64,000 bases of DNA from Hydrogenovibrio sp. SC-1 (lineage in GTDB: Bacteria; Pseudomonadota; Gammaproteobacteria; Thiomicrospirales; Thiomicrospiraceae). The stretch spans positions 1-64,000 of the forward strand of contig NZ_PKGB01000009.1 of NCBI RefSeq assembly GCF_002848135.1, read 5' to 3'. The number at the start of each line of letters is the position of its first letter. Position 1 is the stretch's first letter. The notes beneath the pieces were generated by a model that saw only the letters and a list, made by a program, of their open reading frames with translations, made no database searches and was not told the origin of the DNA. Shown piece by piece: positions 1-64,000 of this stretch. A program made the translations under genes and the position numbers.

Positions 1-645
1 GCATTGGGTAACTGGTATTACCCAAATTCCGTATTGATTCCGGCATTGTCTCAGGTAGAAGTGGTGATTTTGTTTTTGGTTGCCTATACCACTGTTTGGC
101 CGGCAGTATTTGAGTGGTACACCTTATTGCATACTTTCCCAAAACTGGCTGTTAAATATTCGGCGGGCCCTAAAATCATATTACCAGGATACCCGTTATT
201 GGCCATTGGCTTGGCGCTGATGGTCATTATGGTCTTTTATCCTTATCCATTCTTTTGGGCGCTTTGGATTGGCACAATGATGGTTTTCGCTGGGGTGTTG
301 GTTGTTATGAAGATTCCTTCTCCGTTGAGTGAGCTGGCAAAAGGCAATTGGAGCCCGATGATATTGATTGCCTTGTCGTCTTTATTCAATGGCTTCTTCT
401 GGGAAATGTGGAATTTTGGTAGCGCACACCCAACAGACCCGATTGCTAATCCAAACTATTGGGTGTATGACGTGCCCTATGTTAACGTCATACACCTTTT
501 CTCTGAAATGCCATTAGAAGGCTATTTTGGCTATTTAGCATTTGGTTTGATGGTGTGGCTCATGTTTATTTGGGCGGGCAAAGTATTTGGTTTTGAGACG
601 TATTTGCTGAAAGAGAACGACCGCAAATACAATAGTGACGTCTAA
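1..645 (+). CDS. Polytopic membrane protein, 5' end outside the window
   Basis: The reading frame is open from the first base (GCA TTG GGT), so the true start lies upstream and only the C-terminal ~214 residues are visible. About five or six hydrophobic segments are present. The last third has a recognisable pattern: a Trp-rich segment (FFWEMWNFG), a YWVYDVPY stretch, then FSEMPLEGYFGYLAFGLMVW. This kind of arrangement is seen in uncharacterised integral membrane proteins. I cannot assign a substrate or reaction. It ends 88 bp before the dUTPase gene on the same strand, with no clear terminator between them. Confident that it is coding; function unknown. Confidence 0.75.
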   Translation, partial: ALGNWYYPNSVLIPALSQVEVVILFLVAYTTVWPAVFEWYTLLHTFPKLAVKYSAGPKIILPGYPLLAIGLALMVIMVFYPYPFFWALWIGTMMVFAGVLVVMKIPSPLSELAKGNWSPMILIALSSLFNGFFWEMWNFGSAHPTDPIANPNYWVYDVPYVNVIHLFSEMPLEGYFGYLAFGLMVWLMFIWAGKVFGFETYLLKENDRKYNSDV

Positions 646-733
646 AGCTGTCAGACCTGGTGGTTTTGAACGATTTTTATGCTAATATTTTCCGAAATTA
701 CAATTTTATAGATAATGACTTTAAGAGGTTCAA

Positions 734-1423
734 ATGCAACACAAGGCTGCCATCCAAGAAATGCTGACCCTGCAAAATGGTTTAAATGAAATGACCAATG
801 GCGCAGATTGGCGATCAGGGATGACCCATTTAGGCAAAGAGATTGACTGGCGTCGTTGCATTGTTATGGAAGCGGCGGAGTTGGTTGATAGCTACCCGTG
901 GAAACACTGGAAAAGCGTGGATGCGCAAGTTGATATCGAAAATGCTCGTGTTGAGTTGGTGGATATTTGGCACTTTCTATTGAGCTTAGCATTAGAGTAT
1001 TTCGAACTGGATAAGGCAGTTGAATTGCTCAATAAAGCCTTAGCTGATAGCACCGATACGGATGAGTATGACTTGGATCATTTATCGATTCAGGGTCAAG
1101 TTCGCATTCATGAGATGATGATGGCGATCGCCTTGCAAAATGAGGATGTGACCGAAGAATATCTAGCGACTTTGGCGGAGGCATTTTTCCATAGCTGTCA
1201 GGTTGTTGACCTGGGCTTTGAACAGCTGTATCAGATTTATATGGCAAAGAATGTGTTAAATAAATTTCGGCAGGATCACGGCTATAAAGAGGGTACCTAT
1301 CTTAAGGTCTGGAATGGCAAAGAAGATAATATGGTGATGTTTGAAATTATTGACACCCTCACGGAATTTTCTGCAGAGCAGTTGTATATTCGGCTGGTTG
1401 AAACCTACAAAACGGTTTCTTAA
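734..1423 (+). CDS. Dimeric dUTP diphosphatase (all-alpha, MazG-like superfamily)
   Basis: Predicted to hydrolyse dUTP to dUMP and pyrophosphate, keeping uracil out of DNA and supplying dTMP precursor. The 229-residue protein carries the metal-binding signature of all-alpha NTP pyrophosphatases: E46 and E49 in EAAELVDSYPWKHW, then E74 and D77 in ARVELVDIWHFLL. That layout matches the Campylobacter/trypanosomatid-type dimeric dUTPase, not the trimeric beta-fold Dut. The start ATG follows AAGAGG with a 6-7 base gap. The gene ends in a short GC-rich hairpin before the nitroreductase gene. The family is assigned from motifs seen; dUTP specificity is inferred from family. Confidence 0.85.
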   Translation: MQHKAAIQEMLTLQNGLNEMTNGADWRSGMTHLGKEIDWRRCIVMEAAELVDSYPWKHWKSVDAQVDIENARVELVDIWHFLLSLALEYFELDKAVELLNKALADSTDTDEYDLDHLSIQGQVRIHEMMMAIALQNEDVTEEYLATLAEAFFHSCQVVDLGFEQLYQIYMAKNVLNKFRQDHGYKEGTYLKVWNGKEDNMVMFEIIDTLTEFSAEQLYIRLVETYKTVS

Positions 1424-1438
1424 ACGAATGTTCTAAAT

Positions 1439-1458
1439 GGCCAGTCCTGGCCGTTTTT
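1439..1458 (+). terminator. Short hairpin terminator after the dUTPase gene
   Basis: GGCCA and TGGCC (1439-1443, 1448-1452) pair around a 4-base loop and are followed by GTTTTT. The core CCAGTCCTGG differs from the window's iterated palindrome CCAGGCCTGG by one base, so it may be a decayed copy. Confidence 0.55.
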
Positions 1459-1480
1459 CAATTTAAATGAGATGTATTGT

Positions 1481-2134
1481 ATGAATTTAGAGACTATTTT
1501 AAAGCGTCGTTATGCCACCAAAAAGTTTGATGCAAATCAACGTTTAACGGATGAACAATTTAAACAGGTTAAATCGCTGTTGAGATTAAGTCCGTCGTCC
1601 ATTAACTCTCAACCTTGGCATTTTGTGATTGCCGATTCTGAAGCCGGTAAAGCACGCATTGCAAAAGGTGCGGAAGGTGCTTACGCATCTAACCAGCCTA
1701 AAATCCTGGATGCTTCACATGTGGTTTTATTTTGCGCTAAGACCGATATTTCGGATGCCTATTTGCAAAAGGTAACGGATCAGGAGGACCAGGATGGTCG
1801 TTTCCCTCAATCAGAAGCCAAAGCGATGGCGTTGAAAATCCGCGGTTTTTATACAGATTTACACCGAAAAGAATGGGATGATGTCGCTTGTTGGACGCAA
1901 AAGCAAGTGTATCTGAATATCGGTAATTTGTTGCTGGGCGCTGGATTGATTGGTGTTGATGCGGTACCGATCGAGGGCGTTGATTTGGAAGTTCTGAATC
2001 AGGAGTTTGACTTATCTGAACAAGGGTTAGCCGCTGTGGCAGTGGTGGCACTCGGCTTTCATGCCGAGGACGATTTTAATGCACAATTGCCAAAGTCTCG
2101 TTTTGATGAACAAGAGCTTTTTACCCTTTTATAG
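1481..2134 (+). CDS. nfsB: Oxygen-insensitive NAD(P)H nitroreductase (NfsB-like)
   Basis: FMN flavoenzyme that uses NAD(P)H for two-electron reduction of nitro compounds and quinones in the cytoplasm. It aligns through its whole length with E. coli NfsB: an RRYATKKFD N-terminal phosphate/FMN loop, SPSSINSQPWHF, ASHVVLFCAKT, VDQED-type segment (here TDQEDQDGRF), WTQKQVYLNIGN, VDAVPIEG and the terminal LPKSR. I chose the ATG at 1481 (MNLETILKRR), which matches family length (217 aa). An in-frame ATG at 1472 would add three residues and neither has a strong Shine-Dalgarno. Standalone gene between the dUTPase hairpin and nemA. Confidence 0.9.
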   Translation: MNLETILKRRYATKKFDANQRLTDEQFKQVKSLLRLSPSSINSQPWHFVIADSEAGKARIAKGAEGAYASNQPKILDASHVVLFCAKTDISDAYLQKVTDQEDQDGRFPQSEAKAMALKIRGFYTDLHRKEWDDVACWTQKQVYLNIGNLLLGAGLIGVDAVPIEGVDLEVLNQEFDLSEQGLAAVAVVALGFHAEDDFNAQLPKSRFDEQELFTLL

Positions 2135-2272
2135 TGAACTTTAATCAAGGGCTATCATTGCGCAAACGGCAATAGGCTTTTCCAAAATGGCGGCTGTACG
2201 GGTAGGCGTTGCATTGTTAAGATGGCTTCACTTGTTTGTTATCTCTTCAACCCATATCAATAGAGCGAAATT

Positions 2273-3355
2273 ATGAAAAATTCATACCCCCATTTATTTA
2301 CCCCAATTCAATTAGGTGCTTTAGCGCTTCCAAACCGTATTGTCATGGCGCCGTTAACGCGTGCTCGGACAGAAGTTGACCATATTCCTACGGAGTTAAT
2401 GGCGGAACACTATGCTCAACGTGCTAGTGGTGGCTTATTAATCGCAGAAGCAACTATGGCAATGGCTGGATGTAGTGCTTTTTGGAAGGAGCCGGGCATT
2501 TATTCCGAAGCGCAAATTGCGGGTTGGAAAGCGGTAACCGATGCCGTTCATGCTAAGGGTGGACGCATCGTGTTACAGATCTGGCATGGTGGACGAGCCT
2601 GTCACCCCGCTTTAAACAATGGCAAGGTACCGGTTTCAGCCAGTGCATTGGCGATTGAAGATGAAGTGCATACCCCAGAAGGTAAGTTACCCTACACCGT
2701 GCCACGGGCGCTCGGTTTAGAGGAAATTCCAGAGATTATTAAAGGCTTTAAGCAGGCTGCAATCAATGCTCAATTAGCGGGGTTTGATGGTGTTGAAGTC
2801 CATGGCGCGAACGGTTATTTATTAGATCAGTTTTTACGTGATGGCAGCAATCATCGCACCGATCAATATGGTGGTTCTATCGAAAATCGCGCGCGTTTGC
2901 TACTAGAAGTATTGGACGCCGTTTGTGAGGTATGGGGATCAGATCGTGTCGGCTTGCGGCTTTCTCCGTTGAACAGTTATAACAGTATGGTTGATAGCGA
3001 TCCGGTCGCGCTAACCCAGTGGTTATGTCAGAGATTGAATGATTACAATTTGGCATATTTGCATGTGATGCGAGGGGATTTCTTTGGCGTCCAAAAAGCG
3101 GATGTGCTTGGGGTGGCACAACAGGTTTATCAAGGTAATTTGATGGGGAATATGGGCTATGACGCTGCAGAAGCGGAAGCAGAAATTGCAAAAGGTGCTT
3201 TAGCAACGGTCGCATTCGGTGTTAGCTACTTGGCCAACCCAGATTTACCTGAACGTTTGGCAGCAGGTGCAGAATTGAACCGGCCTGACCCTGATACTTT
3301 TTATAGTGGTGGTGCAAAAGGCTATACCGATTATCCGTTTATGGGGGATGAATAA
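2273..3355 (+). CDS. nemA: N-ethylmaleimide reductase / old yellow enzyme family
   Basis: FMN-dependent NAD(P)H ene-reductase of the NemA group, reducing activated C=C bonds, N-ethylmaleimide and nitrate esters. The 360-residue TIM barrel starts with LFTPIQLG and NRIVMAPLTR, has WHGGR at 104-108, and HGANGYLLDQF at 167-177 giving the H167/N170 substrate-binding pair and Y172. DQYGGSIENRARLLLEV follows. The C-terminal FGVSYLANPDLPERL is typical for NemA. The gene overlaps the ribosome-binding region of the methyltransferase gene just downstream, so the two are probably co-translated. With nfsB upstream it forms a small electrophile/nitro-compound detoxification group. Confidence 0.9.
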   Translation: MKNSYPHLFTPIQLGALALPNRIVMAPLTRARTEVDHIPTELMAEHYAQRASGGLLIAEATMAMAGCSAFWKEPGIYSEAQIAGWKAVTDAVHAKGGRIVLQIWHGGRACHPALNNGKVPVSASALAIEDEVHTPEGKLPYTVPRALGLEEIPEIIKGFKQAAINAQLAGFDGVEVHGANGYLLDQFLRDGSNHRTDQYGGSIENRARLLLEVLDAVCEVWGSDRVGLRLSPLNSYNSMVDSDPVALTQWLCQRLNDYNLAYLHVMRGDFFGVQKADVLGVAQQVYQGNLMGNMGYDAAEAEAEIAKGALATVAFGVSYLANPDLPERLAAGAELNRPDPDTFYSGGAKGYTDYPFMGDE

Positions 3356-3359
3356 CCGT

Positions 3360-3959
3360 ATGTGGGATCAACGTTATAGTGAGCCAGAATTTGCTTATGG
3401 CCAGAAACCAAATGATTTTTTGGTGGCATGTTTAGATGCCATTCCGGCAAAGAGCAAAATACTGTGCCTGGCGGAAGGGCAAGGGCGTAATGCGGTTTAT
3501 CTCGCTCAACAAGGGCACGAGGTGACTGCGGTTGATCAGTCTAAAGTTGGGTTGCAAAGAGCTGAACAATTAGCTACTGAAAAAGGAGTGACCATTCATA
3601 CAGTGGTGGCGGATTTAGCAGAATTTGATTTAGGTCAGCATCAATGGGATGCCATTGTCAGTATTGCTGCCCATTTGCCGCCAGCAATCAGGGAAAAAGT
3701 TCACCATCAAGTACAGGCGGCACTCAAGCCATCAGGCGAGTTTATTCTAGAAGCCTATTCACCGCAACACTTGAATTTACCTGGCATTGGTGGACCACCG
3801 CCCCATCAGGCAGAATTGTTAATGTCATTGGAACTTTTACAACAAGAATTAACTGGACTCAATTTCGAAATTGCTCATGAAATTGAGCGTCAGGTTGAAG
3901 AAGGACAATATCACTCTGGTCTGAGTGGTGTGGTGCAAGTGCTTGCCCGAAATCCTTGA
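3360..3959 (+). CDS. SAM-dependent methyltransferase, class I (TehB/thiopurine-type)
   Basis: Rossmann-fold methyltransferase of 199 residues. The opening MWDQRY, then YGQKPNDFL, and the glycine-rich SAM loop LCLAEGQGRN at about 35-44, followed by VTAVDQS, are the usual landmarks of this small soluble family. The substrate cannot be read from sequence; relatives act on small electrophiles or metalloids such as tellurite. I chose ATG 3360 because family members begin MWD-x-RY and GGGGAT at 3343-3349 lies about 11 bases upstream. ATG 3348 (MNNRMWD) is the alternative. The start sits five bases after the nemA stop, so translational coupling is likely. Confidence 0.8.
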   Translation: MWDQRYSEPEFAYGQKPNDFLVACLDAIPAKSKILCLAEGQGRNAVYLAQQGHEVTAVDQSKVGLQRAEQLATEKGVTIHTVVADLAEFDLGQHQWDAIVSIAAHLPPAIREKVHHQVQAALKPSGEFILEAYSPQHLNLPGIGGPPPHQAELLMSLELLQQELTGLNFEIAHEIERQVEEGQYHSGLSGVVQVLARNP

Positions 3960-3966
3960 AAACAGC

Positions 3967-3994
3967 AAAATTCAACCAGGCCTGGTTGAATTTT
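3967..3994. terminator. 28-bp perfect palindrome, bidirectional terminator
   Basis: Bases 3967-3994 form an unbroken palindrome centred between 3980 and 3981, with CAGGCCTG at its core, A-tract on the left and T-tract on the right. It lies between the convergent methyltransferase gene (+) and bamE (-), where it can terminate both transcripts. Confidence 0.8.
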
Positions 3995-4030
3995 AGCCGT
4001 TCTAGGCTTAAGCGGACAAGTTGAAAACGA

Positions 4031-4372
4031 CTAGCGCTTAATGTTGACGGTGGACTTAACTTGTTTCCAGTCTATCAAATATTGTTCGTCATCAAAGTTA
4101 AGAACCAGGTGTTTAATCGCATTTGGCTGAAATTCTGGATCGGTGGTATAGAACACATATTCCCAGTGATTTTTATTGAAGGGGTCTTGTCCAAGCGGAG
4201 GCCCAAGTAGTTCAACTACTTGGTCAGCCATTAACCCGGGTTGCAGCGCTTGAAGTACGTCAGGCTTGACCACTGTGCCTTGCGTTAGTGTGGGTTTATA
4301 GGGTTTGAAAAAGGTGCAAGCTGATAGGGTTGAAACTAAAAAGATCGATAGAGTTAAGAAGGCTGTTTTCAT
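4031..4372 (-). CDS. bamE: Outer membrane assembly lipoprotein BamE (SmpA/OmlA)
   Basis: Small lipoprotein of the BAM complex, which inserts beta-barrel proteins into the outer membrane. From ATG 4372 the protein is 113 residues. It has a signal peptide MKTAFLTLSIFLVSTLSAC with the lipidated Cys19, followed by the SmpA/OmlA signature: PDVLQALQPGLMADQVVELLGPP, then a WEYVFY strand and LVLNFDDE. An ATG at 4384 would add four residues and is also possible. Divergent from fur with an 88-bp gap, the usual arrangement in gammaproteobacteria. bamD, a partner in the same complex, lies at 39.8-40.6 kb. Confidence 0.88.
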   Translation of the reverse strand: MKTAFLTLSIFLVSTLSACTFFKPYKPTLTQGTVVKPDVLQALQPGLMADQVVELLGPPLGQDPFNKNHWEYVFYTTDPEFQPNAIKHLVLNFDDEQYLIDWKQVKSTVNIKR

Positions 4373-4460
4373 AGGGTTTGTCATAGAATCTTTATATTTT
4401 AAATCAATTTTTCGTTTATTATACAGACTCAAAAAATTTAAATAAGGAATCTTAAATTCG

Positions 4461-4883
4461 ATGAGTAGTGCAGAGTTAAAGAAAGTGGGTTTAAAGGTTA
4501 CCTTGCCTCGTTTAAAAATATTAGAAATTTTAGAGCAAAAGGGTGACGACCACCATTTAACAGCGGAAGATGTTTATAAAATTTTGATTGAACAAGGTGA
4601 AGATGTTGGCTTAGCCACCGTTTATCGGGTATTAACCCAGTTTGAGCAAGCCGGAATTGTACGCCGTTTAAACTTTGAAAATAACATTTCCGTTTTTGAA
4701 TTGGACACGGGCGATAATCACGATCATTTAGTTTGCATTAAGACCGGTCGAGTCAAAGAATTTGTGGATCCAGTGATTGAACAACGCATAATCGAAATCG
4801 CCAAGGAGAAAGGGTATGACCTGTCAGCCCATTCGTTGGTGATTTACGGAACTTTTCAGGACAAAGAGGGTCTTGTCGACTAG
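4461..4883 (+). CDS. fur: Ferric uptake regulator Fur
   Basis: Iron-responsive repressor, 140 residues. The winged-helix domain includes TLPRLKILEIL and the recognition helix LATVYRVLTQFEQAG (51-65). The dimerisation domain holds the metal ligands, including HDH at 87-89 and the later H118 in AHSLVIYG. In E. coli Fur the CxxC at this point binds structural zinc; here it reads C92-I-K-T95, so the second cysteine is absent, and no C-terminal cysteine pair exists. Several Fur proteins lack this zinc site, so function is still likely. Stop codon overlaps the convergent selO stop by a few bases. Confidence 0.92.
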   Translation: MSSAELKKVGLKVTLPRLKILEILEQKGDDHHLTAEDVYKILIEQGEDVGLATVYRVLTQFEQAGIVRRLNFENNISVFELDTGDNHDHLVCIKTGRVKEFVDPVIEQRIIEIAKEKGYDLSAHSLVIYGTFQDKEGLVD

Positions 4884-5650
4884 CTTGAGCAACTGAGTTG
4901 AAACCCTTTTTGATTTGCTAGTGGAGGTTGTTGGTACTCACTCAGTGCAGAATGCGCATCAAAGGGGGATTGCAGCGCCTTAAGCCAAGTATGTAATGGT
5001 TGAGTGTCGCCTTGTTCCGCGGCGTTAATAATGTCTTGTGCAATATAGTTTCTTAACATCACGCTGGGATTACGCTGTTCCATTCGTTCACGCCAAACCG
5101 AATCTGTGATTTGTTCTTGTTTTATCCGTTTTTCTAAGTTAGTTAGCCAGTCAGAGAAAGCGTCGGGTTCCGGTAACAATTCTAAAAAAGTTGATTCTGA
5201 ATCCGTTTGCCAAAGCGCCAACCGTCTAAAAAATAATGAATAGTCGATCGCATAGCGATTGAGTCTTTCCAATAATTCGATAATCAATGTCATATCTGCT
5301 GGTTGGGTGCTGTCCAGCCCCAATCTATGGAGCATCTGTTGTTGATAGTGTTGATGATACTGGTCAACAAACGCTTGTAATGACTGTTCTAATTGGCTGT
5401 TATCTACCCAATTGGCAAAGGCCGAGGCTAATATTTTGCAATTCCATAGTCCAATATTGGCTTGCTGGTTATAACCGTATCGGCCTTCATAGTCAGAGTG
5501 GTTGCAGATGAAATCGGCTTGATAATCATCCAAAAATGCATAAGGGCCAAAATCAAATGTTTCTCCCAGTATCGACATATTGTCGGTATTCATGACACCA
5601 TGATTAAAACCAAAAGCTTTCCATTGCGCTAACAGCTTGGCGGTATTTTG

Positions 5651-5681
5651 GCAGGCCTGGTCAAAAATTAACCAGGCCTGC
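5651..5681. repeat. Inverted pair of CAGGCCTG palindromes in broken selO
   Basis: Two copies (5652-5659 and 5673-5680) sit 13 bases apart. Their flanks make 11-bp perfect inverted arms, 5651-5661 and 5671-5681, around a 9-base loop. On the coding strand they read Gln-Ala-Trp and Gln-Ala-Cys in the selO frame. The pair starts 18 bases after the premature stop. Confidence 0.85.
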
Positions 5682-6017
5682 TGCTGAAATGGGTGCGTTT
5701 ACCATTGTGGAAAGTGTTTTTGAATTACGAATGTAACCAGCGCTTGAAAATGATTCTTCCCTTGATTTACAGCCCATTGAAAGTGACCAAAACGAATATG
5801 ACTGGGGGTCACCCGAATTAAGCTGGCACGCGGTTCTCGCGTTTCTCGTTTAACGCTTTCTGGGCTGGTAGCGATGGATAGGGCGCGTGTTGTCGGAATT
5901 CCTAATCCATAGAGGGCTTCGGAAGCTAAAAATTCGCGTATGCATGAACGCAATACCGCGCGCCCGTCTCCTTGTCTGGAGTAGGGGGTGCGCCCCGCAC
6001 CTTTTAGGTGAAAGTCC

Positions 6018-6025
6018 CAGGCCTG
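6018..6025. repeat. CAGGCCTG palindrome in selO, Gln-Ala-Trp frame
   Basis: On the minus strand it encodes Gln-Ala-Trp within NQAWDFHLKG of the N-terminal half of selO; the extended match is CCCAGGCCTGGT. Confidence 0.85.
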
Positions 6026-6422
6026 GTTCTTTTGATCAATCCATTGCCCTAATAATAGTCCTCGGCCATCACCTAAGTCGGGATTATAGTAGCCAAATTG
6101 ATGTCCCACATATTTTTGAGCAAGCGGTTGGCAGTCGACCTGCTGGAGCTGGCCCGAGGTTAAATCTAAGAGTTCGGTGGCATTCAGTGTGCAATTCAGT
6201 TGAGAAAGCAGTGCCTCATTTTGAATAACCAGTTGTGCATTGGTTTGAGGCTCTGGCTGTTGGTTGCTGTAAAAATCCGCTGGAAGCTGGGTGTAATCTT
6301 GTATCAGGTGTTTTTTTGACATAAAGCCGCGTCCGTTAAAAAATATCCTACCAATTTACTAGGTTTTTGTTTAAAATGCATCTTTGTTTTGCGCGTGATC
6401 AGCTCATAAAGGAAAAACAATC

Positions 6423-6671
6423 ATGGATATTGGATCAACAGAACACCAATCTTTGTTGTACCGAACGATTTGGAGAATGGTGTTTAAAACCAGTTCGTTG
6501 GCTTTAATTTTAGGCGTTGTTTTGATGTTGCCGTCATTATTGCGGGAAAACGCTTTTTCATCGACGATGCTGGTATTAGGCTACGTCGTTATTGTGGGCG
6601 GAATCTTTTACGCTCTGTGGGTGGGGTGGAAAAAACACCGTGCCATTCAAAAAGCGTTCAAATCAATTTAA
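6423..6671 (+). CDS. Small two-helix membrane protein, unknown
   Basis: An 82-residue protein with two hydrophobic segments, roughly residues 25-41 (SLALILGVVLMLPSLL) and 48-67 (TMLVLGYVVIVGGIFYALWV), and a basic C-terminal tail (GWKKHRAIQKAFK). The start ATG follows AAAGGAAAAACAATC, giving an acceptable Shine-Dalgarno. I do not recognise the family. It stands alone between divergent selO and convergent GGDEF gene, so no function can be taken from context. Confidence 0.65.
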   Translation: MDIGSTEHQSLLYRTIWRMVFKTSSLALILGVVLMLPSLLRENAFSSTMLVLGYVVIVGGIFYALWVGWKKHRAIQKAFKSI

Positions 6672-6676
6672 ACACA

Positions 6677-6696
6677 GTAACCGCTTTTGCGGTTAC
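6677..6696. terminator. Hairpin between convergent genes
   Basis: GTAACCGC (6677-6684) and GCGGTTAC (6689-6696) form an 8-bp stem with a TTTT loop. The U-tract is weak on both strands. It overlaps the stop codon of the minus-strand GGDEF gene. Confidence 0.5.
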
Positions 6697-7610
6697 ATGA
6701 TTTTGGTTCTTTCACGGGTGCCGTCAAGTGATTTGATGGCTTTATTAGCGCGTTTGAGAAGGGTTTGACTGTCTTCAGTTTCAGCGCGAATTTCTGTTAC
6801 GCCTGCATGACTGGTTAAGCAAGTGGTTTCGCCCGCTTCTAGGTGAATGGTTTGGGCGGCAATGGTTTCTTGCGCCAATTTTGTAATTCGAAATGCATCA
6901 ACTGCCTTAATTTCAGGTAACACCAGCATAAATTGATCACAACTCATTCGACCAATATAGCCTAAGTCTTTGACCACTTTGCTAATGGCATTAGCCGCAG
7001 TCAGGATGGCCTTGTCACCCATTTCATGGCCGTAAGCATCGGTAATTCGTTTAAAGCAATCTAAATTGATTTTAGCTAATGAAAGCGGTCTTTTATTCAG
7101 TCTTGCCTTATTAACCTCTTCATCAACAATACCCATAAAATAGTCGCGATTATAGAGGTCGGTTAAAGGGTCATGCGCGGAGAGCTTTTCAATTTGCTCT
7201 TCCATGTGCTTACGACTGGTAATGTTAATCGCTAGCCAAATTGCAGCAGGTTGATCATAGGCGTCTTCATTCAGGGTGTACACTCGGGCTTCGTACCATT
7301 GTCCTTCGGTAGTTGACAATGGCTCTATTCCTTGGACTTCGGTATCCGCTAATTGGTACTCAATTTCTTGAAGATGTTGTGATTGGATGGCTTTTCTCAC
7401 CACTTTTAAGAAGCGTTCTGCCATCTTTTCGGGTAATACATCAAAATAATTTTTTCCGATCAGTGCGTGTCCGTCGGCATAAAGCGTTCGTTCCTGTCCA
7501 CCAATGACATCCAAATAGGTTCCATCCTGACCCATGACAAAAATGGGATCGGGCATTGCATTGGCAATGGCTTCGATATGGGAGTGCATTTTGTCATATT
7601 GTGCTGCCAT
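6693..7610 (-). CDS. PAS-GGDEF protein with degenerate active site
   Basis: A 305-residue cytoplasmic protein. Residues ~8-125 form a PAS sensor (DPIFVMGQDGTYLDVIG; AIWLAINITSRK) and residues ~140-305 a GGDEF domain recognisable by DPLTDLYNRDYF, NLDCFKRITDAYGHEMGDKAI and the C-terminal KRANKAIKSL. The signature loop reads SCDQF where active diguanylate cyclases have GG(D/E)EF, so both glycines and the key acidic residue are altered. Catalysis is unlikely; a c-di-GMP-independent sensory role or an inactive remnant are options. It starts 38 bases after the end of ettA on the same strand and may be co-transcribed with it. Confidence 0.8.
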   Translation of the reverse strand: MAAQYDKMHSHIEAIANAMPDPIFVMGQDGTYLDVIGGQERTLYADGHALIGKNYFDVLPEKMAERFLKVVRKAIQSQHLQEIEYQLADTEVQGIEPLSTTEGQWYEARVYTLNEDAYDQPAAIWLAINITSRKHMEEQIEKLSAHDPLTDLYNRDYFMGIVDEEVNKARLNKRPLSLAKINLDCFKRITDAYGHEMGDKAILTAANAISKVVKDLGYIGRMSCDQFMLVLPEIKAVDAFRITKLAQETIAAQTIHLEAGETTCLTSHAGVTEIRAETEDSQTLLKRANKAIKSLDGTRERTKIM

Positions 7611-7648
7611 GCGATTTTTCCTTTTGCTAGTTAGGGTTAGAACAAAAA

Positions 7649-9319
7649 TTAGTGTTTCATTACGGGTTTATATTTAATGCGGTGAGGCTGTGCGGCATCA
7701 GCCCCTTTACGGCGTTTAAGGTCTTCTTCGTAGTCAGAAAAATTGCCTTCGAACCATTCAACATGCGAATCCCCTTCAAAGGCGAGCATGTGGGTGGCGA
7801 TACGGTCTAGGAACCAGCGGTCATGGGAAATAACCACTGCGCAGCCGGCAAAATCCAAGAGGGCTTCTTCTAAAGCTCGTAAGGTTTCGACATCCAAGTC
7901 GTTGGTTGGTTCATCAAGTAATAGTAGGTTGCCGCCACTACGTAGCGTTTTGGCTAGGTGAACACGATTGCGCTCACCACCTGATAATTGACTGATGTAT
8001 TTCTGTTGGTCATTGCCTTTAAAGTTGAAGCGACCACAATAAGCTCGTGCATTGATTTCAATATTGCCGACCATAAAAATATCATCGCCGCCAGAAATTT
8101 CCTCATAAACGGTTTTATTGTCATCAAGTGCGTCTCGAGATTGATCGACATACGACAGCTGTACTGTTTCACCAAATTCAATGTTGCCGGAATCCGGTTG
8201 TTCATGGCCCGTCAGCATTTTAAACAGCGTGGATTTACCCGCACCATTCGGGCCGATAATGCCCACAATGCCGCCTGGTGGAAGGCTAAAGTTTAGATCG
8301 TCAATGAGTAGCCGGTCATCAAAGCTCTTATTGAGATGAGACACTTCCACCACTTTATCGCCGAGGCGTTCTGCAACTGGGATAAAGATTTCTTTGGTTT
8401 CATTACGTTTTTGAGATTCTTGGCTGCTCAGCTCTTCAAAACGCGCTAAACGTGCTTTAGATTTGGCATGACGGCCTTTGGCATTAGAGCGCACCCATTC
8501 TAATTCGTGTTGAATGGTTTTCATGCGAGCGTCTTCTTGCTTGGCCTCCATTTCTAGACGTTTTTCTTTTTGTTCTAGCCAAGAAGAATAGTTGCCTTCA
8601 TACGGAATTCCTTGGCCACGATCTAACTCAAGAATCCATTGGGCGGCATTGTCTAAGAAGTAACGGTCATGAGTGATTGCCACAACGGTACCACTGAATT
8701 CGAGTAAGAAACGCTCTAACCAAGCGATGGATTCTGCATCCAAGTGGTTGGTTGGCTCATCGAGTAACAGCATATCGGGTTTTTCAAGGAGTAATTTGCA
8801 CAGCGCAACACGACGACGCTCCCCGCCAGAAAGTTTGGTGACATCCGCATCCCAAGCTGGGAGTCTTAGTGCATCAGCGGCGATTTCAAGAGTTCTTTCT
8901 AAGTTGTGGCCATCTTTGGCTTGGATTAGGTCTTCGATTTCAGCTTGCTTTTTAGCCAGGGCATCAAAGTCAGCGTCGGGTTCTGCATAGGCAGCATAAA
9001 CGGCATCCAAATCCGCTAGTGCATCTTTAATTTCTTTAACCGCCAGCTCGATATTGCCTTTGACATCCAATTCTGGATCAAGCTGGGGTTCTTGCGGTAG
9101 GTATCCTACTTTGATACCTGGTTGTGGACGTGCTTCACCAATAATGTCTTGATCGATACCCGCCATAATTTTTAAAAGGGTCGATTTCCCTGCACCATTC
9201 AACCCGAGGACGCCGATCTTAGCGCCAGGAAAAAAGGACAATGAAATATCTTTTAAAATGTATTTATTGGGGGGAACCACTTTTCCAACACGGTTCATGG
9301 TGTAAACAAATTGTGCCAC
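7649..9319 (-). CDS. ettA: Energy-dependent translational throttle protein EttA (ABC-F)
   Basis: Soluble ABC-F ATPase that binds the ribosomal E site and gates the first elongation steps according to ADP/ATP ratio. Two ABC cassettes are present: Walker [10 protein letters not shown] at 39-47 and [11 protein letters not shown] later, signatures KLSGGERRR and QLSGGERNR, Walker [12 protein letters not shown] and [11 protein letters not shown], with the charged arm/linker between. I chose GTG 9319 because E. coli EttA begins AQFVYTM-x-RVGKVVPP, and AGAGGTGA lies seven bases upstream; the longer reading from 9403 has no support. Predicted length 556 aa against 555 in E. coli. No membrane segments, as expected. 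Confidence 0.93.
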
Positions 9320-9626
9320 GCGCTCACCTCTAATCGAATAATTGTTTGCTTGGTTTGTTTGTAGAATGCTATGACGACACAAACGTCGTTCAGTAAAAAA
9401 CATAACTTTACCGAAAAAGTGTCGTTTAATAAAGTTTTATCCTTAGAGAATCAGTTTAAATTCAGCTTTGCTTGATAAGCTAGGCGGTTTGTCTGGCGTT
9501 CATTTTGACCAGTCCTGGATTAGCTAGTAATTAATTAGACGATATAACTGGCTTTACAGTGGTGAAAGTTGCTGATAATTGGTAAAATTCGCTTTTCATA
9601 ATTTTTTTGTTTGGAGACTTAAAAGC

Positions 9627-10898
9627 ATGTTTGACAAGAATATGACCATCGCTGGCTATGATGACGTTTTGGCAGAAGCCATGAATGCAGAGGCACAACG
9701 TCAGGAAGACCATATTGAATTGATTGCTTCCGAAAATTACACCAGTCCTAGAGTGATGGAAGCCCAGGGATCGGTATTGACGAATAAATATGCGGAAGGG
9801 TATCCAGGCAAGCGTTATTACGGTGGCTGTGAACATGTTGATGTGGTTGAACAGCTTGCCATTGACCGCGCTAAAGCGTTATTTGGAGCGGATTATGCCA
9901 ATGTACAACCGCATTCAGGTTCTCAAGCCAATGCACCTGTTTATATGGCGTTATTACAACCTGGCGATACGGTATTAGGCATGAGCTTAGCACATGGTGG
10001 TCATTTAACCCACGGCTCGCATGTCAGTTTTTCTGGAAAAATATATCATGCGGTACAGTATGGGTTAAATGCCGAAACCGGTGAAATTGATTATGAAGAA
10101 GTGGCCAGATTGGCTGAAGAACATAAGCCTAAGATGATTATCGCTGGCTTTTCGGCCTACTCTCAAGTCGTAGACTGGCAAAGATTTCGTGAAATTGCCG
10201 ACGCGGTTGGTGCTTATTTAATGGTCGATATGGCGCATGTGGCCGGTCTGGTTGCCGCAGGAATTTATCCTAATCCAGTTCCAATTGCTGATGTGGTGAC
10301 TACTACCACTCATAAAACGCTAAGAGGTCCAAGAAGCGGCTTGATTCTAGCGAAATCCAATCCTGAAATTGAAAAGAAACTGAATTCGGCTATTTTCCCT
10401 GGCGCTCAGGGTGGTCCGTTGATGCACGTTATTGCAGCGAAAGCCGTTGCATTTAAAGAAGCGATGGAACCAGCCTTTAAAGACTATGCTAAACAAGTGG
10501 TTGTTAATGCGCAGGCGATGGCTAAAGTGTTTATGGAGCGCGGGTTTGATGTCGTTTCCAAAGGCACCAAAAATCATCTGTTCTTGGTGAGCTTTATTGA
10601 GCAAGGGCTAACCGGTAAATTAGTGGATGCGGCTTTGGGTGCAGCGCACATTACTATTAATAAAAACTCGGTACCAAATGACCCTATGTCACCTTTTGTT
10701 ACCAGTGGTATCCGTGTCGGTACAGCAGCCTCAACAACACGTGGTTTTACTGAAGCGGATTCGATTGAGTTAGCGAACTGGATGTGCGATGTGATCGACA
10801 GTTGTGATCAGTCATCTGAGTCTTGGGATGAAACGGTCGTGTCGGAAGTCAGTGAAAAAGTGAAAACCTTGTGCGCCCAGCGTCCAGTGTACGGTTAA
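9627..10898 (+). CDS. glyA: Serine hydroxymethyltransferase
   Basis: PLP enzyme that interconverts serine + tetrahydrofolate with glycine + 5,10-methylene-THF, the main source of one-carbon units. The 423-residue protein begins [12 protein letters not shown], has [12 protein letters not shown], the [17 protein letters not shown] loop, HVAGLVAAG and the PLP lysine in [12 protein letters not shown] (about residue 230). The start ATG 9627 follows GGAGA at 9613-9617. It heads the block glyA-nrdR-ribD and so on, a common gammaproteobacterial order. About 220 bp of AT-rich DNA upstream, shared with ettA, should hold the promoters. Confidence 0.95.
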
Positions 10899-10937
10899 GC
10901 TAAAGCTAAGGTTTCATCAATAACTTAAGGCAGTTCA

Positions 10938-11402
10938 ATGCATTGTCCTTTTTGTAGTACACCGGATACCCGTGTGATTGACTCTCGCTTGTCAACGGAA
11001 GGCATGCAGGTCCGCCGACGTCGGGAGTGTATGAGTTGCGGTGAGCGCTTTACCACCTACGAAGCGGTGGAGTTAAGCTTGCCAAGAGTCATTAAATCGG
11101 ATGGCAATCGCGAAAGGTTTGATGAATCCAAAATCCGACGGGGTTTGGTTAAAGCTTTAGAAAAGCGCCCAGTAGAAAGTGATGCCATCGAGCAGGTGGT
11201 GAACCGCATTGAAAAGCAACTGACCTCAGAAGGGGTTCGAGAAGTCCCCTCTTCACGAATTGGCGAGTTACTGATGGAAGCCTTGCGAGAACTTGATCAA
11301 GTGGCATATGTCCGTTTTGCATCGGTTTATCGGTCATTTCAAGATGTAAACGCCTTTCGGGAAGAAATTGAAAAGCTGGTTACCGCGACTAAATCGCATT
11401 AA
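10938..11402 (+). CDS. nrdR: Transcriptional repressor NrdR
   Basis: Nucleotide-sensing repressor of ribonucleotide reductase genes. The N-terminal zinc ribbon has C3/C6 (CPFC) and C31/C34 (CMSCG). An ATP-cone domain follows (residues ~46-136; [33 protein letters not shown]). At 154 residues it matches family length. Start ATG 10938 follows TTAAGGCAG. It lies 39 bp after glyA and 26 bp before ribD. No NrdR box pair was seen in this window, so its targets lie elsewhere. Confidence 0.94.
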
Positions 11403-11428
11403 AGCAGGACACTCGCTTAAGGAGGCCT

Positions 11429-12574
11429 ATGGGCTTTTCGGAATGGGATGAAAAAATGATGCGTCGGGCATTAAGCCTGGCTAAGCAGGGACAATTTTCA
11501 GCAAGACCCAATCCAGCTGTTGGTTGTGTGATCACTCAGCAAGATCGTGTGATTGCCGAAGGTTGGCATCAAAAAGCCGGTGAACCTCATGCGGAAAGAG
11601 TCGCTTTGGCGTCTGCTTCCGAACCCGTCAAGGGTGCGACCATTTATGTCACGTTGGAGCCTTGCAGTCATTTTGGTCGGACGCCGCCTTGTGCTGATGC
11701 ACTGATTGACGCTTCGGTGGCAAGAGTGGTGGTGGCCATGCAGGACCCAAATCCACAGGTAGCTGGCTCGGGAATTCAACGATTACGGGATGCGGGCATT
11801 CAGGTAGACGTTGGGTTGTTGGTTTTTGAAGCTGAAGTGCTGAATAAAGGCTTTAACTTTGCCATGCGCCATCTACGGCCATTGGTGCAACTGAAGATGG
11901 CAAGCAGTTTAGATGGGCGCACGGCGATGGCCAGTGGGGAGAGTCAGTGGATTACGGGAGCTGCATCTCGTCAAAAAGTGCAATGGCTTAGAGCAGAGCA
12001 GGATGCGATGTTAACGGGTATTGGTACGGTATTGCACGATGATCCCAGTTTGACGGTTCGCTTGGATCAGACCAGTATGGATGTGCAACAATTACACAGG
12101 GATGCAGCCTTTCAGCCGATTCGAGTCGTTTTGGATCCCCGTTTAAAGCTTCCTCTGACGGCAAAATTAATTGATTTACCGGGTCAAGTGGTGGTCATGG
12201 CGGCCGAATCGACTTTGACATCACAGCCACAAAAACTGGAACAGTTGCAGCAAAAGGGGGTAGCCGTACATGGCGTTGTTGAGCAGCAAACAGGTCAGTT
12301 AGATTTAAAGGCAGTTTTAACCCTTTTGTGGCAAACTTATCAGGTACAACGGTTAATGGTGGAAGCCGGCGCAAGACTTGCTGGTGCGTTGATTCAAGCA
12401 AAGTTGGTGGATGAGTTTCATTTGTTTAGCGCGCCAGTTCTCTTGGGTGATGCAGCAAGGCCTTTGTGTTTTTTACCCGGGCTGGACAAAATGGCTGATA
12501 AAATTCAATGGGATTTACAGTCGGTCGAGATGTTAGGCGCGGATATTTATCTACAGTTGACGCCCAAAAAATAA
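11429..12574 (+). CDS. ribD: Bifunctional riboflavin deaminase/reductase RibD
   Basis: Catalyses steps 2 and 3 of riboflavin synthesis: deamination of the pyrimidine from GTP opening, then NADPH reduction of its ribosyl side chain. Deaminase domain (1-~145) carries zinc ligands H54, C79 and C88 in the HAE and PCSHFGRTPPC motifs. The reductase domain begins near 148 (VQLKMASSLDGRTA), with a nucleotide-binding VEAGARLAGALI near the C-terminus. ATG 11429 is preceded by a full TAAGGAGG but with only three bases between GGAGG and ATG, which is tight. It overlaps no neighbour and is followed 17 bp later by ribE. Confidence 0.94.
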   Translation: MGFSEWDEKMMRRALSLAKQGQFSARPNPAVGCVITQQDRVIAEGWHQKAGEPHAERVALASASEPVKGATIYVTLEPCSHFGRTPPCADALIDASVARVVVAMQDPNPQVAGSGIQRLRDAGIQVDVGLLVFEAEVLNKGFNFAMRHLRPLVQLKMASSLDGRTAMASGESQWITGAASRQKVQWLRAEQDAMLTGIGTVLHDDPSLTVRLDQTSMDVQQLHRDAAFQPIRVVLDPRLKLPLTAKLIDLPGQVVVMAAESTLTSQPQKLEQLQQKGVAVHGVVEQQTGQLDLKAVLTLLWQTYQVQRLMVEAGARLAGALIQAKLVDEFHLFSAPVLLGDAARPLCFLPGLDKMADKIQWDLQSVEMLGADIYLQLTPKK

Positions 12575-12591
12575 ACCGCAACGAGGAAGCT

Positions 12592-13245
12592 ATGTTTACA
12601 GGAATTATCGAGTCGGAAGGTAAACTCAAAAAAATCGAACCGGTTAAGGGCGATTATCGCATGACCATTCAGGTAGGAAAAATGTCGCTTGAGGATGTCA
12701 AAATTGGTGACAGTATTGCCTGTAATGGCGTTTGCTTAACGGCGATTGCGTTGGAATCGGATGCTTATGTGGCCGATGTTTCGGCAGAAACCTTAAAAGT
12801 CACCACGCTTGGAAATTTGCAATTAGGTGCCCCCGTGAATTTGGAAAAAGCCTTACGGTTACAAGATCGTTTAGGGGGGCACTTGGTGAGTGGTCATGTC
12901 GATGGGGTCGGTGAAGTGGTGGCAATTGAGCAAGATGCGCGCTCTTGGCGTTATCAAATTCGTGCACCTAAAGCGTTAAGCCGCTATATTGCTGCGAAAG
13001 GGTCGATTTGCATTAATGGAATCAGCTTGACGGTCAATCATGTCGATTGGGAGCTGTTTGACGTCAATATTGTGCCGCACACTCGTCAAGAAACCACGAT
13101 TCGAACTTTTGAAGTGGGTACTCAGGTGAATTTAGAAGTGGATTTATTAGCGCGGTATATTGAGCGGATGTTGACTCAAGAGTCGGATGAGTCGGAAAAA
13201 GAGACGCTTACTCGTGAAAAACTGGCAGAGCATGGTTTTGGCTAG
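12592..13245 (+). CDS. ribE: Riboflavin synthase, alpha subunit
   Basis: Dismutates two 6,7-dimethyl-8-ribityllumazine molecules to riboflavin and the pyrimidinedione. Two tandem lumazine-binding barrels are visible: the first with MFTGIIE and SIACNGVCLTA, the second with RYIAAKGSICINGISLTVN. Length is 217 aa. ATG 12592 follows CGAGGAAGC and matches the universal MFTGII start, so the longer upstream reading frame that overlaps ribD is not used. The ~25-residue C-terminal tail is charged (ESDESEKETLTREK), typical of proteobacterial homologues. Confidence 0.94.
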   Translation: MFTGIIESEGKLKKIEPVKGDYRMTIQVGKMSLEDVKIGDSIACNGVCLTAIALESDAYVADVSAETLKVTTLGNLQLGAPVNLEKALRLQDRLGGHLVSGHVDGVGEVVAIEQDARSWRYQIRAPKALSRYIAAKGSICINGISLTVNHVDWELFDVNIVPHTRQETTIRTFEVGTQVNLEVDLLARYIERMLTQESDESEKETLTREKLAEHGFG

Positions 13246-13319
13246 CGAATGAATTAAAGTATCCAGGCGACAGCTGTCGTAAAATGCACTTAACATAGAA
13301 TTGAAAACGAGAATACATT

Positions 13320-14450
13320 ATGGAACTAAATACGACCGAAGAGCTGATTGAAGATTATCGTCGAGGTAAGATGATTATCTTAATGGATGATGAAGATCGT
13401 GAGAACGAAGGGGATTTGATGATACCTGCTAGTGCGATTACACCAGAGCATATTAACTTTATGGCGCGTTATGGTCGTGGTTTAATTTGTTTGACCTTGA
13501 CCAAGGAGCGTTGTCAGCAATTGCACCTGCCATTGATGACTCGGCATAATGAAGATTCTTTGGGAACCAGCTTTACCGTTTCTATTGAAGCCGCAGAGGG
13601 CGTCACCACCGGGATTTCGGCGGCAGATAGAGCGATGACAATTTTGGCCGCGATTGGGTCGGATGCCAAACCGTCTGATATTGTGACACCGGGCCATGTG
13701 TTTCCGATTATGGCAAAGCCTGGTGGAGTGCTTGAACGCGCAGGGCATACCGAATCCGGTTGCGACCTTTCTCGTTTAGCGGGGTTGGAGCCTGCATCTG
13801 TCATTGTTGAGATTATGAATGAAGATGGCACCATGGCAAGGCGTGATGACTTGGAAATTTTTGCCAAGGAACACGACCTAAAACTGGGTACGGTGGCTGA
13901 TTTAATTCAGTATCGTTTGAAAAATGAAAAGACCATTGAGCGGGTTTCTGAGTGTCAATTGCCGACTGAATACGGACAGTTCCGCTTGATGGGGTATGAA
14001 GATATTCTAGAGCATCGTGCGCACATGGCATTAGTGCATGGCAAACTGGATCCTGAAAAACCGACTTTGGTGCGGGTGCATATGCTCGATACCTTGTGTG
14101 ATTTGTTTGATTCGAAACGGAGCGAATGCGGTTGGTCGCTCCGCGCGGCGATGAAGCAAATAGCGCAAGCCGAATCTGGTGTGATTGTTATCTTGCGTAA
14201 GCACGAAGAAGGTGCAGAATTACTGGATAAAATTCAACAGTACCAGCTTAAGGATAGGGGTATTCATTCTCCAGAAAGCCATAGTGAAGATGATACTAAA
14301 ACCTATGGTTTGGGCGCACAGATTTTATCCGATCTAGGTTTAACCAAGCTCAAAGTTATTGGTTCCGCTTGGCCAATGAATGCGCTGAGTGGTTTTGGAT
14401 TAGAAATTGTTGAAAATGTTGATAAACAAATAAGTAAAGAAGAGGCATAA
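13320..14450 (+). CDS. ribBX: RibBX: DHBP synthase fused to a degenerate GTP cyclohydrolase II-like domain
   Basis: Residues 1-~205 are 3,4-dihydroxy-2-butanone-4-phosphate synthase, making the four-carbon unit from ribulose 5-phosphate: [11 protein letters not shown] (23-33), [23 protein letters not shown] in part, [21 protein letters not shown]. Residues ~215-370 resemble RibA but lack its zinc cluster: the three cysteines align with D247, S258 and C260. The catalytic RQEGRG is RKHEEG (283-288). It should not open GTP. This matches the proteobacterial RibBX variant; a true ribA must be elsewhere. The X domain may be regulatory or scaffold. It is separated by 2 bp from ribH. Confidence 0.9.
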
Positions 14451-14452
14451 AC

Positions 14453-14914
14453 ATGAACATTATTGAAGGTCACCTAACGGCAGAAGGCATGAAAATTGGA
14501 TTGGTTGTTGGACGTTTCAACAGCTTTATTGTTGATAGCTTGGTGAAAGGCGCGATCGATACTATCGTGCGTCATGGCGGTAGTATGGACAATATCGACC
14601 AAGTAATGGTGCCAGGTGCTTTTGAAATTCCAGTAGTGGTTCAAAAAATGGCAGCCTCTGGGAAATATGACACTGTTGTTGCTTTAGGGGCAGTTATCCG
14701 TGGCGGAACGCCGCATTTTGATTATGTTGCTGGAGAATGTGTTAAAGGTATTGGCCAAGTAGCATTAAGCTCAGGCGTCCCAGTTTCTTTTGGTGTTTTG
14801 ACCGTGGATTCGATTGAACAAGCCATTGAACGAGCAGGCACTAAAGCTGGAAACAAGGGTGAAGAATGTACTCTAGCCGCAATTGAAACGGTTAATGTTT
14901 TAAAACAACTATAA
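14453..14914 (+). CDS. ribH: 6,7-dimethyl-8-ribityllumazine synthase
   Basis: Condenses the RibD product (dephosphorylated) with dihydroxybutanone phosphate to give lumazine, the substrate of RibE; forms a large icosahedral or decameric shell. Residues show [38 protein letters not shown] with the catalytic histidine, and [19 protein letters not shown]. Length 153 aa, standard. Its ATG lies two bases after the ribBX stop, so translation is probably coupled, and nusB follows after 14 bp. Confidence 0.95.
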
Positions 14915-14928
14915 GGCTATTAAGCTCA

Positions 14929-15417
14929 ATGAAATTACCAGATATTAAGCCTGGCGAAGGTGAAGAAGTTGTCGAAGAAGAAGTGTCGGTCAGTATTAGA
15001 ACGCGGACACGACGCGTTGCTTTGCAGGCGCTTTACCAATGGCAGGTCAATCGTTCTGACGTATTGGACCTTATTAAACAGTTCTCAGAGTCTGGACGAT
15101 TGGATGCAATTGATGCGGCTTTATTTCAAGAAATTGTCAATGATGTTATTCAGCAAGCTGACAGCCTAGATGCCCTGTATCAGCCGTACTTAGATCGGGC
15201 TGTGACCATGATTGATCCGATTGAAAAGAACATTTTGCGCATGGCGGTTCAGGAGTTGCAGCATAAAATTGAAATTCCGTATCGAGTAGTCATTAATGAA
15301 GCCGTGGAATTAGCAAAACGGTTTGGTGCGGAAGACAGTCACAAATATGTGAATGGCATTTTGGATAAGGTTTCTCAGGATCTGAGAGTGCTTGAAAAAG
15401 GCCAACCTCAGTCATAG
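14929..15417 (+). CDS. nusB: Transcription antitermination factor NusB
   Basis: All-helical RNA-binding protein that pairs with S10 (NusE) on boxA to antiterminate rRNA transcription. The 162-residue protein has the family core RRVALQALYQWQ near 27-38, DPIEKNILRMAVQEL, IPYRVVINEAVELAKRFG and YVNGILDKV. An extra acidic N-terminal stretch (EGEEVVEEEVS) precedes the core. Position directly after ribH is the standard gammaproteobacterial order. A strong intrinsic terminator lies 32 bp beyond its stop, so thiL probably has its own promoter or depends on readthrough. Confidence 0.93.
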   Translation: MKLPDIKPGEGEEVVEEEVSVSIRTRTRRVALQALYQWQVNRSDVLDLIKQFSESGRLDAIDAALFQEIVNDVIQQADSLDALYQPYLDRAVTMIDPIEKNILRMAVQELQHKIEIPYRVVINEAVELAKRFGAEDSHKYVNGILDKVSQDLRVLEKGQPQS

Positions 15418-15449
15418 TCGCGAATCAATCGCAATGTTTGATTTATTTG

Positions 15450-15474
15450 AGCCAGAGTTTACTCTGGCTTTTTT
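15450..15474 (+). terminator. Intrinsic terminator after nusB
   Basis: AGCCAGAG (15450-15457) pairs with CTCTGGCT (15462-15469) around a TTTA loop, followed by a run of six T. It closes the glyA-nusB block. Confidence 0.88.
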
Positions 15475-15529
15475 GTGAGTTGTGTCTTGTGTTAGATCGT
15501 TGGCTCAATTCAAGAAAGGATGGAAAATC

Positions 15530-16528
15530 ATGGCACATGAATTTGATGTGATTGATCAGTTTTTTAAACCGCTGTCTAAGTCAAAACAGATGCAGTCCCC
15601 TCTAGATATCGGCATTGGCGATGATGGCGCGGTGCTGTCTTGTCAGCCGGGTTCCCAGTTGGTGGTGGTGACGGATACGTTGATTGAAGGGGTGCATTTT
15701 CTTCGAGAAACAGAAGCTTACGATATCGCTTGGAAAGCCTTGGCAGTCAATCTTAGTGACTTGGCGGCAATGGGAGCTGTACCGGCCTTTTTTTCTTTGG
15801 CATTGACCTTGCCAAGGTCACTATTGGGCTCACAAAATAGCCAGGCCTGGTTAAAATCCTTTAGCCGGGGGTTATCTGACCTTGCTTCGCAATACGATAT
15901 TGCTTTGGTTGGGGGTGATACCACCCATGCGGATCAACTTTCGATTACCATTACTGCGCAGGGTTGGGTTGAAACAGGTCAAGCGATTACCCGAGGGGGG
16001 GCACAACCCGGAGATGATATCTATGTTTCTGGGACTATCGGTGATGGGGGGCTGGGGTTGAAAATGCTGCAATCCTCAACGCACTCCAGCAACGTCTTGG
16101 CTGAAAATTCAGCGGTTATCAAACTCAACCGTCCTCAGCCGAGACTGGATTTGGGTCGGGCACTCCAGGGCGTTGCCACCAGTGCCATTGATATTTCAGA
16201 TGGCTTATTGGCGGATTTAAATCATATTCTGCAAGTTTCTGCCGTCGGGGCAGTGGTGGAAACCACTGATATTCCGATTTCAGAAGGGATGCAGCAATAC
16301 TTAGCAGAAATAAAAGATTGGGCCTTTCCGTTCCGCTGCGGTGATGACTATGAACTGTGCTTTACCGTTCCGCGCAGTAAGGTTGATTTGGTTGTACAGA
16401 TTTCAGATGAGTTGGCCTTGCCTTTAACCCGAATTGGTCAAATTAGTAAGGATCAAGGACGTTTGTTACTCGAGAAGGGGGGGCAGCTAGTTACGCTTGA
16501 CAAGGGTTTGGGCTTCGAGCATTTTTAG
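15530..16528 (+). CDS. thiL: Thiamine-monophosphate kinase
   Basis: Phosphorylates thiamine monophosphate to thiamine diphosphate with ATP. PurM-like fold of 332 residues: IGIGDDGAV, TDTLIEGVHF, LSDLAAMGA, LVGGDTTHAD and the C-terminal DISDGLLADLNHI and RCGDDYELCFTV. I chose ATG 15530 (MAHEFDVIDQFF), with AAGGATGG upstream, over the TTG at 15482 because family members start at this point. pgpA, the common downstream partner, is absent here; the gene instead converges on aroG. The iterated palindrome at 15842 encodes Gln-Ala-Trp within it. Confidence 0.93.
   Translation: MAHEFDVIDQFFKPLSKSKQMQSPLDIGIGDDGAVLSCQPGSQLVVVTDTLIEGVHFLRETEAYDIAWKALAVNLSDLAAMGAVPAFFSLALTLPRSLLGSQNSQAWLKSFSRGLSDLASQYDIALVGGDTTHADQLSITITAQGWVETGQAITRGGAQPGDDIYVSGTIGDGGLGLKMLQSSTHSSNVLAENSAVIKLNRPQPRLDLGRALQGVATSAIDISDGLLADLNHILQVSAVGAVVETTDIPISEGMQQYLAEIKDWAFPFRCGDDYELCFTVPRSKVDLVVQISDELALPLTRIGQISKDQGRLLLEKGGQLVTLDKGLGFEHF
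15842..15849. repeat. CAGGCCTG palindrome in thiL, Gln-Ala-Trp frame
   Basis: Encodes Gln-Ala-Trp in SQAWLKS of ThiL; extended match GCCAGGCCTGGTTA. Confidence 0.85.
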
Positions 16529-16545
16529 CGACTGATTTTAATTTC

Positions 16546-16569
16546 TCGACAGAGAATCGCCTCTGTCGA
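16546..16569. terminator. Hairpin between convergent thiL and aroG
   Basis: TCGACAGAG (16546-16554) and CTCTGTCGA (16561-16569) form a 9-bp stem with a 6-base loop. U-tracts are short on both sides, so efficiency is uncertain. Confidence 0.5.
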
Positions 16570-16593
16570 TTTGATAACCTAAGCGCGCAGCGA

Positions 16594-17661
16594 TTAAGTC
16601 TTTTTTTCGCGGCGTGCTTGCACACCTTCTGCTAGGGTTTGTAGAACATCAATGCTGTCTTCCCAATTGATGCAGGCATCGGTGATGCTTTGACCATAAA
16701 CCAATGGTTGATTGGGTTGAGGGTCTTGTCTACCACCGACTAAGTGACTTTCAACCATAACCCCCATAATGTGATCAGACCCTTTTGCCAATTGCGCCTT
16801 AACCGATGCTGATACTTCAATCTGCTTCTGGTGTTGTTTATTACTATTGGCATGACTGCAATCAATCATTAGTCTTGACTGAACTTGGGCTTTTTCAAGC
16901 TGTGATACCGCATCTTGAACACTGTCTTCATCATAGTTAGGGCCATCGTTGCCACCACGTAAGATAACGTGACAGTCAGGGTTGCCGCTGGTTGAGAAGA
17001 TAGCCGAATGTCCCATTTTTGTCAGTGACATAAAAATATGAGGATTGTTGGCCGCGCGAATAGCATCTACGGCTATTTTAAATCCACCGTCTGTACCGTT
17101 TTTAAAACCAACGGGGCAGGACAGGCCTGAAGCCAGTTCACGGTGCCCTTGGCTTTCGGTTGTGCGGGCACCAATGGCACCCCAGGAGATCAAATCGGCA
17201 ATGTACTGAGGGGAAATTAAATCCAAGAATTCGGTGGCACAGGGTACCCCCATGTCGTTGATATTGACTAACAGTTCACGGGCGACTTCTAACCCTTTGT
17301 TAATCTCAAAAGATTCATTGAGATTCGGGTCGTTAATCAATCCTTTCCAGCCAACAGTGGTACGAGGCTTTTCAAAATAAACTCGCATCACAATCAGTAG
17401 ATCTTGTTGATGCTGTGCAATTTGTTGTTTTAAACGTTGCGCATATTCTTTGGCAGCATCGGGATCATGGATAGAGCAAGGGCCGATGACCACTAAAATC
17501 CGGTCATCTTCCCCGTTAAGAATATTGTGGATCTGTTGACGAGTGTTATAAACGGTTTCAGTGGCCTGTTCAGACATTGGGAATTGTTCGTGAAGTGCTT
17601 GAGGCGCGCGCACTTCGGTAATGCTTTTAATTCTTAAGTCATCCGTTTGATAGGTCGTCAT
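16594..17661 (-). CDS. aroG: DAHP synthase, AroG/F/H type
   Basis: First step of the shikimate pathway: phosphoenolpyruvate + erythrose 4-phosphate to DAHP. The 355-residue type I enzyme aligns closely with E. coli AroG: VVIGPCSIHDP with the metal-binding cysteine, RVYFEKPRTTVGWKGLINDP, GAIGARTTESQ-HRE, SGLSCPVGFKNGTDG, GHSAIFSTSGN, DCSHANS and GVMVESHLVGG. Which aromatic amino acid inhibits it cannot be decided by eye, so the symbol is by closest overall likeness. It starts with a TACAGTATAGAGATGTAAC-type leader with weak Shine-Dalgarno. An iterated palindrome lies in the SGLS codons. Confidence 0.9.
   Translation of the reverse strand: MTTYQTDDLRIKSITEVRAPQALHEQFPMSEQATETVYNTRQQIHNILNGEDDRILVVIGPCSIHDPDAAKEYAQRLKQQIAQHQQDLLIVMRVYFEKPRTTVGWKGLINDPNLNESFEINKGLEVARELLVNINDMGVPCATEFLDLISPQYIADLISWGAIGARTTESQGHRELASGLSCPVGFKNGTDGGFKIAVDAIRAANNPHIFMSLTKMGHSAIFSTSGNPDCHVILRGGNDGPNYDEDSVQDAVSQLEKAQVQSRLMIDCSHANSNKQHQKQIEVSASVKAQLAKGSDHIMGVMVESHLVGGRQDPQPNQPLVYGQSITDACINWEDSIDVLQTLAEGVQARREKKT
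17122..17129. repeat. CAGGCCTG palindrome in aroG, Ser-Gly-Leu frame
   Basis: Minus-strand reading TCA GGC CTG encodes the conserved Ser-Gly-Leu of SGLSCPVGF; flanks are only ACAGGCCTGA, so only the 8-bp core is shared. Confidence 0.8.
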
Positions 17662-17878
17662 GTTACATCTCTATACTGTTGTTTGGGGCTGGCAGATTAA
17701 AAAGCGATATTATGCCATTTTTTCAGTTATCTAGGCGGTAAAATTGCCTGACAAATAGCCTCGATTATAAAAACTTAAAATATAACCATTGTAAAGGTGG
17801 TTTATAAGGCGAGTTATGCTAGAATTTGCCGCTAGATAAATATTCAATCGAATAGAACCTTATTTGGAAGATTATTCA

Positions 17879-18175
17879 GTGGAACATTGCAGATACATTA
17901 TTGAAAGTTATACAGAAGATGGAAGAAAATTCCGACCAAGCGATTGGATTGATCGAATTGCGTCTCTTGACGCCTCTTATGGCACTTTTCAGCGGTTGGT
18001 TTATTCAGATTTGTTGTACCCCGAGCTGTATCAAGGGCAAAAAACATTGATTATTGATACGGCCTTGGAAGAAGCCAATCCCGTTTTATTTGCGTATGTG
18101 ATGAATTTTGCCGAAAGCAATCATCTCAAGATGAGTAAAGTTTGTGAAGCCATTGAGCAACAGCTGGGAAGCTAA
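17879..18175 (+). CDS. DUF3579-like small protein
   Basis: About 98 residues, soluble. The segment GRKFRPSDWIDRIASL and the C-terminal FAYVMNFAESNHL resemble the DUF3579 family of short proteobacterial proteins with no established function. I prefer GTG 17879 (VEHCRYIIESY) because GGAAG at 17866-17870 sits eight bases upstream; a TTG at 17864 would add five residues but would overlap that site. Convergent with pilD, whose stop is seven bases away. Function unknown. Confidence 0.7.
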   Translation: MEHCRYIIESYTEDGRKFRPSDWIDRIASLDASYGTFQRLVYSDLLYPELYQGQKTLIIDTALEEANPVLFAYVMNFAESNHLKMSKVCEAIEQQLGS

Positions 18176-18181
18176 GCCTCT

Positions 18182-18982
18182 TTATAGTTGCTGAATAATC
18201 TCTGTGCCAAACAATAAACTAACCCCACCTCCTAATGCTAAATAAGGCCCGAACGGCATGGGGTCGTTTAGGTTTCTCAATTTCAATAGACTCAATCCCA
18301 CGCCAACGATTAAACTGCTGACCGATGCCACCAGAATAATCTGTGGTAAAGCCGTTGCGCCAAACCAAGCACCCAAAGCGGCCAATAGTTTGAAATCCCC
18401 ATACCCCATGCCTTCTTTGCCCGTCAATACTTTAAAGCTCTGAAATAGAACCCATAGCAATAAATAGCCGATTGCCGCTCCGAGAATCGCTTGATTGGGT
18501 GTGGTGATGTCAGAACTGAGGCTAAAGACTAACCCCATCCACAACAATGGCAAGCTGAGGTTGTCTAAGATCAATTGATGCTCAATATCAATGATGGTGA
18601 TGGTCAATAATAGCCAAGCAAAGCCCCAAAAAGCAATGGCGTTTAAGCTTTGACCAAATTGCCAAGCAATAATGACGGTGACAAGGGTACTGGTTATTTC
18701 AATTAATGGGTAACGAATGGAAATTGGGGCACCACATTGTTGGCACTTACCGCGACTGAATAACCAACTGAAGACTGGAATAAGTTGATAGGCTTTTAAG
18801 GGTTTTTGGCAGCTAGGGCATTCAGAGCGACTAAACGACAGGGATTTGAGTTGTTGCTGTGGAGACCATTGTTGAAAAAACATGTTGGGCAGTCGCCAAG
18901 AGAGCATGGAGATAAAACTGCCGATGAGCAGTCCAAGCAGACCGCTGATAACTAACCACTCCATAGTCGAAAAACTGATCAT
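18182..18982 (-). CDS. pilD: Type IV prepilin peptidase / N-methyltransferase
   Basis: Inner-membrane aspartyl peptidase that cleaves leader peptides of type IV pilins and type II secretion pseudopilins and methylates the new N-terminus. The 266-residue protein has the cytoplasmic zinc site C55-x2-C58 and C80-x2-C83. The two catalytic aspartates are D132 (IIDIEHQLILD) and D196 (GMGYGDFKLL), and there are about eight membrane segments. The start ATG 18982 follows GAGGC. No pilB/pilC sit beside it. queD lies 30 bp upstream on the same strand, suggesting co-transcription. Confidence 0.93.
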   Translation of the reverse strand: MISFSTMEWLVISGLLGLLIGSFISMLSWRLPNMFFQQWSPQQQLKSLSFSRSECPSCQKPLKAYQLIPVFSWLFSRGKCQQCGAPISIRYPLIEITSTLVTVIIAWQFGQSLNAIAFWGFAWLLLTITIIDIEHQLILDNLSLPLLWMGLVFSLSSDITTPNQAILGAAIGYLLLWVLFQSFKVLTGKEGMGYGDFKLLAALGAWFGATALPQIILVASVSSLIVGVGLSLLKLRNLNDPMPFGPYLALGGGVSLLFGTEIIQQL

Positions 18983-19012
18983 TTAGCCTCGCATTGCAGC
19001 GAATAGAGGTCG

Positions 19013-19390
19013 TTATTCGCTATAGATAACACAGTTTCGATCATTTTCCCAAACGGTTAACCTATGCATTTTCAGTTGGTTGGAACCGATACGATTTTGT
19101 ATCTCGCGATAAATATACTGGGCAATGTGTTCTGCTGTTGGATTGAGCTCTTTGAAGTGAGGGTGGTCGTTCAAGAAGCTGTGATCCAATTCATCAATGA
19201 CGGCTTTGGCATGACGTTTAATTTCTTTAAAGTCAATCAACATACCAATTTCATTGAGTTTATGACCAATCACTTCGATTTCGATTTTCCAGTTGTGGCC
19301 ATGTAATTTGGCACAATCGCCTGGATAGCCTCTTAAGCTATGAGCCGATGCAAAATCAAGCAAAGTTTTAAGGATAAATTGTTGTGCCAT
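19013..19390 (-). CDS. queD: 6-carboxytetrahydropterin synthase QueD
   Basis: Converts 7,8-dihydroneopterin triphosphate to 6-carboxy-tetrahydropterin in queuosine (tRNA) biosynthesis. The 125-residue protein shows the zinc histidines H17, H30 and H32, the catalytic C26 in GDCAKLHGHNW, a GMLIDFKEIK strand, LDHSFLND and TAEHIAQYI. Length and motifs match QueD/PTPS-I rather than eukaryotic PTPS. Other que genes are not in the window. Sits between ispA and pilD on the minus strand. Confidence 0.92.
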   Translation of the reverse strand: MAQQFILKTLLDFASAHSLRGYPGDCAKLHGHNWKIEIEVIGHKLNEIGMLIDFKEIKRHAKAVIDELDHSFLNDHPHFKELNPTAEHIAQYIYREIQNRIGSNQLKMHRLTVWENDRNCVIYSE

Positions 19391-19489
19391 GATGAATACT
19401 GTCTAAACGAAATAAAGCGATATTGTATCAAATTCGTTCGAGAGAAAGGGGATAAACAGAATGGATTTTATCGCATAGACAAGATTGAA

Positions 19490-20362
19490 TTAATAACGAC
19501 GGGTTGTTAAGTATTGAATTAGGTCGCGTAAAAAAGAACTGTCTACATTTAAAGCATCCAGAGCTTCCTTAATTAATTGATCTCGATATGCTTTGGCATC
19601 TTCTAGCCCCAGCTGTTTTGGATAGGTTAAACCATTGGCAGCCTCATCACTGCCTTGCGGTTTGCCCAGCACTTCGGTTGGCTGTTCAATGTCTAAAATA
19701 TCATCGTGTACTTGAAAAGCTAGGCCAATTTTTTCACCTAAAACGGCCAGGCCTGGTTGTTTTTCGACATACTTTGGAGATTGAACAGCACCCATTAATA
19801 GGGCACATTGAATGAGTGCACCCGTTTTGAGTCGGTGCATCGTCTCCAATGTAGCCAAGGTATTTGACTGGTCTTTCGCATGAATGTCGAGCATTTGCCC
19901 CGCAATCATGCCCGACATGCCGCTGGCTTGAGTGAGCAGTTGCATTAGTGTGACTTTATGCTGCTCTAAAATGAGCGGGTCTTGTAAGAGAATTTGATAA
20001 GCGAGGGTTTGTTGTGCATCACCGACTAAAATTGCCGTGGCTTCATCATATTGAATATGACACGTCGGTTGTCCCCGCCGTAAATCATCATCGTCCATCG
20101 CTGGCAAGTCATCATGTACCAGTGAATAGCTATGAATAAGTTCTAGAGCACAGGCTGCTGCATCCAGTTTATCTAGTGGAATTTGTAATGCTTCTCCCAC
20201 GCCATAGAGCAAAGCGGGTCTTAATCGTTTGCCATTGTTTAGTGTTGCGTAACGCATGGCTTCAAGTAACTTGGCTGGAACGTTGGGATAAGCAGTTAAA
20301 TATTCAGAAAGTTTTTGATGGATACGGTGTTGGTATCGGGATAGCTGTGATTTCAAGGGCAA
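19490..20362 (-). CDS. ispA: Farnesyl/geranyl diphosphate synthase
   Basis: Prenyl transferase adding isopentenyl diphosphate to DMAPP/GPP to make FPP for quinones and bactoprenol. The 290-residue all-helical enzyme has NGKRLRPALLYG, the first aspartate-rich motif DDLPAMDDDDLRRG with the two-residue insertion typical of short-chain bacterial enzymes, and the second motif FQVHDDILD. Product length is inferred from family, not proven. xseB and dxs, common neighbours, are absent. The gene lies downstream of a peroxiredoxin terminator on the same strand. Confidence 0.92.
   Translation of the reverse strand: MPLKSQLSRYQHRIHQKLSEYLTAYPNVPAKLLEAMRYATLNNGKRLRPALLYGVGEALQIPLDKLDAAACALELIHSYSLVHDDLPAMDDDDLRRGQPTCHIQYDEATAILVGDAQQTLAYQILLQDPLILEQHKVTLMQLLTQASGMSGMIAGQMLDIHAKDQSNTLATLETMHRLKTGALIQCALLMGAVQSPKYVEKQPGLAVLGEKIGLAFQVHDDILDIEQPTEVLGKPQGSDEAANGLTYPKQLGLEDAKAYRDQLIKEALDALNVDSSFLRDLIQYLTTRRY
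19748..19755. repeat. CAGGCCTG palindrome in ispA, Pro-Gly-Leu frame
   Basis: Minus-strand CCA GGC CTG encodes Pro-Gly-Leu in QPGLAVLGE, a non-conserved stretch of the prenyltransferase; extended match GCCAGGCCTGGTT. Confidence 0.85.
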
Positions 20363-20381
20363 CCCTAATGCGATAGGCTGG

Positions 20382-20412
20382 AAAAAAGACGGGGAAATGA
20401 AGTTTCCCCGTC
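20382..20412 (-). terminator. Intrinsic terminator of the peroxiredoxin gene
   Basis: On the minus strand GACGGGGAAA and TTTCCCCGTC (20403-20412 and 20388-20397 on +) make a 10-bp stem with a 5-base loop, followed by six T. It lies 25 bp after the stop codon. Confidence 0.9.
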
Positions 20413-20436
20413 GATTAAAGCGTTGGTACGATTTTG

Positions 20437-21039
20437 TTACAGTTCGTTACCATGTTTTGAAAGGTAGTCAGCAACTCCTTCAGGAGTGTCTTTCATGCCT
20501 TCATCGCCTTTATTCCAGCCGGCAGGACAAACTTCACCATTTTCTTCGTGGAACTGTAGGGCTTCTACCATACGAATCATTTCGTCAACGTTACGGCCTA
20601 GCGGTAGGTCATTAACAACTTGATGGCGAACAACACCGTTTTGATCAATTAAGAAAGCCGCACGTAAAGCCACATTGTCAGGGTGAGCAATACCATAGGC
20701 ATCCATAATTGAACCGCCAATATCGGCAACCAATGGAAAGTTGACAGGCCCTAAACCACCTTCGTTTACTGGGGTGTTGCGCCATGCATTATGAGTGAAT
20801 TGAGAATCAACGGAAACCCCAATCACTTCCACACCCATTTCCTTGAAACGGTCAACACGGTGGTCAAAGGCTAGGATTTCTGACGGACAAACAAAGGTGA
20901 AGTCTAATGGGTAGAAGAAGACAACGCTGTATTTCCCCTGGATATGGCTTTTTAAGTTAAAGTTGTCAACAATGGTGCCATCAGCAAGAACAGCCGCTGC
21001 TGTAAAATCTGGTGCATTTTGGGTAACTAATACCGACAT
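20437..21039 (-). CDS. 2-Cys peroxiredoxin (AhpC/Prx1 group)
   Basis: Thiol peroxidase that reduces hydrogen peroxide, organic peroxides and peroxynitrite. The 200-residue protein has the peroxidatic C51 in DFTFVCPSE and the resolving C171 in GEVCPAGW, plus the GGLGPVNFPLVAD loop that marks decamer-forming, typical 2-Cys enzymes. The likely reductant is a thioredoxin or AhpF; none is adjacent, though a thioredoxin gene lies 1.8 kb away. ATG 21039 follows AAAAGGATAGCAC. About 200 bp upstream is shared divergently with the CBS gene. Confidence 0.93.
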   Translation of the reverse strand: MSVLVTQNAPDFTAAAVLADGTIVDNFNLKSHIQGKYSVVFFYPLDFTFVCPSEILAFDHRVDRFKEMGVEVIGVSVDSQFTHNAWRNTPVNEGGLGPVNFPLVADIGGSIMDAYGIAHPDNVALRAAFLIDQNGVVRHQVVNDLPLGRNVDEMIRMVEALQFHEENGEVCPAGWNKGDEGMKDTPEGVADYLSKHGNEL

Positions 21040-21247
21040 AGTGCTATCCTTTTAAAATTAATTGAAATCAATAAAATTGATAAAAGTAGATCATGAAAGC
21101 CATTATTTTAACGAAAATATGAAGTCGATGTACAGACACTTTAGTGAAAGATTTTTAGAGATCGTAAAAAATGCCGATATAATCGATATAACTCTCGCAA
21201 AGCGCTTGATAAAACGTTAAGGTTTTTTGAGTTAAGGAGGTGGAAAA

Positions 21248-21868
21248 GTGTTTATAGTGTATTCTCCAGAGGGGCGTAATCGGGTGACGGCGGCTCAGAG
21301 CTTTCCTGAGCTAAAGGTTGACCGTACCAAGGAAACCTTGGCTTTAGGTGAGTCTGAAATGGACCAAATGCCTTTGCGCGCAGTTCAACAACGGCAGGGC
21401 CACTCACGGTCAGCTTTAAAGCAATATGATGCGGTTCAACACCCTCCCAGAACGCCAGTCGTGAAAATAGCTGAGATTATGGTTGCGCCGGTAATTACCA
21501 TAGAGCTAACCCAGTCGATTGATGAAGCTTGGGCATTATTTGAAAACGCAAAAATTCATCACCTACCTGTAATGGATGATCTCGGTGTGTTAGTAGGGAT
21601 TTTGACCACCTTTGATTTGCTAACGATCCTTTTTGAAAGAGGGGCGGGCGTTGCGACAGACCAAATCACGGTTGCGGATTGGATGAAAAAAGAGGTCGTC
21701 ACGACTAAGGTTGATACCGATATTCGGCGAGTGGCTTATGTGATGAGCGAATATCATTTAAGCTGTATGCCAATTATGTCAGAGGTTGATGAGGTGGTTG
21801 GGATTGTGACCCAGTCTGATATCGTTCGTCGATTGGGACAGGCTCCACCACTTGAAGTCTATGCTTGA
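21248..21868 (+). CDS. Tandem CBS-domain protein
   Basis: A 206-residue soluble protein with a ~70-residue low-complexity N-terminal part and two CBS motifs. The first is about residues 75-135 (VAPVITIELTQSIDEAWALF, HHLPVMDDLGVLVGILTTFDLL) and the second about 143-200 (VTTKVDTDIRRVAYVM, LSCMPIMSEVDEVVGIVTQSDIV). CBS pairs usually bind adenine nucleotides and regulate partner proteins; no partner is fused or obvious nearby. It has the best ribosome site in the window, TAAGGAGGTGG ahead of a GTG start. A hairpin overlaps its 3' end. Confidence 0.8.
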   Translation: MFIVYSPEGRNRVTAAQSFPELKVDRTKETLALGESEMDQMPLRAVQQRQGHSRSALKQYDAVQHPPRTPVVKIAEIMVAPVITIELTQSIDEAWALFENAKIHHLPVMDDLGVLVGILTTFDLLTILFERGAGVATDQITVADWMKKEVVTTKVDTDIRRVAYVMSEYHLSCMPIMSEVDEVVGIVTQSDIVRRLGQAPPLEVYA

Positions 21869-21876
21869 AGTGGTGG
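21845..21876 (+). terminator. Imperfect hairpin at the 3' end of the CBS gene
   Basis: CCACCACTT (from 21845) pairs with AAGTGGTGG (to 21876) and the inner CTTGAAG copies add to the stem. No T-run follows, so it may be an mRNA-stabilising structure instead of a terminator. Confidence 0.35.
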
Positions 21877-21891
21877 TAGTGTTATCGAAGC

Positions 21892-22821
21892 TTAGCCATC
21901 AGTCGTGATGGTTGAAATCAATTCTTGTAGCACCGTATTCGCTTTGTCATTGTCAATTTGGCAAGTTCCCGCCGCTTGGTGACCGCCGCCGCCATATTTT
22001 AAACATAAAGTGCCGACATTGGTGTTTGACGTGCGATTTAAGATGGATTTTCCTATTGCAAAAACCGTATTTTGTTTTTGGAATCCCCATAAAGTATGAA
22101 TGGAAATATTACATTCTGGAAACAAGGCATAAATCATAAAACGATTGGTGGGGTGAATGATGTCTTCATTTCGAAGGTCCAACACCACTAAGTTTTGATG
22201 CACTTGTGCACAACGTTTTAACTGTTCTTTGGCCGCTTGTTCATGTTCAAAGTAGAGATCGACACGTTCTTTGACATCTGGCAAGTTTAAAATTTGATCA
22301 ATCGTATGATCACGACAATAATCAATGAGTTCCATCATCAAATTGTAGTTGGAAATGCGAAACTCTCTAAAACGGCCCAGCCCAGTGCGAGCATCCATTA
22401 AAAAGTTGAGCAGTGGCCAGCCTTCTGGATTGAGCACTTCATCTTGGTTGAAGTCGGCAGCATCGCCTTTATCAACCGCGGCCATTAAATCGCTGTCGAC
22501 TTTTGGAAAGGCCTTAGCCCCCCCATAGTAATCATAGACGACCCTAGCCGCTGAGGGTGCGCTCGGATCAATGACATAATTATCTGCCGCTTCATTGCGC
22601 AAGCTTTCACTATGGTGGTGGTCGAATGCTAAGTGACATTCTGGAACATAGGGTAAATTGGTGGTGATATCGTTTGAGGTAATCTCAACTTTTTGATCTT
22701 GCATGTCTTTGGGGTGAACAAACAAGATGTCATCGATTAGGTCTAGTTCTTTAAGGAGTACTGCACACACTAAACCGTCAAAATCACTGCGGGTGACCAA
22801 TCTAAATTTTTCTGCTGACAT
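21892..22821 (-). CDS. DHH-family phosphoesterase (exopolyphosphatase-like)
   Basis: A 309-residue manganese-dependent phosphoesterase. The DHH domain shows SDFDGLVCAVLL near residue 12 and FDHHHSES near 66, and the C-terminal DHHA1 domain ends with KYGGGGHQAAGTCQ. Relatives include exopolyphosphatase-like proteins, oligoribonuclease NrnA and c-di-NMP phosphodiesterases; this one lacks RecJ-length OB domains. The substrate cannot be fixed. It is downstream of trx-like and fumC genes on the same strand with a 48-bp gap. Convergent with the CBS gene. Confidence 0.82.
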   Translation of the reverse strand: MSAEKFRLVTRSDFDGLVCAVLLKELDLIDDILFVHPKDMQDQKVEITSNDITTNLPYVPECHLAFDHHHSESLRNEAADNYVIDPSAPSAARVVYDYYGGAKAFPKVDSDLMAAVDKGDAADFNQDEVLNPEGWPLLNFLMDARTGLGRFREFRISNYNLMMELIDYCRDHTIDQILNLPDVKERVDLYFEHEQAAKEQLKRCAQVHQNLVVLDLRNEDIIHPTNRFMIYALFPECNISIHTLWGFQKQNTVFAIGKSILNRTSNTNVGTLCLKYGGGGHQAAGTCQIDNDKANTVLQELISTITTDG

Positions 22822-22869
22822 GTTAATTCCTCTGTTATGACTAAAAAATGGCGTTAAAAGTGCTTTGTT

Positions 22870-23259
22870 TTATGGTTTGGTCGACCTTTGCTCAGATTCT
22901 ATTTGGGCCTGCGCAAAGTCTTGATGGACTTTATGCATATCGAGTCCTTTGAGTTTATCAATATATTGCTCTAGTTCTGGGGCCGTTATCGTACCCACCT
23001 TGGCGAAAATAATCATTTGTTCTCGAATAAAAACCAAAGTCGGAATTGAGCGGACCTGAAGCATTTCTGCCACTTCAGGTTGTTCTTCAATATTGATCTT
23101 GGTAAATACGATCTCTGGGTGCTTACGAGCAGCGGCATCGATAAGGGGCATTAATGTTTTGCAGGGACCGCACCAAGGTGCCCAAAAATCGATAATAACC
23201 ATTTCGTTTTCCGTTATCTTACTGTCAAACGTTTCGATTGTTAAGTCGATGACCGCCAT
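22870..23259 (-). CDS. Thioredoxin
   Basis: Small redox protein of 129 residues with the active site W-C30-G-P-C33 in IDFWAPWCGPCKTL, the cis-proline segment VRSIPTLVF, and KINIEEQPEVAEMLQ. After the usual thioredoxin core (ends near 105) there is a ~22-residue hydrophilic tail (HKVHQDFAQAQIESEQRS) absent from TrxA. No signal peptide, so cytoplasmic. It starts 15 bp after the fumC stop, so the two are likely one transcript. It could serve the nearby peroxiredoxin, but this is inference. Confidence 0.88.
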   Translation of the reverse strand: MAVIDLTIETFDSKITENEMVIIDFWAPWCGPCKTLMPLIDAAARKHPEIVFTKINIEEQPEVAEMLQVRSIPTLVFIREQMIIFAKVGTITAPELEQYIDKLKGLDMHKVHQDFAQAQIESEQRSTKP

Positions 23260-23274
23260 TTAGTATCCTTCAAA

Positions 23275-24663
23275 CTAGGGATTGCCGCCTTCTGTTAATA
23301 AAGCCGGGTTGAGGTGTTTCTTTAAGGTTGTTTCATCCAGATCTGTCATGGCCAGTGCGACTTCTAATACCGGTTGTCCAGTTTCATAGGCTTTTTTGGC
23401 AATGGCCGCTCCCATTTCATAACCGACAATGCGATTGAGAGCGGTCACTAGGATTGGATTGGTTGCCAGGGTTTCTTCAATTTTAGCTTGATTGACTTTA
23501 AAGTCTTGAATGGCTTTTTGCGCCAATACTTCTGATGCATTGCTGGCAATTTCAAGGCTTTGTAGTAAGTTAAGCGCAATCATGGGTAACATAACATTTA
23601 ATTGAAAATTACCTGATTGTCCGCCAATGGTAATAGCGGTATGGTTACCCATAATTTGTGCAGCAACCATACAAACCGCTTCTGGGATGACGGGGTTAAC
23701 CTTCCCAGGCATAATCGAACTGCCCGGTTGTAATGCGGGGAGTTGAATTTCGGCTAGGCCGGCTAACGGGCCTGAATTCATCCAACGCAAGTCATTGGCG
23801 ATTTTCATTAAACTGGTGGCTAATACATTCAATTGGCCACTGAGTTCAACGGCGCTATCCTGAGAACTGAGTCCAACAAATAAATTCGGCATGGGTTCAA
23901 ATTCGATGGCAGTGATGGTGCTCAAATTGGCACAGACTAGATTGCTGAATTGAGGATCCGCATTAATGCCGGTTCCAACCGCTGTTCCACCTTGAGGGAG
24001 CCGTTGGATTCGCTTTTGGGTCTCTTGCAACCGTTCGATATTGTCTTCAATCAATTGACGCCAAGCTGAAATTTCCTGATCCAGTCGAATCGGGGTGGCA
24101 TCCATTAGGTGAGTACGACCCGTTTTAACAATCCCTTTTACTTCGTCTTCTTTGCGGGATAGAGTGTTGACCAAATGACGTAAAGCGGGTAGTAATTGTT
24201 CCTCTAATGCAATAGCAGCAGCTAAATGAATGGCTGTTGGGATGACATCATTAGAACTTTGGCTCATATTTACATCATCATTGGGGTGTATCTCAACATC
24301 GGTTTTTTGGTGGGCTAGACGGGCAATCACTTCATTGGCATTCATATTGGTGCTGGTGCCCGATCCAGTTTGAAAAACATCAATTGGGAATTGCTCTAAA
24401 TGGTTACCCTCAATTAATTCTTGTGCAGCGGCTTGAATGGCAGCGGCCTTTTGGGGTGACAACAACCCTAATTCTAAGTTGCTTTCTGAACAGGCAAATT
24501 TGATTAGCCCCAACGCCTTAATAAACAAGGGTGGCAACGGCGTGTTACTGATGGGGAAATTATCGATAGCTCTTTGGGTTTGTGCGCCATAGAGGGCATT
24601 TATAGGGACTTCCAAGCTTCCCATGCTGTCTTTTTCAATGCGGGTGTGTTGTGTCATATCCAT
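23275..24663 (-). CDS. fumC: Class II fumarate hydratase
   Basis: Iron-independent fumarase, interconverting fumarate and malate in the (possibly branched) citric acid cycle. About 462 residues with GSLEVP, YGAQTQRAIDNFPI, GSGTSTNMNANEV, HPNDDVNMSQSSND, VKTGRTHLMDATPI and the superfamily signature GSSIMPGKVNPV. I favour ATG 24663 (MDMTQHTRIEKD) with GAGA five bases upstream; ATG 24657 is nearly equivalent, and a TTG at 24672 is less likely. Together with sucCD at 36-38 kb it belongs to central carbon metabolism. Confidence 0.93.
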   Translation of the reverse strand: MDMTQHTRIEKDSMGSLEVPINALYGAQTQRAIDNFPISNTPLPPLFIKALGLIKFACSESNLELGLLSPQKAAAIQAAAQELIEGNHLEQFPIDVFQTGSGTSTNMNANEVIARLAHQKTDVEIHPNDDVNMSQSSNDVIPTAIHLAAAIALEEQLLPALRHLVNTLSRKEDEVKGIVKTGRTHLMDATPIRLDQEISAWRQLIEDNIERLQETQKRIQRLPQGGTAVGTGINADPQFSNLVCANLSTITAIEFEPMPNLFVGLSSQDSAVELSGQLNVLATSLMKIANDLRWMNSGPLAGLAEIQLPALQPGSSIMPGKVNPVIPEAVCMVAAQIMGNHTAITIGGQSGNFQLNVMLPMIALNLLQSLEIASNASEVLAQKAIQDFKVNQAKIEETLATNPILVTALNRIVGYEMGAAIAKKAYETGQPVLEVALAMTDLDETTLKKHLNPALLTEGGNP

Positions 24664-24876
24664 TAATCTCAAAATAAAAGTTGTTAGCAGAGTGTTCTAT
24701 TCCCATTAGATGGGCGGCTCTCACGACCACTAGCTTACCGTTAGGGTTCTAGTAGATAATGCTAAAAATTGTTGTTATTCTATCTCATTCATTCACAAAA
24801 ATGAGAGCTTTAGCGGGCTCAATCGATGGAATCCTTTGGTGATATGATTCAGTACTGAGTTAAACGGGCAGGTTGT

Positions 24877-24914
24877 ATTGGCTCGGGCGTGTATTTTACG
24901 CATATGGAGCCAAT
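24877..24914 (+). repeat. Nested hairpin in the leader of the hybrid kinase gene
   Basis: ATTGGCTC (24877-24884) and GAGCCAAT (24907-24914) are perfect inverted repeats. Inside them GCGT (24887-24890) pairs with ACGC (24898-24901). The structure ends 39 bp before the kinase ATG, which has no clear Shine-Dalgarno. Confidence 0.6.
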
Positions 24915-24953
24915 GACTACTATTCACAAATTTAAAAAGACAGTGATCACACT

Positions 24954-26885
24954 ATGCAAGAAACCCCTTCACTTCAACAGTTTTTGTATGAACACAGTTT
25001 ATGGTGGCGATTGTTGCTGTCGTCAGAAAGTGGTACGTTTGAACTGTCTACACGGTTTCAAAAACGACTTGGTCAGGCCATCAACAATGGTACCGATTTT
25101 ATATCGAGTCTGACTTCGGAAAGTCAAACGCGATTGAAGGCACAGATACAAGCCTTTCAAAAGGGGGAAGTGACAAGCGCCAAACTTGTAGTGCAAGTGG
25201 TTCGGCCGCATCATACGATTGACTTATTGACTGAATTGCATCGTGTTGAACAAGATGATGGAAAGTGGTTGGTTGCTTTCTGTAGTGAGGTGACAGATGT
25301 AGATGCTATAGTTTTGTCGGCAAAAACGGTTCAAACAGAATCAGGTATCTCAGAAAACCAGATTGAATCAAGCGCATTACAGCAGCAATTTCATGACCAA
25401 ACTCAGTTTTTAGCGATGTTGAGTCATGAGCTCAGGTCGCCGTTAATGGGTTTGAACAGTTTGTTGGATATTGTGCGGCAAAAACTGACCGAGCGACAGC
25501 ATCAAAAAGTGGCGGAAGAATTGAAAGTCATGAAAATGACGATTAACCAGCTTAATTTTTTGATCAATGATATTTTGACCTATGCGCAAACTGAGTTTAA
25601 CCAGATTCACCTCAATCCAACGGTTTTTGACTTGCATGAGATGGCTGATTATATCTGTCATTTGACCAAGTCGATTGCATCGGAAAAAGGTATTGATGTG
25701 CGTTTTTCCGTAGCCACACAAAATGACTGTTTTTATGGCGATCTAGTTCGGTTGTCACAGGTGCTGGTCAATTTAATTGTCAACGCCATTAAATTTACCC
25801 AGCAGGGTGGTGTTGAGGTGGTGATTCAGGAAGAAGATGAGTTTGTTGAATTTCATGTCAAAGACTCTGGAGAAGGCATTGATGAAGCCGAATTGGCATC
25901 GATTTTTACCCCTTTCAAACAATTAGACTCTCGCGGCGGAGAGCAATATGTGGGTTCGGGACTGGGTCTGTCCATCGTTAAAACCTTAGTGGATTTAATG
26001 GGAGGGGTGTTGGAAGTGAAATCCGAGCGGGGACAGGGTACCGATTTTTCATTTGTGATTCCGATGCGTTCTGGCGGGTGTCCTGACCCAACCTTTGTGA
26101 CACCCGAGTCAGCACCGGTAGCGCCCCCCGTGACTTATTGCGACTATCAAATATTGGTCGCTGATGATTCGGCGATCAATCGTAAGGTGATGCAAACTTT
26201 CCTCAAAGAAATGGGGTGTCAGGTTGATGAAGCGGAAGATGGGGTGCAGGCTTGGCAAAAATTTCAACAGCATGACTATGATTATGTGTTTTTGGATATT
26301 CAGATGCCCGGTCTGAATGGGATGGAGGTTTGTCAAAAAATGCGAGCCTTTCAGCAACAAAAAGATCATCCAGTCAAAGGTATTTTTGCATTGACCGCAG
26401 CGCATACTGCAGCCGAAGTGGCGGGCTCTGGAACAGAAATTGATAAAAGCTTATTTGATGCTTGGTTAGAAAAACCCGCCTCTCAAGATAAGATTATTCA
26501 TTTATTGCATTGCCAAACTTATTCCTCAATAGGTTACCCGAAACTATCTGAAGACTCACCAGGCAAAATCGAAAACCATTCTAGCGACTCGCAAGCTTTG
26601 CCAGCGATTCCAGAAGAATTGGTATCGCTGGTGCCACAATTAAAAGATAATGTGGCGCAAGATATTCAGGCTTTTCAAAAAGCATTGGATTATCAGACAT
26701 GGGCAGAGGCAAAGGCGATTTTGCACCGCATCAAGGGTAATTTGATGCTATTTGAACTGACCGAAGCCGTCAATCTGGTACGGAGTCTCGAAGCGTTAGA
26801 CCAAGGACTCAATCGAGAAGAAATTAAAATTATTTTAAAAAGGCTTGAAAAAAACTTATACGACACCTATAAAACATATCTATAA
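24954..26885 (+). CDS. Soluble hybrid sensor histidine kinase (HisKA-HATPase-REC-Hpt)
   Basis: A 643-residue protein with no membrane segment. Residues 1-~125 form an input region without a clear family. The HisKA helix has H158 in LSHELRSPL. The ATPase has N-box residues N273/N277, G1 DSGEGID (304-310) and G2 GSGLGLS (334-340). The receiver domain has its phospho-acceptor at D448 (FLDIQMPG). The C-terminal Hpt has H591 (LHRIKGN). All relay residues are intact, so a full four-step phosphorelay is plausible. The NarL-type regulator 51 bp downstream is the likely output. The cytoplasmic location suggests an internal or membrane-partner signal, which is unknown. Confidence 0.88.
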   Translation: MQETPSLQQFLYEHSLWWRLLLSSESGTFELSTRFQKRLGQAINNGTDFISSLTSESQTRLKAQIQAFQKGEVTSAKLVVQVVRPHHTIDLLTELHRVEQDDGKWLVAFCSEVTDVDAIVLSAKTVQTESGISENQIESSALQQQFHDQTQFLAMLSHELRSPLMGLNSLLDIVRQKLTERQHQKVAEELKVMKMTINQLNFLINDILTYAQTEFNQIHLNPTVFDLHEMADYICHLTKSIASEKGIDVRFSVATQNDCFYGDLVRLSQVLVNLIVNAIKFTQQGGVEVVIQEEDEFVEFHVKDSGEGIDEAELASIFTPFKQLDSRGGEQYVGSGLGLSIVKTLVDLMGGVLEVKSERGQGTDFSFVIPMRSGGCPDPTFVTPESAPVAPPVTYCDYQILVADDSAINRKVMQTFLKEMGCQVDEAEDGVQAWQKFQQHDYDYVFLDIQMPGLNGMEVCQKMRAFQQQKDHPVKGIFALTAAHTAAEVAGSGTEIDKSLFDAWLEKPASQDKIIHLLHCQTYSSIGYPKLSEDSPGKIENHSSDSQALPAIPEELVSLVPQLKDNVAQDIQAFQKALDYQTWAEAKAILHRIKGNLMLFELTEAVNLVRSLEALDQGLNREEIKIILKRLEKNLYDTYKTYL

Positions 26886-26936
26886 AGGCTTATAATCACT
26901 AACTAAATGACATTTAAATTAAAAAAGGATTTTCGC

Positions 26937-27635
26937 ATGGCAAAGGCAAAACCTAAAGTGCTATTAGCAGAAGACCATGATTTGGTTCGTGCTGGATTTA
27001 AGTCCATCCTGGATGCGGATGGTGCTGTAAAAGTCGTTGCCGAAGCGCAAGATGGTGAAGCCACGCTTGAATTGGTTGCTTCGGATACGCCTGATATTCT
27101 TATTATTGATTTGTCGATGCCCAAGTTAAGTGGTATGGCAGTCATTACCCAACTCAAAAAACAAAAGAACCCAATTAAGATCATCGTGCTGACGGCAGCA
27201 GAAGCCCCAAATGTTTGGAAAGAGGTCGTTGATCTTGGCGTTGAAGGAATTGCACTGAAGTCCATCTCCAAAAAAGAATTGGTTTCTGGGATCAAGGCGG
27301 TTGTTGCAGGCAAGACCTTTATTCATTCAGAGATTCAACCAGGCCTGGACACTTATAATGCTGAAAAAGCGGCAAAACCTGCTTCAACGGAAAATGAAGA
27401 AGAGATGCCAAAGCGTCGCAGAAAGATTTCTATCCGAGAAAAGCAGGTGATTAAGCTGGTTGCAGAAGGCTATAAAACTAAGGATATCGCTGAAATTTTA
27501 GGGATAAGTGATCGTACGGTTTCAAAGCATCGTGAAAACATTATGACCAAGCTGGATATGACCGCCTCGGCAGAGTTAGTGAATTACGCCAGTCATATCG
27601 GATTATTAAAAGTCGGAATTGACGAAATTCGCTAG
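26937..27635 (+). CDS. Two-component response regulator, NarL/LuxR type
   Basis: A 232-residue DNA-binding regulator. The receiver domain (5-125) has E12/D13, phospho-acceptor D58 (IIDLSMPKLSG), the switch threonine in IVLTAAEAP and the conserved lysine in ALKSISKKEL. The LuxR-type helix-turn-helix lies near 165-225 (REKQVIKLVAEGYKTKDIAEILGIS). The linker is unusually long and charged (KRRRK). ATG 26937 with AAGGA eight bases upstream is preferred to the reading from 26907. Follows the hybrid kinase and is closed by a strong terminator, so the pair is one operon. Targets unknown. Confidence 0.9.
   Translation: MAKAKPKVLLAEDHDLVRAGFKSILDADGAVKVVAEAQDGEATLELVASDTPDILIIDLSMPKLSGMAVITQLKKQKNPIKIIVLTAAEAPNVWKEVVDLGVEGIALKSISKKELVSGIKAVVAGKTFIHSEIQPGLDTYNAEKAAKPASTENEEEMPKRRRKISIREKQVIKLVAEGYKTKDIAEILGISDRTVSKHRENIMTKLDMTASAELVNYASHIGLLKVGIDEIR
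27340..27347. repeat. CAGGCCTG palindrome in response regulator linker, Pro-Gly-Leu frame
   Basis: CCA GGC CTG encodes Pro-Gly-Leu at the start of the inter-domain linker (QPGLDTYN), a region under little protein constraint; extended match AACCAGGCCTGGA. Confidence 0.85.
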
Positions 27636-27662
27636 GATACGAATGACTTTTTGATCTAGGTG

Positions 27663-27691
27663 AAAGGGTGACATAAGTCACCCTTTTTTTT
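27663..27691 (+). terminator. Strong intrinsic terminator after the response regulator
   Basis: AAAGGGTGAC (27663-27672) and GTCACCCTTT (27677-27686) form a 10-bp stem with an ATAA loop, followed by a long T-run. Confidence 0.93.
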
Positions 27692-27730
27692 GGCTATTCG
27701 ACAGGATCATGAAATTAAGAGATTTTAAAT

Positions 27731-29101
27731 ATGGATGGAATTCAAACATCGAAAATTGAAGAAATGAATGCAGAGCAAAGACTGGCCTTTCTGCAAAAAT
27801 TGGTTGCCGACCAAAACCAAGCGGACATTATGGGGTTCTTTGCGTCCTTGACGAGCTTTGAAATTGCGAATTTAATTGAATCTTTCCCCTATGACTCTCG
27901 CCCCATACTATGGGTCTCTGTCGCTGATTCAGTTAAAGGTGAAGTGCTATCAGCACTCAGTGAAAGTGCTCGAGCCTATTTGGTTAAAGATTTAAACGCA
28001 ACAGAAATATGTGAAGTCACGCACCACTTAGATGCTCAAGATACAGCAGATATTTTAGCATCCTTGCAGGACTCTCGAGGAGAGGACGTGATCGAGCTAA
28101 TGGCGTTGGCCAGGCGAGATGAAGTGAATGAAGTCCTCGCTTATGACCCTGACGCTGTTGGGCGTTATATGCATACGGATGTGGTGCGAATTAGAGAAAA
28201 TGTCAAGCTGGAAGTGGTTCAACGCTACCTTCGTATCAAAGGTGAAATTCAAAAAAGTACCCAGCAGTTAATGGTGGTTGATGAAAAAAACTACTTGCTG
28301 GGATCATTACATGTGGTGGACTTATTAAGACATGAACCGTCACTAATGGTTACTGATGTTATGGAAGCACCTGAAAAGGTTTTGGCGACCATGGCGGCGA
28401 TTGAAGCGGCTAAATGGCTACGCCTTAAAAATCAAAACTTTGCAGCTGTGGTTGATGATTCCGGAGTGCTGGTCGGGCAATTAACGGCTGCGGATGTATT
28501 GGCTTTAACCGTTGAAGAAGGGGATCAAACGGTGCGACATTTAGCAGGTGTCGAAGAGGAAACCGATTTGTTTGCGCCAGTTCGAAAAAGTGTCAATGCG
28601 CGTACGATTTGGTTAGGCATTAATTTGGCGACGGCTTTTCTTGCCGCTGCAGTCATTGGCCAGTTTGAGGCGGTGATTGCTCAAGTGGTTGCATTGGCTG
28701 TGTTGATGCCGGTCGTTGCGAGCATGGGCGGTATTGCAGGAAGCCAAACTCTGACGCTGACTATTCGCGGTTTAGCAATGGAAAAAATTATCGGCTCTAA
28801 TCAAAAGGTGTTGTTTAATAAAGAGTTTGTCATCGGTTTAATAAATGGCGTGATTTGGGCGTTGGTGGTGGCAATGATTTCGCAAATTTGGTTTGACGAT
28901 GTCATGATTAGTTTGGTGATTGGTATGGCGATTTTGATTAATATGAGTGCCGCGGGCATTGCCGGTGTTTTAATTCCACTGTTTTTAAAGAGGCTGGGGC
29001 AAGATCCCGCTTTATCTGGTGCGGTGATCTTAACAACCGTGACGGATGTGGTGGGGTTTTTATCGTTTCTAGGCCTAGCAACCCTACTGATACTGAATTA
29101 A
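27731..29101 (+). CDS. mgtE: Magnesium transporter MgtE
   Basis: Mg2+-gated channel of the inner membrane, 456 residues. It has an N-terminal superhelical acidic domain (~10-130) and two CBS motifs (~135-255; TDVVRIRENVKLEVVQRYLR, VDDSGVLVGQLTAADVL). A plug helix precedes five membrane segments from ~288 that contain the pore signature region MPVVASMGGIAGSQTLTLTIRGLA. Length and domain order match MgtE. The RBS is weak. No magnesium riboswitch was recognised upstream; the preceding terminator leaves only ~40 bp. The rimK trio follows after 12 bp and is probably co-transcribed. Confidence 0.93.
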   Translation: MDGIQTSKIEEMNAEQRLAFLQKLVADQNQADIMGFFASLTSFEIANLIESFPYDSRPILWVSVADSVKGEVLSALSESARAYLVKDLNATEICEVTHHLDAQDTADILASLQDSRGEDVIELMALARRDEVNEVLAYDPDAVGRYMHTDVVRIRENVKLEVVQRYLRIKGEIQKSTQQLMVVDEKNYLLGSLHVVDLLRHEPSLMVTDVMEAPEKVLATMAAIEAAKWLRLKNQNFAAVVDDSGVLVGQLTAADVLALTVEEGDQTVRHLAGVEEETDLFAPVRKSVNARTIWLGINLATAFLAAAVIGQFEAVIAQVVALAVLMPVVASMGGIAGSQTLTLTIRGLAMEKIIGSNQKVLFNKEFVIGLINGVIWALVVAMISQIWFDDVMISLVIGMAILINMSAAGIAGVLIPLFLKRLGQDPALSGAVILTTVTDVVGFLSFLGLATLLILN

Positions 29102-29113
29102 AGGGGTAAAAAT

Positions 29114-29545
29114 ATGACAAGGCAAGTAGGTTGGAAAGAGTGGGTTACCTTGCCAAACTTGGGTATTAAACGACTTAAGTGTAAAGTGGACACAGGGGCA
29201 AAGAATTCAGCACTTCACGCTTTTGAATTATCGAGTTTTGAAAAGAACGGTCAGTTATGGGTTCAGTTTAGTATTCACACCGATGACCATGACCTCTCTA
29301 AAATTAAGCAATGCAGAGCCAGAGTGGAAGATACTAGAGATGTGACGGATTCGAGTGGAAACGTCTCAACTCGGTATTTTATTGAAACGACGGTTGAAAT
29401 TGGCGAACATAAAGTTTTGGTGCCTGTCTCCTTAACGAGTCGAGATACCATGGCTTATAAAATGTTATTAGGTAGAACCGCGTTGCGTAAAGCAAAGCTA
29501 TTAGTCAATCCAGCCAAATCTTTTCTACAAGGAGGAAAATCATGA
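29114..29545 (+). CDS. RimK-linked retropepsin-like (ATP-dependent zinc) protease
   Basis: A 143-residue protein of the PF05618 type, often annotated as an ATP-dependent zinc protease and called RimB in Pseudomonas. The aspartyl-protease-like D26-T27-G28-A29 ([13 protein letters not shown]) is present, as is the C-terminal [18 protein letters not shown]. This fold is related to single-lobe retropepsins. It overlaps rimK by four bases (ATGA), consistent with coupled expression. Family links suggest a role in processing or controlling glutamate tails added by RimK; the reaction is not settled by sequence alone. Confidence 0.82.
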
Positions 29546-30456
29546 AAATAGCGATACTGTCAAGAGGGCCCAAACTCTACTCCACGCGTCGATTAGTCGA
29601 GGCTGCCGAAGAAAAGGGGCATGAGGTCAGGGTTATCGATGCTTTGCGTTGCTATATGAATATTAATTCAGTACATCCAGAAGTGCATTATAAAGGTGAA
29701 GTGTTAGAGGGGTTTGATGCGATTATTCCACGTATTGGCGCATCGGTGACTTTTTATGGCACGGCAGTTTTGCGTCAGTTTGAAATGATGAATGTCTTTC
29801 CATTAAATGAGTCGGTTGCGATTTCTCGGTCGCGAGACAAGCTCAGAAGTTTGCAATTGCTTTCTCGGAAAGGTGTTGGATTGCCTGTAAGTGGGATTGC
29901 CCACTCTCCAGATGATGTGGATGACTTATTAAAAATAGTCGGCGGTGCCCCAGTGGTGATTAAGCTACTAGAAGGAACACAAGGGGTGGGGGTCGTGTTA
30001 GCTGAAACTAAGTCGGCGGCTACCAGTGTTATTCAAGCCTTTCATGGCTTAAAGGCGAATATCCTGGTTCAGGAGTTTATTAAGGAAGCCGGTGGCGCTG
30101 ACATTCGGTGTTTTGTAGTGGGTGGGAAAGTGATCGCTGCAATGAAACGTCAAGGGAAAGAAGGCGAGTTTCGTTCTAACTTGCATCAGGGGGGATCTGC
30201 GAACCTGATTAAAATTACCGCAGCCGAACGTGCGACCGCGGTCAATGCCGCTAAAATTATGGGCTTAAATGTTTGTGGTGTTGATTTGCTTCGATCGAAT
30301 CATGGCCCTGTGGTGATGGAGGTCAATTCGTCTCCAGGTTTGGAAGGAATTGAGTCTGCAACGGGTAAGGATATTGCCGGTATGATTATCAGCTTTATTG
30401 AAAATAATGCCAATAAAAAGCCAACCAACCGAACCAAAACTGTAGGAAAAGGCTAA
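29542..30456 (+). CDS. rimK: Ribosomal protein S6 glutamate ligase RimK
   Basis: ATP-grasp ligase that adds glutamates to the C-terminus of ribosomal protein S6 and can make poly-alpha-glutamate. The 304-residue protein starts [22 protein letters not shown] and contains [42 protein letters not shown] and the metal/ATP residues in [15 protein letters not shown]. All typical RimK motifs are there. The next gene starts directly after its stop. The S6 of this organism (rpsF, 53.7 kb) ends in Lys, not Glu, so the physiological substrate here is worth questioning. Confidence 0.92.
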
Positions 30457-31539
30457 ATGGCAACGCGCAAAATAATCCCCAATCAACCGATACTGATCGG
30501 GGGGGTGACGGTTTGCCCTGGAGAAAAAAAGACCATTGATTTAAAAGTGGGGGAGCTTTATACCCACAGTGAATTATCGATGCCGGTTCAGGTCTGGTGT
30601 GGTCGCCAGGCCGGACCGGTGTTATTTGTGAGTGCCGCTATTCATGGTGATGAATTAAATGGCGTTGAAATTATTCGGCGCTTATTAAAGATTAAGTCAT
30701 TGAAGCGTCTTAAGGGCACTTTGATTGCGGTGCCGATTGTCAATTTGCATGGTTTTATTAATCACAGTCGTTACTTACCAGACAGGCGCGACCTAAACCG
30801 CAGTTTTCCTGGATCTCAAACCGGCTCAATTGCAGCGAGGTTAGCTCATATTTTTTTAACGGAAGTGGTGAATAAATCGACCCATGGTATTGATTTGCAT
30901 ACGGGTGCCATTAATCGATCTAACTTACCCCAAATTCGAGCCAATTTAGATGATGAGCAGACACTAGCGATGGCGGAAGCTTTTCAAGCGCCCTTAATGT
31001 TAAATGCAAACCTACGTGATGGTTCTTTAAGAGCCGCAGCCGTTAAAAAACAGATCCCAATCTTACTGTATGAAGCAGGCGAAGCCTTAAGATTTGATGA
31101 GGTTTCTATTCGCGCGGGGGTGAGAGGGATTGTCAATGTCATGCGGCATCTCGCCATGTTACCCAAGACGCGCAGTCAACGAACAGTATATAAGCGCAAG
31201 CCCGCGATTGCACGTTCTAGTTATTGGGTCAGAGCACCTCAAAGTGGTATTTTCCGTTCATTGGTCGCCGATGGCGATCGAATCAAAGCGCAAGAAACCT
31301 TATTAGGGGTCATTGCCGACCCGTTTGGGGAAACTGAGCAAGAGGTCTATGCGACCAGTAGCGGGATCGTGATTGGACAAATGCGGATGCCTTTAGTGAA
31401 TGAAGGAGAGGCACTTTATCATTTAGCGAAATTTGCCAGGACTGATTTGGCTGAAGATTATGTTGAAGAGTTTCATGAAGAGATGCAAGATGATTCGTCT
31501 TTGCTTTATCCTACAGATGATATTCCCACTTTGGGCTAG
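30457..31539 (+). CDS. Succinylglutamate desuccinylase/aspartoacylase-family zinc hydrolase
   Basis: A 360-residue M14-like amidohydrolase. Zinc ligands appear as H-x2-E in AIHGDELNG and a later histidine in GIDLHTGAINRSN, with the substrate arginine region RRDLNRSFPG and a glutamate in LLYEAGEALRFDE. A C-terminal barrel (about 245-330; RAPQSGIFRSLVADGDRIKAQETLLGVI) looks like a biotinyl/lipoyl-like fold. It is the regular third member of the RimB-RimK-AstE-like cluster. Its substrate is unknown; an N-acyl-glutamate or glutamyl peptide would fit the neighbourhood. Confidence 0.85.
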   Translation: MATRKIIPNQPILIGGVTVCPGEKKTIDLKVGELYTHSELSMPVQVWCGRQAGPVLFVSAAIHGDELNGVEIIRRLLKIKSLKRLKGTLIAVPIVNLHGFINHSRYLPDRRDLNRSFPGSQTGSIAARLAHIFLTEVVNKSTHGIDLHTGAINRSNLPQIRANLDDEQTLAMAEAFQAPLMLNANLRDGSLRAAAVKKQIPILLYEAGEALRFDEVSIRAGVRGIVNVMRHLAMLPKTRSQRTVYKRKPAIARSSYWVRAPQSGIFRSLVADGDRIKAQETLLGVIADPFGETEQEVYATSSGIVIGQMRMPLVNEGEALYHLAKFARTDLAEDYVEEFHEEMQDDSSLLYPTDDIPTLG

Positions 31540-31567
31540 ACAAAGTGGGCTCTAACCTTAAAACGAA

Positions 31568-32692
31568 TTACTTATATTGCCGCAGATATAAAAATTCAAA
31601 AAACCGTTTTGCATAGTGCATTAACCGACACTTAGGCAGCATTACGGTTCCCTTTTCTGTACGGCGAATTAGAATGCCATGGGATAGTGTGTCAATAATG
31701 CACAACAGTTCATGTTTAAACGTTTTAAAATCATCTCGTTGCTCAATTTCAGCAACCAAATTATGGCAGGCTGCTTTGGCTTGTAAATCAGCCATGTGTC
31801 CTTGTTTTGCTTGCCAATCAGGACCAGGAAAACTTCCTGAATCACCCGCAACGTAGGTTTTTGACAAGCCTTGTACCTGACAATATTCATTTGCTTTGAT
31901 GAGACCGCCTTCGGACTTGGCAATGTCGCTTTTAGCCGACCAAGCGGGGCCCGTCATACCGGGCATAAATAAGATCAAGTCTGAGGGGATTTCACCGCCT
32001 TCCGTAATGACTTTGTTCGCTTCAAAAGCGACCAGTTTGTGACCCAAGTGAGTGTCAATGTTCAGTTTTTTCATCAATTTTAAAACTTGATCCGGTACTT
32101 TGTCACCTAAGCGTTTGCCTGGCTTCGGAGCAGGGTTGAAAAAGACCAACTTAAAATCTTGGCGACGTTTTTGTTTTCTTAACAGCGTATCGATACCGAA
32201 TAAAAATTCAAACATAGGTCCGCCACGCATTGCAGACGGTTCTTTTGGGTTGCCGCCAAAGCCAATGGCAATGGTTCCTCCATCCATTTCTTGAAGTTTG
32301 TGCTTAATCGCCTCAGCTGCATCAATGCCTTCACAAGGGGTAATGGCATGTTCAATACCGGGCAGCTTTCTAATAAAGCGTCCGCCACTGGCAATGATTA
32401 AGCCGTCGTTGTGATAATCGCCCGCATCGGTTTTCACTGTGCGGCCATCGTCAAGGATATCGATGACATTGGCTTCAATATGTTCAACAGTCTGACGATT
32501 ATAGAAGTTAGTTAAGTCAATTTTGAGGGCATCTGCATCACGCAAACCCGCAGGAATCCAAATTAAACTGGGCAAATAGACAAACTGGTTGTTTGGTGAG
32601 ATAACGGTGATTCTGGCTGATGGGAGTTGCTTTCGCAAGCTTTTAATGGCGGTAAGCGCTGCAAATCCGCTTCCGATAATCATTAGGTTCAT
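31568..32692 (-). CDS. Sulfide:quinone oxidoreductase-like flavoprotein
   Basis: A 374-residue FAD/NAD(P)-type oxidoreductase with an N-terminal dinucleotide fold (MIIGSGFAALTAIKSL), FVYLPSLIWIPAG and the C-terminal FAD segment KTYVAGDSGSFPGPDWQAKQGHMA. The last ~45 residues include CIIDTLSHGIL and LPKCRLMHYAKRFFEFLYLRQYK, the membrane-attachment style tail of SQR-related enzymes. Several cysteines are present but I cannot map the redox pair securely, so the electron donor (sulfide or other) is inferred. ATG 32692 has GAGGGA nine bases upstream. No signal peptide; likely peripheral on the cytoplasmic membrane. Confidence 0.72.
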   Translation of the reverse strand: MNLMIIGSGFAALTAIKSLRKQLPSARITVISPNNQFVYLPSLIWIPAGLRDADALKIDLTNFYNRQTVEHIEANVIDILDDGRTVKTDAGDYHNDGLIIASGGRFIRKLPGIEHAITPCEGIDAAEAIKHKLQEMDGGTIAIGFGGNPKEPSAMRGGPMFEFLFGIDTLLRKQKRRQDFKLVFFNPAPKPGKRLGDKVPDQVLKLMKKLNIDTHLGHKLVAFEANKVITEGGEIPSDLILFMPGMTGPAWSAKSDIAKSEGGLIKANEYCQVQGLSKTYVAGDSGSFPGPDWQAKQGHMADLQAKAACHNLVAEIEQRDDFKTFKHELLCIIDTLSHGILIRRTEKGTVMLPKCRLMHYAKRFFEFLYLRQYK

Positions 32693-32940
32693 ATTTTTGC
32701 ATCCCTCAAAATTAAGTTGAATTTGCATTGTATAAGAAATTGATTATTTTCTAAACTGCTATTGTTCATTGTGATTGAAAAATTTGGTTCTTGTCGGTAA
32801 AAATCGATTTGCCAGTCAGCCTTAGTTTTTAATCCAGCGAATAAAGTGTAAAATAGCGTCTTTTAAGTCAGTTGTGATTTTGATGGTGTTTATCTTTTGC
32901 ATTCAATACGGCTCTGCCTAGGTATCACTAAAGGAAAATT

Positions 32941-33234
32941 ATGAAGAAAAGTATATTGGCCTTAACCCTTATGACGGTGTTTCTAGCAACAGGCTGTGAG
33001 AAACTGTCCAATTCAGCGAAAAATATTCAATCCGATTGGGTGGGGCTTGATCGCAAAATTGAAATCTATAGTTGCCATACTGGCCAGTTGCTGAAATCTT
33101 ATCAGGGTAGTGTTCGCTTAAATCCGGATGATAAAGTCACGGGCGCAACGTCATTTCTAGTGGACGGCAAAAAGTTGCATACCAATTTATGTTATGTCGT
33201 GTCTGAAATTGGCTTAAAAGAAGAATTAAAATAA
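32941..33234 (+). CDS. Small lipoprotein, unknown
   Basis: A 97-residue predicted lipoprotein: signal MKKSILALTLMTVFLATGC with lipid-bearing C19 (LATGC), then a small domain with two further cysteines (YSCHTG and NLCYVV) that could form a disulfide in the periplasm. Shine-Dalgarno AAAGGAAAATT. I do not recognise the family. Residues C-terminal to the signal have a beta-rich look (KIEIYSCHTGQLLKSYQGSVRL). About 100 bp upstream of a second lipoprotein gene. Confidence 0.7.
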   Translation: MKKSILALTLMTVFLATGCEKLSNSAKNIQSDWVGLDRKIEIYSCHTGQLLKSYQGSVRLNPDDKVTGATSFLVDGKKLHTNLCYVVSEIGLKEELK

Positions 33235-33340
33235 ACCGATAAAAGCGTTTTTTGAATGCTCTGTGAATCAATTCAGCTTGCTTGAGATTGATTAAGAAAA
33301 TTTGAAGCGTTAATTTGTTTAAACCTTAAATTGAGAAGTT

Positions 33341-33697
33341 ATGAAATCTATATTATTTTCTGTGTTGACGTCAGGCCTGGTTGTTTTTTTATCAGGCTGT
33401 AGTGGGTTTAAAGACGTTAAAGCAACCAAGCAATCAACGTCTGATCTAGAGATTTATGTGTTACAAGCAGACTATAATGCGCCCGTGAGCTTCTCGAGTA
33501 ATGCCATGATGGATAAGGCGAACAAGGTCTGCCCAACTGGGTATGAAATACTGACAAAACAAGCGCTGAAATCCGCGCCCTTTGCTGAGGAAGATGCCAG
33601 TTGCGCAGCGGGAAAAAATTGTCATTACTTATTAGAATGGCAGATTCAATGTGTGGAAAAACCCAAAGAAGAAGAATCGATATTTGGTAAAACCTAA
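33341..33697 (+). CDS. Cysteine-containing lipoprotein, unknown
   Basis: A 118-residue predicted lipoprotein with lipobox LSGC and C20. The mature part has four cysteines (C64, C88, C94, C104) in AEEDASCAAGKNCHYLLEWQIQC, likely disulfide-paired outside the cytoplasm. No family recognised. The iterated palindrome at 33372 lies in the signal peptide (Ser-Gly-Leu), where sequence is loosely constrained. The gene is followed 78 bp later by a membrane GGDEF protein; whether they are functionally linked is unknown. Confidence 0.7.
   Translation: MKSILFSVLTSGLVVFLSGCSGFKDVKATKQSTSDLEIYVLQADYNAPVSFSSNAMMDKANKVCPTGYEILTKQALKSAPFAEEDASCAAGKNCHYLLEWQIQCVEKPKEEESIFGKT
33372..33379. repeat. CAGGCCTG palindrome in lipoprotein signal peptide, Ser-Gly-Leu frame
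   Basis: TCA GGC CTG encodes Ser-Gly-Leu within the hydrophobic signal core; extended match CAGGCCTGGTT. Confidence 0.85.
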
Positions 33698-33740
33698 CGA
33701 TTTAATGACGCTGGAGTTGTGTGTGCCGTTAAAGCAGTCA

Positions 33741-33773
33741 CTTGCCGATCTGTTTTGCTTTAGGGTCGGCAAG
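33741..33773 (+). repeat. Hairpin directly before a GGDEF start codon
   Basis: CTTGCCGA (33741-33748) and TCGGCAAG (33766-33773) are a perfect 8-bp inverted repeat with a 17-base loop. It ends two bases before the ATG at 33776. The only Shine-Dalgarno-like AGGG (33762-33765) lies in the loop. Confidence 0.65.
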
Positions 33774-33775
33774 CT

Positions 33776-34963
33776 ATGTTCCTAAAACATTTTATTTGGT
33801 TATTGGTTCTGAGCTCAACTGCGGTTGTGTTGATGGATCAGGCTGTTAGCCAAACCCCACTACTTGAACTGTTACGGTTTCTTCCTTTTCTGATTGGTAG
33901 TGGTGCCATTTTTATCAGTATTTTTCTCAATCGTTTTCAGCCTATTTTGATACTGGCAACACTCATGTTGTTAAATCTAGCCGTGATTTATTACCGGCCA
34001 ACGGGTGCTGATTTAACGACGTTGACGTTATTTCCTCTGGTTTCTTTGTTGTTCCCATTAAATTTATTGTTATGGAGCTGGTTACCAGAAAATGGCTTGC
34101 ATAAAAAAGGCTATGTGGTTTTTCAATTGGGACTGCTGTTGGCAGAAGTCTTTGCGATTTATGGCATGATGGCCTATCTCCCTCTGGCATGGTGGCAATG
34201 GGTTTCAATGCCTTTTGAGGGGAATACACATCAAATTACGTTACCCGCATTAGTGACGTTTATAGTGGTCGGTGGTGTCTTATTATTTCGAGCTGCTTTG
34301 GTTCGACAGGCAAAGGTACTGGACTTAGCTTTGCTATTTGTATTGGTCGTGATGGCAATTGCGCTTGATCATGTACACCAGCCCGCAATTATTTATTGGT
34401 TATCATCTTTTGCGGCATTGATGATTCTGTTTGCATTGGTGTTTGATGCGCATCATTTGGCTTATACCGATCAATTAACAGGGTTAAGTGGTCGTCGCGC
34501 ATTAATGGAAAGCTTTATGGGCTTAGGGCGGCGTTATTCTATTGCAATGATGGATATTGATCATTTTAAGTCTTTTAATGATCGTTATGGACATGAGGTT
34601 GGTGACCAGGTGTTGCGGGAGGTGGCCGACGCGTTGCGGCAAATAACGGTTGGTCGAGTGTATCGTTATGGCGGGGAAGAGTTTACCGTGGTGTTTAAAA
34701 ACAAAACGCCAGAGGACGTGATTGGGGCAATCGAGGCTGTTCGGCAGAAAATTGCTGACCTGACCTTACAGGTGAAACAAAAAAAGCGCGTAACCAAAAC
34801 GCAAGTAACTGTGAGTTTTGGGGTGGCGCAAAAAACGCCGGATTTGAAGCAGCCAGAAGCCGTTATGAAAGCTGCGGATGAGGCTTTGTATCAAGCTAAA
34901 AAAGCAGGGCGAAACCAAACAGTGGTCTACCATCATGCAACAAAAAAGCACCAAAAACGTTAA
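33776..34963 (+). CDS. Membrane-bound diguanylate cyclase (GGEEF)
   Basis: A 395-residue protein with about eight membrane segments in residues 1-225 and a cytoplasmic GGDEF domain after that. It has DQLTGLSGRRALM, MDIDHFKSFNDRYGHEVGD and an intact RYGGEEF signature (GGEEF 299-303), so c-di-GMP synthesis from two GTP is expected. The inhibitory RxxD site upstream of the signature is not seen. The membrane part resembles no sensor family I can name. The start codon follows a hairpin with its AGGG in the loop. Stop is 43 bp before the FKBP gene. Confidence 0.87.
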   Translation: MFLKHFIWLLVLSSTAVVLMDQAVSQTPLLELLRFLPFLIGSGAIFISIFLNRFQPILILATLMLLNLAVIYYRPTGADLTTLTLFPLVSLLFPLNLLLWSWLPENGLHKKGYVVFQLGLLLAEVFAIYGMMAYLPLAWWQWVSMPFEGNTHQITLPALVTFIVVGGVLLFRAALVRQAKVLDLALLFVLVVMAIALDHVHQPAIIYWLSSFAALMILFALVFDAHHLAYTDQLTGLSGRRALMESFMGLGRRYSIAMMDIDHFKSFNDRYGHEVGDQVLREVADALRQITVGRVYRYGGEEFTVVFKNKTPEDVIGAIEAVRQKIADLTLQVKQKKRVTKTQVTVSFGVAQKTPDLKQPEAVMKAADEALYQAKKAGRNQTVVYHHATKKHQKR

Positions 34964-35005
34964 AAAACTAGATAATATGACCTTATTAACTTCAGAAGGA
35001 AACCT

Positions 35006-35452
35006 ATGACGGAGCAAACGGTTTTAACGGTACAAGAGCAAAGTGACATTGAGATTCGATTTAAGCTCACTTTAGTCGATGGTACTTTGGTGGATCAAAC
35101 AGAAGAAGATGAAGTCTTTGCGTTCCAAATTGGCGATGGTCAGTTATTAAACCGGCTAGATGAGTTGTTAATCGGTTTAGAAGTTGGCACGACCGCAAAA
35201 TTTACCTTGATGCCGGAGCAAGCTTTTGGGTTGCCGGATCCGAGCAATTTTCAAACGCTTCCTAAAACGGAATTCCCCGAAACGATGGTACTCAAAGAAG
35301 GGTTAGTTATCGGATTCAACACGCCGTCCGGCAATGAGATACCAGCGACCATTTATGAAATACAAGATGATGTGGTGGTGATGGATTTTAACCATCCATT
35401 AGCGGGACAGGTATTAATTTTTGAAGCGACGATTGAAGCGATTCATTCCTGA
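35006..35452 (+). CDS. FKBP-type peptidyl-prolyl isomerase, SlpA-like
   Basis: A 148-residue cytoplasmic PPIase/chaperone of the SlyD/SlpA (FkpB) group. Visible features are LVDGTLVDQT, FQIGDGQLLNRLDELLIGLEVG (the start of the FKBP fold), the inserted IF flap (EQAFGLPDPSNFQTL) and DFNHPLAGQVLIFEATI. No signal peptide. In E. coli slpA neighbours ispH, but not here. ATG 35006 follows AGAAGGAAACCT. A hairpin terminator lies about 55 bp beyond the stop. Confidence 0.9.
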   Translation: MTEQTVLTVQEQSDIEIRFKLTLVDGTLVDQTEEDEVFAFQIGDGQLLNRLDELLIGLEVGTTAKFTLMPEQAFGLPDPSNFQTLPKTEFPETMVLKEGLVIGFNTPSGNEIPATIYEIQDDVVVMDFNHPLAGQVLIFEATIEAIHS

Positions 35453-35506
35453 TGATAAGCCACTAGAGAAATCAACACGTCGTATCGCTGATGAAAGCTT
35501 TTGCTG

Positions 35507-35525
35507 GCCGTTAGGACGGCTTTTT
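35507..35525 (+). terminator. Intrinsic terminator of the FKBP gene
   Basis: GCCGT (35507-35511) and ACGGC (35516-35520) with a TAGG loop and five T. It overlaps the stop of the convergent PP0621-like gene. Confidence 0.7.
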
Positions 35526-35744
35526 CGCTAAATCTTGATGCGATTTTGAGCAATAATATCGCTCTGCGACTTGAGGATCCTTGAGAGCGTCCTCTTCTGG
35601 TAGGTGAACACCACAATAGTGACAAGCGACCATGGGTTTTGGGTCCGAGGCGGTTTGAACGGGTTTTGTGGGTTTCTTTTTGATGAGTCGGTGTACCAAC
35701 AAAAAAACAATAAAGATGAGTATAAAAAATAATAGCGCGCGCAT
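35511..35744 (-). CDS. PP0621-family membrane-anchored zinc-ribbon protein
   Basis: A 77-residue protein: one N-terminal membrane helix (RALLFFILIFIVFLLVHRLI), a basic linker, then a Cys motif MVACHYCGVHLPEEDAL with a third Cys in RYYCSKSHQ, which resembles small zinc ribbons of the PP0621 family (unknown function). ATG 35744 fits the family start (MR-hydrophobic); the longer reading to 35801 adds a basic stretch without support. Often found near two-component or pilus genes in other genomes, but not here. Confidence 0.78.
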   Translation of the reverse strand: MRALLFFILIFIVFLLVHRLIKKKPTKPVQTASDPKPMVACHYCGVHLPEEDALKDPQVAERYYCSKSHQDLAKKPS

Positions 35745-35826
35745 GAGGGGTTTCCATCGTTTGAATGGTGTTGTTCGTCTAGTGGAGAACTTGTGCACCA
35801 AGGTTAATCGTAATGGTTGTTTGTAA

Positions 35827-35868
35827 GGGGGGACTTGTCATAAAAAACAAAAAGAATGGATTCCCCCC
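35827..35868. repeat. G-tract/C-tract inverted repeat upstream of sucC
   Basis: GGGGGGA (35827-35833) and TCCCCCC (35862-35868) are complementary across an A-rich 28-base loop. They lie about 24 bp before a TATAAT at 35892-35897, within the 270-bp non-coding region between the PP0621-like gene and sucC. Confidence 0.5.
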
Positions 35869-36071
35869 GGTCATAAACGCACAAAAACCGCTATAATTTC
35901 CGATTGCTTTGATCAATAAGTGGTTAATGCATAAAAAGCGTTCATTTTATGTTTATTGTGAAAATTTGAAAAAGCATTTTACCATGTTTTTGTGATGCGC
36001 CGGATTCCTCAAAAATAACTAAACTAATTGCAATGGGACATGAATGTGCCCGCTTTATAGAAAGGATTGTA

Positions 36072-37244
36072 ATGAATTTACACGAATATCAAGCCAAAGC
36101 CCTTTTTCAACATTATCAGATTCCGGTCCCAAAAGGGCAGGTGATCGATAGCCTCAATGATTTGGATGAGGCTTTAAAGGCAATTGGATCGGATGCTTGG
36201 GTCGTTAAGGCACAAATTCATGCCGGCGCACGTGGTAAAGCGGGTGGTGTTCAGTTGGTTTCCAGCGTGGAACAAGCACATGAGGTTGCCAAGACCTTGT
36301 TGGGCAGTTCGCTCGAAACGCTCCAAACGGCAGGTAAGGCTTTGCCGATTAATTGCTTGTTAATTGAAGAAACCCTCGCCATCTATCAGGAATTTTATCT
36401 CAGTTTATTAGTGGATCGGGCGACCAAAAAATATACCTTTATTATTTCCGCTGCGGGCGGGATGGATATTGAACTGGTGGCGGAGGCTTCACCTGAAAAA
36501 ATCTTGACGGTATCCATTGATCCAGTGGTAGGACTCATGGCTTATCAATGTCGTGAGGTTGCTTTTGCGCTGGGTTTAACTGGAGAGGCCTTTAAGCAAT
36601 TGGCGACCATTATGCAAGGTTTGTATCGATTAGCCTTGGCAAAAGATGTGGCACTTTTGGAAATTAACCCCTTGGTGCTAACCGAGCAGAACGAATTGAT
36701 TGCATTGGATGCAAAAATAAATATCGATTCAAATGCCCTTTATCGTCAACCGGATTTAGTGGCGATGAGAGATATTAGCCAAGAGGATGAACGTGAAGCT
36801 AAAGCAGCGGATCACCAACTGAATTATATTGCCTTGGATGGCAATATTGGCTGTATGGTCAACGGTGCAGGTTTGGCAATGGCAACCATGGACCTGATTA
36901 AACTCAATGGCGGTGAGCCTGCCAACTTTCTCGATGTAGGTGGTGGTGCGACACCAGAGCGAGTTGCAGAAGCCTTTAAATTAATTCTATCGTCGAAAGA
37001 GGTTAAGTCCATCTTGGTCAATATCTTTGGTGGGATTGTTCGTTGTGACTTGATTGCTGAAGGCATTATTCAAGCCGTGCAGGATGTTGGCTTAACCATT
37101 CCGGTAGTGGTACGATTAGAAGGCACCAATGTTGAATTGGGTCGGCAAGCATTGGCCAATAGTGGTTTGAGTATTATCACTGCGGATGGTTTGGCGCAAG
37201 CCGCTGAAAAAGTGGTGGCGGTAGCAAGGGAGAATCAGGCATGA
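36072..37244 (+). CDS. sucC: Succinyl-CoA synthetase, beta subunit
   Basis: ADP-forming subunit carrying the nucleotide site; with SucD interconverts succinyl-CoA + ADP/Pi and succinate + CoA + ATP. The 390-residue ATP-grasp protein starts [12 protein letters not shown] and shows [24 protein letters not shown]-type [35 protein letters not shown] and [17 protein letters not shown] 36072 follows AAAGGATTGTA. sucD overlaps its last four bases. sucAB/lpd are not beside it, so the direction of flux (oxidative or biosynthetic) cannot be told. Confidence 0.95.
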
Positions 37245-38128
37245 GTATTTTAATTGACCAGAACACAAAAGTGATTTGTCAGGGCTTGACGGGCAAACAA
37301 GGCAGTTTTCATTCTGAACAGGCAATGGCTTACGGTACTCAAATGGTAGGGGGGGTCACACCTGGTAAAGGGGGCACGGAGCACTTAGGCTTGCCCGTCT
37401 TTAATACCGTTAAACAAGCGGTTAAGGCTACAGGTGCTACAGCATCAATGATATATGTCCCCCCTGCATTTGCCGCTGATTCGATTATTGAAGCCATAGA
37501 TGCAGGGATTAAAGTGATTACCTGCATTACTGAAGGCATTCCTGTGGCGGATATGTTAAAAGTCAAAGCGGTATTGTCTCATTCTGATGCTTATTTGATC
37601 GGTCCTAACTGCCCTGGTTTGATAACACCAGGTGACAAAAGGACTGGCTGTAAAATTGGTATTATGCCAGGCCATATTCACCTTGCTGGCCGGGTTGGGA
37701 TTGTCTCTCGATCAGGTACTTTAACCTATGAAGCCGTTCATCAAACAACTCAAAACGGCTTAGGACAATCAACCTGTATTGGTATTGGAGGAGATCCGAT
37801 TCAAGGAATGGACTTTATCGATTGTTTGCGGTTATTTGAAAAAGACCCGTTAACAGAAGGCATTATTTTAGTTGGTGAAATTGGTGGTCAGGCTGAAGAA
37901 GATGCCGCTGAATTTATTCAACAACAGGTTACTAAGCCTGTCGTCGCTTATATTGCGGGCGTGACCGCGCCAGCAGGAAAAAGAATGGGGCATGCCGGAG
38001 CCATTGTGAGTGGTGGTAAGGGCACAGCGGAAGCGAAGTTTGCTGCGTTGGAAGCTGCTGGAGTCACAGTGGTTGCCTCTCCTGCGGATATGGGATCGGC
38101 GATGTTTGAACGGTTAAATGCCCAATAA
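37241..38128 (+). CDS. sucD: Succinyl-CoA synthetase, alpha subunit
   Basis: CoA-binding subunit with the phosphohistidine. The 295-residue protein has [57 protein letters not shown] and the active histidine in [15 protein letters not shown] 37241 overlaps the sucC stop. Together the two form the alpha2beta2 or alpha-beta enzyme. nadE starts 24 bp later, possibly in the same transcript. Confidence 0.95.
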
Positions 38129-38152
38129 TGGAGACTCTGAAGGTGAATCATT

Positions 38153-39796
38153 ATGTCTGAGCAGCTCAATATTATTATGGCGCAAATTAACCCTGTTGTT
38201 GGTGATATAGAGGGTAATGTTGCGTTAATTGTGGAAACCGCTCAGCAGGCAAAGCAACAATATCAAGCCGATATTATCGTCTTTCCTGAAATGACGATAA
38301 CGGGCTACCCGCCAGAAGATTTATTATTTCGCCACGCCTTGTATGAGCAAGTTGAAAAGGCGCTTTCTCAGTTGTGTGAACAAGTAAAAGATGTGGTGCT
38401 GGTTGTGGGTTATCCGATGATGGATGAACTAGGCGAGCGCTTTAATATGGCTGCTTGGATCGAGGATGGCATAATTCAAGCCAGTTATATCAAGCAGAAT
38501 TTGCCAAATTATAGTGTATTTGATGAAAAACGCTATTTTGCTTCCGGTGCTTTACCTTGTGTTGTTGAATACAAAGGCATTAAATTTGGACTCTTGATTT
38601 GTGAAGACATTTGGAAGCTAGCACCGGCAGATCAAGCCGTTAAAGCTGGCGCTGAAGTTTTATTAAGTTTGAATGCTTCACCGTTTTCTCAAGAAAAGCA
38701 CCAAGACCGTATTAAGGTAGTTAAGCGTCGTGTAGAAGAAGTGAAGTGCCCAGTCATTTATGTTAATCAAGTGGGCGGGCAAGATGAACTGCTGTTTGAT
38801 GGAGGCTCTTTTGCAACCTGTGCGGAAGGTGAAGTACAGGTCCAGGGGCCTGAATTTCAAACAGGCCTGGTTCCAGTTTCGCTTTTGAAACAAGCGGGTG
38901 CGGTTGCCATTCAGCCAGGTATTCAAGATCCATTGTATGAAAATGAAGCACGGATCTACCAAGCGTTGGTGATGGGGGTCAGGGACTATGTTTACAAAAA
39001 TGGGTTTAAGGGCGTTTTATTAGGGTTGTCTGGGGGGATTGATTCCGCCTTAACCTTAGCCGTGGCAGTGGATGCTTTAGGCGCGGAACAGGTCGAAGCC
39101 GTGATGATGCCATTTCGCTATACTGCTGCCATTAGTGAAGAGGACGCTGCCCAGCAAGCCCATACGATGGGGGTCAGTTATCGCTCTATACCGATTGAGC
39201 CAATTTATAAGGCTTCAGAAGACGCTCTGTCCGATGCTTTTGCCGGTTTGGATGAAGATGTGACTGAAGAAAATATGCAGGCCCGTATTCGAGGGTTATT
39301 GCTTATGTCTTTATCCAATAAAACTGGAAAATTGGTGTTGGCAACCAGTAATAAATCGGAAGTTGCGGTCGGTTACTCAACGCTTTATGGGGATATGGTA
39401 GGCGGCTTTTCTCCGCTGAAAGATGTCCCCAAAACCTGGGTGTATCGATTGGCAAGTTACCGAAACAGTTTAGGAGTGGTGATTCCAGAAAGAGTCATTG
39501 AGCGAGCCCCTTCTGCAGAATTGCGTCCGGATCAAACGGATCAAGATTCCTTGCCAGATTATGCGGTGTTGGACGTGATTATTCAGGCATTTGTTCATGA
39601 AGATAAAAGTCCAGCAGAAATTGTATCTACTTTTGGCTTTGATTTGACAGAGGTGCAGCGGGTGACGACGATGATCACTCGTAATGAATATAAACGACGT
39701 CAAGCGGCACCAGGTATTCGTATCTCTCCAAGAGCCTTTGGTCGAGATCGGCGATACCCGATTACGAGTCGATATCGTGAGTTAGCAGAAGTCTAA
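38153..39796 (+). CDS. nadE: NAD+ synthase, glutamine-hydrolysing
   Basis: Last step of NAD synthesis: amidation of nicotinate adenine dinucleotide using glutamine. The 547-residue protein has an N-terminal nitrilase-type glutaminase with the E46-K114-C150 triad (FPEMT, YIKQNLPNY, LLICEDIW). The C-terminal synthetase has the P-loop GLSGGIDSALTLA, ATSNKSEVAVGYSTLYGD and PSAELRPDQTDQDSLPDY. nadC at 44.6 kb belongs to the same pathway. The iterated palindrome at 38862 falls in the linker (Thr-Gly-Leu). Confidence 0.94.
   Translation: MSEQLNIIMAQINPVVGDIEGNVALIVETAQQAKQQYQADIIVFPEMTITGYPPEDLLFRHALYEQVEKALSQLCEQVKDVVLVVGYPMMDELGERFNMAAWIEDGIIQASYIKQNLPNYSVFDEKRYFASGALPCVVEYKGIKFGLLICEDIWKLAPADQAVKAGAEVLLSLNASPFSQEKHQDRIKVVKRRVEEVKCPVIYVNQVGGQDELLFDGGSFATCAEGEVQVQGPEFQTGLVPVSLLKQAGAVAIQPGIQDPLYENEARIYQALVMGVRDYVYKNGFKGVLLGLSGGIDSALTLAVAVDALGAEQVEAVMMPFRYTAAISEEDAAQQAHTMGVSYRSIPIEPIYKASEDALSDAFAGLDEDVTEENMQARIRGLLLMSLSNKTGKLVLATSNKSEVAVGYSTLYGDMVGGFSPLKDVPKTWVYRLASYRNSLGVVIPERVIERAPSAELRPDQTDQDSLPDYAVLDVIIQAFVHEDKSPAEIVSTFGFDLTEVQRVTTMITRNEYKRRQAAPGIRISPRAFGRDRRYPITSRYRELAEV
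38862..38869. repeat. CAGGCCTG palindrome in nadE, Thr-Gly-Leu frame
   Basis: ACA GGC CTG encodes Thr-Gly-Leu in FQTGLVPVS, the variable link between glutaminase and synthetase domains; extended match CAGGCCTGGTT. Confidence 0.85.
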
Positions 39797-39845
39797 AGTT
39801 TAGCGTGAAGCTGGTCAAGTAACCGTAGGTAATGTCACTTTTAAA

Positions 39846-40589
39846 TTATGGGGTCGCGGTTTTAGCCCCAGAATTCAGCTGATAGACTTTATCCGCATTT
39901 TTCGCATTCTCAACCATCCCAAGTTTTTCATAGGATTGCTTTAATAAGGCCAGTGATTCAATGTTGACCGTTGCTTTGGGAAACCTTTCCAGAACGGCTT
40001 TCGCTCTGTTTGCTGCCGCCAAATAAGCTTGGCGTTTGTAGTAATATTGCGCTACCTTGAGTTCGTTGCGTGCTAACCGGTTGTTTAAGACCATTAAACG
40101 CTTGCGTGCTTCGGGTGCAAACTGACTATTTGGAAATTCATTGAGTAGAATTAAGTAAGCATTGTAGGCTTCCTGAGTTGATTTCATATCACGGCTTGCC
40201 GCGTCAGTTATCCACTCGTCTGTCCAGCTTTTATTAATTGAATCGACCGCTAACGCACGTAGGTATAGGGCGTAAGGTATCTCTTTATGCTTTGGATAGA
40301 GTCTTAAAAAGTCTTCTAGTTCTCGAGTCGTAGACTCAGGCTCATCATAACGATAATAAACATAAGCCAAATCTAAATAAGCTTGTTCAGCATATTTGCC
40401 ATAGGGATAATAGGCTTTTAACTCTTCATAGAGTCGAATAGCGAGGCCCCAGTTTTGATTTTCTTTTGCATCAGATGCATGCTCATAATAATCTTTAGCG
40501 TCCCATTCTCCCTTAGGTTTATCAACTAGTGAACAACCTTGCAAGCTAAACAACAGTATAAGAAGGAGTGGTGTAATCAGTTTTTTCAT
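39846..40589 (-). CDS. bamD: Outer membrane assembly lipoprotein BamD
   Basis: Essential TPR lipoprotein of the BAM machine. From ATG 40589 it is 247 residues: signal MKKLITPLLLILLFSLQGC with C19, then helical TPR repeats including YYEHASDAKENQNWGLAIRLYEEL, YPYGKYAEQAYLDLAYVYYRYDEP, FLRLYPKHKEIPYALYLRAL and LNEFPNSQFAPEARKRL. ATG 40601 (MHSFMKKL) is an alternative. Divergent from rluD-pgeF, as in many gammaproteobacteria. Confidence 0.93.
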   Translation of the reverse strand: MKKLITPLLLILLFSLQGCSLVDKPKGEWDAKDYYEHASDAKENQNWGLAIRLYEELKAYYPYGKYAEQAYLDLAYVYYRYDEPESTTRELEDFLRLYPKHKEIPYALYLRALAVDSINKSWTDEWITDAASRDMKSTQEAYNAYLILLNEFPNSQFAPEARKRLMVLNNRLARNELKVAQYYYKRQAYLAAANRAKAVLERFPKATVNIESLALLKQSYEKLGMVENAKNADKVYQLNSGAKTATP

Positions 40590-40806
40590 AAATGAATGCA
40601 TATCAACAAGTAAATTCAGAGAAGCTGTTTGATAACCTTGACTATTCAATAGACAGTTGCTTTCGAGCTGATTAAATCCGACAGATTCTGAGCGTTAAAA
40701 ATAAAAAATGTATAATACCATAGGTCAAAATGAGAAATAGATAAATGGGTTTCAGAATTCTTTGACAATCAAAATTGTTATGGGGTTTATCCCTTTGGAG
40801 TATGGA

Positions 40807-41868
40807 TTGAGTCGCCTTGAGTTAGAAACACGAATTACCCCCGATAAAGCGGGAAAAAGATTGGATGCTGTTTTGGCAGATGCCTTTAGTGATTATTCTC
40901 GCACCCGTATTCAGGACTGGGTAAAGGCGGGCAATGTCACTTTGGATGCCAAGGTTCAAACTAAACCTAATTTTAAAGTGTTTGGTGATGAAAAGGTTAT
41001 CTGTATCGCTGAGCTGGAAGATGAGGTTGATTTTGTCGCTCAAGACATTCCTTTGGATGTTGTTTATGAAGATGATGATATCTTAGTCATCAATAAACCT
41101 GCGGGGTTGGTGGTTCACCCAGGAGCGGGTAACCCCGATGGAACTTTGTTGAATGCGTTGTTATATCATTATGAGACGATTCGAGAAGTGCCCAGAGCAG
41201 GAATTGTTCACCGGCTGGATAAAGAAACGTCAGGATTGATGGTGGTTGCCAAGACCGTGCCTGCACAGACACATTTGGTGGAACAATTGCAGCGTCATGC
41301 TGTGGAGCGAGTTTATGATGCCATCGTCGTTGGTAAAATGATTTCCGGTGGAACGATTGCTAAAGCGATTGGTCGTCATCCAACGGATCGAAAACGCATG
41401 GCCGTGTTAAAGATTGGTGGTAAATCAGCGACTTCTCATTATCGAGTTCTGGAGCGATTTCGAGAGCATACACATGTGCGAGTGAAATTAGAAACCGGTC
41501 GAACCCACCAAATTCGTGTCCATATGGCCTATTTAGGGTTCCCGTTAGTTGGAGACCCCGTTTATGGCGGACGATTGCGTATTCCGCAAAAAATGATGCC
41601 GGAGTTTGTCGAGTATTTACGAGGCTTCAAACGCCAAGCTTTGCATGCAGGACAACTTTCTTTGACGCACCCCATCACTGAAAAAACAATGAAATGGAAA
41701 GTGCCTATGCCGGACGATATGCTGGCTTTAATTGATATCCTACGAGATGATGTGGAAGATTTTAAAGCATCGAGGCTTTCTGACATGGGATATGACGATT
41801 ATGATTATGATGAGGATCATGGTGTTGAAGTAGAATGGGTGACAGATGCCGATATTCCATCAGAATGA
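40807..41868 (+). CDS. rluD: 23S rRNA pseudouridine synthase RluD
   Basis: Makes pseudouridines 1911/1915/1917 in helix 69 of 23S rRNA. It has an N-terminal S4 domain (RLDAVLADAFSDYSRTRIQDWV) and a RluA-type core with the catalytic aspartate in HRLDKETSGLMVVAKT, then RTHQIRVHMAYLGFPLVGDPVYGG. I prefer TTG 40807 with GGAG at 40797-40800, because the S4 domain starts right after; ATG 40780 lacks a ribosome site. The C-terminus carries an additional acidic, tyrosine-rich tail (MGYDDYDYDEDHGVEVEW) compared with E. coli. pgeF starts inside its last 23 bases. Confidence 0.9.
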   Translation: MSRLELETRITPDKAGKRLDAVLADAFSDYSRTRIQDWVKAGNVTLDAKVQTKPNFKVFGDEKVICIAELEDEVDFVAQDIPLDVVYEDDDILVINKPAGLVVHPGAGNPDGTLLNALLYHYETIREVPRAGIVHRLDKETSGLMVVAKTVPAQTHLVEQLQRHAVERVYDAIVVGKMISGGTIAKAIGRHPTDRKRMAVLKIGGKSATSHYRVLERFREHTHVRVKLETGRTHQIRVHMAYLGFPLVGDPVYGGRLRIPQKMMPEFVEYLRGFKRQALHAGQLSLTHPITEKTMKWKVPMPDDMLALIDILRDDVEDFKASRLSDMGYDDYDYDEDHGVEVEWVTDADIPSE

Positions 41869-42619
41869 ATTAGGGTTTATTCAGCCTGAATGGACAACTA
41901 CTGGTTCCATTAAAGCATTCACCACAACCCGGCTGGGAGGTGCGAGTCAGCCGCCTTATGACGGATTCAATCTGGCGACTCATGTCGGTGATTCGTACCC
42001 TGATGTGGCTGTAAATCGTCAGCAGTTAATCTCGAGTCTTTCTTTGCCCAGTTCCCCTTGTTGGCTAGATCAAGTGCACAGTGACCGTGTTATTCAATGC
42101 ACGAAAAACACTGACTCAACTTTTCTACCCCAAGCGGATGCCAGTTGGACAGACCAACACAATAGGGTGCTAGCCGTGATGACAGCAGATTGTTTGCCAT
42201 TATTAGTCAGAGATGTGTCTGGAACCGTAGTGGCGGCAATCCATGCGGGTTGGAAAGGGCTTTTGAATCAGATTATTATTAAAACAGTGTCGCAATTGCC
42301 TGTCGCCAGTGACCAGTTAGAAGTTTGGATTGGTCCAGCCATTAGCCAGCCCTATTTTGAAGTGGGTCAGGAAGTCCATCAACAATTTGTAGACGTGGAT
42401 GAGCGCTATCGTTCATTCTTTGCCCAGTCATCAGCAACAGGAAAATGGTTGCTAAATCTACCAGGCCTGGCAGAATTTCAGTTAAACCAATGTGGTGTGA
42501 CAAGCGTTCTTCAGAGTCAATTATGTAGTTACCATCAAGCCGAGTGGTTCTATTCCTATCGCCGAGAGGGGCAAACAGGGCGCATGGCTTCGTTAATCTG
42601 GATTGAGCAGTCTGATTAA
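41846..42619 (+). CDS. pgeF: Multicopper-oxidase-like purine nucleoside phosphorylase (PgeF/YfiH)
   Basis: YfiH/DUF152 family (once called laccase-domain protein), linked to purine nucleoside phosphorylase and peptidoglycan-editing activities. The 257-residue protein has FTTTRLGGASQPPYDGFNLATHVGD, the metal ligand HS in LDQVHSD, ADASWTDQ, TADCLPLLV, AAIHAGWKGLL and IGPAISQPYFEV. The ordered Cys and His residues for zinc are present. The ATG lies within rluD, so translation is coupled. The standard neighbour clpB is not found. Confidence 0.9.
   Translation: MPIFHQNELGFIQPEWTTTGSIKAFTTTRLGGASQPPYDGFNLATHVGDSYPDVAVNRQQLISSLSLPSSPCWLDQVHSDRVIQCTKNTDSTFLPQADASWTDQHNRVLAVMTADCLPLLVRDVSGTVVAAIHAGWKGLLNQIIIKTVSQLPVASDQLEVWIGPAISQPYFEVGQEVHQQFVDVDERYRSFFAQSSATGKWLLNLPGLAEFQLNQCGVTSVLQSQLCSYHQAEWFYSYRREGQTGRMASLIWIEQSD
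42462..42469. repeat. CAGGCCTG palindrome in pgeF, Pro-Gly-Leu frame
   Basis: CCA GGC CTG encodes Pro-Gly-Leu in LPGLAEFQL; extended match ACCAGGCCTGGCA. Confidence 0.85.
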
Positions 42620-42635
42620 TGCCAAATGGTTCGCG

Positions 42636-44615
42636 TTAGCCTCGGTTAATGCTGTATTCCAATTTACTAATATTTTCGGGTAATCCTTGCACAATCAAAA
42701 CATCTTCAAAGCGTAAACGCGTCCCTGGATCTGGATCATCCCCGCGAACTGATCCGCGTTTAATGGACTTAATGGTGATTTTTAAGTCGACAGCCGGTAG
42801 TTCTGAAAGACGTTTCCCAATCGCATTCGCATCTTCGTGAATATGAATGGGTTGAATGACTTCGCCCAGTTGAGCATGTTCAAAAGGAATATGATCAGAT
42901 TCTCCAGGGTAAAATCCATTGAGCAGGTGATAACGACCTTCTCGTGCCATGCGAGTCTGTTTCAAAACCTGGCTGGGGGGCTTGCCCACCATTAATAGCA
43001 GGTGGGATGCTAACATGATGCTCGATTCAAAGGTGTCCGGAACTACCTCAGTCGCACCTGCCTGGGTTAGTTCATTTATATGAGTATCATCAAGCGATCT
43101 GACCAACACGGGAATATTGAGGGCGATATCATGCAAGCTGCGTAGTGTTTTAATTGATGCATGATAGTCATGAAAGGTAATCATTGCGACTTTGGCTTGT
43201 TCAATATTGGTGGCCTTAATAATACTGTGCTTGGCTGAATCTCCGAAATAGACCGGTTCACCACTTTGTTGGGCTTCTCTAACCCGTTTAATATCCATAT
43301 CCAGTGCCACAAAGGGAACATGTGCTTGTTCCAAAAATTTCGCTGTTGTCTGCCCTACACGACCAAACCCAAATAGCACGACATGGTTCGACAGGTGTTT
43401 GCTATCTTCCTGAATGACATTTTCCATTTCGGAAAAATTATTTTGGTAACTTTTACTACACAGACGACTGGCAATCCGGCCATTGAATTTGATGAGTACA
43501 GGGGTAAACATCATGCTGATAACGGCTGCCGTTAACAGAATTTGACCTAATTGTTCTTCTAGCACCTTGTAAGACAGCGCTAGAGTGAGGAGTACTAACC
43601 CAAATTCCCCAACCTGTGACAGTGAGATGGCAGTTCGAAGACTGATTCCTTCCGCCTTCTTAAAAGCGCGCATGACGAAAAAAATGACCAAAGCTTTGAG
43701 GAGCATAATGCCGATTGCGATCGCAATAATCATGACAAAGTGCTGACCGATCAGTTCAGGAGAAATCATCATACCAACGGTAATAAAGAATAACCCCAGT
43801 AAGATATCTTGGAAGGGGCGAATGTCGGCTTCAATTTGGTGGCGGTATTCGGTTTCACCTAGCATCATACCGGCTAAAAAAGCGCCGAGCGTCATGGATA
43901 TGCCCATTTCTTCGGTAAAGGCAGCAGCACTCAGTACCACGGTTAGCACGGTTAAGGTAAATAATTCCTGTGATTTGGAGGTTGCCACTTCATTAAAAAG
44001 TGGACGTAATAAGTAACGCCCAGCAAATAGCATAACCACAACCACGATGGCACCTTTGAAAAAGGCAAGACCCAATTCCGAAGCGAGCGAATTGCCCGTT
44101 GCGCTTCCCAGTGCGGGGATTAAAATCAATAACGGAATAGCCATAATATCTTGGAAAATCAAGATGCCAACGGTCGATCGACCATGTCGTGTTTGAATTT
44201 CAGATTGTTCAGTGAGTTGCTTTATGACGATGGCGGTGGATGAGAGTGCAAAAGCACTGGCAATAACGATGCCGGATTCAATTGAGAGTCCAAATAAGTA
44301 GGCTACCAGAAAGACCAACAAGCCAGTGACGAAAACCTGAAAGCTGCCAAAACCAAATACAATTCTACGCATGGCAATCATTTGGGTGAGTGAGAACTCA
44401 AGCCCAATGGCAAAGAGCAAAAAGACTACACCAAATTCAGCGAGAAAGCTGATGCTTTGTTCGCTTTGAATGATAGCAAAACCAAAGGGGCCGACAATAA
44501 TACCAACCAAGATATAGTTTAAAATTGGTGGCAGGTGAATCCGTCTTGAGATGGATACCAGTCCAACCGTAATGAGTAGTAAGAAAACAATGTTCAGGAG
44601 TATGTGGTCAAACAT
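42636..44615 (-). CDS. Kef-type cation:proton antiporter with RCK domains (CPA2)
   Basis: Inner-membrane K+/H+ (or Na+/H+) antiporter of 659 residues. About 12-13 membrane segments occupy 1-385, including HLPPILNYILVGIIVGPFG and GISMTLGAFLAGMMLGE. They are followed by a TrkA-N domain (HVVLFGFGRVGQTTAKFL near 415, then VYFGDSAKHSIIKA) and a TrkA-C domain at ~575-650. This matches the KefB/YbaL/RosB group. The KefB glutathione-binding signature could not be confirmed, so gating ligand is unknown. Sixteen bases downstream of nadC's end on the same strand; convergent with pgeF. Confidence 0.88.
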   Translation of the reverse strand: MFDHILLNIVFLLLITVGLVSISRRIHLPPILNYILVGIIVGPFGFAIIQSEQSISFLAEFGVVFLLFAIGLEFSLTQMIAMRRIVFGFGSFQVFVTGLLVFLVAYLFGLSIESGIVIASAFALSSTAIVIKQLTEQSEIQTRHGRSTVGILIFQDIMAIPLLILIPALGSATGNSLASELGLAFFKGAIVVVVMLFAGRYLLRPLFNEVATSKSQELFTLTVLTVVLSAAAFTEEMGISMTLGAFLAGMMLGETEYRHQIEADIRPFQDILLGLFFITVGMMISPELIGQHFVMIIAIAIGIMLLKALVIFFVMRAFKKAEGISLRTAISLSQVGEFGLVLLTLALSYKVLEEQLGQILLTAAVISMMFTPVLIKFNGRIASRLCSKSYQNNFSEMENVIQEDSKHLSNHVVLFGFGRVGQTTAKFLEQAHVPFVALDMDIKRVREAQQSGEPVYFGDSAKHSIIKATNIEQAKVAMITFHDYHASIKTLRSLHDIALNIPVLVRSLDDTHINELTQAGATEVVPDTFESSIMLASHLLLMVGKPPSQVLKQTRMAREGRYHLLNGFYPGESDHIPFEHAQLGEVIQPIHIHEDANAIGKRLSELPAVDLKITIKSIKRGSVRGDDPDPGTRLRFEDVLIVQGLPENISKLEYSINRG

Positions 44616-44631
44616 GACGGTCGTCTAATTC

Positions 44632-45474
44632 CTATTCAAGGTGAAATCGCATTGAAAAATCAATGGCATGAAGGTGTTTTGTAATGGCGCCAGTCGAAAT
44701 ATAATCAACACCCGTTTGTGTCAATTCGGCTAAGTCGTTCAGCTCAACATTGCCTGATACTTCTAATTTACAGCGGTGATTGACCCATTCTACAGCTTGT
44801 TCAATCATTTCTAGTGAGAAATTGTCTAGCATAATAATATCCGCTTTGGCTTTAACGGCTTGTTCAACTTCCGCTAGACTTTCCGTTTCAACTTCTATGA
44901 GTTTATTTGGGTGATGGCTTTTGGCAAGGCTAACGGCTTGTTCGATGCCGCCAGCAGCCATAATATGATTTTCTTTGATGAGAATGGCATCGTATAGGCC
45001 AATACGATGGTTTGTGCCTCCACCACAGTGGACCGCATATTTTTGAGCCAGTCTTAATCCTGGAAGCGTCTTCCGAGTGTCTAGTAATTGAGTATAACCA
45101 TTTTTTAATGCTTTCACATAGCGGTTCGTTGCAGTGGCCGTGCCGGATAGAGTTTGTAAAAAGTTTAGTGCGCTGCGTTCTGCGGTGAGAATCGATTGAG
45201 CTGACCCTTTAAGGTGACAAATGACACTGCCGGCATGCACCGCTTCCCCTTCAGACACCTGCCAATCAAGCTCAATGTTAGCGTCAACTGCGCGAATAAC
45301 TCCATCAAACCATGGGCGGCCACAAATAATGGCGGGTTCATTGGTGATAACCGTTGCTGACGATTGTTGGGTTGGGGGAATTAGATCTGCGGTTAAATCG
45401 CCTGTCCCAATATCTTCTTGCAAAGCGGCTTGAATATTGACGGTTAGATCCTGGAAATAATTTATCTGTGTCAT
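44632..45474 (-). CDS. nadC: Quinolinate phosphoribosyltransferase
   Basis: Converts quinolinate + PRPP to nicotinate mononucleotide in de novo NAD synthesis. The 280-residue enzyme has ALQEDIGTGDLTADLIP, ERSALNFLQTLSGTAT, LLDTRKTLPGLRLAQKYAV in part, GGGTNHRIGLYDAILIKENH, EVETESLAE, and MLDNFS. All substrate Arg/Lys residues visible. In E. coli nadC is divergent from ampD; here a GGDEF gene lies between the two. Confidence 0.95.
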   Translation of the reverse strand: MTQINYFQDLTVNIQAALQEDIGTGDLTADLIPPTQQSSATVITNEPAIICGRPWFDGVIRAVDANIELDWQVSEGEAVHAGSVICHLKGSAQSILTAERSALNFLQTLSGTATATNRYVKALKNGYTQLLDTRKTLPGLRLAQKYAVHCGGGTNHRIGLYDAILIKENHIMAAGGIEQAVSLAKSHHPNKLIEVETESLAEVEQAVKAKADIIMLDNFSLEMIEQAVEWVNHRCKLEVSGNVELNDLAELTQTGVDYISTGAITKHLHAIDFSMRFHLE

Positions 45475-45503
45475 TTTTTGGTTTCTTAATAGTTAAAGTG
45501 TCA

Positions 45504-46568
45504 TCAGTCGTTTGGTGTCACAATTGCATTTCGGCCTGAATTTTTGGCTTGATACAGCAGCTTGTCCGCTCGCTGGATGGCTTCTTTCAGGGGGGTATTT
45601 TGCATGACTTCAACGAGCCCAGCACTAAATTGGATAGGCTTATCTAGTGACTGTTGTGAATTTAAATAATCATTTAACTCATTGAGTTGGGCGTATGCAA
45701 GTTTCAAAGTGCTCGGGAATAAGACTAAAAACTCTTCACCGCCGTGTCGTGATACCATTTGCCCTTTATCGGCGGTGATTTTTGAGAGGCCTTGAGCATA
45801 GTCTCTTAAAATTTGGTCCCCCATTTCATGTCCATACTGATCATTGTAGGTTTTAAAATGGTCAATGTCTAAAATGGCTAAACACAGCTGCGGATGACGG
45901 TGTTGCGCTAAAGTGTATATTTTGGAAAAGGCTTGTCGATTATAGAGCTGTGTTAAAGAATCTCTTTCAGCTAACACCTTGAGCTGTTGCGCATATTCTT
46001 CCGCTTTTTGTTTTTCAAGTTGGTAGCGCTTGCTCATCATATTCATAATTAAAATACAGACCCAGATCGATAATACATAGGTAAACAAGTTATCTTGCAG
46101 TCTTGCGGTATCGTCAGGGTATTGATAAATCCACTGTTGGGTTATAGGCTCAATGAGAAGCAGAATCATCGGTATAATCGTTAATAGACTAAAAAAGACC
46201 ATTTTTACGCGTGGTTTTTCATGGAAAAGCGTTTGAATATAGGTTATGGCGATAAAGGAAAGAATCAAGCTTGGTCCGAGAGACCCTGCATTAAAATACC
46301 AGTTAAGTGGGATAATTAACACTACCGAAATAAGAATAAAGACCATTGCCATGCTATCAAACTGATTGTAAAAACGAGAGCGATACCAAATGAATAAATG
46401 GATGGGGGTGACGATGCCGATTAGAAAGTAACTAAAATTGCGATCACCTGTTTCAAACTGCAAATTGAATAGTCCGGCTGATAGGTACAAAATGACACCG
46501 CCCAGTAGAATCCCATGATGGGTATAGTGGAAAGGGTTGTCTTTATTGCCGAGTAGCCAGTGAAACAT
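45504..46568 (-). CDS. Membrane diguanylate cyclase (GGEEF)
   Basis: A 354-residue protein with six to seven membrane segments (1-~185), a short coiled linker (QLEKQKAEEYAQQLKVLAERD) and a GGDEF domain: DSLTQLYNRQAF, ILDIDHFKTYNDQYGHEMGD and intact RHGGEEFLVLF. Active c-di-GMP synthesis is expected. It lacks a clear RxxD inhibitory site. Inserted between nadC and ampD with a 29-bp gap to nadC, so it may be co-transcribed with nadC and the antiporter gene. Confidence 0.88.
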   Translation of the reverse strand: MFHWLLGNKDNPFHYTHHGILLGGVILYLSAGLFNLQFETGDRNFSYFLIGIVTPIHLFIWYRSRFYNQFDSMAMVFILISVVLIIPLNWYFNAGSLGPSLILSFIAITYIQTLFHEKPRVKMVFFSLLTIIPMILLLIEPITQQWIYQYPDDTARLQDNLFTYVLSIWVCILIMNMMSKRYQLEKQKAEEYAQQLKVLAERDSLTQLYNRQAFSKIYTLAQHRHPQLCLAILDIDHFKTYNDQYGHEMGDQILRDYAQGLSKITADKGQMVSRHGGEEFLVLFPSTLKLAYAQLNELNDYLNSQQSLDKPIQFSAGLVEVMQNTPLKEAIQRADKLLYQAKNSGRNAIVTPND

Positions 46569-46760
46569 GAGCAGGAGGTTGCCTCTTAGGTACGAATCAG
46601 TGATGAAATAACCAAAATAATAGAAACTTTCGTTATTATAGAAGATTCATAAAAATGATTTTGAGATGAATTGGTTAAACCCTTTTGTTTTTAACGAAAG
46701 TGCGCCCTCATTGAATCATTTTGGCTAATTAAATTGTTCTGAAATTAAAAAGTAGAGTTG

Positions 46761-47339
46761 ATGAATTCATTCCAACCGCAACTATTTACTGTCGATCTTA
46801 ACCATCATCTTTTTCAAGGGGTTCGGTATGTACCGAGTCCCAATCAGGATGAGCGCCCTAATGAACAGGACTTATCTCTCATTGTGATTCATGGCATTAG
46901 TTTGCCCCCCGGTCAATTTGGTGGCAAAGGGGTAGAGCAACTTTTTACCAATCAACTCGATGAAACGGAAGATTTTTATTATGCTGAGATCGCGCACTTA
47001 AAAGTATCGTCTCATCTTTATATTCAGCGATCGGGTGCATTGACGCAATTTGTGCCTTTTAATCAACGGGCTTGGCATGCCGGCGTGTCCTGTTTTGAAG
47101 GACGAGAAAGATGTAATGACTTTTCAATTGGCATCGAATTGGAAGGAACCGATACGACCCCTTATACTGCCAGCCAATATCAAACATTAAAGCAAGTCAT
47201 TGAGGGATTGTTAAACGCTTATCCGAGTTTATCAAAGCGGCCGATTGTTGGGCATTGTGATATCGCGCCTCAACGTAAGACCGATCCAGGGCCTTACTTT
47301 GTATGGCAGGCTATTGATTCGACTTTTCAAAAAACGTAA
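46761..47339 (+). CDS. ampD: 1,6-anhydro-N-acetylmuramyl-L-alanine amidase AmpD
   Basis: Cytosolic zinc amidase that removes the stem peptide from recycled anhydro-muropeptides. About 192 residues: YVPSPNQDERP, IVIHGISLPPGQFGG with the first zinc histidine, AQFVPF-like TQFVPFNQRAWHAGVS, FSIGIELEGTD and VGHCDIAPQRKTDPGPYF with the remaining zinc ligands and catalytic lysine. ATG 46761 is preferred to the TTG three bases earlier. No signal peptide, as in AmpD and unlike AmiD. No ampE follows. Confidence 0.93.
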   Translation: MNSFQPQLFTVDLNHHLFQGVRYVPSPNQDERPNEQDLSLIVIHGISLPPGQFGGKGVEQLFTNQLDETEDFYYAEIAHLKVSSHLYIQRSGALTQFVPFNQRAWHAGVSCFEGRERCNDFSIGIELEGTDTTPYTASQYQTLKQVIEGLLNAYPSLSKRPIVGHCDIAPQRKTDPGPYFVWQAIDSTFQKT

Positions 47340-47373
47340 AGCGATAACGAAACAGCGAGGGACGGGGTTCTCT

Positions 47374-47598
47374 TTAAGCAATCCAGCCTACCTTTTTTGA
47401 GGAGGATTTTCCTTGGTTGGGTTTAGGTGTGAACTTTAAACAGGGTTGGCCCGAGCTCTCTAAAACCACAGCACTCGGCATCTGCTTGGTTTTAAAACCA
47501 AATGCTTTACATCCTCTTGGCTGTCTTTCATCCCAAGTGATGAAAAAATATCGGCACTTGAAGCAGTCAATGGGTTGAGGGGAATTAGTTTTACTCAT
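47374..47598 (-). CDS. Small four-cysteine protein, unknown
   Basis: A 74-residue protein with C12-x2-C15 (DCFKCRYFFITWD), then Cys in PRGCKAFGFK and GQPCLKFTP, which together could bind zinc. Similar short proteins occur in many bacteria, sometimes mislabelled as uracil-DNA glycosylase. The C-terminus is basic and serine-rich (KPNQGKSSSKKVG). Function unknown. It lies between convergent ampD and divergent flavodoxin genes. Confidence 0.68.
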   Translation of the reverse strand: MSKTNSPQPIDCFKCRYFFITWDERQPRGCKAFGFKTKQMPSAVVLESSGQPCLKFTPKPNQGKSSSKKVGWIA

Positions 47599-47636
47599 TA
47601 GGCTCGATAAAATTTTTTATGGATTAAATATAATTA

Positions 47637-47651
47637 AATCATGATATGATT
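47637..47651. promoter_or_regulatory. Palindromic site upstream of flavodoxin gene
   Basis: AATCAT (47637-47642) and ATGATT (47646-47651) are inverted around GAT in AT-rich DNA, about 110 bp before the fldA start. It has the size of a dimeric repressor site but does not match a Fur box well. No regulator can be named. Confidence 0.35.
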
Positions 47652-47759
47652 CGCACAAAATCAATACAGATTGCAACTGGAGATTACCAGCGGTTTTTCG
47701 TATACTTTGTAACCGAGTTTATTTTACAAGAAAACATCACATACTATAAAGGGTAAAGC

Positions 47760-48275
47760 ATGAGTCAAGTTGGATTATTCTACGGCACTGACACGGGCAA
47801 CACTGAACGCGTAGCAGATATGATTAAAGATAAGATCGGCAGTGATCTGGTTGATGTTTATGATATTGCCACCGCAAGCCCAGATGATTTTGCAAAGTAT
47901 GACAAGATCATTTTAGGTCAACCGACTTGGTATTATGGCGAGTTACAGAGTAGTTGGGATGACTTTTGGGATGAGTTTAAAGAAATCGATTTTACTGGAA
48001 AAACCTTCGCCTGTTTTGGGTTAGGGGATCAAGCTGATTACGCCGAGTATTTCCTAGATGCAATGGGCATGATGCATGATATTGCATTGGAAAATGGTGG
48101 GATTCCAGCGGGTTATTGGCCAACGGATGGCTTTGAATTTGATGAATCTAAAGCCATTACCGAAGATAGCGAATTTTTTGTTGGGCTTGCTATTGATGAA
48201 GACCAACAGCCTGAAATGACCGCCGAGCGTGTTGATACTTGGGTTGATCAGATCAAAGAAGAAATGGAATTATAA
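47760..48275 (+). CDS. fldA: Long-chain flavodoxin
   Basis: FMN electron carrier of 171 residues. The phosphate loop YGTDTGNTERVAD (about 9-21), the first FMN aromatic in PTWYYGELQSSWDDF and second in GLGDQADYAEYF are clear, and the ~20-residue insertion marks the long-chain class. Start ATG follows AAGGGTAAAGC. It is likely to replace ferredoxin or feed flavodoxin-dependent enzymes when iron is short; an iron-responsive promoter was looked for but not proven. A perfect palindromic terminator follows 36 bp after the stop. Confidence 0.94.
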   Translation: MSQVGLFYGTDTGNTERVADMIKDKIGSDLVDVYDIATASPDDFAKYDKIILGQPTWYYGELQSSWDDFWDEFKEIDFTGKTFACFGLGDQADYAEYFLDAMGMMHDIALENGGIPAGYWPTDGFEFDESKAITEDSEFFVGLAIDEDQQPEMTAERVDTWVDQIKEEMEL

Positions 48276-48311
48276 GAACTTTAGAGTATATAAATCCAAA
48301 CAAACACTCTT

Positions 48312-48340
48312 AAAACCACCCAGGCCTGGGTGGTTTTTTT
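48312..48340. terminator. 26-bp perfect palindrome, bidirectional terminator with CAGGCCTG core
   Basis: Bases 48312-48337 form an uninterrupted palindrome centred between 48324 and 48325, with four A at the left and seven T at the right. It sits between convergent fldA and the distal glycosyltransferase gene and can stop both. Confidence 0.92.
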
Positions 48341-48348
48341 ATTGCTGG

Positions 48349-49509
48349 CTATCCTTGATTGATGCTTGATTGATGTTTTTGGCAAAACTGCTGAAAGGAA
48401 TGAGCAATATCATAATTTTCGATATGAGGCCGACTGTTAGATTGCCATAGCCGCAAAATATTTTGATCGGTTAAGACATTATATAAAGTCTGCTGCCAGA
48501 CGTTTTGCTCATTCGCTTTTAAAATACAGCCCGTTTCGTTGTGTTTGATTAGGCTCTGAGGGCCACCAATATCTGATACTATGCAGCCCAGTCCGCTGGC
48601 CTGTGCTTCCATAATGACTTGTCCTAAAGTATCCGTTATCGACGGAAACACAAAAATATCGGATGATGCATAGAGCTTTGATAAAGCTTGACCTTGTATC
48701 GGTCCTAGAAAATGCACATGGTGATCTTGAGACTGATTTGCGAGTTTTCGAAATCTTCCCTCACCAACTAAAATCAAATCTGCTTCCAGCATAGGGTGAG
48801 CTTGCATTAGTGCTTGCCAGGTTTTGAGTAAGAAGGGGATGTTTTTTTCAACATTTATACGCCCGACATATAACACCTTAAGACGTTTTTCAGACAAATT
48901 AAATTGGTTCCAAATGGCATTGGATTGATGTTTTGGGTTGAAACGCTCTAAGTTAGTTCCTGGTCGCAGGGTTGAAATTTGATTTGTTTTCAGTTGAATG
49001 TCAGTTTCCATGATGGGTAAGTAGGCATCAGAACGCGAAAAAACATGCTCAAATGGTCTGTAAAATTTCGCCATTATTTTGTCGGTTTGTTTTTTTAACC
49101 AGTTCGAATGGGTGAGATCCAGTATATAGGCTGGGAAGTCGGTATGATAAGTGCCAACCACTGGGATTTTAAGTTTCTCTGCCTCTTTCTTGGCTATCCA
49201 TCCCAAGGGGCCAGGGGTTGAAATGTGCACTTTATCAGGTTGATGCTGCAGTAAAAGTTGGGTAATCGCCTTGCGGCTGGGCCAGACGATATCCAATTCT
49301 TGATAAAAGGGCATCGCCACTCTAAATCTCAGTGGTAAGTTATGAATATAAGACTTATCGGGAATGGGTTTTTGGGTGGCAGTGATGATTTGTAAATCAA
49401 AATGCTCTGACGCCTGACTGTTATAATGAGCCTGTTCGCCCATATCTTGAATAAATCTAGAAACACCATTTAAATCGCCGAGCGTATCAGTAAATAAGCA
49501 AACTTTCAT
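48349..49509 (-). CDS. GT4-family glycosyltransferase (distal gene of the pair)
   Basis: A 386-residue GT-B enzyme. Visible features are MKVCLFTDTLGDLNGVSRF at the N-terminus, VHISTPGPLGWIA and GTYHTDFPAYI. The C-terminal donor domain has LYVGRINVEKNIPFLL, LILVGEGRFR, FLGP, and SITDTLGQVIMEAQASGLGCI in place of the usual E-x7-E motif. ATG 49509 is chosen from domain start; ATG 49521 is possible. Acceptor is unknown; position beside a PlcP-like phosphoesterase gene, UDP-glucose dehydrogenase and DgkA suggests a lipid acceptor such as diacylglycerol. A palindromic terminator separates it from its partner, so expression may be lower. Confidence 0.82.
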   Translation of the reverse strand: MKVCLFTDTLGDLNGVSRFIQDMGEQAHYNSQASEHFDLQIITATQKPIPDKSYIHNLPLRFRVAMPFYQELDIVWPSRKAITQLLLQHQPDKVHISTPGPLGWIAKKEAEKLKIPVVGTYHTDFPAYILDLTHSNWLKKQTDKIMAKFYRPFEHVFSRSDAYLPIMETDIQLKTNQISTLRPGTNLERFNPKHQSNAIWNQFNLSEKRLKVLYVGRINVEKNIPFLLKTWQALMQAHPMLEADLILVGEGRFRKLANQSQDHHVHFLGPIQGQALSKLYASSDIFVFPSITDTLGQVIMEAQASGLGCIVSDIGGPQSLIKHNETGCILKANEQNVWQQTLYNVLTDQNILRLWQSNSRPHIENYDIAHSFQQFCQKHQSSINQG

Positions 49510-49585
49510 GATCGTTATCATCCATCGATTATTGTTGAAAAGATACAGGGCGAATGATGGGTTGCCTATGGAGACTTTTTGACGG

Positions 49586-49605
49586 AAAAAAGACCAGGCC
49601 TGGTC
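49586..49605 (-). terminator. CAGGCCTG palindrome as terminator between two glycosyltransferase genes
   Basis: GACCAGGCCTGGTC (49592-49605) is followed on the minus strand by six T (49591-49586). It lies right after the stop of the proximal glycosyltransferase gene and 77 bp before the start of the distal one. Confidence 0.75.
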
Positions 49606-49610
49606 ATTCA

Positions 49611-50657
49611 TTAATCCTGTTTAAAATATGTTGGGTCAATTACGGCAAGGTGACTTAAAAATTGTTTGGTTGCACCTTGCCAAGTATAGGTTGGAATGGA
49701 TTCAGCAATCTTTTTGGGGTGTGTTTTCAGTTCAAGCGCTTGCTGAATGGCGATGGCTAAATCTTCATTTAAATAGCCATTCACACCCGGGGTAACGATA
49801 TCTTTGGGTCCCGTCACCGGAAAGGCTGCGACGGGGGTGCCACATGCAATGGCCTCTAAATTTACAACGCCAAAAGTATCTGTTAGCGATGGAAAAACAA
49901 ATACATCTGCACTAGCGTAATAACTTGCCAACTCTGCACCTGACTTGGGTCCAACAAAATCAACATCGGGATAAGCTTTTTCTAGCGTTGCCAGATCTGG
50001 TCCTCTTCCAACCACCACTTTTTGTCCAACGAGGTTTAAGTCCAAAAAACTGAGGAGATTTTTTTCCGGCGCAATGCGACCCACATATAAGTAGATGGGT
50101 GTTTTATAGCCTAAGTCCGTTCTTGCTTGCGGATTGAAAATATTGGTGTCTACACCTCGGCTCATCAAAACCATTTTTGGAAATCCTTGCGATTTTAATT
50201 CATTCAGCACACTGGGTGCAGGCACCAGTGTCCGTTCCGAATGACCGTGAAATCGTCGCAAAATGGCATAAATCCAACTCTTAGGAATGGGAAAACGCGC
50301 ATGAATGTATTCTGGATATTTAGTGTGGTAAGCCGAGGTAAAAGGCAAATGGTGTTTTATTGCAACGCGCCTTGCTTTCCAGCCTAAAGCGCCTTCAGTC
50401 GCAATATGAATGGCATGGGGTTGAAATTGTAATATTCGTTTTTCTAATCCCTTGCTTCGCCATACGAAAGGGATTTCAGGATAGGTCGGTAGAGGCAGGT
50501 GCTGATAATTATTCGGCTCAATCACATCCACTTCAATTTGTTGGCTTTGTAAGTGATTAACCAATTGTGACAGGGTCGTGACAACCCCATTGACCTGTGG
50601 TTTCCAAGCATCGGTCACCAAGGTAATCCGTTGAATGGGTAGCTGACGGTCCTGCAT
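49611..50657 (-). CDS. GT4-family glycosyltransferase, Agt-like (proximal gene of the pair)
   Basis: A 348-residue GT-B enzyme: ITLVTDAWKPQVNGVVTTLSQLV, HIATEGALGWKARR, SAYHTKYPEYI, then LYVGRIAPEKNLLSF, VVVGRGPDLATLE, FVGPKSGAELASYYASADVF and SLTDTFGVVNLEAIACGTPV with AAFPVTGPKDIV. The last segments are typical of transferases encoded beside PlcP-type phosphoesterases, which glycosylate diacylglycerol with glucose or glucuronate. Acceptor and sugar are inferred from neighbours. It is divergent from the phosphoesterase gene, sharing a 180-bp promoter region with Pho-box-like repeats. Confidence 0.84.
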   Translation of the reverse strand: MQDRQLPIQRITLVTDAWKPQVNGVVTTLSQLVNHLQSQQIEVDVIEPNNYQHLPLPTYPEIPFVWRSKGLEKRILQFQPHAIHIATEGALGWKARRVAIKHHLPFTSAYHTKYPEYIHARFPIPKSWIYAILRRFHGHSERTLVPAPSVLNELKSQGFPKMVLMSRGVDTNIFNPQARTDLGYKTPIYLYVGRIAPEKNLLSFLDLNLVGQKVVVGRGPDLATLEKAYPDVDFVGPKSGAELASYYASADVFVFPSLTDTFGVVNLEAIACGTPVAAFPVTGPKDIVTPGVNGYLNEDLAIAIQQALELKTHPKKIAESIPTYTWQGATKQFLSHLAVIDPTYFKQD

Positions 50658-50748
50658 TTGAGCTTCCTTAAATTCGAATTTGTAACTTCAACCTTAAATG
50701 TTATTTATGAAAATAATATGAATGTCTTATTAATATTCTTTTTAGAAT

Positions 50749-50777
50749 CAGTCATTTAATTGTCAATAAAGCGTCAT
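50749..50777 (+). promoter_or_regulatory. Tandem Pho-box-like repeats
   Basis: Three 7-mers, CAGTCAT (50749-50755), TTGTCAA (50760-50766) and GCGTCAT (50771-50777), occur at exact 11-bp spacing with AT-rich 4-bp spacers TTAA and TAAA. The PhoB box has CTGTCAT units at this same spacing; matches are 6/7, 5/7 and 5/7. It lies between the divergent glycosyltransferase and PlcP-like genes. A TAAACT at 50799-50804 could be the -10 of the plus-strand promoter. Confidence 0.6.
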
Positions 50778-50839
50778 TTAGTCGGCGTTTCTGATCGCTA
50801 AACTGGGTCAAATTTTTGATAAATGACTGGATGATCCGG

Positions 50840-51676
50840 ATGAAAGACACCCCTTTAGCCTTGATGCCTGACTGGATGGAAAACATTGAAGCAGATGACT
50901 TGATTGTTGCCGAGAACAACCACCAATTTAGTGATTACCGCAGTATTTTTATATCCGATGTGCATCTGGGTTCAAAAGGGGCTAAGGCTGACTTTCTCTC
51001 CGAATTCTTGAAATATAACCGATGTGAAAAATTGTATTTAGTAGGCGATATTATTGATGGATGGCGTTTACGAAAACGTATCTTTTGGCCGCAAGCCCAT
51101 ACCAATGTGATTCGACGTATTCTGACAAAAGCGAAGCGTGGCACAGATGTCATCTTTGTTACCGGCAATCATGATGATTTTCTTAGGCGCTATTCTGGCG
51201 TGGATTTTGGCAATATTAAACTCACGGACGAAGCGGTTCATACCTGCACCAACGGTGAAAAATTATTAGTGGTCCACGGCGATAAGTATGACGGTGTGAT
51301 TCAAACTCAAAAATGGTTGGCAGTGCTGGGCGATTGGGGATATGAGTCACTGGTAGTGGCCAACCGATACTTCAATCGCATTCGTCATAAGTTCGGGATG
51401 GGCTACTGGTCATTATCTGCTTATATCAAACAAAAGGTCAAATCAGCAGTTTCGTTTATTTCAGCTTATGAAGAGGCCGTGGTGGGTGATTGTCATAAAA
51501 AAGGCTACAAAGGGGTGGTCTGTGGTCATATTCACCATCCTGAGATTCGCGAAATTAACGGCATAGATTATTTTAATTGTGGTGACTGGGTAGAGTCTTG
51601 TACCGCCATTGTTGAAACACAATCGGGAGAAATGAAGTTGCTGCGTTGGGTGGAAATCAATCATGACAATCAATAA
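50840..51676 (+). CDS. PlcP-like metallophosphoesterase (LpxH-superfamily)
   Basis: About 278 residues with the calcineurin-type metal motifs: IFISDVHLGSKGAKADF, LYLVGDIIDGWRL, VTGNHDDF, VVHGDKYD and VCGHIHHPE, with the closing FNCGDWVESCTA. Sequence databases usually label this group UDP-2,3-diacylglucosamine hydrolase. The DIIDGWRLRK-FWPQAH, YWSLSAYIKQKVK and GDWVESCT pieces match the PlcP branch, which removes headgroups from phospholipids to give diacylglycerol during phosphate limitation. Start codon is uncertain: ATG 50840, ATG 50831 or TTG 50816. It is followed 44 bp later by ugd. Confidence 0.82.
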   Translation: MKDTPLALMPDWMENIEADDLIVAENNHQFSDYRSIFISDVHLGSKGAKADFLSEFLKYNRCEKLYLVGDIIDGWRLRKRIFWPQAHTNVIRRILTKAKRGTDVIFVTGNHDDFLRRYSGVDFGNIKLTDEAVHTCTNGEKLLVVHGDKYDGVIQTQKWLAVLGDWGYESLVVANRYFNRIRHKFGMGYWSLSAYIKQKVKSAVSFISAYEEAVVGDCHKKGYKGVVCGHIHHPEIREINGIDYFNCGDWVESCTAIVETQSGEMKLLRWVEINHDNQ

Positions 51677-51720
51677 ACGATTTTTGTTTTGAAGCAAGCC
51701 GTTGAGGTGGGGAGAATAGA

Positions 51721-53052
51721 GTGAAAATCAGTGTTTTTGGTACAGGATATGTTGGCTTAGTCACTGGCGCCTGCCTATCAGAGGTTGGTCATGACGTAAT
51801 TTGTGTTGATCATAATTCCGATATTATTGCGCAATTGACACAGGGAAAAATTCCGATTTGGGAACCTGGGTTAGAGTCTATCGTGCAGCGAAATCATCAA
51901 GTTGGGAATTTAACTTTTACCACTGATGCTCGACAAGCCGTTGAGCAAACCGATGTGATTTTTATTGCAGTTGGTACGCCCCCGGGTGAAGATGGTTCTG
52001 CCGACTTACAGCAGGTATTGGCGGTATCAAAAGAAATAGCACTGGCAATGAATGGTCCTAAACTGTTAATTAACAAGTCGACGGTTCCGGTTGGTACAGC
52101 CCCAAAAGTGCAAGAGACGGTGACGGCTCATCTGGAGATGTCTTACTCGTTCAGCGTGGTTTCAAATCCAGAGTTTTTGAAAGAAGGATCGGCGGTGACT
52201 GATTTTATGAAACCGGATCGGATTATTGTCGGGGTTGATAATGACGCTGCGAGAGAAACACTAAAGCAGCTTTATGCGCCCTTTAATCGTAATCATGATC
52301 GAATGGTGTTTATGGATGTTCCTTCGGCGGAATTGACAAAGTATGCCGCTAATACGTTACTGGCAACCAAAATATCGTTTATGAATGAGCTGGCAAACCT
52401 AGCTGAAGATTTAGGTGCAGATATTGAATCGGTTCGTCAAGGCATTGGTTCTGACCCTAGAATTGGTTACCACTTTATTTATCCCGGCTGTGGTTATGGC
52501 GGTTCTTGTTTTCCAAAAGATGTTAAGGCTTTAATTCATATCGGCCAATCTCAAGGCCATGCCATGGATATTTTAAACTCGGTTGAAGCGGTCAATAAAC
52601 AACAGAAGGATCGATTATTCAATAAGTTAGCGAGGCACTATGGTAGCGAATCCAATTTAAAAGGCCTTAAATTCGCCGTTTGGGGGCTTACTTTTAAGCC
52701 TAATACCGATGACCTGCGAGAAGCGCCCAGTTTGAATTTAATACAGGACTTACTGAGGGTTGGTGCTCGAGTTCAAGTTTTTGATCCAGTTGCAATGGAT
52801 GAAGCTAAGCAGTTATTTAACGGGATTAACGGTATTGATTTTTGTCAAGATAAGTACGCTGCGTTGAATGATGCGGATGCTTTAATCTTGGTTACGGAGT
52901 GGCGGAGTTTTCAAGCTCCAGACTTTGTTGAAATGGAAGAGCGGTTGACAAAAAAAACGTTGTTTGATGGACGTAATCAGTATGATCCTCATTGGATGAA
53001 AGAACAGGGCTGGCATTATGAAGGCATCGGTCGTGGAGTTATTGGAAAATGA
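51721..53052 (+). CDS. ugd: UDP-glucose 6-dehydrogenase
   Basis: Oxidises UDP-glucose to UDP-glucuronate using two NAD+. The 443-residue enzyme has FGTGYVGLVTGACLSEVGH at the N-terminus, NPEFLKEGSAV, the helix ELTKYAANTLLATKISFMNE, the catalytic cysteine in YGGSCFPKDV and WGLTFKPNTDDLREAPS. GTG start with GGGGAGA upstream. No capsule genes adjoin it; it lies between the phosphoesterase gene and dgkA and overlaps dgkA by four bases. UDP-glucuronate would be the sugar donor for glucuronosyl-diacylglycerol by the nearby transferases (inference). Confidence 0.95.
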   Translation: MKISVFGTGYVGLVTGACLSEVGHDVICVDHNSDIIAQLTQGKIPIWEPGLESIVQRNHQVGNLTFTTDARQAVEQTDVIFIAVGTPPGEDGSADLQQVLAVSKEIALAMNGPKLLINKSTVPVGTAPKVQETVTAHLEMSYSFSVVSNPEFLKEGSAVTDFMKPDRIIVGVDNDAARETLKQLYAPFNRNHDRMVFMDVPSAELTKYAANTLLATKISFMNELANLAEDLGADIESVRQGIGSDPRIGYHFIYPGCGYGGSCFPKDVKALIHIGQSQGHAMDILNSVEAVNKQQKDRLFNKLARHYGSESNLKGLKFAVWGLTFKPNTDDLREAPSLNLIQDLLRVGARVQVFDPVAMDEAKQLFNGINGIDFCQDKYAALNDADALILVTEWRSFQAPDFVEMEERLTKKTLFDGRNQYDPHWMKEQGWHYEGIGRGVIGK

Positions 53053-53429
53053 AACCAGGGCATCGTGGATTTGTCAGAATTTTTAAAGCTGCTGGCTACT
53101 CATGGAAGGGGATAAAAGCCTGTTATCAAAATGAGTCCGCATTTCGTCAAGAACTGGGGTTGTTACTAGTTCTCAGTCCATTAGCGATGTGGTTGTCCAA
53201 TAATGCGGTGGAGTTTATTTTACTAATTGGTTCGGTCGTGATGCTATTGGTGGTCGAGTTGCTCAATACTGCCATAGAAATGGTAGTGGATAGACAAGGC
53301 GAGGAGTGGCACGAACTATCTGGATTGGCGAAGGATCTGGGATCGGCAGCGGTGTTTGTGATGTTGGGATTATGTGTGTTGGTGTGGGGGGCTTTAATTA
53401 TTTCCTATTTAGATTTAAGCCCATTTTGA
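53049..53429 (+). CDS. dgkA: Diacylglycerol kinase (prokaryotic DgkA)
   Basis: Small integral-membrane kinase phosphorylating diacylglycerol to phosphatidate with ATP. The 126-residue protein has the N-terminal amphipathic region, ACYQNESAFRQELGLLLVL, the core VVELLNTAIEMVVDR (with the catalytic glutamate) and AKDLGSAAVFVML, and three membrane helices. ATGA overlap with ugd shows tight coupling. In this locus it can return diacylglycerol made by the PlcP-like enzyme to phospholipid synthesis. A palindromic terminator follows 26 bp later. Confidence 0.93.
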   Translation: MKPGHRGFVRIFKAAGYSWKGIKACYQNESAFRQELGLLLVLSPLAMWLSNNAVEFILLIGSVVMLLVVELLNTAIEMVVDRQGEEWHELSGLAKDLGSAAVFVMLGLCVLVWGALIISYLDLSPF

Positions 53430-53454
53430 ACTACGTGTATTTGATTTGAAGCGT

Positions 53455-53482
53455 AAAAATCAACCAGGCCTGGGGGATTTTT
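53455..53482 (+). terminator. Terminator of the plcP-like/ugd/dgkA transcript with CAGGCCTG core
   Basis: A 28-base near-palindrome centred between 53468 and 53469: AAAAATC on the left pairs with GATTTTT on the right, with two A-G mismatches at 53462-53463 against 53474-53475. The core copy is 53465-53472. Confidence 0.8.
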
Positions 53483-53544
53483 ATATAAAATTTAATCTGA
53501 AAGCGGCAAAATTGTTACGTGTTTTTCTAAGCAGTTGTTTTTAT

Positions 53545-53572
53545 TTGATTCTGATTAAGAAATCGTTATAAT
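53545..53572 (+). promoter_or_regulatory. Sigma70 promoter of the rpsF operon
   Basis: TTGATT (53545-53550) and TATAAT (53567-53572) are 16 bp apart, about 110 bp before the rpsF start codon. Confidence 0.7.
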
Positions 53573-53608
53573 ACCTGCCTTTCAGTCTTAACAATTCTGA
53601 ATTTCCTT

Positions 53609-53649
53609 GCTTCACTGACTTAACCCGCACATCGGATTAGGCAGGAAGC
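53609..53649 (+). promoter_or_regulatory. Candidate S6:S18 ribosomal leader hairpin
   Basis: GCTTC (53609-53613) pairs with GAAGC (53645-53649), then CTG with CAG, and TTAACC with GG(A)TTA. The apical part contains CCGCACAT, reminiscent of the CCG/CACA elements of the known S6:S18 autoregulatory leader. Location in the rpsF leader fits. The resemblance is judged by eye only. Confidence 0.45.
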
Positions 53650-53678
53650 TTACTTTAAATCCATAAGGAGATTAATGA

Positions 53679-54023
53679 ATGCGTCATTATGAAGTCGTAT
53701 TTTTAGTGCACCCTGATCAAAGCGAACAGGTTCCTGCCATGCTAGAGCGTTACCGCGGTCTTATCGAAGAAAATGGTGGAGCGATTCACCGTCTAGAAGA
53801 TTGGGGTCGTCGTCAACTTGCTTACTTAATCAATAAAGTCCACAAAGCCCATTATATTTTGATGAATATCGAATGTGATCAGGCGACTTTAAGCGAGCTT
53901 GAAAACTTGTTTTATTACAACGATGCGGTTTTACGTAATATGTTTATTAAGCGTAAAGAAGCAATTACAGAGCCTTCAGTAATGGCTTCTCAGAAAGAAG
54001 ATAAGCGTAGAGGAGATAAGTAA
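53679..54023 (+). CDS. rpsF: 30S ribosomal protein S6
   Basis: S6 pairs with S18 on the 30S platform. The 114-residue protein has [44 protein letters not shown] and [29 protein letters not shown] precedes the ATG (53679; another ATG four bases earlier is out of frame). Its tail ends EDKRRGDK; E. coli S6 ends in glutamates, the RimK acceptor. rpsR starts in the S6 stop codon. Confidence 0.97.
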
Positions 54024-54250
54024 TGGCTAGAGGTTTCGGAAGAAAAAAATTCTGTCGTTTCACAGTTGAAGGCGTTAAAGAGATTGATTATAAAGATCTT
54101 GATACCTTAAGAAGCTACATCACAGAAACAGGTAAAATCGTTCCAAGTCGTATTACTGGAACCTGTGCAAAATATCAGCGTCAGTTGTCTACAGCGATTA
54201 AACGCGCTCGTTATTTGGCATTATTGCCTTATACAGATCAACATAAATAA
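54023..54250 (+). CDS. rpsR: 30S ribosomal protein S18
   Basis: 75 residues, full length: [61 protein letters not shown] in consecutive segments. One cysteine pair (C11, C48) is retained but not a full zinc site. The ATG overlaps the rpsF stop by one base (TAATG). Confidence 0.97.
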
Positions 54251-54282
54251 GTTTGATTGTGGAATGAACAAAGGATAAATAC

Positions 54283-55167
54283 ATGTTAAGTGTTGCAAAT
54301 TTTATTATGCGGGGTCCCAAACAGGCCTTCATAGCGACACTGATTTTATCCATTTTAACTGTTTGGATTGCCCCGTTAGGGGTGTTAGTGGGCGCGATCA
54401 TTGCCTTGGTAACATTAAGAATCGGTGTACAAGAAGGCTTTAAAGTTCTCCTTGTTGCTATGGTCTCAGTACTGGCTGTTACCAGCTATTATGCTGGCTC
54501 CATGCTCCCAGGCTGGGTTGCTGTTTTTGAATATATGTTACCGATTTGGCTGTTGAGCTGGGTATTGCGACAAACCAATTCATTAGCATTAAGTCTCAGC
54601 TTAAATATGTTGATGGTTGGGGTGGCTGTTATCGGCTTTCACTGGTTAGTTGGTGACCCCGTTAGCTGGTGGCAACAAGTTTTTAAAGACTACTTGTTGC
54701 CAGTGTTTGAGCAAAGCGGTACCGCTTACCCACAGCAGATGCTAGAGAGCATGACAGAGGTTGCAACACTGCTATTGGCCATGTTCGTGGTGGTGTTATG
54801 GTTTAGTATCATTTTGTTAGGAAGATGGTGGCAGAGTAAGCTCTATGCCCCAGGTCAATTCCAAGCAGATTTTTATGATATTCGGCTACCTAAAAACATT
54901 GCTTTTTTAGCTGTGGTGGTTGCGTTGCTGGGCTTGTTTACCCAAGCTGTGCTAGTTCAAGATTTATCAAGTGTGCTGATGGCCGGTTTGATGTTTCAAG
55001 GATTGGCCGTTGCACACCACTCGGCCAATAAGCGCCAACTGAATGGTTTTTGGTTAGGGGGTTTATATGTTTTATTATTTTTGTTCCCACAAACAATATT
55101 GATTTTAGCGACTATCGGTTTAATAGACACTTGGGTGGATATTCGAAACCGTTGGTCTCAGTCCTAA
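54283..55167 (+). CDS. DUF2232-type membrane protein
   Basis: A 294-residue protein with about eight hydrophobic segments, starting MLSVANFIMRGPKQAFIATLILSIL and containing LPIWLLSWVLRQTNSLALSLSL and FWLGGLYVLLFLFPQTILILA. Proteins of this type (DUF2232) are repeatedly found between rpsR and rplI in gammaproteobacteria, so the location supports the call. Function unknown. AAAGGATAAATAC precedes the ATG. Confidence 0.82.
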   Translation: MLSVANFIMRGPKQAFIATLILSILTVWIAPLGVLVGAIIALVTLRIGVQEGFKVLLVAMVSVLAVTSYYAGSMLPGWVAVFEYMLPIWLLSWVLRQTNSLALSLSLNMLMVGVAVIGFHWLVGDPVSWWQQVFKDYLLPVFEQSGTAYPQQMLESMTEVATLLLAMFVVVLWFSIILLGRWWQSKLYAPGQFQADFYDIRLPKNIAFLAVVVALLGLFTQAVLVQDLSSVLMAGLMFQGLAVAHHSANKRQLNGFWLGGLYVLLFLFPQTILILATIGLIDTWVDIRNRWSQS

Positions 55168-55219
55168 AATGGCTCAAGGGTCAGTTTAGGGTGAGCATTT
55201 AATTTTAGAGGTTTTAGCC

Positions 55220-55669
55220 ATGAATGTTATTTTACTTGAAAAAGTAGCCAACCTAGGAACACTGGGTGATCAGGTGACGGTTAAGTCTGGATTTGCACGT
55301 AATTTCTTAATCCCTCAGGGGAAAGCAAAGCCAGCAACTAAAGACAATATTGCCGAGTTTGAAGCACGTCGTGCAGACTTAGAGAAGCAAGCTGCTGAAG
55401 CTTTAGCTGCTGCTCAGGCGCTTTATGAACAAATGAACGGCACTGTTGTGACCATTGAATCGGTTGCCGGTGATGAAGGGAAGTTGTTCGGTTCAATCGG
55501 TACAGCGGATATCGCAGATGCATTAGCAACCGCTGGTTTCGAAGTTGAACGTAAAAACATCCGTATGCCAGAAGGCGCTTTGCGCTTTGTGGGAACTTTC
55601 GAGTTCGATGTTGAATTACACTCAGATGTCATTGCATCAATTACGGTTGAAGTGAAAGCTGCTGAATAA
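55220..55669 (+). CDS. rplI: 50S ribosomal protein L9
   Basis: 149 residues. N-terminal domain [32 protein letters not shown] in segments, long connecting helix ([23 protein letters not shown]) and C-terminal rRNA-binding domain ([32 protein letters not shown]). GAGG lies upstream of the ATG. Last gene of the ribosomal operon, closed by a strong terminator. Confidence 0.97.
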
Positions 55670-55695
55670 GCTTTTAACCTATCGGTTAGCAATGT

Positions 55696-55724
55696 AAAAA
55701 GCGAGGCGAGTCCTCGCTTTTTTT
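55696..55724 (+). terminator. Strong intrinsic terminator after rplI
   Basis: GCGAGG (55701-55706) and CCTCGC (55712-55717) with a 5-base loop, five A upstream and seven T downstream. Confidence 0.95.
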
Positions 55725-55877
55725 ATATGGGTGCCCAGTCAATTTGTGGCAATTTTTTTGAAAGCGATTTAACAATTCATTTAATCTTGCTCGTTATTGG
55801 CCGTATAATATTCGATTCATTTATAAGCCGAAGGTTACGTTTGATAGCTGATGTGGTGACCGTTAATATGGGAATCT

Positions 55878-57299
55878 ATGAGTCAAGAAGCCTTATTTAA
55901 AACCCCTCCTCATTCAATTGAATCTGAGCAATCTGTCATCGGTGGTTTGTTATTGGATAACGAAAAGTTATCTGACGTTTCAGTTGTCTTAAGAGAATTC
56001 GATTTTTATACCCAAGCGCATCAATTGATTTATGGTGCGATTTTAACGCTTAGTGAGCGTGGTCGTCCGTTTGATGTCGTCACAGTGATCGAGCATCTAG
56101 ACTCAATCGGTAAACTGGTTGATGCGGGAGACAAGACCTATTTAGTGGACTTGGTTTCCAATACGCCGGGTTCGGTCAATATTGAATTCTATGCGGAAAT
56201 TGTGCGGGAAAAATCCATATTACGGGCATTAATCACCGCTTCGAATGAAATCTCAGAAGCCAGTTATTTTCCGCAAGGCCGTGAAATTCGGGAAGTGCTT
56301 GATTACGCCGAATCAAAGGTCATGCAGATCGCAGAGCATGGTTCCAGTCAACAGCGTGATTACCAAACCATGCGTGACCTGTTGAATCAGGCTTTGTCCA
56401 CCATTGATGAGCGCTTTAATTCTGATGGCACCATTACGGGTGCGGCAACCAAGTTCAGCGATTTTGATGAGGTCACATCAGGTTTGCAAAAGGGTGACCT
56501 AATTATTGTTGCGGGACGGCCATCAATGGGGAAAACCACCTTCTCGATGAATATGGCAGAGAATATTGCTTTGCAAGGTGTCCCTGTTGCGGTTTTTAGT
56601 ATGGAAATGCCAGGTTCTCAATTGGTGTTGAGGATGATTAGTTCATTAGGACGCATTGAAGCTGATCGTATTCGGACCGGTAAATTGCAAGATCAGGACT
56701 GGCATAATTTAAATCTCGCCGTGGGCCAGTTGAGCACAGCCAATCTCTATATTGATGATACACCAGCATTGATGATTACCGATCTGCGTGCTCGAGCCAG
56801 GCGGATTGATAAAGATATTCGCGATGAACAATTTAAAGAAGCCGAAGCAAAAGGGGTCGAAGACCCAGCAGCGCATGTGACTGGATTAGGATTAATTGTG
56901 ATCGATTACTTGCAATTAATGCGAGGCTCAACCAATACCGATAACCGTGTGAATGAAATCTCTGAAATTTCTCGTGGTTTGAAGGCGATTGCCAAAGAAT
57001 TGGATGTTCCCGTGGTGGCGTTGTCTCAGTTAAGTCGTAACCTAGAACAACGTCCAGATAAGCGCCCCAAAATGGCAGATTTGCGTGAATCTGGGGCGAT
57101 TGAGCAGGATGCGGATTTGATTATTTTTATTTATAGAGATGAAGTTTATCACCCTGACTCGGATGATAAAGGCACGGCCGAAATTATTTTAGGCAAACAT
57201 CGTAATGGTGCCTTGGATACGGTTCGCTTGACCTTTATCGGGCAATATACCAAATTTGAAAATCATGCAGGCTTTGATGTACCCGATGATCCTTATTAA
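55878..57299 (+). CDS. dnaB: Replicative DNA helicase DnaB
   Basis: Hexameric 5'-3' helicase of the replisome. 473 residues: N-terminal collar (PPHSIESEQSVIGGLLLDN), Walker A in VAGRPSMGKTTFSMN, Walker B in LGLIVIDYLQLM, SQLSRNLEQRPDKRPKMADLRESG in segments and the arginine finger region FIYRDEVY. No intein is present at the usual Walker A or other sites. GGGAA lies five bases before the ATG. alr follows after 34 bp, the common order. A TATAAT at 55804-55809 may be its -10. Confidence 0.96.
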   Translation: MSQEALFKTPPHSIESEQSVIGGLLLDNEKLSDVSVVLREFDFYTQAHQLIYGAILTLSERGRPFDVVTVIEHLDSIGKLVDAGDKTYLVDLVSNTPGSVNIEFYAEIVREKSILRALITASNEISEASYFPQGREIREVLDYAESKVMQIAEHGSSQQRDYQTMRDLLNQALSTIDERFNSDGTITGAATKFSDFDEVTSGLQKGDLIIVAGRPSMGKTTFSMNMAENIALQGVPVAVFSMEMPGSQLVLRMISSLGRIEADRIRTGKLQDQDWHNLNLAVGQLSTANLYIDDTPALMITDLRARARRIDKDIRDEQFKEAEAKGVEDPAAHVTGLGLIVIDYLQLMRGSTNTDNRVNEISEISRGLKAIAKELDVPVVALSQLSRNLEQRPDKRPKMADLRESGAIEQDADLIIFIYRDEVYHPDSDDKGTAEIILGKHRNGALDTVRLTFIGQYTKFENHAGFDVPDDPY

Positions 57300-57333
57300 C
57301 CATCTCAATATTGTAAAAGGCGGTCATTAAACG

Positions 57334-58407
57334 ATGGGTGCTTATCGTCCTGTTCGAGCGGTCATTGACTTATCCGCCTTGCCAAAAAATCTGCAAGTGG
57401 TTCGTCATTATGCGCCTAAGTCTAAAATTTTAGCCATTATTAAATCCAATGGTTATGGTCATGGTATTGGACGGGTGGCCGCGCAATTGAGTAAAGCGGA
57501 TGGGTTTGGTGTTGCATGTATTGAAGAAGCCATATTACTTCGGCAAAAGGGTTTTCTGCATCGGATTGTTTTGTTAGAAGGCTTGTTTTCAGAAGCTGAA
57601 TTAGCACTCGCCATTCAGCATCGATTTGATTTTGTGGTTCATTCGGACCTGCAATTATCGTGGTTATTGGCCGCACAAACATCTACGCCACTTAATATTT
57701 GGCTTAAAGTGGATACCGGTATGCATCGGTTAGGGTTTTTGCCAGAGGCATTACCCGATGTTTTCGAAAAATTGAATCAATTAAAAATGCCATTTCAACT
57801 GTATTGCCTTTCGCACTTCTCTTCTGCGGATGAATCTGAGGCAGTGACTCAGCAACAATTCAGTGTTTTTCAAGAGGTGACAGCACCCGTTTCTTGTGCC
57901 AAAAGTCTGGCAAATTCTGCAGCGGTTCAGCGTTTTCCAGAGAGTCACTTAGATTGGGTTCGTCCAGGCATTATGCTCTATGGTGCGAGTGCAACACATG
58001 AGCGGGTGGCCGGGCTGCACCCAGTAATGACACTGATGTCTAAAGTCATTGCATTAAAGTGGTTGGATGTCGATGAAGCCGTTGGATACGGTCAAACTTG
58101 GCAAGCAACTCAGAGAACCTTAATCGCAGTGGTGGCAATTGGCTATGGTGATGGATATCCGCGTCATGCACCAAACGGCACGCCGGTATTGATTCATGGA
58201 CAGCAGGTGCCGTTAGTGGGGCGAGTGTCGATGGACATGATTACCGTGGATGTCACCACATTATCGGATCAAATGGCTATTGGTGATGACGTGATTTTGT
58301 GGGGGAAGGGGTTGAGTGTGGATGTCATTGCCCAGGCTAGTGGAACCATTGGTTATGAATTATTATGCGGCGTCACCCAGCGGGTGCCAAGAGTAGAGGA
58401 AACCTAA
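57334..58407 (+). CDS. alr: Alanine racemase
   Basis: PLP enzyme making D-alanine for peptidoglycan. The 357-residue protein has the PLP lysine K37 in LAIIKSNGYGHG, IWLKVDTGMHRLGF, LSHFSSAD, WVRPGIMLYG, the GYGDGYPR loop and GRVSMDMITVDVT. All catalytic landmarks are in place. nudF follows three bases after its stop. Confidence 0.95.
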   Translation: MGAYRPVRAVIDLSALPKNLQVVRHYAPKSKILAIIKSNGYGHGIGRVAAQLSKADGFGVACIEEAILLRQKGFLHRIVLLEGLFSEAELALAIQHRFDFVVHSDLQLSWLLAAQTSTPLNIWLKVDTGMHRLGFLPEALPDVFEKLNQLKMPFQLYCLSHFSSADESEAVTQQQFSVFQEVTAPVSCAKSLANSAAVQRFPESHLDWVRPGIMLYGASATHERVAGLHPVMTLMSKVIALKWLDVDEAVGYGQTWQATQRTLIAVVAIGYGDGYPRHAPNGTPVLIHGQQVPLVGRVSMDMITVDVTTLSDQMAIGDDVILWGKGLSVDVIAQASGTIGYELLCGVTQRVPRVEET

Positions 58408-58410
58408 ACG

Positions 58411-59016
58411 ATGCAAACCGAGTCGATCAAGCAGTTTGAGATTTCTAAAATTGAAAAAGTCTATGATGGTTTTTTCAAAATGCATCAAATCACTTTTCGG
58501 CATGGTTTATATCAAGGGGGCTGGTCTGAGCCTTTGATTCGAGAGTTATTTGGCCGAGGCCAGGCAGTCGTGGTTTTGTTGTATGATTCGAAAGCACAAC
58601 AAGTGATTCTGATTGAGCAAATTCGTGCGGGAACTTTACAGCATGCGACTGGTAATAATGCCCAGGCCTGGTTGATTGAACCGGTTGCAGGCATGATTGA
58701 AGCCGGTGAATCGAAGCTGTCGGCTTGCCAGAGGGAAACCCGAGAGGAAGCCGGTGTTGAAGTCAGCACATTTGAGCCGATTTGTCACTTTTACCCCAGT
58801 CCTGGTGGCAGTGATGAAGTACTGTATTTATATGGCGCAGAAGTGAATGTTGATGATTTGCCTGATTACGCGGGTGAAGCCAGCGAGATGGAGGACATTC
58901 GGTTAATTAAAATGCCATTTCATGATGCCAAAGCCAAACTGTTGAAGGCCGAATTTAATGTTGCCAGTACCATCATCGGGTTGCAATGGCTGTTTTACCA
59001 AAAACTGGCCGATTAG
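58411..59016 (+). CDS. nudF: ADP-ribose pyrophosphatase (Nudix)
   Basis: Hydrolyses ADP-ribose to AMP and ribose 5-phosphate. 201 residues with the Nudix box GMIEAGESKLSACQRETREEAG (in two pieces: G-x5-E and RETREEAG), the preceding LIEQIRAGTL and PVAGMIEAGE, and the downstream FYPSPGGSDEVLYLY typical for the ADP-ribose group. GAGGAAA precedes the ATG. Iterated palindrome at 58663 encodes Gln-Ala-Trp. Confidence 0.93.
   Translation: MQTESIKQFEISKIEKVYDGFFKMHQITFRHGLYQGGWSEPLIRELFGRGQAVVVLLYDSKAQQVILIEQIRAGTLQHATGNNAQAWLIEPVAGMIEAGESKLSACQRETREEAGVEVSTFEPICHFYPSPGGSDEVLYLYGAEVNVDDLPDYAGEASEMEDIRLIKMPFHDAKAKLLKAEFNVASTIIGLQWLFYQKLAD
58663..58670. repeat. CAGGCCTG palindrome in nudF, Gln-Ala-Trp frame
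   Basis: CAG GCC TGG encodes Gln-Ala-Trp in AQAWLIEPVAG; extended match CCCAGGCCTGGTT. Confidence 0.85.
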
Positions 59017-59052
59017 GGACAAGTATTTTTAAAAGGAAGAGGAGGCGTCAAA

Positions 59053-59463
59053 TTGTTTGATTTGTTTAAAAATAGTCGTTTGTCGTATCCGCTAAATTGG
59101 ATTGTCTGGGGTATCAGTGTTTCTGGGGTGCTGTATTGGTTGTTTTTTGCCTTTATTGAAAAGGCATTTTTAGATAGAGTGTTCGGCGGTACCGCACTCT
59201 TTGTCGATTTATTGCTGGGCTTACCCGTGGTGTTGATCTTTGCACTGGTAGTGTATGCACTGATATATTGGGGGCTAAAAGTCCTTGTGATTTTATTGTT
59301 GCCTAATTGGTTTGAACGGATCGAGTCGACCGACACCCTGCTAAGTGATACCTTAGAAGAGGGTGACTGGGTAGAGCCAGCTTCGCCTGAAACCGATAAA
59401 GAAACGCCCACCAATCCGACGGCTTCTTCAAGCTCTAAAACCCATTCAAAAACGGATGATTAA
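59053..59463 (+). CDS. Two-helix membrane protein, unknown
   Basis: A 136-residue protein from TTG 59053, which has a clear GGAGG seven bases upstream. Two hydrophobic segments (about 15-40, WIVWGISVSGVLYWLFFAFI; and about 52-78, LFVDLLLGLPVVLIFALVVYAL) precede an acidic, Thr/Ser-rich tail (ESTDTLLSDTLEEGDW). No family recognised. It overlaps the MATE gene by eight bases, so the two are probably co-translated. Confidence 0.7.
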   Translation: MFDLFKNSRLSYPLNWIVWGISVSGVLYWLFFAFIEKAFLDRVFGGTALFVDLLLGLPVVLIFALVVYALIYWGLKVLVILLLPNWFERIESTDTLLSDTLEEGDWVEPASPETDKETPTNPTASSSSKTHSKTDD

Positions 59464-60853
59464 TCGATTACAACCGATTCAATGGCAGCCTTATCGCCGT
59501 GAGTTGAGTTATCTATTTCGATTGTCGTTGCCGATTCTATTGGCACAACTGGCGTTAACCGGCTTGGGGGTTGTCGATACCATTATGTCCGGGCGCGTTG
59601 GCACGGAAGACCTGGCGGCAATTGGGCTGGGAAGCAGTTTGTTATTGCCAATCTTTATGATTGCCACAGGGATATTGTTGGCCTTGACGCCGTTGGTAGC
59701 TAAGCAAAAAGGTAAAGAAAACTGGGATGGCGTTAGCGCGCTGTTGCATCAAGCGATTTGGGTGGCGCTACCCTTAGGGATCCTGTCTGGGGTTTTGTTA
59801 ATGCATTTGCAGTGGGTGTTAACTGAATTATCCCTTTCGGATAAGGTGTTTCAGCTCACTGACGATTATCTGTTTTATTGTGCATTTGGCTTGCCGGGCA
59901 TCGCGCTATACCAAGCATTCCGTTTTTTTTGGGAAGGGTTAGGTATGACGTTACCCACCTTATCGATTAGCTTTTTTGCACTTTTACTCAATATTCCATT
60001 GAATGCGCTCTTTGTTTACGGCTGGGGTCCTGTCGAGGCTTATGGGGCGGCAGGGTGTGGCATTGCCACCGCAATTGTGATGTGGACCATGTTGGGGTTA
60101 GCGATTGCTTATGTCAAAAAATCTCAGCATACGTGTCACCTGGTTAAACTGACATCGAAACAATTTCAGTCACCCAGTTGGGCGAATGGCATAGCAGACC
60201 TACTCAATCTAGGGGTTCCTAATACCTTAGCTTTACTCTTTGAGATCAGTTTGTTTAGTTTTATTGCATTGTTTATTGCACACTTGGGTGCGGTGGTTAT
60301 CGCTGCTCACCAAGTCACGATTAGCTACACAGGGCTAGCCTTTATGGTGCCACTCAGCTTTGCCATGGCGGTTACGGTTCGTAGCGGACTGGCTTATGGT
60401 CAAGCCAGTTTAAGTGCGCTGAGAATCAGTTTACGAACTGGCATGGGGGTGGCCGTGGTGGTCAGTAGTGGCATTGCGTTGGTGACGTTTCTGATGATGG
60501 ATGATATCGCCCAAATTTACACTCAAGATGCACAAGTGATTGCTTTGGCCTCAACCTTATTATTTTTAGCGGCAACCTACCAAGTGTTTGATGCGATTCA
60601 AGTGGTTTCAGCAGGCGCATTAAGAGGGCTGCACAGTACGAAAGTGACCATGATTGTGACCTTTATCAGTTATTGGTTGATTGGTATGGGGTTAGGGGCT
60701 GTCTTCGCATTTACCGATTGGATTGTCCCCGCCATGGGCGTCGCTGGGTTCTGGCTGGGCATCGTGTTGGGGTTGGTGTTGGCCGCAATATTATTGCAGC
60801 TTAAACTGCGATTTTTAATTCAACGTCTGATTCGGACTGGCGAAATACGGTAA
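59456..60853 (+). CDS. MATE-family efflux transporter (NorM-like)
   Basis: Cation-coupled multidrug antiporter with 12 membrane helices, 465 residues. Starts at ATG 59456 inside the upstream gene. Features: LSLPILLAQLALTGLGVVDTIMSGRVG, LAAIGLGSSLLLP, LTPLVAKQKG, PLNALFVYGWGPVEAYGAAGCGIA in segments, and the second half with NLGVPNTLALLFEISLFS and AHQVTISYTGLAFMVPLSF. The NorM group is clear; substrate and coupling ion are not. Confidence 0.9.
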   Translation: MINRLQPIQWQPYRRELSYLFRLSLPILLAQLALTGLGVVDTIMSGRVGTEDLAAIGLGSSLLLPIFMIATGILLALTPLVAKQKGKENWDGVSALLHQAIWVALPLGILSGVLLMHLQWVLTELSLSDKVFQLTDDYLFYCAFGLPGIALYQAFRFFWEGLGMTLPTLSISFFALLLNIPLNALFVYGWGPVEAYGAAGCGIATAIVMWTMLGLAIAYVKKSQHTCHLVKLTSKQFQSPSWANGIADLLNLGVPNTLALLFEISLFSFIALFIAHLGAVVIAAHQVTISYTGLAFMVPLSFAMAVTVRSGLAYGQASLSALRISLRTGMGVAVVVSSGIALVTFLMMDDIAQIYTQDAQVIALASTLLFLAATYQVFDAIQVVSAGALRGLHSTKVTMIVTFISYWLIGMGLGAVFAFTDWIVPAMGVAGFWLGIVLGLVLAAILLQLKLRFLIQRLIRTGEIR

Positions 60854-60863
60854 GGAAGCGAAG

Positions 60864-61247
60864 ATGTCGAAATTATGTCCGTGTGGATCGAAAAAGACCT
60901 ATTCAAATTGTTGTGAGCCTTTCCATTTAGGACAAGCCACAGCGCAAACGGCAGAAGCCTTGATGCGTTCACGTTACAGTGCCTATGTACTTGAAAATGA
61001 AACGTATTTGCTAAAAACCTGGGCAAAAACCACCAGGCCTGGTCAAATTCCCTTTGAAAAAGGGCTGGTGTGGACGAAGTTACGGGTGATAAAAACCCAA
61101 AAAGGCCAAGCCACAGACACCGAAGGAAAAGTTTGGTTTAAAGCCTATTATCAACAGGCAGATCAAAAAGGGGTCATGAGTGAAAAAAGTTTCTTTATTC
61201 GAGATGAACAATCGCAATGGGTCTATGTCAACGGTGAGGTACGATAG
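60864..61247 (+). CDS. YchJ-family SEC-C motif protein
   Basis: A 127-residue cytoplasmic protein. The N-terminal zinc SEC-C motif CPCGSKKTYSNCC (C5, C7, C16, C17) is followed by TAEALMRSRYSAYVLE and the beta-rich YchJ domain (VWFKAYYQQ, EKSFFIRDEQSQWVYVNGE). UPF0225/YchJ has no settled function. Shine-Dalgarno AAGGAAG. The iterated palindrome at 61034 encodes Arg-Pro-Gly. Confidence 0.88.
   Translation: MSKLCPCGSKKTYSNCCEPFHLGQATAQTAEALMRSRYSAYVLENETYLLKTWAKTTRPGQIPFEKGLVWTKLRVIKTQKGQATDTEGKVWFKAYYQQADQKGVMSEKSFFIRDEQSQWVYVNGEVR
61034..61041. repeat. CAGGCCTG palindrome in ychJ-like gene, Arg-Pro-Gly frame
   Basis: ACC AGG CCT GGT encodes Thr-Arg-Pro-Gly, the only copy in this third frame; extended match ACCAGGCCTGGT. 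Confidence 0.85.
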
Positions 61248-61267
61248 AGCACCATTATCGATAGTGC

Positions 61268-61438
61268 CTATTTCTGCAAAGGGGTGTCGTCAGAATTCGA
61301 TTCTGTGGTTTCACTTGAATTTTTAAAAAAACGATACAGCCACCACATAGACAATCCAACCACCAAGGCGCTGGCGATTAAGAGTGCCAGTGTAATGAGT
61401 AGCGCACTACCAACATCATCCAAACCAATACTGTGCAT
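61268..61438 (-). CDS. Small single-helix membrane protein, unknown
   Basis: A 56-residue protein from ATG 61438, with a clear AAGGAAGGAT just upstream. One membrane helix (ALLITLALLIASALVVGLSM) is followed by WWLYRFFKN and an acidic tail. No family recognised. Lies between convergent ychJ-like and the divergent SPOR gene. The good ribosome site and membrane helix support it as real. Confidence 0.6.
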   Translation of the reverse strand: MHSIGLDDVGSALLITLALLIASALVVGLSMWWLYRFFKNSSETTESNSDDTPLQK

Positions 61439-61569
61439 ATCCTTCCTTTTAATCGATGACCGGATTAATCGGTCTTTAATGTTGAAAACAATCACTTTGC
61501 AAAATGGGTTTTACATTCTACAATACAAACACCTTAACAGTTTAAAATTTCCAGAGAAGTGTTCATCGA

Positions 61570-62721
61570 ATGGCGCAAACCATCTCAGAATTAGAAAAAG
61601 AACGGGCCGAATTGCTGAAAGTGATTGAAAGCAAAGCCCAAAACATGTCCTCTTCACGCCCAGAAGCACCTGATGGGAAGACGGAACATACTTTAAACGA
61701 CTGGTTAAATGCAGCAGAGGAAGTTATGCCAACACGTTCATCTCGCAATTCATCAAAGACTCAGTCAGCCTCAACACCTCCCCGAGCTAAGCCAAACAAA
61801 GCCTCATTTTTTGGGGTGATCATTATGTTGTCGCTGTTTTTAACGATTTTGGGCGTGATGTTTATTGCCTATACCAATATCAACAGTGAACTGCAAAATG
61901 CGCTGGCTATTAATGAAGAAACGAATAAAGAATTGACTGAAGTCAAGCAAGCGCTTACTGAGCTTCAAGCCGCTAATGCAGCTTCGGGGCAGGGCGATCT
62001 TTTTGTTGAGTTGCAGCAAAGAGTCACTTCACTTGAAGGACAGCTCAAGGCTTTAAAAATGCAGCAAGCAGAAGTGGTTAGTTTGCCAGGGGCTGTGTCA
62101 GAAACAAAAGATGTCGTAGCGCCCTTGGCTATTGAGCAATTGCCTTCTAATGTGGTGACGACTGAAGTATTGGAGCAAAAACTACAAGAATATACTAAAG
62201 GGATTGACCAAAAGCTGGAAACAATTCTGGCCTATCTTAATAATGAAAAACAGTCTCCGGTGCAATTAAAGGCGCAAAAACAGCCAGTCAAACAGGCCGA
62301 AGTCAAAATTGCTGAGCCGCAGATAAAACAGCCCGAAACACCCACTGTCAAACCGATGAATCAACCCGTGGTTCGTTTGGTACAAAAAGTTACAACCCCA
62401 AAGGTGGTTGAACCCAAGGCTCCCCTTAAAAACTATACTGCGGATGTCAAATGGCTAGTTGAGGAACCCGCCTTTAACTACACCTTGCAATTAGCCAGTA
62501 TGTCAGAACGTAACTCGGTCGAAAAAATGATCGAACAGAAAAACCTACAAGGCGCACACATCATTCCCTTAAAACGCAACGGGGAACCCTATTATGTTTT
62601 GTTATCGGGAAGCTATGAATCTCGATCCGAAGCCGATAAAGCCGCCCAGAGTTATAAAAGCAACTTTGGTATCTCACCTTGGGTGCGAAAAATCAAAGAC
62701 TTAAGCAATAAGCTAAACTAA
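61570..62721 (+). CDS. SPOR-domain membrane protein
   Basis: A 383-residue inner-membrane protein: cytoplasmic N-terminus (1-77), one membrane helix (about 78-102, SFFGVIIMLSLFLTILGVMF), a long periplasmic region with coiled coil (NEETNKELTEVKQALTELQ; LQQRVTSLEGQLKALKMQQ) and Pro/Lys/Gln-rich linker, then a C-terminal SPOR domain (about 305-378; FNYTLQLASMSERNSVEKM, YYVLLSGSYESRSEADKA). SPOR domains bind denuded glycan at the division septum. The layout recalls DamX/FtsN-type division proteins, but no specific name can be given. Confidence 0.85.
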   Translation: MAQTISELEKERAELLKVIESKAQNMSSSRPEAPDGKTEHTLNDWLNAAEEVMPTRSSRNSSKTQSASTPPRAKPNKASFFGVIIMLSLFLTILGVMFIAYTNINSELQNALAINEETNKELTEVKQALTELQAANAASGQGDLFVELQQRVTSLEGQLKALKMQQAEVVSLPGAVSETKDVVAPLAIEQLPSNVVTTEVLEQKLQEYTKGIDQKLETILAYLNNEKQSPVQLKAQKQPVKQAEVKIAEPQIKQPETPTVKPMNQPVVRLVQKVTTPKVVEPKAPLKNYTADVKWLVEEPAFNYTLQLASMSERNSVEKMIEQKNLQGAHIIPLKRNGEPYYVLLSGSYESRSEADKAAQSYKSNFGISPWVRKIKDLSNKLN

Positions 62722-62745
62722 CCGCTAAATTCCGCATGAAAGAGG

Positions 62746-62774
62746 TTGACTTACGCAGAGTCAATCTCTATAAT
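62746..62774 (+). promoter_or_regulatory. Near-consensus sigma70 promoter of the tRNA genes
   Basis: TTGACT (62746-62751) and TATAAT (62769-62774) are 17 bp apart, followed by a GC-rich discriminator (TCGCGC) typical of stringently controlled stable-RNA promoters. The -35 box forms an inverted repeat with AGTCAA at 62759-62764. Confidence 0.85.
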
Positions 62775-62793
62775 TCGCGCATTCTTTACGAAT

Positions 62794-62880
62794 GCCAGTG
62801 TGATGAAATTGGTAGACATGACGGATTCAAAATCCGTTGCTAGTAATAGCGTGGCGGTTCGAGTCCGCCCACTGGTACCA
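62794..62880 (+). tRNA. tRNA-Leu (CAA)
   Basis: 87 bases with encoded CCA. Acceptor GCCAGTG (62794-62800) pairs with CACTGGT (62870-62876). Anticodon stem ACGGA/TCCGT has loop TTCAAAA with anticodon CAA at 62828-62830, decoding TTG. The long variable arm is leucine type, and GGTTCGAGTCC is the T arm region. Confidence 0.95.
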
Positions 62881-62899
62881 TCCTCGTATATCTCTATAT

Positions 62900-62976
62900 A
62901 CGACCGTAGCTCAGTTGGTTAGAGCACCACCTTGACATGGTGGGGGTCGGTGGTTCGAATCCACTCGGTCGTACCA
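62900..62976 (+). tRNA. tRNA-Val (GAC)
   Basis: 77 bases with encoded CCA. Acceptor ACGACCG (62900-62906) pairs with CGGTCGT (62966-62972). Anticodon stem CCACC/GGTGG encloses TTGACAT with anticodon GAC at 62934-62936, decoding GTC/GTT. It starts 19 bases after the tRNA-Leu and is probably co-transcribed with it. Confidence 0.95.
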
Positions 62977-63176
62977 ATTTTTCTATAAATTCATTATGTT
63001 CATCGATTTTTTTGATGATATGATTCTTCGTGATTTTTATTTGATCGGCGACACTTTCTGTTTCGAAATCTTTGTTTTGTGACCTCTAATATTATTTGTT
63101 ATGCGACGTACTGAATCTTAAATATGCCCAAAACCGGTAACGTCATTGAAAATTTAACTGTACAAGAGAATTAAGT

Positions 63177-63992
63177 TTGAAAATTATTAAAGCACTGTTA
63201 ATGGTGATCGTTTTTATCATTATTAAGCTATTCAGCTGGCTGTTTATCAGCACCCGAAAAACCGTAGATGTTGGTGTGGACGCATTTCATTCTGTTAAAA
63301 ACAGTGGCAGTTTTGATGAAGCCTATCGCAACTTTGCTTCTAATAAATACGCCAAAGCCCGGTTAAGTATCCCCGAAGAAATTATTGCCTTAATGGCCAA
63401 GATCGCCTCCAGTGATGGCAAAGTTAGCGCCCTGGAAGTTGATTATATGAGTGATACCATTGTTTCAATCGCTAAAGCGATGATTGCAGCAGGGCTCAAT
63501 GAAAGATTAGTGGAACAGATTAAGAAGAAATTGTTCCGCCTCGCTAATCAAGCAAAGCGCGATGACAAGCCCGTTTCTTACTACTGTCATTTACTGTCCA
63601 AATCAGGCGCAGAAGTGAGGACGGGGGCGATGCTGCAAATTATATCGTTTGCGAATTTGGACGGCTTGTCAGATAAAACCCAAGCCACGTTATTTGAAAT
63701 TGGTGCTTGCCTGCACTTTTCGAAGTCGCAGATTGAACGGTTTTTTGAAGATGTCAATGGAGCCGTTCAGTCCCGTTATGATTTGCAAAAGGACCCTTAT
63801 GAAATCCTAGGCTGTGACGAATCAGATGATTTTTCAAAAATTAAAAAAGCTTATCGTCAACAGGTCAAACAAAATCACCCAGACTATATGCATGGTAAAG
63901 GGTTAGATGATCTAGAAATCAAAAAAGCAACCGAAAAAATGCAAGAAATTAACGCCGCGTATGAAGAGATTAAGCGACGAAACAACCTGTAA
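63177..63992 (+). CDS. TerB/J-domain membrane co-chaperone (DjlA-like)
   Basis: A 271-residue protein. An N-terminal membrane helix (5-24, KALLMVIVFIIIKLFSWLF) precedes a TerB-type helical region (about 65-190; EIIALMAKIASSDGKVSALEVDYM) and a C-terminal J domain with H-P-D at 234-236 (KQNHPDYMHG), as in DjlA, which stimulates DnaK at the membrane. The start is TTG 63177 with AAGAGAA upstream; a later ATG would cut into the membrane helix. The 200 bp between the tRNA-Val and this gene are AT-rich with no other feature seen. Confidence 0.85.
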   Translation: MKIIKALLMVIVFIIIKLFSWLFISTRKTVDVGVDAFHSVKNSGSFDEAYRNFASNKYAKARLSIPEEIIALMAKIASSDGKVSALEVDYMSDTIVSIAKAMIAAGLNERLVEQIKKKLFRLANQAKRDDKPVSYYCHLLSKSGAEVRTGAMLQIISFANLDGLSDKTQATLFEIGACLHFSKSQIERFFEDVNGAVQSRYDLQKDPYEILGCDESDDFSKIKKAYRQQVKQNHPDYMHGKGLDDLEIKKATEKMQEINAAYEEIKRRNNL

Positions 63993-64000
63993 AACCTTGT

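Follow-up and report, generated by a model that had tools for sequence, protein, structure and literature searches.

Results

Gene content of the locus

The window analysed here is a stretch of 64,000 nt of contig NZ_PKGB01000009.1 from Hydrogenovibrio sp. SC-1, in which the locus of interest occupies positions 48349-53429 (Table 1). The initial annotation had described five genes in a divergent layout, and all five were confirmed at their coordinates, with small corrections to the starts of GT4a and PlcP. Their domains are clear: two family 4 glycosyltransferases (GT4a and GT4b), a phosphoesterase, a nucleotide-sugar dehydrogenase and a diacylglycerol (DAG) kinase. GT4a probably starts at Met35 (about position 49509), the same place as the starts of its homologues, and PlcP probably at the ATG at 50840, matching L033. 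The flanking genes named over 41846-58407 encode an antiporter, NadC, a GGDEF protein, an amidase, a flavodoxin, the S6 and L9 ribosomal proteins, a DUF2232 protein, DnaB, Alr and a laccase-domain protein, and neither a polymerase nor a flippase for polysaccharides is among them.

Table 1. Genes and regulatory elements of the locus (positions within the window).
Feature	Position	Strand	Basis or remark
GT4a, GT-B family 4 glycosyltransferase	48349..49509	-	domain match, homologue starts, tree; ORF listed to 49611
GT4b, predicted Agt1-type diacylglycerol glycosyltransferase	49611..50657	-	47% to P. aeruginosa PA3218
Weak Pho-box-like repeats, GT4b direction	50707..50724	-	10/14, shuffle p = 0.10
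Pho box, three 11-bp phased repeats, 5' of plcP	50749..50781	+	CAGTCATTTAA TTGTCAATAAA GCGTCATTTAG
PlcP, predicted phospholipase C-type, calcineurin-type phosphoesterase	50840..51676	+	ORF listed from TTG 50816
ugd, second, locally inserted UDP-glucose 6-dehydrogenase, GTG start	51721..53052	+	three-domain, UDP-glucose type
dgkA, prokaryotic diacylglycerol kinase	53049..53429	+	4-bp overlap with ugd

The phosphoesterase and predicted phosphate control

By its sequence the phosphoesterase is a PlcP, matching P. aeruginosa PA3219 at 60% over 239 aa and the S. meliloti PlcP at 45% over 254 aa (the two reference proteins, whose records come from other strains of the respective species, share 47% with one another). 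On this homology it would act as a phospholipase C on membrane phospholipids.

The core of the triple-repeat Pho box has two perfect matches genome-wide, one of which is the site upstream of plcP. This box is the most conserved intergenic block among the window and six relatives: of the 30 columns invariant across the seven regions, 19 fall within it. A family-wide comparison with the sequences upstream of other genes gave p = 1.3e-8. In the two-repeat test the plcP of the window alone reached p = 0.045 or 0.017, and 14 of the 39 plcP upstream regions passed p < 0.05. The genome additionally has PhoB, a pstS-type gene with a one-mismatch Pho site and an OlsF-like gene with a Pho box. With its Pho box upstream, plcP is predicted to be under PhoB control.

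The divergent GT4b/GT4a transcript of the window is not preceded by a significant Pho box of its own orientation (10/14, shuffle p = 0.10), whereas GT4b-direction repeats are significant (p < 0.03) in four relatives' loci (L037, L039, L041 and L044). Directly 5' of the window GT4a there is likewise no Pho box (best 13/21), while three of the seven GT4a genes (relatives L034-L036) have one of their own, and several btaA genes of relatives carry Pho boxes. Two further matches, one within the GT4b coding sequence (50567-50584) and one inside the antiporter gene (43616), were judged to be chance because they are coding, though the latter scores 17/21 and the plcP site 16/21.

The two glycosyltransferases

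GT4b matches the Agt1 of P. aeruginosa (PA3218) at 47% and groups with it in one clan of the tree (69 members, support 1.0). When compared with the residues that PMC8231724 gives as essential in GTcp, 11 of the 12 positions placed are identical and Thr162 is Ser; these columns were placed on GT4b through published motifs, without aligning GTcp, with Trp320 placed by inference and Gly82 and Gly85 left unplaced. Judged by sequence, GT4b is an Agt1-type transferase, whose homology predicts a glycosyl-DAG-forming activity.

GT4a falls in its own clan of 17 (support 0.995), outside the Agt1 and Agt2 clans, with 26.6% identity to Agt2 and 29.6% to Agt1. All 17 proteins keep G16, H104, R190, K195, T257, G259 and E264; D256 is Asp in 15 and Glu in two, and F258 is Leu throughout. 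At the Trp320 column every member of the GT4a clade has Ile (a single one has a Trp within 8 columns), whereas Trp occupies it in 43/43 GT4b-group, 25/26 Agt1-group and 8/8 Agt2-group proteins. The Arg163 column holds Pro (15) or Ala (2) in the GT4a clade, with Arg kept in 8/8 of the Agt2 group; the argument that this makes against GT4a is weakened because PA3218, a characterised and active Agt1, has Lys there and the window GT4a has an Arg one column ahead. The structural model of GT4a (pLDDT 89.2) finds its best fold match in MshA (Z 40.3, rmsd 2.5, 367 aligned), and its GT-B fold, together with the donor-site motifs and the catalytic His, indicates a GT4 retaining glycosyltransferase. No DAG glycosyltransferase is named among the best 50 structure matches, an absence that shows nothing, and NCBIfam placement is uninformative, the 25 families listed all lying far under their cut-offs.

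GT4a occurs in 20 of the 58 family genomes, and all 20 have a PlcP match. Tree and residues rule it out as an Agt2, and a search of the genome yielded no Agt2 orthologue. From these alignments GT4a belongs to a separate PlcP-linked clade, neither Agt1 nor Agt2, without the Trp thought to hold DAG.

Ugd, DgkA and the neighbourhood of plcP

Ugd scores 450.7 bits against TIGR03026 (cut-off 189.8), which places it among the three-domain nucleotide-sugar dehydrogenases; its best equivalog is TuaD, at 478 bits under a cut-off of 700, and its exact substrate, probably UDP-glucose, is therefore assigned by inference. The gene is a second copy in the genome, inserted locally. None of the remaining 57 sampled genomes of the family showed this copy, and the remaining 273 class-sample genomes gave no match as close as E 1e-180; the closest match found (64%) lies in two family genomes without a PlcP match, and these observations make a horizontal gain likely. 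DgkA has a DAGK_prokar domain, matches the solved DgkA at E 5e-35 and is similar to E. coli DgkA over nearly its full length; NCBIfam gave no family match. These features identify it as a prokaryotic DAG kinase, and it is encoded by the sole dgkA found in the genome at E 1e-8.

The arrangement is not due to chance, since six of the 38 relatives' loci keep GT4a-GT4b-plcP-dgkA (none of these six with a ugd there). A cultured relative, Hydrogenovibrio halophilus DSM 15072, has this four-gene locus. Across the family, plcP adjoins agt and/or btaAB in 37 of 38 loci, and in relatives betaine- and ornithine-lipid genes stand in as neighbours or have Pho boxes. In the gammaproteobacterial class sample, a GT4 lies beside plcP in 39/62 loci, and none of the lipid genes sought was found within 4 kb in 16/62 (some at contig ends). 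DgkA recurs next to PlcP far above chance (10 of these 62 loci, against 0/62 for each of eight control genes).

The proposal that Ugd makes the sugar donor and DgkA recycles DAG is a reasonable one, in keeping with the recurring dgkA linkage and with P. putida proteomics (PMC5082522, in its accessible part). The compact layout is not unique: the genes are clustered as plcP-agt-ugd in L193 and as plcP-GT-dgkA-agt2 in L224, both from other gammaproteobacteria. Re-phosphorylation of DAG by DgkA costs ATP and seems contrary to phosphate saving, unless DgkA serves as a valve.

Discussion

Alternative readings

That the phosphoesterase is instead an LpxH-type UDP-diacylglucosamine hydrolase, with the locus serving lipopolysaccharide synthesis, is suggested by its top NCBIfam and PDB sequence matches, which are LpxH, and by the public annotation of PlcP orthologues as UDP-2,3-diacylglucosamine diphosphatase. 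It falls, however, far under the curated LpxH cut-offs (53.8 of 134 bits and 41.3 of 190.35 bits), and a genuine LpxH is encoded elsewhere in the genome (C5; 250 bits, above the cut-off of 190.35), to which it shows just 24% over 119 aa. Considering also its closeness to characterised PlcP, we reject this identity as scarcely credible, and the PlcP-type assignment of the initial annotation stands; since LpxH is encoded separately, the case which that annotation had itself named against its reading (no other lpxH in the genome) does not apply. Polysaccharide clusters often contain GT4 enzymes and Ugd, so that both GT4 genes and ugd could be part of such a cluster, for exopolysaccharide or capsule, with plcP and dgkA as bystanders; the score of Ugd against the TuaD model (478 bits, under its cut-off of 700) is compatible with this. 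We consider it very improbable, given that the named flanking genes include no polymerase or flippase, that sister loci have GT4a-GT4b-plcP-dgkA without ugd, that GT4b groups with Agt1, and that relatives have Pho boxes at GT4a (3/7) and at several btaA genes.

Concerning GT4a, it is possible, although we would stop short of calling it probable, that it is the glucuronosyl-DAG synthase of the locus, taking UDP-glucuronate made by the adjacent Ugd as donor and unmodified DAG as acceptor, and replacing Agt2. The genome has no Agt2 orthologue found elsewhere, a second ugd has been recruited to the locus, the Lys of a characterised Agt1 indicates that the Arg163 position is not absolute, and in two Campylobacterota MAGs (one locus, L158, being a 5.5-kb contig) no GT4 was detected within 4 kb of plcP except a divergent gene of the GT4a type, as though this type could add the first sugar by itself. 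Against it stand the Ile, Leu and Pro/Ala at the Trp320, Phe258 and Arg163 columns of 17/17 clade members, when the Agt2 group keeps Trp320 and Arg163 (8/8), and the six sister loci with GT4a but no local ugd. The initial annotation had suggested a diglycosyl lipid, for which GT4a would extend the GT4b product by one more sugar; retention of the catalytic His and most donor-site residues with loss of the putative DAG-side Trp would fit, as would the presence of PlcP in every family genome with GT4a and the position of GT4a after GT4b on the same strand. The same two Campylobacterota loci show no GT4b within 4 kb, however, and the best fold matches, with MshA first, are GT4 enzymes of a generic kind, none suggesting a second-sugar enzyme; we regard this role as possible but less likely than not.

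Proposed mechanism and significance

The reading that we prefer, and hold with high confidence, is that of a PhoB-controlled membrane-lipid remodelling locus in a Hydrogenovibrio-type sulfur oxidiser, which would strip phosphate headgroups and replace them with sugars. Such PlcP/Agt remodelling, as initially proposed, is strongly supported at the sequence level because the genes are orthologues of those for characterised enzymes, the Pho box is conserved, LpxH is separate and relatives have betaine- and ornithine-lipid genes; the initial interpretation as a whole is supported for the most part. What can be read from the sequences themselves is the identity of the genes, their homology, the Pho box, conservation and linkage. 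In the mechanism that we propose, PhoB would bind the triple Pho box (50749-50781) at low phosphate and switch on plcP-ugd-dgkA, whereupon PlcP would cut the phospho-headgroup off membrane phospholipids, leaving DAG. GT4b would glycosylate this DAG to a phosphorus-free glycolipid, monoglucosyl-DAG, and possibly also to glucuronosyl-DAG, for which the second Ugd, co-transcribed with plcP, would supply UDP-glucuronate (the feeding of a glucuronolipid by the local Ugd being conjecture). DgkA, also conjecturally, would convert surplus DAG to phosphatidic acid, limiting DAG build-up and permitting phospholipid resynthesis. GT4a would be a second PlcP-associated transferase, probably active, with an acceptor side unlike that of Agt; its product is conjectural, most likely a further glycolipid (a glucuronosyl lipid or one with a second sugar on the first product).

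The core lipid-swap strategy is known; a further sugar transferase, together with donor-making and recycling enzymes encoded in the same locus, would make this a new form of it. More tentatively, GT4a (neither Agt1 nor Agt2, and without the putative DAG-holding Trp) may open a third branch of phosphate-starvation lipid glycosyltransferases leading to a phosphorus-free lipid new for these bacteria, DgkA may be a regular but overlooked part of gammaproteobacterial PlcP modules and serve as a valve returning DAG to phospholipid synthesis, and the second ugd may have been captured in this species to commit the operon to glucuronolipid. PlcP-Agt remodelling has been described in alphaproteobacteria, Pseudomonas, methanotrophs and marine heterotrophs and would extend to Hydrogenovibrio-type sulfur oxidisers, where it would have one compact genetic target. 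The analysis also draws attention to a clade of PlcP-linked glycosyltransferases that may differ in their acceptor, and it opens to experiment the question of what controls the fate of PlcP-released DAG (sugar, betaine or back to phospholipid).

Comparison with known systems

The closest comparison is with plcP-agt1 (PA3219-PA3218) and agt2 (PA0842) of P. aeruginosa, where, according to the accessible text of PMC8528852, expression in E. coli showed that Agt1 gives MGDG and Agt2 gives GADG. The two systems share PlcP (60%), Agt1 (47%) and a Pho box 5' of plcP; in P. aeruginosa, however, agt1 lies co-directionally behind plcP and agt2 elsewhere, whereas in the window the glycosyltransferases are divergent, the second is of another type than Agt2, and plcP is followed by ugd and dgkA. 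In the PlcP-Agt systems of SAR11, Agrobacterium and Phaeobacter, plcP often adjoins an Agt-type GT4 and Pho boxes are predicted, while no operon-encoded dgkA or ugd is described in the available parts of these sources (PMC4796936, PMC8231724). GT4b carries the same catalytic residues as their Agt, unlike GT4a, which is without residues reported there as essential (PMC8231724).

In P. putida BIRD-1, PlcP, DagK, OlsAB and a UDP-glucose 6-dehydrogenase (TuaD) are enriched on phosphate depletion, and PlcP, OlsAB and TuaD are absent from the phoBR mutant; the proteins are co-regulated, but the accessible portion of the paper does not describe them as one locus (PMC5082522). Apart from this co-regulation, the open-access literature, as far as its accessible text goes, describes no plcP-ugd-agt or PlcP-DgkA linkage. 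Finally, the plcP-btaAB loci of relatives (e.g. L038 and L040-L043) also combine plcP with DAG-using enzymes, with Pho boxes before several btaA genes, and there DAG would go to betaine lipid instead of, or besides, glycolipid.

Organization of the locus and identity of the phosphoesterase

Searches against Pfam, NCBIfam and PDB sequences bore out, in position and in kind, the five genes that the initial annotation had assigned to a probable lipid-remodelling locus of this 2.45-Mb genome (contig C9; see table). GT4b and GT4a lie on the minus strand. The other three genes, plcP, ugd and dgkA, share the plus strand, where the 44-base gap between plcP and ugd and the 4-base overlap of the ugd 3' end with dgkA indicate an operon layout. 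In relatives, a small ORF absent from the window lies between GT4b and GT4a (L034:8018-8482, L037:4373-4729); its 118-154-aa product matches no Pfam family and, on visual inspection, has hydrophobic stretches. In L034, an EamA-type transporter gene follows GT4a.

Genes and predicted regulatory site of the locus
Feature	Position	Strand	Basis
GT4a	48349-49509 (start at 49509 probable)	-	
GT4b	49611-50657	-	
Pho box, three 11-base phased repeats CAGTCATTTAA TTGTCAATAAA GCGTCATTTAG	50749-50781	+ (upstream of plcP)	predicted from sequence
plcP	50840-51676 (start at 50840 probable)	+	
ugd	51721-53052	+	
dgkA	53049-53429	+	

The phosphoesterase, by sequence comparison, is PlcP, the single one found in the host genome: it is 60% identical to P. 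aeruginosa PlcP and 45% to S. meliloti PlcP, which share 47% with each other (these orthologues of characterised PlcPs were taken from records filed as plasmids). The S. meliloti gene (L103), presumably SMc00171 by its gene order, adjoins an acyl-homoserine-lactone synthase gene and the gene of a LuxR regulator. In P. aeruginosa (L104, L105) plcP is followed by agt1 and then by cyaB, the first two being presumably PA3219 and PA3218 (PMC8528852, together with gene order). In PLSDB (H1-H3, H9), apparent P. aeruginosa chromosome pieces and a plcP-bearing 3.7-Mb S. meliloti replicon are filed as plasmids, and their PlcP is annotated as LpxH (UDP-2,3-diacylglucosamine diphosphatase).

An LpxH identity for the window protein was considered and rejected: the closest curated families are those of LpxH, yet its scores are far under their cut-offs. 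The genome has a separate, genuine LpxH on contig C5 (250 bits versus a cut-off of 190.35; 24% identity to PlcP, over 119 residues only), so that the case raised against the initial annotation, of a phosphoesterase that is the sole lpxH, does not hold.

Predicted phosphate control

Two sites in the genome match the core of the predicted Pho box (GTCA-N7-GTCA-N7-GTCA) perfectly: the plcP site and one ahead of a gene with an EAL domain. Allowing at most one mismatch brings the total to 14 sites (three overlapping in one array), compared with 6 for the reversed control. One of the 14 stands in front of a PBP_like_2 (pstS-type) gene, whose divergent neighbour encodes a PHO4-family phosphate permease; PhoB is encoded about 3 kb from the pstS-type gene (330.8 bits, over the cut-off).

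Across seven same-genus intergenic regions (the window and six others), which are otherwise poorly conserved, 30 alignment columns are invariant, and 19 of these fall within the repeats. In the family test, in which the loci are not phylogenetically independent, the best triple-box score averaged 13.9 for 37 plcP upstream regions versus 12.0 for 313 other genes from the same loci (p = 1.3e-8), and this control set is conservative, since many of its top-scoring genes are themselves lipid genes (btaA (DUF3419), olsB-like or olsF-like). Taken singly, the window plcP region gave p = 0.045 or 0.017 with the two-repeat score, and 14 of 39 plcP regions fell below 0.05. The box in the GT4b direction is weak in the window (p = 0.10) and reached p < 0.03 in four of nine regions tested, the GT4b upstream score in the family test being mostly that of the shared plcP box.

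Further sites were noted elsewhere in the genome. A long Pho-box array (C7:76923-76981; L117-L119) lies ahead of an OlsF-like gene (Acyltransf_2 plus Acetyltransf_5), from which ornithine lipid is probably also made in the same phosphate-starvation response. The second perfect core (C5:128677-128702; L110), some 130-140 bases ahead of the EAL-domain gene (weak CBS match), suggests a possible link from phosphate to cyclic-di-GMP. At C8:86833-86858 (L120), a one-mismatch triple core immediately precedes a gene for a histidine phosphatase, behind which lies a metallophosphoesterase gene.

Gene neighbourhood of plcP in other genomes

Of the 58 family genomes, 42 contain PlcP. Loci were fetched from 38 of the 41 PlcP genomes other than the window's; by our own count, 37 of them have agt (GT4b), btaAB or both no further than 4 kb from plcP, the exception being L063. 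PlcP matched in 69 of the 229 genomes of the class sample, and 62 of these loci were fetched, the window genome, the family member G002 and five matches that were weak or partial being set aside. Within 4 kb of plcP these loci contained GT4 genes in 39 (at least two in 8), dgkA in 10, btaA in 4, olsB in 3 and ugd in 2 (L193, a clear plcP-agt-ugd cluster, and a weak case at 30%); 16 had none of the lipid genes sought, several loci being cut by contig ends. Each of eight housekeeping control genes was near plcP in 0 of 62, and dgkA would be expected at random in about 0.2. The ten dgkA cases span eight families and varied orientations, a spread that speaks against simple inheritance of gene order; in one locus (L224), plcP, a third-type GT4, dgkA and agt2 are all co-directional. 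The locus dgkA is the only one in the host genome at E 1e-8, and three of six sister genomes with a plcP-linked dgkA have a second, unlinked copy.

The ugd copies of sister genomes are all only about 40% identical to the locus gene (the host's own copy on contig C1, 42%), and the nearest relative (L033) has a plcP-dgkA gap of about 100 bases without ugd between them, so a second ugd was placed inside the operon by the host species or a recent ancestor. Its closest match in the 58 family genomes, at 64%, is in two genomes without a PlcP match, and at E 1e-180 its own genome alone matches in the class sample (274).

The two glycosyltransferases

From its sequence, we assign GT4b to the Agt1 type: it shares 47% identity over 327 residues with PA3218, whose expression in E. 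coli yields monoglucosyl-DAG (PMC8528852). After removal of partial and identical entries, 107 of the 119 GT4 proteins found in these loci were placed in a FastTree tree, where GT4b falls with Agt1 in one clan of 69 (support 1.0), Agt2 forming a separate clan of 8 (support 1.0). Twelve of the positions reported to be essential in GTcp, the Agt of SAR11 (PMC8231724), could be placed, and the window GT4b keeps 11 of them, Thr162 being replaced by Ser; GTcp is not in the alignment, and its positions were found on GT4b via published motifs, Trp320 by inference.

GT4a, as judged from the tree and alignment, is neither Agt1 nor Agt2. Its identity is 32% to GT4b, 29.6% to Agt1 and 26.6% to Agt2 (L109, the transferase adjoining plcR, presumably PA0842 by its gene order), and its clan comprises 17 proteins (support 0.995). 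All 17 have G16, the catalytic His104, R190, K195, T257, G259 and E264, with Asp (15) or Glu (2) at the D256 column; all have Leu at the F258 column and Ile at the Trp320 column, and Pro or Ala at the Arg163 column. F258, Arg163 and Trp320 were reported to be essential in GTcp, the latter two for DAG binding (PMC8231724). Several observations caution against reading too much into this: of the characterised enzymes, PA3218 carries Lys at 163 and Tyr at 258, and Agt2 carries Glu at 256; the window GT4a has an Arg one column ahead of 163, and a single member of the 17 has a Trp no more than eight columns from 320. The absent Trp is therefore the main sign of a differing acceptor side. AlphaFold2 modelled GT4a confidently as a GT-B fold (mean pLDDT 89.2), nearest to MshA among the matches listed (Z 40.3, rmsd 2.5, 367 residues).

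GT4a is present in 20 of the 58 family genomes, all with a PlcP match (one partial), versus 22 of the remaining 38 (Fisher p = 3e-4, shared ancestry not removed). It lies inside the plcP locus in six of 38 relatives' loci and elsewhere in genus g3, and three of seven GT4a genes scored (L034-L036) have their own Pho box 63-65 bases upstream. Beyond the family it is rare: at E 1e-40, six of 274 class genomes matched, comprising two family members, two Agt2-type proteins on the tree (L134, L135) and two two-part proteins of 825 and 871 aa (L132, L133), whose GT4 half is 32-33% related. The class-sample search found no PlcP match in one genome with a two-part protein (G199), so the wider clade is not strictly PlcP-tied. 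In two Campylobacterota MAGs (L158, L164), a GT4a relative (37-39% identical) and plcP are divergently oriented, and the surrounding 4 kb showed no GT4b. GT4a may be a glucuronosyl-lipid synthase or a second-sugar transferase, two readings to which we give nearly equal weight.

Two other GT4 forms were observed. The GT4 half of the two-part proteins (L132:232-2709, L133:280-2895) has, unlike GT4a, Arg and Trp at the Agt positions; the N-terminal half of L132 has a PHP match under the Pfam cut-off (23.0 versus 26.4 bits), and L133 has none. A third GT4 type (11 proteins), which has Thr in the Arg163 column and lacks Trp in that of Trp320, lies behind plcP together with dgkA in L224, L229 and L230, and resembles a Thiodictyon plasmid gene (L107).

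Proposed mechanism and comparison with known systems

The most likely route, in our analysis, is that phosphate limitation would act through PhoB on PlcP, which would release DAG for glycosylation by GT4b, while UDP-glucuronate from Ugd would widen the glycolipid product range and DgkA would send surplus DAG back to phosphatidic acid. Published studies back these steps separately: those of PlcP and Agt cover P. aeruginosa, SAR11/Phaeobacter and Methylosinus (PMC8528852, PMC4796936, PMC8231724, PMC9239053), and PlcP, DagK and UDP-glucose 6-dehydrogenase are enriched in P. putida on phosphate depletion (PMC5082522). The PlcP-Agt core is an already known strategy; what appears to be new, as far as the open-access literature searched shows, is the GT4a clade as a partner of PlcP, the statistical linkage of dgkA with plcP, and the insertion of ugd.
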